NCBI GenBank assembly: GCA_900128565.1
Contig: LT636022.1
Coordinates: 1-21,870 of the forward strand
DNA length: 21,870 nt
Direction: 5' to 3'
Source: Stramenopiles sp. TOSAG23-6
Taxonomy: Eukaryota; Sar
A program made the position numbers and the translations under genes. Numbering within the stretch: the stretch's first letter is position 1; every line of letters starts with the position of its first letter. Below the pieces are notes generated by a model. The model ran no database searches, was not told where the DNA came from, and was given only the letters and a program-made list of their open reading frames with translations. Shown here one piece after another: positions 1 through 21,870 of this stretch.

Positions 1-15
1 TGTCGAAATACAACT

Positions 16-474
16 TCAAATAAACTGTTTCCTCAGACCTCCAATCAATTCTTTGAATATTGTGTCATATGGAGTTATTTTGGTATTTTGGTTTCCGATA
101 TTATTAAAATCTCGTGCTTCCCAATACAGACCACTATGGCCTTGATCCCTACTCCAACCGGAGCTTCGGCGACCTATATATTTTGATTTTGCTTTTTCAG
201 CGCTTGTTGAACTAAAACGAAAATGTTTTTTGTTTTCGTTCTTTTCTATTGTTTTTTGTTTTTTGTTCTTTTCGTTTGAAATTGTAGGTGGATTATATAT
301 GTGAGGATATGGACTCCCTTTCTTAAAATATATCCATGGTTTAGTCCTTTCCGGTGCCAATGTAGTGGTAGTTTTCAAAGTCTTTTTTGTCATACCTCTT
401 CCTGGAAGTGCTGATGAAGTCAAACATAAAAAAATCAGGAAAAATAGGATGACTATTTTAAACTCTTCCACCAT
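16..474 (-). CDS. small secreted or membrane-anchored protein, unknown function
   Basis: A 152-residue complete frame from ATG at 474 to TGA at 16. The first ~22 residues (MVEEFKIVILFFLIFLCLTS) form a short polar start followed by a hydrophobic core and small residues, a typical signal peptide with likely cleavage near SSA-L. The rest is basic and low in hydrophobics, with a Thr-rich stretch (TLKTTTTLAP), a Lys/Asn-rich middle and an aromatic C-terminal third (SGWSRDQGHSGLYWEARDF). I do not recognise a family. It could be an extracellular or vesicle-lumen protein, with the Thr-rich part a possible O-glycosylation site (inference). It could also be the last exon of a longer gene, but the signal peptide argues for a true start. 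It is divergent from the large gene at 807. Confidence 0.6.
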   Translation of the reverse strand: MVEEFKIVILFFLIFLCLTSSALPGRGMTKKTLKTTTTLAPERTKPWIYFKKGSPYPHIYNPPTISNEKNKKQKTIEKNENKKHFRFSSTSAEKAKSKYIGRRSSGWSRDQGHSGLYWEARDFNNIGNQNTKITPYDTIFKELIGGLRKQFI

Positions 475-480
475 GATCTA

Positions 481-806
481 ATTGTCGACTAAAATTTGTC
501 AAATCTAAAATGATAACTCTTTGTGGACATACAACAAAAAGTAAATTGTTGCTTATTGTGAAGAAAAAAGCACTGGTATTTAAAAATAAATTCAAAAGTG
601 CACCAACTTAAAGTAGAATTTACTACAACAATTGCATAAAAAAAAACGATCGAAGTGAGGTCGACCAAAATACAACTTTTTCTTCGGTCCCGGGTAACAA
701 AAACGACTGTTACTTTTTTAAATTTTGAAATTTAACGGTTGTTATTTACCAAAAAATAATAACAGGTGGAGTATCAAACAACTCCAAACAACTAAAGACT
801 TTCATA
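481..806. promoter_or_regulatory. divergent intergenic region between the secreted-protein gene and the FN3/EF-hand gene
   Basis: About 330 AT-rich bases between two divergent starts, so it must hold both promoters. No open frame of note. The only GC-rich island is GGTCCCGGGTAAC at 686-698, about 110 bases upstream of the ATG at 807; a near-identical 13-mer lies upstream of the actin-related gene. Just before the ATG there is a short repeat (caaacaactccaaacaact). Confidence 0.4.
686..698 (+). promoter_or_regulatory. GGTCCCGGGTAAC motif, candidate promoter element
   Basis: Thirteen bases matching 12 of 13 positions with GGTACCGGGTAAC at 13951-13963. Both lie roughly 80-110 bases upstream of a start codon and both are GC islands in AT-rich spacers. 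Orientation relative to the gene differs between the two sites. A regulatory role is inference. Confidence 0.25.
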
Positions 807-3800
807 ATGCTTCGCCCATTACATAGGACGGGGGATAAAGGTTCCATGCAGGAGACACTTTTAAAAACTCGTAAGCAACCTGAAAGAGTGAAGGAAAGTG
901 CCACAAAGTATGAATGGTGGAAACTGAGAAAAAAATATCACGATCACGCCAAAAAACTCCTAAAAAAAATTAACGTTAACCGTGCAATGTCTGAAGAAAG
1001 CTGGTTCTTGGTAGGTGTAGCATTAGCTGCGGTTGATGAAATTCAAGGTGTTGGTAAAGATGAGGATTGTCCAATAAAATCTCTACAATCAGAATTCGTC
1101 AATTGGACCAAAAAACACCATTGCTTTGAAGATGTTAAAGTAAGTAAAAAAAAGTACGAAACATTTTCGTTGACAATGAGAGATATGATGCAAAAAGCAA
1201 CACCAAATACTGATGATGACGAAAAAGATGAAGAACTCATAGAGCAATATATTATACCTGCTGTGAAATATGCATATCCTCCGCCAGCCATAAAAGGACA
1301 GCAATCAAAACCTTTGACAAAGGATGAAGCTTTAAAGAATAAGATTGTCAATAATTTATGTAGAACAACTTGGGAGAATTGCCAAAAAGCTGTTTCAGCA
1401 ACATACATCAAACGTATTCTACAACGTTTACGCAGAGATCATCCAGATAGTTTTCTTACAGATGATGAATTGCAACAAAAAAAAGAGAAAGAATCCGAAG
1501 GAGAAGAATCAACGAAAAGCAAAACCAAACCAAAAGAAAAAAAAGTAGAAGGGAAAGCGAAAGCGGAAGACGAAATTGGAGAGTCTATTGATGAATCTAT
1601 GAATGAGACAAAGGCAGGAGACAAAGAATCTAAATCAAACGCAAATACTAATGATGAAAGTAAAACGTCTAAAAATAGAGAAAATGAGGAAGAAGAGAGT
1701 AAAAGTAATAAAAAATCCTTTGTGAGACCACCAGATCAAAATGATGATGATTTGTTTGCTGATTGTCCGACGGAACTCCAAGACGAAGCATTGGGTCTTC
1801 GTAGATGGGCACTGGAACAAGTAGGAACTCTTCGACTATCGCGTTGGGCAAATAAAGATGAAAGCGATCTTAAAGAAGAAACAAAAAAACAAAAATTAGA
1901 ATCCAAAATACAAGCAAAACGGAGACATCTCAGCTGGGTAGATCGAAAAAATAAGATGCGAATTCGTTTACCAGAATCAAAAGTAGGAAAACAAAAAAAT
2001 ACTTTTGCCCCACGGAGATTTGATTTTTCTCTAGGAAAACCTCTAAATCGACCAAAACACGTACAAAAAGCTACCACGACGGTCGATATGCTTGGTGGAT
2101 TAGGTTTTAAATATGTTCATGCCGTTGGTCACCGCGCAGAAGGAAATCGTGACTTGCTCAATTCAAGAAAACAGGTTGTGAAATCAGGACATGTATTTAA
2201 GAGTAACTTCATTGATGAAGATGGAGATCACCAAGCTTCAAAATTCCATGAAGAACGGCAAAAGAATTCAAAACAGTCGAAAAAAAAAGCGAATCTTGAA
2301 AAACGATATCGTCGACGTTTTAATTCGTGGCTTGAAAAAAAGTCAAATACTGATAAAGCAATTGAGTATCTTTCAGCGATTCCACACCCGGCAGATATGG
2401 ATTCAAAAGAAGCGCGTTTGGCAGAAGATTTGTGGCAGCGAGTGGGAAAATCATTGAAAGCGATCAATCAAAATTTATTACTTCCTTGGTCCGAATGGTC
2501 AAAAGATTTTCGATCTCCTAATATTTGTCTTGCTTATTGGAATTCATTTGATCCTGTTGCATGTGATGCGCACCAAGTATCATCTGCTGTAAAAACTACT
2601 TTTTTTAAGATGTTCAAAAAGAAACAAGCTGAATTCATCGGTGCATTTGAAAGGGCCTATAGACAATCACACCGTAGAGATGATGAAGAAGAGACCATTG
2701 CCGTCTTAGATTCTCAAACAGCTGGTATTACATACACCGTATTTCAGAAAATGTTGGCAAACCTTGGAATGAAAGTGAGCCTCCGAGAACTTCACAGACT
2801 TTCGCTCTGTCTTGATCGAAAAGCTACAGGTTTGATAACATTATCTGAGCTTGTAACGTTTACAGATGAAAAACAAGATACAGCAAGTCGTCTTAAAAAA
2901 CGTTGCATTTGGGAACAAGCTTGCTCCATTTGTGGAATGCCAGCAGGTTTTGCCATTCGCTTTAAGCTTCTTCGAGATTCTTCTGGTAAAATCATCCGAG
3001 ATCGTATGGGCTACGTAATGCCAATCGGTTCTAAAGCAGCAAAGGAGTACAAAAAGAAAAAAAAGAAAACACGAAAGAGTGGTATCGAAGAGAAATCTGT
3101 TAACGATAGTAGTGAAAGCAATTATGATTCTAATGAAGAGGGTAAATCTGATGATAATGAAATGAATGGTGATAGACTTTGTGATGAACGATTTGAAACT
3201 GAAGATCATAAACGTGCTGTAAATTCTTTAAAACGTGTATCACATTTACACAAAATGCGTGCAAATGAAGATCCTCCTGATATATGTGCTGCAGCAAATT
3301 GGCCACCATCACCAAGGGTAATCACTGATTCATTAAAATATCTAAAGAAAAATGCACGAAATGGTTTAGAAGAACGTAGAGGTAAGGCTCAAAACTTACT
3401 CGGGGGAAAGCCAAAAGCACCAACATTAAACGTAATACGTTTGAAGACAGATTCGCAAGAAGATCTAATGGGATCTCTGAGAATAGTCTATGAGCCTGCC
3501 CCAAATAGTGATCCTGTTGCATTCTTTGTATTGGAGACATGTGGAGCTGAAGGTTCACGACAACAAGTCTTGCAAAAGTGGAAAACAATATGTACAGATC
3601 CAGATTCAGCAGAGAGTAAGCAACAAATGTCGTTAGAATACTTTCATAATGGTCTCCTCCCAAATACACCCTATCACTACCGCATTAGAGCTTTCAATGG
3701 ACATGGAGCATCAGGGTATACACACTCTGTTTTTTGTACTGCCCCTCGTAGCCCGCCACCACCTGTACTCATTCAAGCTACGGCGCTAGTCCTTGTTGTA

Positions 3801-6008
3801 GATTGGTCCACGGCACTTGCTCGACATTTCGCAAATCACAAGAAACAATTAGCAAAATTATGGGATGATATTGATAAAGATAGATCTGGAATGGTATCCA
3901 GAGATGAGTTGCTAGAAGCAGTCAAAAATAATGAAATGCTTCAACATTTCCTTAATCATGCACCTGCAAGTCAAACTATGATTCGTAATTCAATGTCACT
4001 TCATATGAGGTTACGTGTTGAAGATACTGCAGATTTGAGAAGAAGTGTTGATGGGTTTGAAGATGATGAACTGAACAAATCTGTTGCATCGACTATCGGT
4101 AATAGTACATTTACACAGACTCCTAAAATGTCTGTATTTGATTGTATAGCTCAAAATGATGACGAGGAATTAACATGGGAAGAGTTTGAAAGTTTTTTTG
4201 CGGGAAAAGGAGACGAACCTCCACCCCAGACTGAAGCACATGCTGCCAAAGGCACCAAGTATGTGCTGCAACGCTGTGCACATGCACCACCTGAAGATGT
4301 AGAGCAATGGACAGATGTGTACTTGGGCACAGAGACTCGGTTCACAATGAACGGAATGCCAAGCGGTCGCCGCTTCAAGTTTAGAGTCATAGGTGTGAAT
4401 CGTGATGGAGTCGAAAGTCAACCAAGTAAAGAACTCATTGCAGCGACATTACTCCGTGCTCCTCCACCGCCTCAACTTGCAGGTAAAGGCGAAACAGCAA
4501 TAGCCTCAACCGCAGTAAAATTAAGACTTGGTAAACTGTCTCGTATTGGAGGTACAGAAGACGAAGTGGATAATATTCTAAAATTATGGGCAATGCCCCG
4601 GAAAGAACTTGTTGCACAAAAAGAGGCCGGTGTAAGTGTGCGTGCTCTATTTGATCGATTTGATATAGATGGAAGTGGGTCTATCGATGCAGTTGAGATG
4701 AAACCTTTGCTTGCTCTATTAGCTGCTCCTTGCGAGGATTGGAATGTTCAGCAAGCACTAAAGGTTATGGATACCAATAAAAATGGGATAGTTTCTTTTT
4801 TAGAATTCAAAGAATGGTTTGAAAGTGAGGAAACTGTATTTGTAGTTAAACGAGACGATGGAATGCCAGGCAAACAATTACAAGCATTGTTGAAAGGTCG
4901 GACAAACAATAGCAATGTAAAAAAACGACGCTCCGTCAAGACTTCGCCATTAATGAAAACACGGAAACGAGCAAGTTCTAGTTCTAAATCCAAATTAGCT
5001 TTGAGAAGAAGAAATAGCGAAACTGGAAATACTTCGCTTGACACTTTAGAATCTATATTACCACCCCCTGTAAATGGCATGCAACATGTTGCATATCGTG
5101 GAACAAATCGTGTCATACTGTATAGAGGTCTACAGCCAAATACAGCCTATAGATTTGCCGTACGAATTATTTCTAGACAAACATCTTCGGCATTATCACA
5201 GCCATTAACTGTAATGACTCCCCCAAAATCACTTCCAAGACCAGTTCAAATAGCTACTGCAGAGAGGTGGGCACGCATACGACTCTACACTACCAAGACT
5301 GGTGCAAGTCATTACACTATTCAAGTATGCACTAGAGGTCTCCGGGGATCAGAGAAACCTCCGAAAGCAGTGGGTGCAAGGGCAAAAGCAGCATCACAAA
5401 ATCTATCAGGATGGCAAATTATTTGGCAAGGAAGTGGTCCTATTGCACATGTTGTTTCGCTTGCTCCAGCGAAACGATACAAAGTGAGAGTTGTTGCATA
5501 TAATATGCGTGGTGGCACGAGCGAGCCGTCTCCAGTAACTGAAATAAGTACTGTTAAGCGTGGTGAGTACGTAGAGCTTACACCAAATAATGCATCGCAA
5601 TTATTTCGCGTAGAATGCACTGGTGATGTTGTCATTGGAGACACGATACTATTTACAGAACAATTATTCGAAAAATCAATACAAAATAAATCAAGTGGTT
5701 CAAATCGAGGATTTCTTGGTGAACGAACTGTTGCTGCAGTTGTTACGAATGAAAAGTGGGAAGACTTTGGCGACGGAACACAAAAACGGTCAATACTTAT
5801 GGAAGTCCAGTGGTGTACCGTATCTAAAAGGGACATAGTATCACATGTATTACAAGATGGTGCATTTATATGGCGTGATGAGAGTGAAATATTCAAATAT
5901 GAAACATTTCGACTAAAATGGGACGACGAAGCTTCAAGAATACCTTTTGCTAATGAATATAGTGAGCGCTTCGTTATCTCAGATGAGACCAAAGAAATAG
6001 CAAAATAA
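807..6008 (+). CDS. large multidomain protein with fibronectin type III and EF-hand domains
   Basis: An intronless frame of 1733 residues. Residues 1-~300 are helical and charged, with a long Lys/Glu/Ser-rich linker (~225-305). Around 650-690 is a degenerate EF-hand-like segment (LCLDRKATGLITLSELVTF). Residues ~890-982 form a first FN3 domain (LLPNTPYHYRIRAFNGHGAS is the classic F-G region). At ~1019-1040 an EF-hand (DIDKDRSGMVSRDELL) is followed by a ~75-residue insert and a degenerate partner (NDDEELTWEEFESFF). FN3 domain two is at ~1150-1218. A good EF-hand pair lies at ~1279-1342 (FDIDGSGSIDAVEM; MDTNKNGIVSFLEF). FN3 domains three and four lie at ~1422-1473 and ~1475-1585. The tail (1586-1733) is a compact unrecognised region. 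EF-hands imply calcium sensing; FN3 repeats imply protein-protein scaffolding. No signal peptide or membrane segment, so probably intracellular. Exact function unknown. Confidence 0.85.
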   Translation: MLRPLHRTGDKGSMQETLLKTRKQPERVKESATKYEWWKLRKKYHDHAKKLLKKINVNRAMSEESWFLVGVALAAVDEIQGVGKDEDCPIKSLQSEFVNWTKKHHCFEDVKVSKKKYETFSLTMRDMMQKATPNTDDDEKDEELIEQYIIPAVKYAYPPPAIKGQQSKPLTKDEALKNKIVNNLCRTTWENCQKAVSATYIKRILQRLRRDHPDSFLTDDELQQKKEKESEGEESTKSKTKPKEKKVEGKAKAEDEIGESIDESMNETKAGDKESKSNANTNDESKTSKNRENEEEESKSNKKSFVRPPDQNDDDLFADCPTELQDEALGLRRWALEQVGTLRLSRWANKDESDLKEETKKQKLESKIQAKRRHLSWVDRKNKMRIRLPESKVGKQKNTFAPRRFDFSLGKPLNRPKHVQKATTTVDMLGGLGFKYVHAVGHRAEGNRDLLNSRKQVVKSGHVFKSNFIDEDGDHQASKFHEERQKNSKQSKKKANLEKRYRRRFNSWLEKKSNTDKAIEYLSAIPHPADMDSKEARLAEDLWQRVGKSLKAINQNLLLPWSEWSKDFRSPNICLAYWNSFDPVACDAHQVSSAVKTTFFKMFKKKQAEFIGAFERAYRQSHRRDDEEETIAVLDSQTAGITYTVFQKMLANLGMKVSLRELHRLSLCLDRKATGLITLSELVTFTDEKQDTASRLKKRCIWEQACSICGMPAGFAIRFKLLRDSSGKIIRDRMGYVMPIGSKAAKEYKKKKKKTRKSGIEEKSVNDSSESNYDSNEEGKSDDNEMNGDRLCDERFETEDHKRAVNSLKRVSHLHKMRANEDPPDICAAANWPPSPRVITDSLKYLKKNARNGLEERRGKAQNLLGGKPKAPTLNVIRLKTDSQEDLMGSLRIVYEPAPNSDPVAFFVLETCGAEGSRQQVLQKWKTICTDPDSAESKQQMSLEYFHNGLLPNTPYHYRIRAFNGHGASGYTHSVFCTAPRSPPPPVLIQATALVLVVDWSTALARHFANHKKQLAKLWDDIDKDRSGMVSRDELLEAVKNNEMLQHFLNHAPASQTMIRNSMSLHMRLRVEDTADLRRSVDGFEDDELNKSVASTIGNSTFTQTPKMSVFDCIAQNDDEELTWEEFESFFAGKGDEPPPQTEAHAAKGTKYVLQRCAHAPPEDVEQWTDVYLGTETRFTMNGMPSGRRFKFRVIGVNRDGVESQPSKELIAATLLRAPPPPQLAGKGETAIASTAVKLRLGKLSRIGGTEDEVDNILKLWAMPRKELVAQKEAGVSVRALFDRFDIDGSGSIDAVEMKPLLALLAAPCEDWNVQQALKVMDTNKNGIVSFLEFKEWFESEETVFVVKRDDGMPGKQLQALLKGRTNNSNVKKRRSVKTSPLMKTRKRASSSSKSKLALRRRNSETGNTSLDTLESILPPPVNGMQHVAYRGTNRVILYRGLQPNTAYRFAVRIISRQTSSALSQPLTVMTPPKSLPRPVQIATAERWARIRLYTTKTGASHYTIQVCTRGLRGSEKPPKAVGARAKAASQNLSGWQIIWQGSGPIAHVVSLAPAKRYKVRVVAYNMRGGTSEPSPVTEISTVKRGEYVELTPNNASQLFRVECTGDVVIGDTILFTEQLFEKSIQNKSSGSNRGFLGERTVAAVVTNEKWEDFGDGTQKRSILMEVQWCTVSKRDIVSHVLQDGAFIWRDESEIFKYETFRLKWDDEASRIPFANEYSERFVISDETKEIAK

Positions 6009-6016
6009 AATTATTA

Positions 6017-6058
6017 AACAATGAAAACAATAAAGTTTTTATTTTGTTTTTCATTGTT
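6017..6058 (+). terminator. poly(A) signal inside an imperfect hairpin, 3' end of the FN3/EF-hand gene
   Basis: AATAAA at 6029-6034 lies 21 bases after the TAA stop. It is bracketed by an imperfect inverted repeat (aacaatgaaaaca, then tgtttttcattgtt). The gene is convergent with the photolyase gene, so the near-symmetric signal could serve 3' end formation in both directions (inference). Confidence 0.45.
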
Positions 6059-6169
6059 GTGACTTTTATTTACTACAATGCTTTGCTATCATTAGTTGTA
6101 CATGATTACTGAGTGGCCCCTGAAACAATAAGTGCTTGTATTATTTCTCTATGACTTAAAAGAGATTGT

Positions 6170-6571
6170 TTATTGTAACATTCGGTTTATCGCTAAATTA
6201 ATATTCCCTCCACTAATTTCTAAGGATTTTCGAGCTTCATTATAGGAGGCTCCAGTAATAACAACAATTTGTTTTACTTTACATTCTCGCTCATGCTTAC
6301 TTGCTGCAATAGCCAATTCTGTATCTGACGGAGAGGTAAGCAAAGTATTTTCAAAACTTTGACAAATAGTTCTACGACTATTTGGTTTTGTACGAATATT
6401 TGTTTTAATTTGCTTCTTTGTTTTAATTCGCTTATTTGGATTGGATGGTGTAGCATCGGAGTTCATGCTAGATGCAGATCTTTTGAGCATCGAAAGAATA
6501 TTATTAGTCTTTTTGATATTATGTTTTNGNTTNCTTTTTTTTTTNCTNGTTTCGGGACATTCGACTTCCAT
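6170..6571 (-). CDS. UBA-domain reading frame, probably the C-terminal tail of the photolyase gene
   Basis: A 133-codon frame ending in TAA at 6170. Its C-terminal ~45 residues (KVKQIVVITGASYNEARKSL then EISGGNINLAINRML) have the three-helix pattern of a UBA/CUE-type ubiquitin-binding domain, including the TGAS...A...L..SGGN...AI signature. Before it is a basic stretch (NPNKRIKTKKQIKTNIRTK) resembling a nuclear localisation signal. Its start overlaps the 3' end of the photolyase frame at 6519-6571 in another frame, precisely where the sequence has five N bases in a poly-A/T run (6527-6548). A single-base error or indel there would join it to the photolyase. Alternatively it is a separate small gene, but no spacer or promoter is available for it. 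Confidence 0.55.
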   Translation of the reverse strand: MEVECPEXXKKKXXXKHNIKKTNNILSMLKRSASSMNSDATPSNPNKRIKTKKQIKTNIRTKPNSRRTICQSFENTLLTSPSDTELAIAASKHERECKVKQIVVITGASYNEARKSLEISGGNINLAINRMLQ

Positions 6572-8479
6572 GTTTTGTTAGAACATTCTTTGCTTCTACT
6601 ATAGCCTTTGCTTGTTTTTTAATACACGAAATTACTTCTTTCCCTTTTCTTGCAGTTACTACAGCATCTACAATAGGTGCTGGGTATTCATATAATACTT
6701 CAACCCGTTGTGCATCTCTGCGACAATTTGAAATGATATCATTATTAATACTTTTTGCACTCTTTCTTTTGCGAATTATACAAACACCAAACTTTTTTTG
6801 AACACTTGCCGGCATTTTCGATGGTTCATGAATCCATTCTTTTGTCACTTTTGAAAGTTCTGGTATGTACTTTCGTATAAATGTACCATACTTATCATGA
6901 TCTTTTCCTTGTTTTGTTACGGAGTACACTCTCATGGCATTAATACCAGTAACTCCACTTTGCATCTGTAGTTGAGGATAGTGAATACCAGGCTCATAAT
7001 CAAGAAAACAGCGAGCGAGATGTTTCCCTATTACACGCCAGTCTAACCATAAATTGTATGCAGCAAAAGAAACAACCATGTCATTTGGGAAAATATTTTC
7101 AAAAAGAAAATTCGTTAGGTTTGGAATTGCGTACGAAAAAAGAAACTTTAAAAAAAGAAAAAAAAAAAATTGTAAAATTAAAAAAACGTACATTGCTCGC
7201 ATTCGAAAATTTAACCACCCATGACGTGAAAGGCACCTCATACACGCATCAACCATAGGAAATCCAGTAAGTCCTTTTTTCCAAGCAACGAAATATTCTT
7301 CATTATGTTCACCTTTACCACAGCGAACCGTATCATAAATTCTAGACTGAGCATGTATTTAAGAAAATATTTCAAAAAAAATTTGTTAGGTACAAAATTT
7401 CGTACGAAAAAAAAATCGAATTTGAAAAAAAATAAAAACATACATGGTATTCAATATCAGGTTCACTTTCCAGCTTTTGTATGAAATGTGAACGCCACCG
7501 TAAACGAGAATGAAAACTTGCAAGTGATCTTGGCCAGCTGTCTTTAGAAAATGATCTACCTGCTTTTTTCTGTTTACGGACAAGTTTTTGCTTCTTTATT
7601 AATTCATGTACAACTCTTCGATTTGAGATATGTCCAAAAGTGAGATAGGCACTTACTGTATTGTAGAAAAATATTTCAAAATGTTTTTTGTTAGGTACAA
7701 AATTGCGTACGAAAAATAAATTCGATTTTTTTGTAAAAAAAAAAATAAAACATACATCGAGAACAAGAATTCCAAGCCAAGGAAGGCGATGAAATACCAC
7801 GTTGATACCCTTCTCCTCTCCTTGTCAACCAATTTTGAAGTACCTGCAGCGCGAGTGTCTCACCACCAGCTTGGCGTTCGACTCTATCTTCCTTATGGTC
7901 ATTAGAAATTAAACCAAGATCTGCAAGCTGAGCAGAAGACTGGATCCCACACGAAGGAAATCCACGACAAAGTTTAACAAAGTCACACGGACCAGGAGAT
8001 GGGTATTGTGGTTGTTGCATAAACTTATTATATCCTAATGTAAACTTGTCCCTATCCTTCAGCCCACGAGTCACACCATTTTGTGTAACTTCTTTGAAAT
8101 TAATCTTCATTTTTCGACAGAAACGTCGAACTCGTTTATCACGTTCAAAGGATTTTCCATGACCTGTTTCTTCATGAGCAAATACGCTTTTAATTTTCTT
8201 ACATTTGTTAAGATCGGCTAGAATATCAGTCGCTTCACCAATTCGGAAAATAATACATGGTTTGTCTTTCTCGTCGTCGAGCATTCCACGTATCAATTCA
8301 TCAAGTACTGATAGACCTTCGTTACAAAAGTTTATGTGACTACCATGGAGAGTTGGATGTGACAGCTGGTCTGGCTCATACATATAAATGATACAAAATG
8401 GACTACGTGCACGTACAGCGAGTGCTAGTGGTCCATTATCGTGAATTCGTGCATCCTTTTTCAACCAAACTACATTCAT
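6519..8479 (-). CDS. photolyase/cryptochrome family flavoprotein, four exons
   Basis: Exons in order of transcription: 8479-7756, 7655-7444, 7352-7192 and 7077-6519; the last may extend to 6170. The start is ATG at 8479 (MNVVWLKKDARIHDNGPLAL); a TTG four codons earlier is not a eukaryotic start. Exon 1 holds the N-terminal alpha/beta antenna-type domain and the beginning of the FAD domain (RGEGYQRGISSPSLAWNSCS). Exons 2-4 complete the helical FAD-binding domain: SAYLTFGHIS, HFIQKLESEP, TGFPMVDACMRCL, GWLNFRMRAM, then LWLDWR, DYEPGIHYPQLQMQSGVTGIN, RVYSVTKQ and FIRKYIPEL. The QMQSGVTGIN pattern points to the bacterial-type lineage found in marine bacteria and algae rather than plant cryptochromes. 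Expected role: light-dependent DNA repair or blue-light sensing, probably nuclear. All three introns are introner copies; their removal restores frame exactly. The apparent stop at 6519 lies just past a run of N bases. Confidence 0.85.
7078..7191 (-). mobile_element. introner copy 1 (photolyase intron 3)
   Basis: 114-nt intron, phase 2. 5' junction GCAAT|GTACGT, 3' junction TGACAT|GGTT. The core is slightly diverged (CGTACGCAATTCCAAACCTAAC). There is no AG near the 3' end. Removal joins RAM to VVSFAAYNLW, a contiguous conserved stretch of photolyases, which fixes the boundary within the AT repeated at both ends. Confidence 0.85.
7353..7443 (-). mobile_element. introner copy 2 (photolyase intron 2)
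   Basis: 91-nt intron, phase 0. 5' junction ACCAT|GTATGT, 3' junction ATACAT|GCTC. Perfect core. The branch-point A is about 33 bases from the 3' end. An AG two codons further in (GCTCAG) would also keep frame but would delete two residues from a segment of well-kept length, so ATACAT is preferred. Confidence 0.82.
7656..7755 (-). mobile_element. introner copy 3 (photolyase intron 1)
   Basis: 100-nt intron, phase 1. 5' junction TCGAT|GTATGT, 3' junction ATACAG|TAAG. This is one of the few copies with a canonical AG. GT-AG removal gives CSRLSAYLTFG, which fits the family's usual Ser-Arg-Leu-Ser in that position. Confidence 0.85.
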
Positions 8480-8727
8480 TTGCTTCTTCAAGTAATGTGT
8501 TTTTGTTATTTGTTGTTGTGTTTCGTCTCAGGATCAGATCGGACTTTGTTTTTTGTTTTTGCGTTGTTTGAATAAAAACTCCGAAAAAGGGCTCAAAATT
8601 ACAGTTACATCTCTCCTTGCAATTGTACAAGTCAACAAGAACTTCATGTAAACAGACTAGCAAACATTCAACTTTAGATTGAAAAATAAAATAATGAGAA
8701 CGTGTTTTCATTGTAAATAATGCAAAA
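8480..8727. promoter_or_regulatory. short divergent promoter, photolyase / WW-IQ-EF gene
   Basis: Only 248 bases separate the two divergent start codons. The sequence is T/G-rich on the photolyase side (tgtttttgttatttgttgttg) and AT-rich elsewhere. No TATA box or repeat stands out. Any promoter here is shared. Confidence 0.35.
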
Positions 8728-11331
8728 ATGCCTATAGATACTCATAGAAAGGATACATCTACAGACAAACCTATGCTTTCAACACCGACTGTTGACTCCA
8801 AGACAAATTCTGTCAAGAAAGTTGAGTTTACGCTTCCAGTTGAATATAAACGTGGGATACACCCGGACACGGGAAAACGTTGCTACATATGCATTGCAGA
8901 TGGTAGCACTCATGATTCTATTAGAGCAGACGATATGCCCCAAGGGTGGTTTATCAGACAGTCTCAAGATGGTAAAGAATATTTTTATAATCCTGAGTTA
9001 AAGATTTCCCAGTTTGAAGTACCAAATCATAAAGATACTGTCCTCGCAATAGTTGCAAAAAAACGAAAAGATAACAAGGAAATAATCGATAAATTAGAAT
9101 CTGTACAAAAAATTCAAATGCAACGCAGTGCAATGGGAATGCCCCCTCAGGGTAACGATTGGAATGAAGAAAATATTGTAGAGGCAATGCAAATACAATT
9201 CGATCGAGTGGACCAAGCTACACAAAGACGCCGAGCTGGAGATGGCTTTGCATACTTAGGAATTGGTGAACTTGAATTTGAGTCACTTTGGCAATTAACA
9301 ATTTGGGCATTTAAGAGGTTTAAGCCTCAAGGAGTAGCTGTTGATGCTTCTGAATTGAATATGTTACGCACAAGTTTAATCCGTGAAATGGATACTTTAA
9401 TACAAGAATTCAATACACAAAATAAGTATTATGGAAAATCAAAATGGGAAAAAGAATGCAAACCATCTACATTAGACTGGGAAACATATCGTAAGTGGTT
9501 CATTGATGCATTACGACAACTTCGTAGTCGACGTGTTTTACGCAATCGTGTCGCAGAAATATTTAAAATGAATTATGCATCATCTCGTTTACAAGCAATT
9601 ATTCGAGGACAACGTGCAAGAAAATGTGATCCTCGAGCAATAACTATTCAACAAAAATTAAACCCTGTATTAAATCGACAGAAAGAAAGAAAACATATGG
9701 CTTTAGAGCGGAAAAAATCAGCTGCAAAACTTCAAGCAGTTTTTAGAGGTCGACAAACAAGAAAGCAAAGAATTGATTGGAGGTCTGAGGAAACAGTTTA
9801 TTTGAAGTTGTATTTCGACAAATATGATGCAGATAAAAGTGGAGAACTCGATGTGAAAGAACTAAATCTTCTTTTTAAAGATATTGGATGGATTTTCGAT
9901 ATGAGTGAAACAATTCAAATAATGAAGAATTCTGATACAAATGATAGTGGAACAATTGATTTCGGAGAGCTGCTTTTAATAGTAGAATCAAGTAAGCGTA
10001 GAAATACATCGTTAAAACTTGAAATGTTACATAAAAACATGACGGAAACAGAAAATGTGGAGAGAAGCTTAATTGTTCTTTCTACCACAGATGTAGTCCA
10101 ACCGAGTATTTCGAGTGAAAAGACTCAAAAAAGTGAAGTAGTCACAAAAGATGTTGTTATTAGTAGGAGTGAAGATGTTGTTGTTGTTAATAGGAATGAA
10201 GATGTTGTTGTTAGTAAGAGTGAGGATATTGTTGGTGTTATTAGGAGTGAAAAGATGACGAAAGCCTCATATGATGATATGTTACAACGAAAACGTGAAA
10301 GATTCAAAAAACATTTGGTAAAATCTTCTAATGAAAAGATGACGAAAGCCTCATATGATGATATGTTACAGCGAAAACGTGAAAGATTCAAAAAACATTT
10401 GGTAAAATCTTCTAATGAAAAGATGGGGCACGATAGTGAAGCAAATATTAAAGTAGAGGTAAAGCCAATAAAGATACCCCCAGTGGTATCGAGACTTTAC
10501 ACCCATACGAACGAGGGTATGTCTCCAGAGTTCTGGAAGCTTCGAATGCAAAGCATAAAGGAAAGCAATAATCGTAAGTCGAAAATGCTAAAGTATCTCA
10601 AAGAACGAAAGGAAATCAATGGTGGAAAATCAGTATATAATAGATTATATGACAAAAACGTAAGAGAAACACAAAGAATAGCTCGTGAAGAAATGCATAA
10701 TCGAAATGCTCGAAGACTTACAGCACAGAATGAAATATATTATCCTTCTTTTGGATCACCTAAAAATATTCCAAAGAATAAAAAAATGAAGCCGTGGAAA
10801 AATGCATATCCGAGAAGAAAAAAGAAGATAAAAAAGAGTCAAATGAATAAAAATGGAAAAAGAAAAGAACGTAGGACTATAATCGGCAACATTAATATTG
10901 ATAATAATGTACTTCTTCTGGATAAGCAGAAAAATGAAAAACAAAATCAAACAAAACCAGTATCAATTGATCTTGAAACAATGCTACAAAATCATTCAAT
11001 TCAACAAAAGAGAATGGTATTACATCGAAAACAAGCAAATCTTATTTTGCTTTTATCAAAAGCAATAGTGGACAGTGAACCTCAAAGCACAATCAGTCGA
11101 ATACAGAAGAAACTCCGTGCAACTAATAGATCTATCAATACTTTCCCACTCATTCCCCTTGCTTCCCCTTCATTTAAAGTAGACCCTAATCCTAATGCGA
11201 CAAGTAAACCAAAAAATAATGATTTCGATAAGCTAGGTAAAAAAGATTCAGACCTGGAAATTATATCGAATAGTAAAAAATCAGAAATTTCGTCCCTTGT
11301 TTTACCATCCATACAAAAAATACAGAAATAA
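8728..11331 (+). CDS. WW, IQ and EF-hand domain protein
   Basis: An intronless frame of 867 residues, ATG at 8728, TAA ending at 11331. Residues ~71-99 are a WW-type domain (MPQGWFIRQSQDGKEYFYNP), which binds proline-rich ligands; the second WW tryptophan is replaced by Phe (QFEVP). Two IQ motifs follow (~284-300 RLQAIIRGQRARK; ~331-348 KLQAVFRGRQTRK), the usual calmodulin-binding type. A canonical EF-hand pair has loops at 367-378 (DADKSGELDVKE) and 403-414 (DTNDSGTIDFGE). Residues ~474-507 are a degenerate EDVVV repeat, and 508-563 a perfect two-fold 28-residue repeat. The C-terminal half is very basic and probably disordered. Likely a calcium/calmodulin-responsive cytoskeletal or ciliary scaffold (inference). 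Its WW domain and the neighbouring proline-rich gene make an attractive but untested partner pair. Confidence 0.82.
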   Translation: MPIDTHRKDTSTDKPMLSTPTVDSKTNSVKKVEFTLPVEYKRGIHPDTGKRCYICIADGSTHDSIRADDMPQGWFIRQSQDGKEYFYNPELKISQFEVPNHKDTVLAIVAKKRKDNKEIIDKLESVQKIQMQRSAMGMPPQGNDWNEENIVEAMQIQFDRVDQATQRRRAGDGFAYLGIGELEFESLWQLTIWAFKRFKPQGVAVDASELNMLRTSLIREMDTLIQEFNTQNKYYGKSKWEKECKPSTLDWETYRKWFIDALRQLRSRRVLRNRVAEIFKMNYASSRLQAIIRGQRARKCDPRAITIQQKLNPVLNRQKERKHMALERKKSAAKLQAVFRGRQTRKQRIDWRSEETVYLKLYFDKYDADKSGELDVKELNLLFKDIGWIFDMSETIQIMKNSDTNDSGTIDFGELLLIVESSKRRNTSLKLEMLHKNMTETENVERSLIVLSTTDVVQPSISSEKTQKSEVVTKDVVISRSEDVVVVNRNEDVVVSKSEDIVGVIRSEKMTKASYDDMLQRKRERFKKHLVKSSNEKMTKASYDDMLQRKRERFKKHLVKSSNEKMGHDSEANIKVEVKPIKIPPVVSRLYTHTNEGMSPEFWKLRMQSIKESNNRKSKMLKYLKERKEINGGKSVYNRLYDKNVRETQRIAREEMHNRNARRLTAQNEIYYPSFGSPKNIPKNKKMKPWKNAYPRRKKKIKKSQMNKNGKRKERRTIIGNINIDNNVLLLDKQKNEKQNQTKPVSIDLETMLQNHSIQQKRMVLHRKQANLILLLSKAIVDSEPQSTISRIQKKLRATNRSINTFPLIPLASPSFKVDPNPNATSKPKNNDFDKLGKKDSDLEIISNSKKSEISSLVLPSIQKIQK
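10249..10416 (+). repeat. 84-bp in-frame tandem duplication
   Basis: Two copies, 10249-10332 and 10333-10416, differ at a single base that I can see (ttacaacg versus ttacagcg, synonymous). Each encodes EKMTKASYDDMLQRKRERFK plus eight further residues. The near-identity implies recent duplication or ongoing homogenisation. It follows a shorter degenerate repeat (about 10141-10248) encoding variants of SEDVVV. Confidence 0.95.
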
Positions 11332-11360
11332 AAAATGTATTTTGTTTTTATCAGTTTTTT

Positions 11361-12272
11361 TTATATTTTAACAATTTTTAAGTTTTTCGCTTTATAATTT
11401 CGAATTTGAGTTCCATTTTCTTTCAAAAATTCAATCATCCATTTGTTTTTGGCATGATTAAATTTCAATACATTTCCTGTAAGACCTTTGCAAGAACCAG
11501 CAACAGCAACAACACATTTCCCAGTTACAATTTCATCACCATTTTCATCGTGGTTTTGTGCTGGAATTACTACTTGACTTATAGTAAGCGATCGCCTATT
11601 CATTTCTAAAGCAATTTTATCTTCTACTGTTTGATGAAATTGTTCACTATCTTCAAGATCGAGGTAAATATCGTTTAGTTCTTTTGACTTTCTTACTTCA
11701 AGAGACATAGTCTTCAAAGCTTTCTCAAGTTTCGATGTTGCTTCACTGAGGTTTAGTATAGGTTCAGATTGACTTGGTTTTGGAGAATTTTTTTTTGATC
11801 GATTTGGTCTAGGTGGTGGCATTTTTTTCCCCAAATGAATTGCTGGTTTTGGCATTGGCGCTGACGGCAATGGAGGAGGGCATCTCCGAGTCTTCTGTAT
11901 TGGTGATGCTCGAGGAGACAAAATATTCGGTGATAATCTGCCTGACACAGGAACTGACTTCTTTATTGAACTTTGCGTCGGTGGAAATGAATGTATTTGA
12001 TTTCTTTTAGATCGAGAAAGTGGTGTTTTAATTGTATGTGGGAGAGGTGGTGGCCCTTTCTTATGTAATTTTGTTTTAGGTAGAGGTGGTGGAACGTTTT
12101 TGTTTTTAAGTGTAAACTTTCGTCCAAATGTGACGTTTGGCATGACAGACACATATCCCCCTCGTGACTTTACAGAGTTGAGTTCTGTATCCTCAACTTC
12201 CAAAAAGTTTTCGTAGTTTTCTTTGTTATGTATTGTACGATCATTTGAAGTATATGATGCATTATAATCCAT
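11361..12272 (-). CDS. proline-rich protein with C-terminal KOW/SH3-like domain
   Basis: 303 residues from ATG at 12272 (MDYNASYTSNDRTIH) to TAA at 11361. The open frame extends upstream to 12344 but has no ATG there. Four proline ligand motifs lie at ~61-65 PPPLP, 74-78 PPPLP, 132-136 PPPLP and 152-156 PPPRP, each flanked by basic residues; these suit SH3, WW or profilin binding. The last ~50 residues (GKCVVAVAGSCKGLTGNVLK, then FNHAKNKWMIEFLKENG) resemble a KOW/SH3-like barrel: a V.V..G..KGLTG turn, then a strand pattern. Its stop is 29 bases from the convergent stop of the WW/IQ/EF gene. Possibly an actin- or scaffold-linked adaptor (inference). Confidence 0.7.
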   Translation of the reverse strand: MDYNASYTSNDRTIHNKENYENFLEVEDTELNSVKSRGGYVSVMPNVTFGRKFTLKNKNVPPPLPKTKLHKKGPPPLPHTIKTPLSRSKRNQIHSFPPTQSSIKKSVPVSGRLSPNILSPRASPIQKTRRCPPPLPSAPMPKPAIHLGKKMPPPRPNRSKKNSPKPSQSEPILNLSEATSKLEKALKTMSLEVRKSKELNDIYLDLEDSEQFHQTVEDKIALEMNRRSLTISQVVIPAQNHDENGDEIVTGKCVVAVAGSCKGLTGNVLKFNHAKNKWMIEFLKENGTQIRNYKAKNLKIVKI

Positions 12273-12369
12273 ACTTAGAATACGTGGTAATAAAACTGAT
12301 TTTAGTTTGATTTCTTCTACGGTAGTTTGATAGTGGAAATTCAAAATGATGAACGGAAATTTGTAAATG

Positions 12370-12390
12370 GTACGGAATTTCGTACTTAAT
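12370..12390 (+). repeat. introner-core-like motif in a spacer
   Basis: GTACGGAATTTCGTACTTAAT matches the introner core segment from GTACG to CTAAC at 17 of 21 positions by eye. It lies about 100 bases upstream of the proline-rich gene's ATG, outside any frame I can assign, and on the strand opposite to that gene. It may be a relic, a 5'UTR remnant, or chance in AT-rich DNA. Confidence 0.35.
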
Positions 12391-12534
12391 ATTTCATTTT
12401 GACTGACTATAATTATTTAAAAAAAATAGGAAATCGAGCAGTTTTGTTCCTTTAGGTCAAAACTCTGAAAAAAGAAGATTTTTTTTTCAGAAATTCCTTT
12501 TATTTAAAATGTTATAATATTTCTATTGTATAGA

Positions 12535-13873
12535 TTAGAAACATTTAGATCTCACTATTGTTTGACCAACATCATCATATTCTTGTTTTGTAATTTTCAT
12601 ATTTTTAAATGTACTCAATGAAGCTAGCATTGAGCCTCCTATCCAAGCTCCATATTTTCTCTGTGAATCTGAAAATACTTTTGTAGGTATTTCTATACCA
12701 TTTTGGTACGAAATATCTTGTTGCAATCTATTTATATAATTGGGTAACATGGAAGAGCCTCCAGAAATTACGACTGCATCATATAAAGTATTGCGAGTAT
12801 CTTCATCACATCCTAAAATGCTATCCTGTACTAATTGTGCCACTCCAGCTTCTGAGGCAACTGTATTGTGAAAAAATATTTTTTTTTTTTTTTACCGAAA
12901 ATAAAAAAAAAATCGTTAGGTACAAAATTTGGTACAAAATATTTTTTTAAAATTAAAATTTTGAAATTGAAAACGTACATTCTCGACCTAAAATTTCTGG
13001 GTTAAAAAGCGCCTCAGTACAAGTATATCTAGAAGCAGGATCAATTTGAATGATCTCACCATCGGGTAATTCATAATCAACACCATATCCTCCATCTTTT
13101 AGCTCATTTTGCAAATGTAGAGAAACAGCACAGGTAGCTTCTTTAATTTTTTGAACAATTGACATTTGCGATCTAGAAAATTTTCGACCACGCGAAGAAA
13201 GCATTTTCTGTAAATGTTTATCAATTTCGAGGCCAGCAACTTTATTTTTTTGCGATGCATAGCGTAGACCATATCCTTCGAAGACGGGTAGGGTTGTTGT
13301 CGCACCACCGCCAGCCTCTACAGCTAACCCATTAGTTCTCCCAGTTGAAAATAGAGAAAGTACAGGCTGTGGTGCCACATAAAATCCATTCACTTTAATT
13401 TTTTCAAACATAATTCTACACATATATTCTCTATTCTTGTTATTATTTTGACAAGAATCTGTCAGTAAAACTGGAAGATTATCCACCTCAGGATCAACGT
13501 CCATTGCCTCATACAGTGCCCAATCCCATATTTGTTCAATTGATTCTCTTTTCCCCTCTTTTGAAGACATTTCTCCATTGACAATTGGATAAGTTAAAGA
13601 CATTTTGTTTCTACGGGATAAAGCTGCTTCACCAACAGCAAAACCTTTTTCACTGATTCGAGCAGATACGTCATTTATCCGTCGTTTTTTCTGTTTTCCC
13701 AAAGTTTTTTTTCTAGGTTTGTCGGAATTCGTGTCATCATTACTACCAAGACCTACTGCTGGTTGACCAACTACCGTACGGAATACTGACTGTGGTTGAT
13801 CTTCTCCCGAATAACCTACTTTAGTAGAGAAACTACCAGCATCTATAACGATGGTTTGTTTTACGCTCTTCAT
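12535..13873 (-). CDS. divergent actin-related protein with degenerate ATPase site
   Basis: Two exons, 13873-12979 and 12860-12535, giving 406 residues. The actin fold is clear: IVIDAGSFSTKVGYSGED (phosphate loop 1), LPVLLTDSC...NREYMCRIMFE, VFEGYGLRYA, YELPDGEIIQID, ALFNPEILG, SGGSSMLPNYINRL and the C-terminal KYGAWIGGSMLASLSTF...EYDDVG..IVRSKCF, which ends exactly like conventional actin. A ~30-residue basic insert (residues ~41-70, DKPRKKTLGKQKKRRIND) replaces the D-loop region and looks like a nuclear localisation signal. Against muscle actin numbering, Q137 is Arg, D154 is Glu, D157 is Gly and H161 is Thr, so hydrolysis is probably lost. It may be a nuclear or structural ARP; I cannot assign a numbered class. 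The one intron is an introner. Confidence 0.85.
12861..12978 (-). mobile_element. introner copy 4 (actin-related gene intron)
   Basis: 118-nt intron, phase 1. 5' junction AGAAT|GTACGT, 3' junction ATACAG|TTGC, a canonical GT-AG pair. The core reads TTTTGTACCAAATTTTGTACCTAAC, so the first palindrome is altered while the CTAAC is kept. There is a long T tract downstream. Confidence 0.85.
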
Positions 13874-13950
13874 TGAATTTGACTTGAAAAAAACAGTGTG
13901 AAAGATCTTGAGGTCTTGGAGAAGAGAAATTTCTTGTAACGTTTTTTTAA

Positions 13951-13963
13951 GGTACCGGGTAAC
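13951..13963 (+). promoter_or_regulatory. GGTACCGGGTAAC motif, candidate promoter element
   Basis: Lies about 80 bases upstream of the actin-related gene's ATG (13873, minus strand). It matches the 686-698 motif at 12 of 13 positions. The rest of the 13874-14075 spacer is AT-rich with a long A/T homopolymer region near 14025-14055. Confidence 0.25.
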
Positions 13964-14075
13964 TTCTTTTTATTCCGGATAATATTTATAATTATTCTGT
14001 CCCCTTAACCACTTGAACACATTTTTTTTTCAATTTTTAATTTATTATTTTTTTGAAACTTTGCTCAAAATTCCG

Positions 14076-16449
14076 TCAAAATTCCTGAAATGTAAAATAA
14101 TTGGTATGCTCTTTGAATCCATAATCAAAAGGACTATAATTGTAAAGACTTTGCATTTCATTTATGTCTATCCCACAAGTTTGCAATGACTTTTCTAGTT
14201 GCTCTATATAATGAAGGTTATCAATCCTTGTTAATTTTCGTTTCAATTTCGAATTTAATGTATCAAATTTTTTACTTTGTCTGGAGTGAAAGTTAACAGA
14301 GTCCTTGTACCATTTCTGTGTGTATGTAATATATAACATTGGCCTGATTACATTACTTTTGTTTTCACCTCCCCCATGTATTTTGGAAAAATATTATTTT
14401 TTTTCGGTAAAAATTTGTTAGGTACAAAATTTCGTATGAAAAAAAAAANGTNAAAAATTCAATTTTGAAAACGTACATGAGTTAATTTCATATCAAAAAA
14501 TATTGCGCCACCTGCATTAAGTTGAGGTGAAAGAATATATTTTGAATCTTCCCTTTTATTTCTATGTGAATTTATATGAAACCTTGTCGGGCCATGTTCT
14601 TGTTTTATATCTATAAGTGGCCAAAATGAAATTATGTATTTTGGAAAAATATTTCAAAAAAAATCGTTAGGTACAAAATTGCGTACGAAAAAAAAACGAA
14701 TTTGAAAAAAAATTAAAACATACATACCATGTGACTTTTGAGTTTTGCCATCCGAAAACAACGGCCCAGTATCAGCATAAAATGTAAACAATATATCAAA
14801 ATGAAAAATAAAATATGTATTCATATGGAAGATGAAAACATCATATATTTTCTATAGATTTTGTAATACAAAAAGGGATTGAAAGTATTCCTTTACAATA
14901 AGTAAAAAAAATGAATATTTCATACGAAAATTCATACCTAACAAAATAAATAAAGTAAAACATACATGGATTATGAAAAAATATTTCAAAAAAAATCTAA
15001 AAAAAATCGTTAGGTACAAAATTTCGTACGAAAAAAAAAAGACGAATTTGAAAAAAAATAAAACATACATGAGAATGCTGACTTTTTGTCTTTGCTAATG
15101 ATGTCACGGATGAGAGTATACCTATTTCAAAATCATCATTTCCAAGTATTGAATTTAATAAATAATTCACTACTTTATTATCAACCAGCCCCGGATCATC
15201 AAATGTATCGTGAAAAAATATTTTATTTTTATTTTTTTGTTAGGTACAAAATTTCGTACGAAAAAAAAAACATCAAAATTGAAAAAAAATAAAACATACA
15301 TGGTTTTTGTAAAGGTAGATGAACGAGATAACGACCCTCAGAGCTAATCTTTCCCCTAGGGGAATTGTACTTGTCAATTTTCGTTTTCGATTCGTCTAAA
15401 TATTTCTTGAATTCAATTTTTTGAGCTTTTTGAATGTCTCTCAATAAGGATCCATTTATCACGTTTTCTATTGCAACAACACCACATGTATCAAGTATTC
15501 GAATTGCATGCCCAAGTATACGTAATGTTTCGATACTCTCTTTGTACATCGATCGAATTGAACTTGGTATATAAACAGTTATTTTTTCTGTTGTACTACA
15601 CCAGTTTTTGAGTTTTTCGTCTATACTGTTATATTTTAAACGCCAATCAATATACTTTCCACTAAATGTCCAATCGAGAGGCTTAATAATGATACCATTG
15701 TCTTTCGCTCTTTGAATAAGTCTAGATAAATGTTGTTCACTTTGAACTTCTATAGTTCTATCAAAACCACAATTCAAGGCAAGAACTTTTTGGAATGTTG
15801 TAATTGCAGCTGAAAGAAAATAGGTTCTTTCATCCTCTTTTCCTAACCAAATGAGACGCATGTATTGTGAAAAATATTTTTCTTGTAAAATTTGTTAGGT
15901 ACAAAATTCACTACGAAAAAAAACTTCATACAAAAAAAAAAATAAAACATACATTTGCGTAATCGCAATGTCATACAAATTAGCCACATTGTATTTTTCA
16001 CGAGCAACATCAATGAATAGTTGAAGCGCAAGTTGACTCTTTTCTTTGTCAGAGTAGTGTTGATTAGATAAGTCAATTGCTTTACTTCGTAATGCTTTTG
16101 AAGTTAAACATTTGTATGGTTCCATCGCCCACGCCTTTACGACTTGACGTTGCTGTACTGTATCAGATATACCAAACTCAGATAAAGCTGCACCGGATTG
16201 AGATTCCTCCAAAATAGCAGAAAAAACTTCACCTTCAATATCTTCGTTCAATATTAATTTCGAACGCTCGGAACGCACGTTGTAATTATCAACGTCTCCA
16301 AGCAAATTATTCAACCAAACTACTATTTCAGTAGAACTCCAGCTTGACTGTGCTTTCTGATTTTTAACACATTGGGCATATAATACAACTACTAATGATA
16401 GATGAAGAGTAAATGTAAAAGACAACATGATGGAACTTGAAAAATACAC
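14076..16449 (-). CDS. secretory-pathway protein with SAM-like and phytanoyl-CoA dioxygenase-like domains, six exons
   Basis: Exons: 16449-15953, 15859-15300, 15202-15069, 14851-14724, 14633-14477 and 14375-14076, giving 591 residues with all phases consistent. An internal Met at residue 8 is an alternative start. Residues ~8-27 (MLSFTFTLHLSLVVVLYAQC) form a signal peptide. Residues ~37-108 resemble a SAM domain (WSSTEIVVWLNNLLGDVDNY ... EFGIS). A middle region (~110-390) is unrecognised. Residues ~400-540 fit the PhyH branch of Fe(II)/2-oxoglutarate oxygenases: SFWPLIDIKQEHGPTRFHIN, GGAIFFDMKLTH (candidate distal iron ligand His492), then R503 in RPMLYITY (candidate 2-oxoglutarate contact). 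The proximal HxD could be HFD at 414-416; YAD at 422-424, just before TGPLF, aligns better with the family's spacing but lacks His. So activity is uncertain. Five introns interrupt it, the densest introner cluster here. Confidence 0.75.
14376..14476 (-). mobile_element. introner copy 5 (PhyH-like gene intron 5)
   Basis: 101-nt intron, phase 0. 5' junction CTCAT|GTACGT, 3' junction ATACAT|GGGG, no AG at the end. It contains two N bases at about 14450 and 14453 in the homopolymer next to the core. Removal joins FFDMKLTH to GGGENKSN across the candidate iron ligand, in frame. Confidence 0.85.
14634..14723 (-). mobile_element. introner copy 6 (PhyH-like gene intron 4)
   Basis: 90-nt intron, phase 2. 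5' junction GGTAT|GTATGT, 3' junction ATACAT|AATT. The core has CGTACGCAATTTTGTACCTAAC. Removal joins TQKSHG to IISFWPLID in frame. Confidence 0.85.
14852..14965 (-). other. older companion intron with an inverted core motif, abutting introner copy 7
   Basis: 114-nt segment starting GTATGTTTTA and ending CTATAG|AAAATATATG. It keeps canonical GT and AG ends, and taking it out together with copy 7 keeps phase 0 into exon 4. Internally it carries GTTAGGTATGAATTTTCG followed by TATGAAA, the reverse complement of the introner core with a few changes. It may be an inverted, decayed introner or an ordinary intron that received a core. An ATACAT-like end also exists at 14815-14820, but using it breaks the frame. 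Confidence 0.55.
14966..15068 (-). mobile_element. introner copy 7 (PhyH-like gene intron 3, first half)
   Basis: 103-nt element. 5' junction CTCAT|GTATGT, phase 0; perfect core. A small internal duplication of the T-rich tail is seen (TTTTTTTTAGATTTTTTTTG). Its 3' end ATCCAT is followed at once by GTATGT of the companion intron, so there is no exon between the two. Confidence 0.8.
15203..15299 (-). mobile_element. introner copy 8 (PhyH-like gene intron 2)
   Basis: 97-nt intron, phase 1. 5' junction ACCAT|GTATGT, 3' junction ATACAT|TTGA, perfect core. There is no AG near the end. Removal joins LPLQKP to FDDPGLVDN in frame. Branch-point A about 37 bases from the 3' junction. Confidence 0.85.
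15860..15952 (-). mobile_element. introner copy 9 (PhyH-like gene intron 1)
   Basis: 93-nt intron, phase 2. 5' junction CAAAT|GTATGT, 3' junction ATACAT|GCGT. The first core palindrome is decayed (TTTCGTAGTGAA), while TTTTGTACCTAAC is intact. Removal joins YDIAITQ to MRLIWLGKE in frame. Confidence 0.85.
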
Positions 16450-16808
16450 ACTAGTACGATATTAGCTAGTACCCAATATCTGCACACAAAAAAAAAATCT
16501 AACAAGAACGACGAAATCTCCGAAAAAATGGAAAAAATGTCCGATGAGTGTTTTTTTTGCTCTCGTTAGGGTTAGGGTTGCCTTTGATGTTTTTTTAAGA
16601 AGCAAAGAAGGCCTGACAGGCTGACACAAGTGGATAATAGCGCGATAATAGCCCACAATGCATCGAATGTAGTTTTTGTTACTGGACAACAAAAATAGTG
16701 ACAGTTCATCACAAAAGAAATTTGAAAAACACGAATTTTCTGATTAAACTTAAATAGGAGATAAAACTGTTTTTTTTTTTATTTTCTTGAATAATATTAC
16801 ATTTTGCA
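16450..16808. promoter_or_regulatory. spacer: promoter of the PhyH-like gene, 3' flank of the phosphatase gene
   Basis: About 360 bases. Next to the PhyH-like start is a repeat of ctagta (ctagtacgatattagctagta, 16450-16470). A telomere-like GTTAGGGTTAGGGTT lies at 16565-16579, and a short inverted element follows near 16612-16640 (cctgacaggctgac; gcgcgataatagcg). The right part is AT-rich. A 76-codon minus frame at 16462-16692 has no recognisable features and I do not call it. Confidence 0.4.
16565..16579. repeat. telomere-like TTAGGG repeat in a promoter
   Basis: GTTAGGGTTAGGGTT, two full units plus ends. On the minus strand it reads AACCCTAACCCTAAC, similar to the telo-box found in promoters of several eukaryotes. 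It is about 115-130 bases upstream of the PhyH-like ATG. It may be a factor-binding site, an interstitial telomeric remnant, or chance. Confidence 0.5.
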
Positions 16809-17570
16809 TCAAACTGGTTTCTCAGCTGGTTTATCTACGTCTGAAGATACTTCATCCCCACTATGACTAGATGGCTGGTTATGTATTAAACCAAGCGAAG
16901 CAGCTCGATCCCGTAAGGCTAGAACTGACCGAACATCACGCAAATGTTGAATTTGTTCAAGAAATGGGAGGATATCTAATAAGGCAGTATCATTTGGGTC
17001 ATCTACCCAACCACAAATAGGCACTGCATTTTTCTCACATAGAGAGTAACAAACAGGAGAGTTATCAACTAAAAGAACTTTAGATTGGTCAGCTCGAACT
17101 TTGCTTAAATCTTTCATAAAACATCCAGCCACTTCAGTGCAGCTCTGACGATAATATCTCTGCCTTACAACTCCCTTAGTATCAATACGATCGACAACAG
17201 GATCCGCATATAGTCTTTTACTAGCTGTAAATATTGCAATGTTATACCACTGACTGACATTTTCTAAAAATTCAAGTAAATGAGGCCGACACGATACGTA
17301 AAAGGTACATAATCTAGAACCCTCGTCGAACACATTTACCATAAAATCATAGTCTGAAGTTGGCCGTGTTGTAGAATGTACAAGAGTTTCATCTAAATCT
17401 AACACGAGAGTACATCTATTATGCACTCGCGCACTTACACGCGACTTACCATACAATCGAGTATGACTACAGTTCCTTGATAGACGAGATTTGGTAGCAC
17501 GAGTCTTACCAGTGGACTCATCGTGTGGGAAAAGTTGTGACAGAAACCACGAAGCAACTGTCGAAGCCAT
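16809..17570 (-). CDS. HAD-family protein phosphatase, CTDNEP1/Dullard-like
   Basis: Single-exon gene of 253 residues, ATG at 17570. The catalytic motif LVLDLDETLVHS lies at ~55-66, with D58 the expected phospho-accepting Asp and D60 the general acid. Downstream are the FCP/SCP signatures: FYVSCRPHLLEFLENVSQWY, IAIFTASKRLYADPVVD, the KDLSKV segment, VLLVDNSP, and WVDDPNDTALLDILPFLEQI followed by DVRSVL, which is the pattern of the CTDNEP1 (Dullard)/Nem1 branch. Those enzymes dephosphorylate lipins at the nuclear envelope/ER and so control membrane lipid synthesis. The N-terminus here is short and lacks an obvious membrane anchor (residues 1-15 are only mildly hydrophobic), so soluble SCP-type function is possible. 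Divergent with EB1 over a 320-base spacer. Confidence 0.88.
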   Translation of the reverse strand: MASTVASWFLSQLFPHDESTGKTRATKSRLSRNCSHTRLYGKSRVSARVHNRCTLVLDLDETLVHSTTRPTSDYDFMVNVFDEGSRLCTFYVSCRPHLLEFLENVSQWYNIAIFTASKRLYADPVVDRIDTKGVVRQRYYRQSCTEVAGCFMKDLSKVRADQSKVLLVDNSPVCYSLCEKNAVPICGWVDDPNDTALLDILPFLEQIQHLRDVRSVLALRDRAASLGLIHNQPSSHSGDEVSSDVDKPAEKPV

Positions 17571-17890
17571 TTCTATACTTGTTTATATTACTATTCAATA
17601 TCGATGTGGGTTTCTGGTATCACCCAATTTTTAATCGTTTACTGTAGGTTGCTTGCCCAATTATTAATAAATAGTAGGGAATTTAAGCAAGAAGAACTTG
17701 GCCAAAAACCAGAATGTTCTGTGATTGTGAAGATCCGTTTTACGTTTTACACGAAATAAAAAAAAAAATTGCAATGAATTTTTTTTGATGTTGATTGATG
17801 TTTCAAATGTTTGAATTGAAGAAGAGTTCTAAATTCTAATTCTTCCTCCTCCTCGAGGCTATCATATTTAGAGACTGTCAATTATACAAC
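17571..17890. promoter_or_regulatory. divergent promoter region, phosphatase / EB1
   Basis: 320 bases between divergent start codons. On the EB1 side a pyrimidine-rich tract (ttcttcctcctcctcgagg, about 17841-17859) lies 30-50 bases before the ATG, a likely transcription-start or leader feature. An A run followed by a T run near 17758-17788 marks the centre. No open frame or repeat. Confidence 0.4.
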
Positions 17891-18989
17891 ATGACCCCAA
17901 TTGTCCAAGTGAAAGCTGGTCTTATGGACCCTGCGTATTTCTTAGGTCGCCGTGAACTAGTCCAATGGGTTAATGCTGAGATTAACACAAATTATCAGAA
18001 AGTGGAAGAGACTGCTTCAGGTGCAGCTGTAGTCCAGCTCTTAGACAAATGTTTCCCAAAAAAGGTTCCTATGCATAAAGTCAACTGGGCTGCTAAAGCA
18101 GATTACGAATATATTCAGAACTACAAAATTATCCAAAAGCTTTTCAACAAATTTAAGGTTGAAAAGCACGTTGATGTCAACAAACTTATTCGTGGAAAGT
18201 ATCAGGATAATCTTGAATGGTTACAGTGGATGAAAGCATTTTTTGAAGCAAACTATAACGAAGCTGAAGAGTACGACGCAGTAGCACGCCGCGCCAAAGG
18301 GAAAGGTGGCTCAAAAGTTAAAACAAATTCAGGTAAGCCTCTAGCTCGTGCACAACGTAAATTGGCAGCTACTCCAGCTCCCGGTGCTGCTGCTCGAAAA
18401 AACAAAAGTCCTGCTAAAAAAGTTCGAGAAGAGTCTCCTTTGAAAGCTGCTTCGTTGAAAGAAAATAATGTAACTTCTCATGTTGGTGCACCAAGACCCC
18501 CGGCTTCAGCATCATCTGAAGCATCAGCGGCATTGAAAGAAAAATGCAAAAATTTGAAAAAAACAAACGAAAAACTCACAACGAAGAATACTTCTCTAAC
18601 TCAGTCAAATGCCGAATTAAAACTAATGGTTGATGGACTCGAGAAGGAACGCGATTTTTACTTTGCAAAACTTCGAGAAGTGGAAGTAATGTTACAAGAC
18701 GTGTACGTTATCATTTCCATTTTTTACCAACATTTTTTTTATAGAAAATTTTGTATGTAACAAAAAAACATTACCAAAAAAAAAATCCTAAACTCTAACT
18801 CTAATTTTTACTAAAAAAAATATTTTTTCATAACTCATGGTGGACGGTAACGACAAAGATATCGAAAAGCCAGATGATGAATCTCAGGTCAAAAAACTTC
18901 TTGATAAGTGTTTTGCTCTTTTATACGCATCCGAAGAAGGCAGCGAGGATTCAACTACAGAACAAGAAACTGGACAAGTTGTTGCGTAG
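17891..18989 (+). CDS. EB1: EB1-family microtubule plus-end binding protein, two exons
   Basis: Exons 17891-18702 and 18839-18989 give 320 residues. Residues ~14-120 form the EB1-type calponin-homology domain (LGRRELVQWVNAEINTNYQK; GAAVVQLLDKCFPKKVPMHK; NYKIIQKLFNKFKV; LIRGKYQDNLEWLQWMKAFF), which binds the growing microtubule lattice. A basic Ala/Pro linker (~140-210) follows, also microtubule-binding in the family. A coiled coil starting ~215 leads into the EB homology motif (KERDFYFAKLREVEVMLQD), and exon 2 completes it (VKKLLDKCFALLYASEEG), the part that recruits CAP-Gly and SxIP partners. The C-terminus (EQETGQVVA) lacks the acidic EEY/F tail of animal EB1. The intron is a diverged introner that splits the EBH domain. 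Confidence 0.93.
18703..18838 (+). mobile_element. introner copy 10, diverged (EB1 intron)
   Basis: 136-nt intron, phase 2. 5' junction GACGT|GTACGT, 3' junction ACTCAT|GGTG. The core has decayed (AGAAAATTTTGTATGTAAC), but a fresh CTAAC at 18795-18799 lies about 40 bases before the 3' junction, near the spacing seen in intact copies. Here the base pair before the 5' junction is GT rather than AT. Removal restores the EBH reading frame. Confidence 0.75.
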
Positions 18990-19054
18990 TTTTAAGTACA
19001 AAAAATAGTACGAAATCGTTGCGTAGTTTTAAGTACAAAAAATAGTACGAAATC
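18981..19054 (+). repeat. 37-bp perfect tandem repeat over the EB1 stop codon
   Basis: Copies at 18981-19017 and 19018-19054 are identical. The first contains the EB1 stop codon TAG (18987-18989). Each copy includes TTAAGTACAAAAAATAGTAC, which resembles the reverse complement of the introner core (about 20 of 24 positions over the aligned stretch). Confidence 0.9.
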
Positions 19055-19325
19055 TCACTATACGTACAACACTGCGTAGTCGTCTAATTACTACTACAAC
19101 TATATATTAATATATAGCTATATGGTCTAGTACTCAAAAACGTTTCTGATATGATATAGATGTTATAACAAAGATAGGAGAGCAAGGCTAAACAATAATA
19201 AATGAAACATTTTTACAACAAAAATAAAAAGTGTTTCATCTCAAATTTATTTTGTTCAAGTTATTTACATTTTAAATTATTTGATGTTTTTACATTAATT
19301 TAAAAATCATGCGCATTCAGTTAAA
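18990..19325. other. spacer between convergent EB1 and CD225 genes
   Basis: About 336 AT-rich bases with no usable frame. It starts with the 37-bp tandem repeat, then a palindromic AT block (tatatattaatatatagctatat, near 19100-19123). Further on, aataaatgaaac near 19197 could serve as the EB1 poly(A) signal. The mirrored aaatgttt/aaacattt segments near 19204-19240 might form a hairpin. Confidence 0.35.
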
Positions 19326-19664
19326 CTAGTATACCTCAATGAAAGGAGGAGTAAAACTGAACTTAACGATATTTAAAAGTCTCAGGGCGACGAGTGTATT
19401 TACAAGGAGAATAAAGCAAATGACGGCAGTAATAGCGTACCATTTAGATTTTAAAGCCGTTTTACGAGCTTCTTTTCGATAGCCATTATTTTTTTGTTGG
19501 CTTGAAATGTAATGGTAACGTACTGAAAAGATACCAATTGGGAAAAACATAACTAAACTCAACCAAGATAACCACATATAACTAGGCACATATATTATAT
19601 CGTCCGCCAGACCAATTCTGTGCTGGACTGGAAGGTCCTGAGTAGTATAACTAAAATATTGCAT
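19326..19664 (-). CDS. CD225/dispanin-family small membrane protein
   Basis: 112 residues, ATG at 19664, TAG at 19326. Two hydrophobic segments flank a basic loop. The first is ~30-46 (MWLSWLSLVMFFPIGIFSV). The loop is RYHYISSQQKNNGYRKEARK. The second is ~74-94 (WYAITAVICFILLVNTLVAL). The spacing and the PIGIFSV.Y...S......G....A...S..A.. pattern match CD225 (IFITM/dispanin) proteins, in which the first segment lies partly in the membrane and the loop faces the cytosol. Family members act in membrane fusion or vesicle trafficking; the role here is unknown. The protein is at the usual size for the family. Confidence 0.75.
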   Translation of the reverse strand: MQYFSYTTQDLPVQHRIGLADDIIYVPSYMWLSWLSLVMFFPIGIFSVRYHYISSQQKNNGYRKEARKTALKSKWYAITAVICFILLVNTLVALRLLNIVKFSFTPPFIEVY

Positions 19665-20136
19665 CCTTTTTTCAAATAACTATGTCTATACTTAAGAGAC
19701 TATATTACTTTCAACACTCTAGTATTGTGCCTATATTATGATCAATTCAACTGAGTTATTTAATGAATATCCGGGGCTGTGAAGCACTGTTAAAGAAACC
19801 ACCGGTCAGGCACAGTTGCAAAGAAGCCGCTGCAGGAACTGAGCGGTCAAGCTGTTAAATTCCTGAAAATGGTACCCGGATCACCACATGCCGAATGCCG
19901 AAAAATAAAAATTGAATAATTTTTCGCCCGCTCGCTCGGCAAAAAGATTTTTTTTTGAGTAGCATTTTTATCTCAGATCATCTAAAAAAGGTTCATAATA
20001 TTATTATTTAAACAGGTCTACTTGTGGTGAGCAATTATTATATAAACACAATATAACTGTCATGATTTGGGTAAAGGGTTGTGCTTAAGATTGGGTTCAT
20101 TACAGTGGTGCTTTTATTATTGCTAGTCCACAAAAG
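19665..20136. other. divergent spacer holding a GC-rich structured segment
   Basis: 472 bases between divergent starts with no plausible coding frame. Most is AT-rich, but about 19765-19945 is clearly richer in GC and rich in inverted repeats; it is annotated separately as a possible RNA gene. The remaining 19960-20136 is AT-rich and should hold the promoter of the downstream kinase-like gene. Confidence 0.4.
19765..19960 (+). ncRNA. possible structured non-coding RNA, strand uncertain
   Basis: A GC-richer island in an AT-rich spacer. ATCCGGG near 19769-19775 can pair with CCCGGAT at 19875-19881, closing a ~100-base domain. Inside, CCGCT and AGCGG can close a small hairpin (gcaggaactg loop), and CTGTG can pair with CACAG. 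A second hairpin follows: GCCGA...CGAAAAAT with AATTTTTCG...TCGGC. It ends with a run of nine to ten T bases near 19949-19957, typical of RNA polymerase III termination. I compared it mentally with tRNA, 5S, U-snRNAs and SRP RNA and could not match it. Pairings were found by eye, not folded. Confidence 0.3.
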
Positions 20137-21814
20137 ATGCTACCCAAGTTGAGTATTTCACTTCCAGAAACTGAGAGTACGCCGTCTCGTAAGTCTTATA
20201 AACCCCTTTCTCCTCTTTCAACAAAGCGTACGTTCAGCGGCGTCGGATCACCATTATCTCGTCGTCCAAGTAAGAAAGTGCTTGAAACACCAAATCATTC
20301 TTTTGTAGATATAAAATTACTTGAACGTATCTTTTTAGACTTGGATCGCGATGGAGATGGTTTAATATCTCGTGATGAGTTTAGGGAAATCTGCTCTAAT
20401 ACAGATTATTTAAATCTCAGCCCAGAAGAAGTAGAGCGAGTGTTCCGTTGCATGGATCGTTCTGAACGCGGTGTCCTGAATTTTAAGCAGTTCAAAAAGG
20501 CAATTCGTCGAAGGAGGTTTATGTCGAGTATAGTGAGCACATATCACGTCAATTTTTTATTCAAAGTTATGCCAAACTACGACTACACAAAGTCGACAGC
20601 TGTGAACTATAAATCTGGTGACAAGACGTTTCATGGTGATTTTGCTAGTATTCGTAAGAAACTTGACTATTCTTATCATGTAAATTATTGTAAGAAACGT
20701 CAGTTGTGGCAGGATGCGGTAATTAAAAGTGTTGCTTCTCGCGGCGAGAGTCAACCAAATCCTTGGGTTGTTTACACATGTGGTCCAATGGGTGCTGGTA
20801 AAGGCTATGCTCTATCGTGGATGTCAAGATTTGGTTATTTTCCTCTGGAAGACATAGTGCATGTTGATCCAGATCATTTTAAACGCTTGATGCCTGAGTG
20901 GAAAGGATATCTGGAACATGTTTGTTTTCATCATATATTTGAAATTTATTTTTTTTCGTACGAAATTTTGTACCTAACGAATTTTTTTCACTAAAAAAAA
21001 TATTTCGAAATATTTTTTCACAGTATAGGATAATGAAACAGCTGGAACTCACTGTCACTTAGAATCTGCATATATGCAAGAGATTGCACAAGAAGTCGGT
21101 TTACAAGACTCGGTAAATATGTGGATTGATGGTAGTCTTCATGATGTACGTTTTCATTTGAATTTCAAATTTTTTTCATACGAAATTTTGTACCTAACGA
21201 TTTTTTTTTTGAAATATTTTCCCAAAATACACGGTTTATGGTTCTCTCAGGTATTTACCACATTACGTCTACGATTTCCTCAATATCGAATTGCAATTTT
21301 TTATGTATATTGTAGTGAACAAGAAGTTCGAAGACGCATGTATGTTTATATGAATTTCTAATTTAATATTTTTTCATACGAAATTTTGTACCTAACGAAT
21401 TTTTTTTTGAAATATTTTTTCACAATACATCGCTAAACGAGCTGAAGAAACTGGGAGAGTCATTCCTGAGAGTATGATTCAAAATTCTCTAGATTCACCA
21501 ATCAAAAGTTTGCGTTTACTTACACCTAAATGTGATTTTGTTGCTCAAATTAATAATGAAGGTCCAACTCCTATTCTTGAAGCTTTTGAAACTATTGACA
21601 GATCAGGTCGTTGGCAACTCATAAGTAATCAATTTTCAACTGATGCAACGCACCCTCTTGATTTCCCAGAAATTTTATCGCCTCTTTTTGTTTCAAAATT
21701 ATATCCTGTACAATGTAAAATATCAAATAATACTGCATTTGGGCTAGTAGTACCAGATGAAGAAAATTGTAAATTGAGCAATTATGTATGTTTTATTCAT
21801 CGTACATTTCAAAC

Positions 21815-21849
<35 letters not shown>

Positions 21850-21870
21850 AATATTTTTATAAAAAATTTT
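20137..21870 (+). CDS. EF-hand protein with zeta-toxin-like P-loop kinase domain (3' end outside window)
   Basis: Exons 20137-20919, 21029-21145, 21233-21339 and 21431-21785, continuing past the window. Residues 1-~55 are Ser/Pro-rich. A canonical EF-hand loop is at 70-81 (DRDGDGLISRDE), followed by a degenerate partner at ~107-118 (MDRSERGVLNFKQF). A Walker A loop follows at 216-223 (GPMGAGKG), with Gly where Ser/Thr is usual. Then come VDPDHFK and LMPEW at the end of exon 1, AGTHCHLES in exon 2, WIDGSLHD, and RFPQYRIAIFYVY in exon 3. This order fits the zeta-toxin/UDP-GlcNAc-kinase P-loop class. In protists such domains are usually found as EF-hand fusions; there is no sign of a toxin-antitoxin pair here, and calcium-regulated phosphotransfer is inference. 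All four introns are introners. Confidence 0.82.
20920..21028 (+). mobile_element. introner copy 11 (kinase-like gene intron 1)
   Basis: 109-nt intron, phase 0. 5' junction AACAT|GTTTGT (the only GTTTGT), 3' junction TATAG|GATA, canonical AG. The core is perfect. The tail AAATATTT is repeated (aaaaaaaatatttcgaaatatttttt), putting the branch A about 51 bases from the 3' end. Confidence 0.85.
21146..21232 (+). mobile_element. introner copy 12 (kinase-like gene intron 2)
   Basis: 87-nt intron, phase 0. 5' junction TGAT|GTACGT, 3' junction ATACAC|GGTT. Branch A 35 bases from the end. An AG 18 bases further (CTCAG at about 21246-21250) would also keep frame, but would drop six residues (GLWFSQ) that lie in a conserved-looking stretch. 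Confidence 0.75.
21340..21430 (+). mobile_element. introner copy 13 (kinase-like gene intron 3)
   Basis: 91-nt intron, phase 2. 5' junction CGCAT|GTATGT, 3' junction ATACAT|CGCT, near-perfect core (TTTCATACGAAA). No AG at the end. Removal joins QEVRRR to IAKRAEETG in frame. Confidence 0.88.
21786..21870 (+). mobile_element. introner copy 14, cut by the window end (kinase-like gene intron 4)
   Basis: 5' junction AATTAT|GTATGT, phase 0, then TTTTATTCATCGTACATTTC. A 30-base T run follows at 21816-21845. The core that should follow is not reached or is lost, so membership rests on the 5' end and context. Confidence 0.55.

Follow-up and report, generated by a model that had tools for sequence, protein, structure and literature searches.

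The stretch of DNA analysed here (the window, 21,870 nt) is contig C72 of an 8.03-Mb assembly in 408 contigs. Pfam searches named four genes in it that carry introns, namely a photolyase, a member of the actin family, an EB1 gene and a gene with an EF-hand and a zeta-toxin fold; a Pfam search of the fifth, at 14-16 kb, gave no match. Distributed over these five genes and both strands, we found 12 clear introns belonging to a single sequence family, and three further copies, of which one is decayed, one composite and one truncated. The members with defined coordinates were as follows.

7078-7191, minus strand: family intron, third in the photolyase gene; GT...ACAT, no terminal AG; join RAM-VVSF
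7353-7443, minus strand: family intron, second in the photolyase gene; GT...AT
7656-7755, minus strand: family intron, first in the photolyase gene; GT...AG; join SR-L-S
12861-12978, minus strand: family intron in the actin-like gene; GT...AG; join REFAS, the same as in gene model P0121
14376-14476, minus strand: family intron in the gene without a name at about 14.1-16.4 kb; GT...AT
14634-14723, minus strand: family intron, same gene; GT...AT
14966-15068, minus strand: family intron, same gene; the composite copy directly adjoins it
15203-15299, minus strand: family intron, same gene; GT...AT; frame test true
15860-15952, minus strand: family intron, same gene; GT...AT; frame test true
18703-18838, plus strand: decayed family intron in the EB1 gene; GT...AT; after joining, the protein matches the C-terminal motif of EB1
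20920-21028, plus strand: family intron in the EF-hand/zeta-toxin-fold gene; GT...AG; frame test true
21146-21232, plus strand: family intron, same gene; GT...AC
21340-21430, plus strand: family intron, same gene; GT...AT; frame test true
21788-21870, plus strand: partial family copy, 5' part only, the rest being cut off by the contig end

A first-pass annotation of this DNA had proposed one element family, mostly 87-118 nt long, in the introns of five unrelated genes on both strands, and our analysis agrees with it. The core GTTAGGTACAAAATTNCGTACGAAAA, allowing up to three mismatches, was found 11 times in the window and not once in 100 shuffled versions, and the 12 clear copies measured 87-118 nt. 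The claim that essentially every intron of the window belongs to the family also fits the data: two long genes, with frames at 807-6008 and 8728-11331, are open without any intron, and the interrupted gene models open on removal of family copies only.

The composite copy, at about 14780-14966, has its core inverted and begins in the AT that closes the preceding element; it is possibly an insertion into the end of another element. Beside the EB1 gene, a 37-base tandem pair with GTACAAAAAATAGTACGAAA (18976-19049) recalls the family core. An 84-base tandem duplication, 99% identical, lies at 10248-10415 inside the WW/EF-hand gene, and its length keeps the frame. Scanning the window with Rfam and for tRNAs gave no hits.

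Introners are a leading explanation for bursts of intron gain, and the first-pass annotation had interpreted the family as such, proposing that its core be searched for across the assembly. The 16-base core CGTTAGGTACAAAATT (at most two mismatches) gave 1,263 and 1,400 matches, 2,663 in all, in the 8.03-Mb assembly, against 4 and 6, or 10 in all, for the reversed pattern; loci are fewer than core matches because some contigs are duplicated or palindromic. A stricter assembly-wide pattern, requiring both ends and a 3' AT, returned 473 matches with T before the GT and 29 without. The exact 25-letter core pattern had no match in prokaryote and viral contig collections, from which the host genome itself is possibly absent. 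Describing the copies as near-identical was too strong. Among 60 genome copies the median pairwise identity was 0.73, the nearest-neighbour median 0.86 and the maximum 0.93, compared with 0.60 for a shuffled control. This is an older family with recent branches. The introner interpretation keeps its support from thousands of copies and from the orientation and frame data given below, and loses the near-identity of the copies.

Read from 5' to 3', the element comprises the donor GTAYGTTT, a palindromic TTTCGTACGAAA, a branch-like TACCTAAC, a T-rich tail and the end CAMAATACNT, with the branch A at a median of 39.5 nt from the element end. The 60 sampled copies were selected by donor and branch patterns, so the following frequencies are not independent of that selection: the donor was GTAYGT in 58 and GTTYGT in two, with GT, G at +5 and T at +6 in all, and a branch-like CTAAC/G/T was present in 58. 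AG more than 18 nt beyond the branch occurred 10 times in these copies, as against 17.7 (sd 3.0) in shuffles. Two canonical features of U2 introns, the GT donor and the branch site, are present, and the terminal AG is mostly absent. The inverted repeat is short, GTAT...ATAC only, about 4-6 bp (6 bp if the AT duplication is included); a study of introners calls short terminal inverted repeats ambiguous (PMC9860276, in its available text). Pairing between the RNA ends is weak, with at least 4 base pairs in 26 of the 60 copies and a fold z of -0.93.

We then considered 72 curated copies, drawn from about 200 kb of host genome and ten loci, among which a few false ones remain (for example 11202-11323, antisense within an open frame). 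The set does not include C14, which duplicates C13, the second palindrome arm of C2, or loci L002, L004, L006, L008, L029, L030, L032, L038 and L040-L043. A search requiring TT before GT supplied loci L031 and L033-L036, and TT is consequently over-represented, although the shuffle test used below preserves these margins. The flanking open frame was longer on the element strand for 66 of the 72 copies and on the opposite strand for 5. Where both flanks had one clear frame (54 testable copies), a cut from GT through the terminal NT joined the flanking frames in 47 (p=4e-16); some of the seven misfits are miscalled copies. Excision of family copies alone opened the frames for photolyase, the actin-like protein, insulin-degrading enzyme, an ABC transporter, a helicase and ATP synthase beta. 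Retention of the copies in mRNA was rejected on their lengths, which are distributed 18, 30 and 24 modulo 3 (n=72).

Exact removal and a short direct repeat at the borders would also be seen if these were DNA elements eliminated from a somatic genome, like ciliate IES, with no RNA splicing at all. However, the sense bias, the GTAYGT donor and the CTAAC motif would be useless for DNA elimination, and the nearest named relatives are stramenopiles, not ciliates; we give this explanation hardly any weight. Ciliate IES have TA boundaries and no strand preference, and were rejected as a model for the family on its NT boundaries and its bias of 66 to 5. The assembly does have faults of the kind that amplification produces (the 26-kb perfect palindrome of C2 and the near-identical C13 and C14), as would be expected if the copies were artefacts of single-cell amplification; a variant of this idea is that they are unspliced insertions in dead genes. 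Yet the joined proteins are open and conserved, and amplification does not explain why family members of 100 nt sit at points neutral to the frame in 47 of 54 cases, which leaves this explanation with a negligible probability.

The AG acceptor is among the most conserved signals of eukaryotes. The first-pass annotation correctly recorded that the elements end in ATACA(T/G/C), but missed that most copies are thus without an AG acceptor. Terminal AG was found in 3 of the 72 curated copies; the dinucleotide pairs at the 5' and 3' ends were AT/AT in 37, TT/TT in 7, GT/AT in 4, TT/AT in 4, AT/AG in 3 and AT/AC in 3, with others making up the rest. For copies that end in something other than AG, where one third is the chance level of frame fit, the NT end fitted in 44 of 51; by comparison, 19 of 51 fitted at the nearest AG downstream and 8 of 26 at an AG within the element. 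When the base after AATACA was not T, it was G in 32, A in 31 and C in 25 of 88 rows counted by hand across the assembly, including three G rows and one A row that overrun the true end; no fewer than two of the A rows do not represent elements. These last-base variants show no pull towards AG.

We analysed the predicted protein joins to position the cut. The photolyase join RAM-VVSF, at an intron ending in ACAT, places an M that is found in 120 of 120 homologues among the matches listed. In ATP synthase beta the join WDK-F-DQQKRSKWTG gave a gapless alignment to P0241, with 70 of 78 residues identical. As deduced from these alignments, the conserved joins in the two proteins leave no room for AG. 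In the joined EB1 protein, the match to the C-terminal motif (residues 250-301) spans the join. The family might nevertheless consist of ordinary introners that use canonical AG acceptors near the element, AT being a mere repeat boundary; the three copies that end in AG, and the actin-like gene model that uses it, are what this would predict. The photolyase and ATP synthase beta joins argue against it, AG is not favoured among last-base variants, and downstream and internal AGs fit the frames at chance while the NT end does not, making this reading improbable.

Identical dinucleotides at the two ends leave the cut position not placeable, and we therefore turned to copies whose ends differ. Photolyase intron 1 (AT...AG) yields L under a GT-AG cut and V under both shifted cuts; the corresponding column, in 120 homologues among the matches listed, contains L in 104, I in 13, W in 3 and V in none. 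For the insulin-degrading-enzyme copy (TT...AT), the GT-AT and TG-CA cuts both produce I and the third produces N; the aligned human enzyme has L at this position. The actin-like gene model P0121, itself a prediction, uses a GT-AG cut. On the basis of these three genes, we favour a cut in which the exon would keep the 5' copy of NT, and the common AT/AT copies are presumably cut in the same way, by extension from those with differing ends. The photolyase intron 1 and actin-like joins are also expected of a canonical spliceosome, because both introns end in AG. U12-type AT-AC introns have the donor ATATCC and the branch TTCCTTAAC. They were rejected for this family, in which the donor would have to be ATGTAYG, and the insulin-degrading-enzyme join disfavours such a cut.

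A comparison of the 5' and 3' junctions within loci showed that N of the NT dinucleotide matched in 54 copies against 39.2 expected (0 of 5,000 shuffles), and the match was not significant at the other 13 offsets (-6 to +7). An alternative scoring with more miscalled ends gave 42 matches against 32.2 (p 0.001). Across the assembly, where TT preceded the GT, TT also followed AATAC in 29 of 46 copies, or 27 of 42 without repeated rows (counted by eye), and TT at the 3' end across all copies amounted to 7 of 100 among the matches listed. The T before GT was lost in 29 of 502 copies ending in AT; the T-loss counts do not show clearly stronger constraint on the 5' copy of NT than on the 3' copy, and do not clearly separate the two ends. 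The pattern of matches suggests a target duplication of 2 nt in which T is fixed, and therefore DNA insertion and not reverse splicing. Had the family spread through RNA, with spliced introns reverse-splicing into other transcripts and returning to the genome by reverse transcription, the sense bias of 66 to 5 among 72 copies would be expected as well. That route, however, should leave no target duplication, yet N matches within loci and TT/TT pairs are enriched, and we regard it as very unlikely.

Taken together, the introner family is very probably a non-autonomous DNA element that duplicates its NT target, with splicing removing the element and the 3' copy of NT. According to this proposal, an element of roughly 100 nt would insert at NT (usually AT) and duplicate it, resulting in the layout ...NT/GTAYG...CTAAC...ATAC/NT..., and would supply both GTAYGT as a strong donor and CTAAC as a branch site some 40 nt from its 3' end. 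Genic copies lie in sense orientation, and the element would be spliced out along with the 3' copy of the duplicated dinucleotide, leaving the protein unchanged. The last two intron bases would then be the duplicated NT, mostly AT, sometimes TT, GT or CT, and rarely AG. Copy number, orientation, frame restoration, the within-locus match of N and the conserved protein joins were computed; the U2 spliceosome presumably carries out the removal, and a DNA transposase would move the element.

The most unusual feature seems to be the acceptor, which would be the duplicated NT, mostly AT, while the donor GTAYGT and branch CTAAC are ordinary; intron ends here are those deduced from frames and homology. 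A further suggestion, to which we assign an even chance, is that the spliceosome in a MAST-3-like lineage sets the 3' splice site without AG, such that the NT from the 2-nt duplication serves irrespective of its first base, with the distance from the CTAAC branch and the AATAC motif fixing the position of the site. If this is true, a donor and a branch site would be all that a transposon has to carry in order to act as a functional intron at nearly any NT within a gene. Searches of the partial assembly for U2AF1 and U6, run without positive controls, gave no match. A large stramenopile family with a target duplication as acceptor and a canonical donor and branch would imply that the rules for the two intron ends are separable, and such a family would be a natural test of 3' splice-site choice. 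Surveys based on GT-AG gene models can miss families of this kind.

Several known systems share some of these properties. Introners in diverse eukaryotes, as described in the available text of Gozashti et al. (2022, PMC9860276), resemble the present family in being similar short introns in unrelated genes, with similarity up to the splice boundaries and target duplications from which splice sites may be taken; rare GC and GA donors are reported. However, the duplications there are 3-9 bp and that text names no non-AG acceptors, whereas our family duplicates 2 nt and has a mostly AT acceptor. The word 'MAST' is absent from the main text of that study. In Amoebophrya, RNA-seq supports non-canonical repeated introns which, like those described here, have direct repeats at their boundaries and ends outside GT-AG (PMC7789003, as far as available). 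Their ends are highly diverse, with direct repeats of 3-5 nt and inverted repeats of 8-20 nt; here the donor is uniformly GT, the departure is confined to the acceptor, and inverted repeats measure about 4-6 bp. Fritillaria borealis has AG-AC and AG-AT introns and a divergent U2AF (PMC13326754, in the parts available). The AC and AT ends are shared with our family, and the YAY that closes Fritillaria introns almost always, and often precedes them, may be compared with CAT here; Fritillaria is, unlike our host, a chordate in which the donor has changed too, with duplicated U2AF subunits and RNA evidence. The nonconventional introns of diplonemids and euglenids also have variable borders but, according to the available text of PMC12621601 and PMC4770533, need pairing of their ends, whereas 26 of 60 copies here pair over at least 4 bp and the donor and branch are ordinary. 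Mirusviruses contain 69 candidate introners, with no mention of MAST in the available text (PMC12768974). We found no report of introners or introns in MAST-3 in the open literature, which covers few subscription journals; an earlier description may exist. Judged from the genomic sequence, this seems to be a real and large introner family in a MAST-3-like stramenopile, its unusual feature being an acceptor formed by the target duplication, mostly AT.

The predicted actin-like protein matched EukProt GSMAST32.ASY1.ANO1.2729.1 at 378 of 380 residues, both differences lying beside two internal gaps. We take the name GSMAST32 to refer to the MAST-3 single-cell set of PMC5778133, which, in its available text, includes MAST-3A and MAST-3F. 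This match indicates that the host, an uncultured marine protist, is probably of the MAST-3 lineage, either MAST-3A or MAST-3F. The photolyase relatives that carry organism names, among the 120 matches listed, are stramenopiles (diatoms, Triparma and Heterosigma), and a pattern search for the rRNA 3' end gave no match. For MAST-3F, too few complete protein matches were available for training a gene predictor (PMC5778133, in its available text), and a family of non-AG introns may help explain the poor gene models in MAST-3 single-cell genomes.

Contig C2 contains a 25.9-kb perfect palindrome (L009-L011), and contigs C13 and C14 (L027, L028) share 99.99% identity across 10 kb. In the window, the contig start (1-55) and the WW/EF-hand gene (9766-9820) are linked by a perfect 55-base inverted repeat, which probably reflects a chimera that amplification created at the end of the contig. 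The palindrome and this repeat fit single-cell amplification. In a Cpn60/TCP1 search we obtained C330, whose gene is uninterrupted, L039, a divergent gene that contains family copies, and contig C380. The last (L038, L040-L043) carries an HSP60 gene with long GTAAGT-type introns, its best PDB match being named glomalin, and the family core was absent from the 6 kb of it that were checked. C380 is probably a foreign contig; if native, ordinary introns also exist in the host genome. None of the 72 curated copies came from the 30 kb of C7 that were examined, and on C150, near 15108, there is a CCCTAA-like run resembling telomere repeats.
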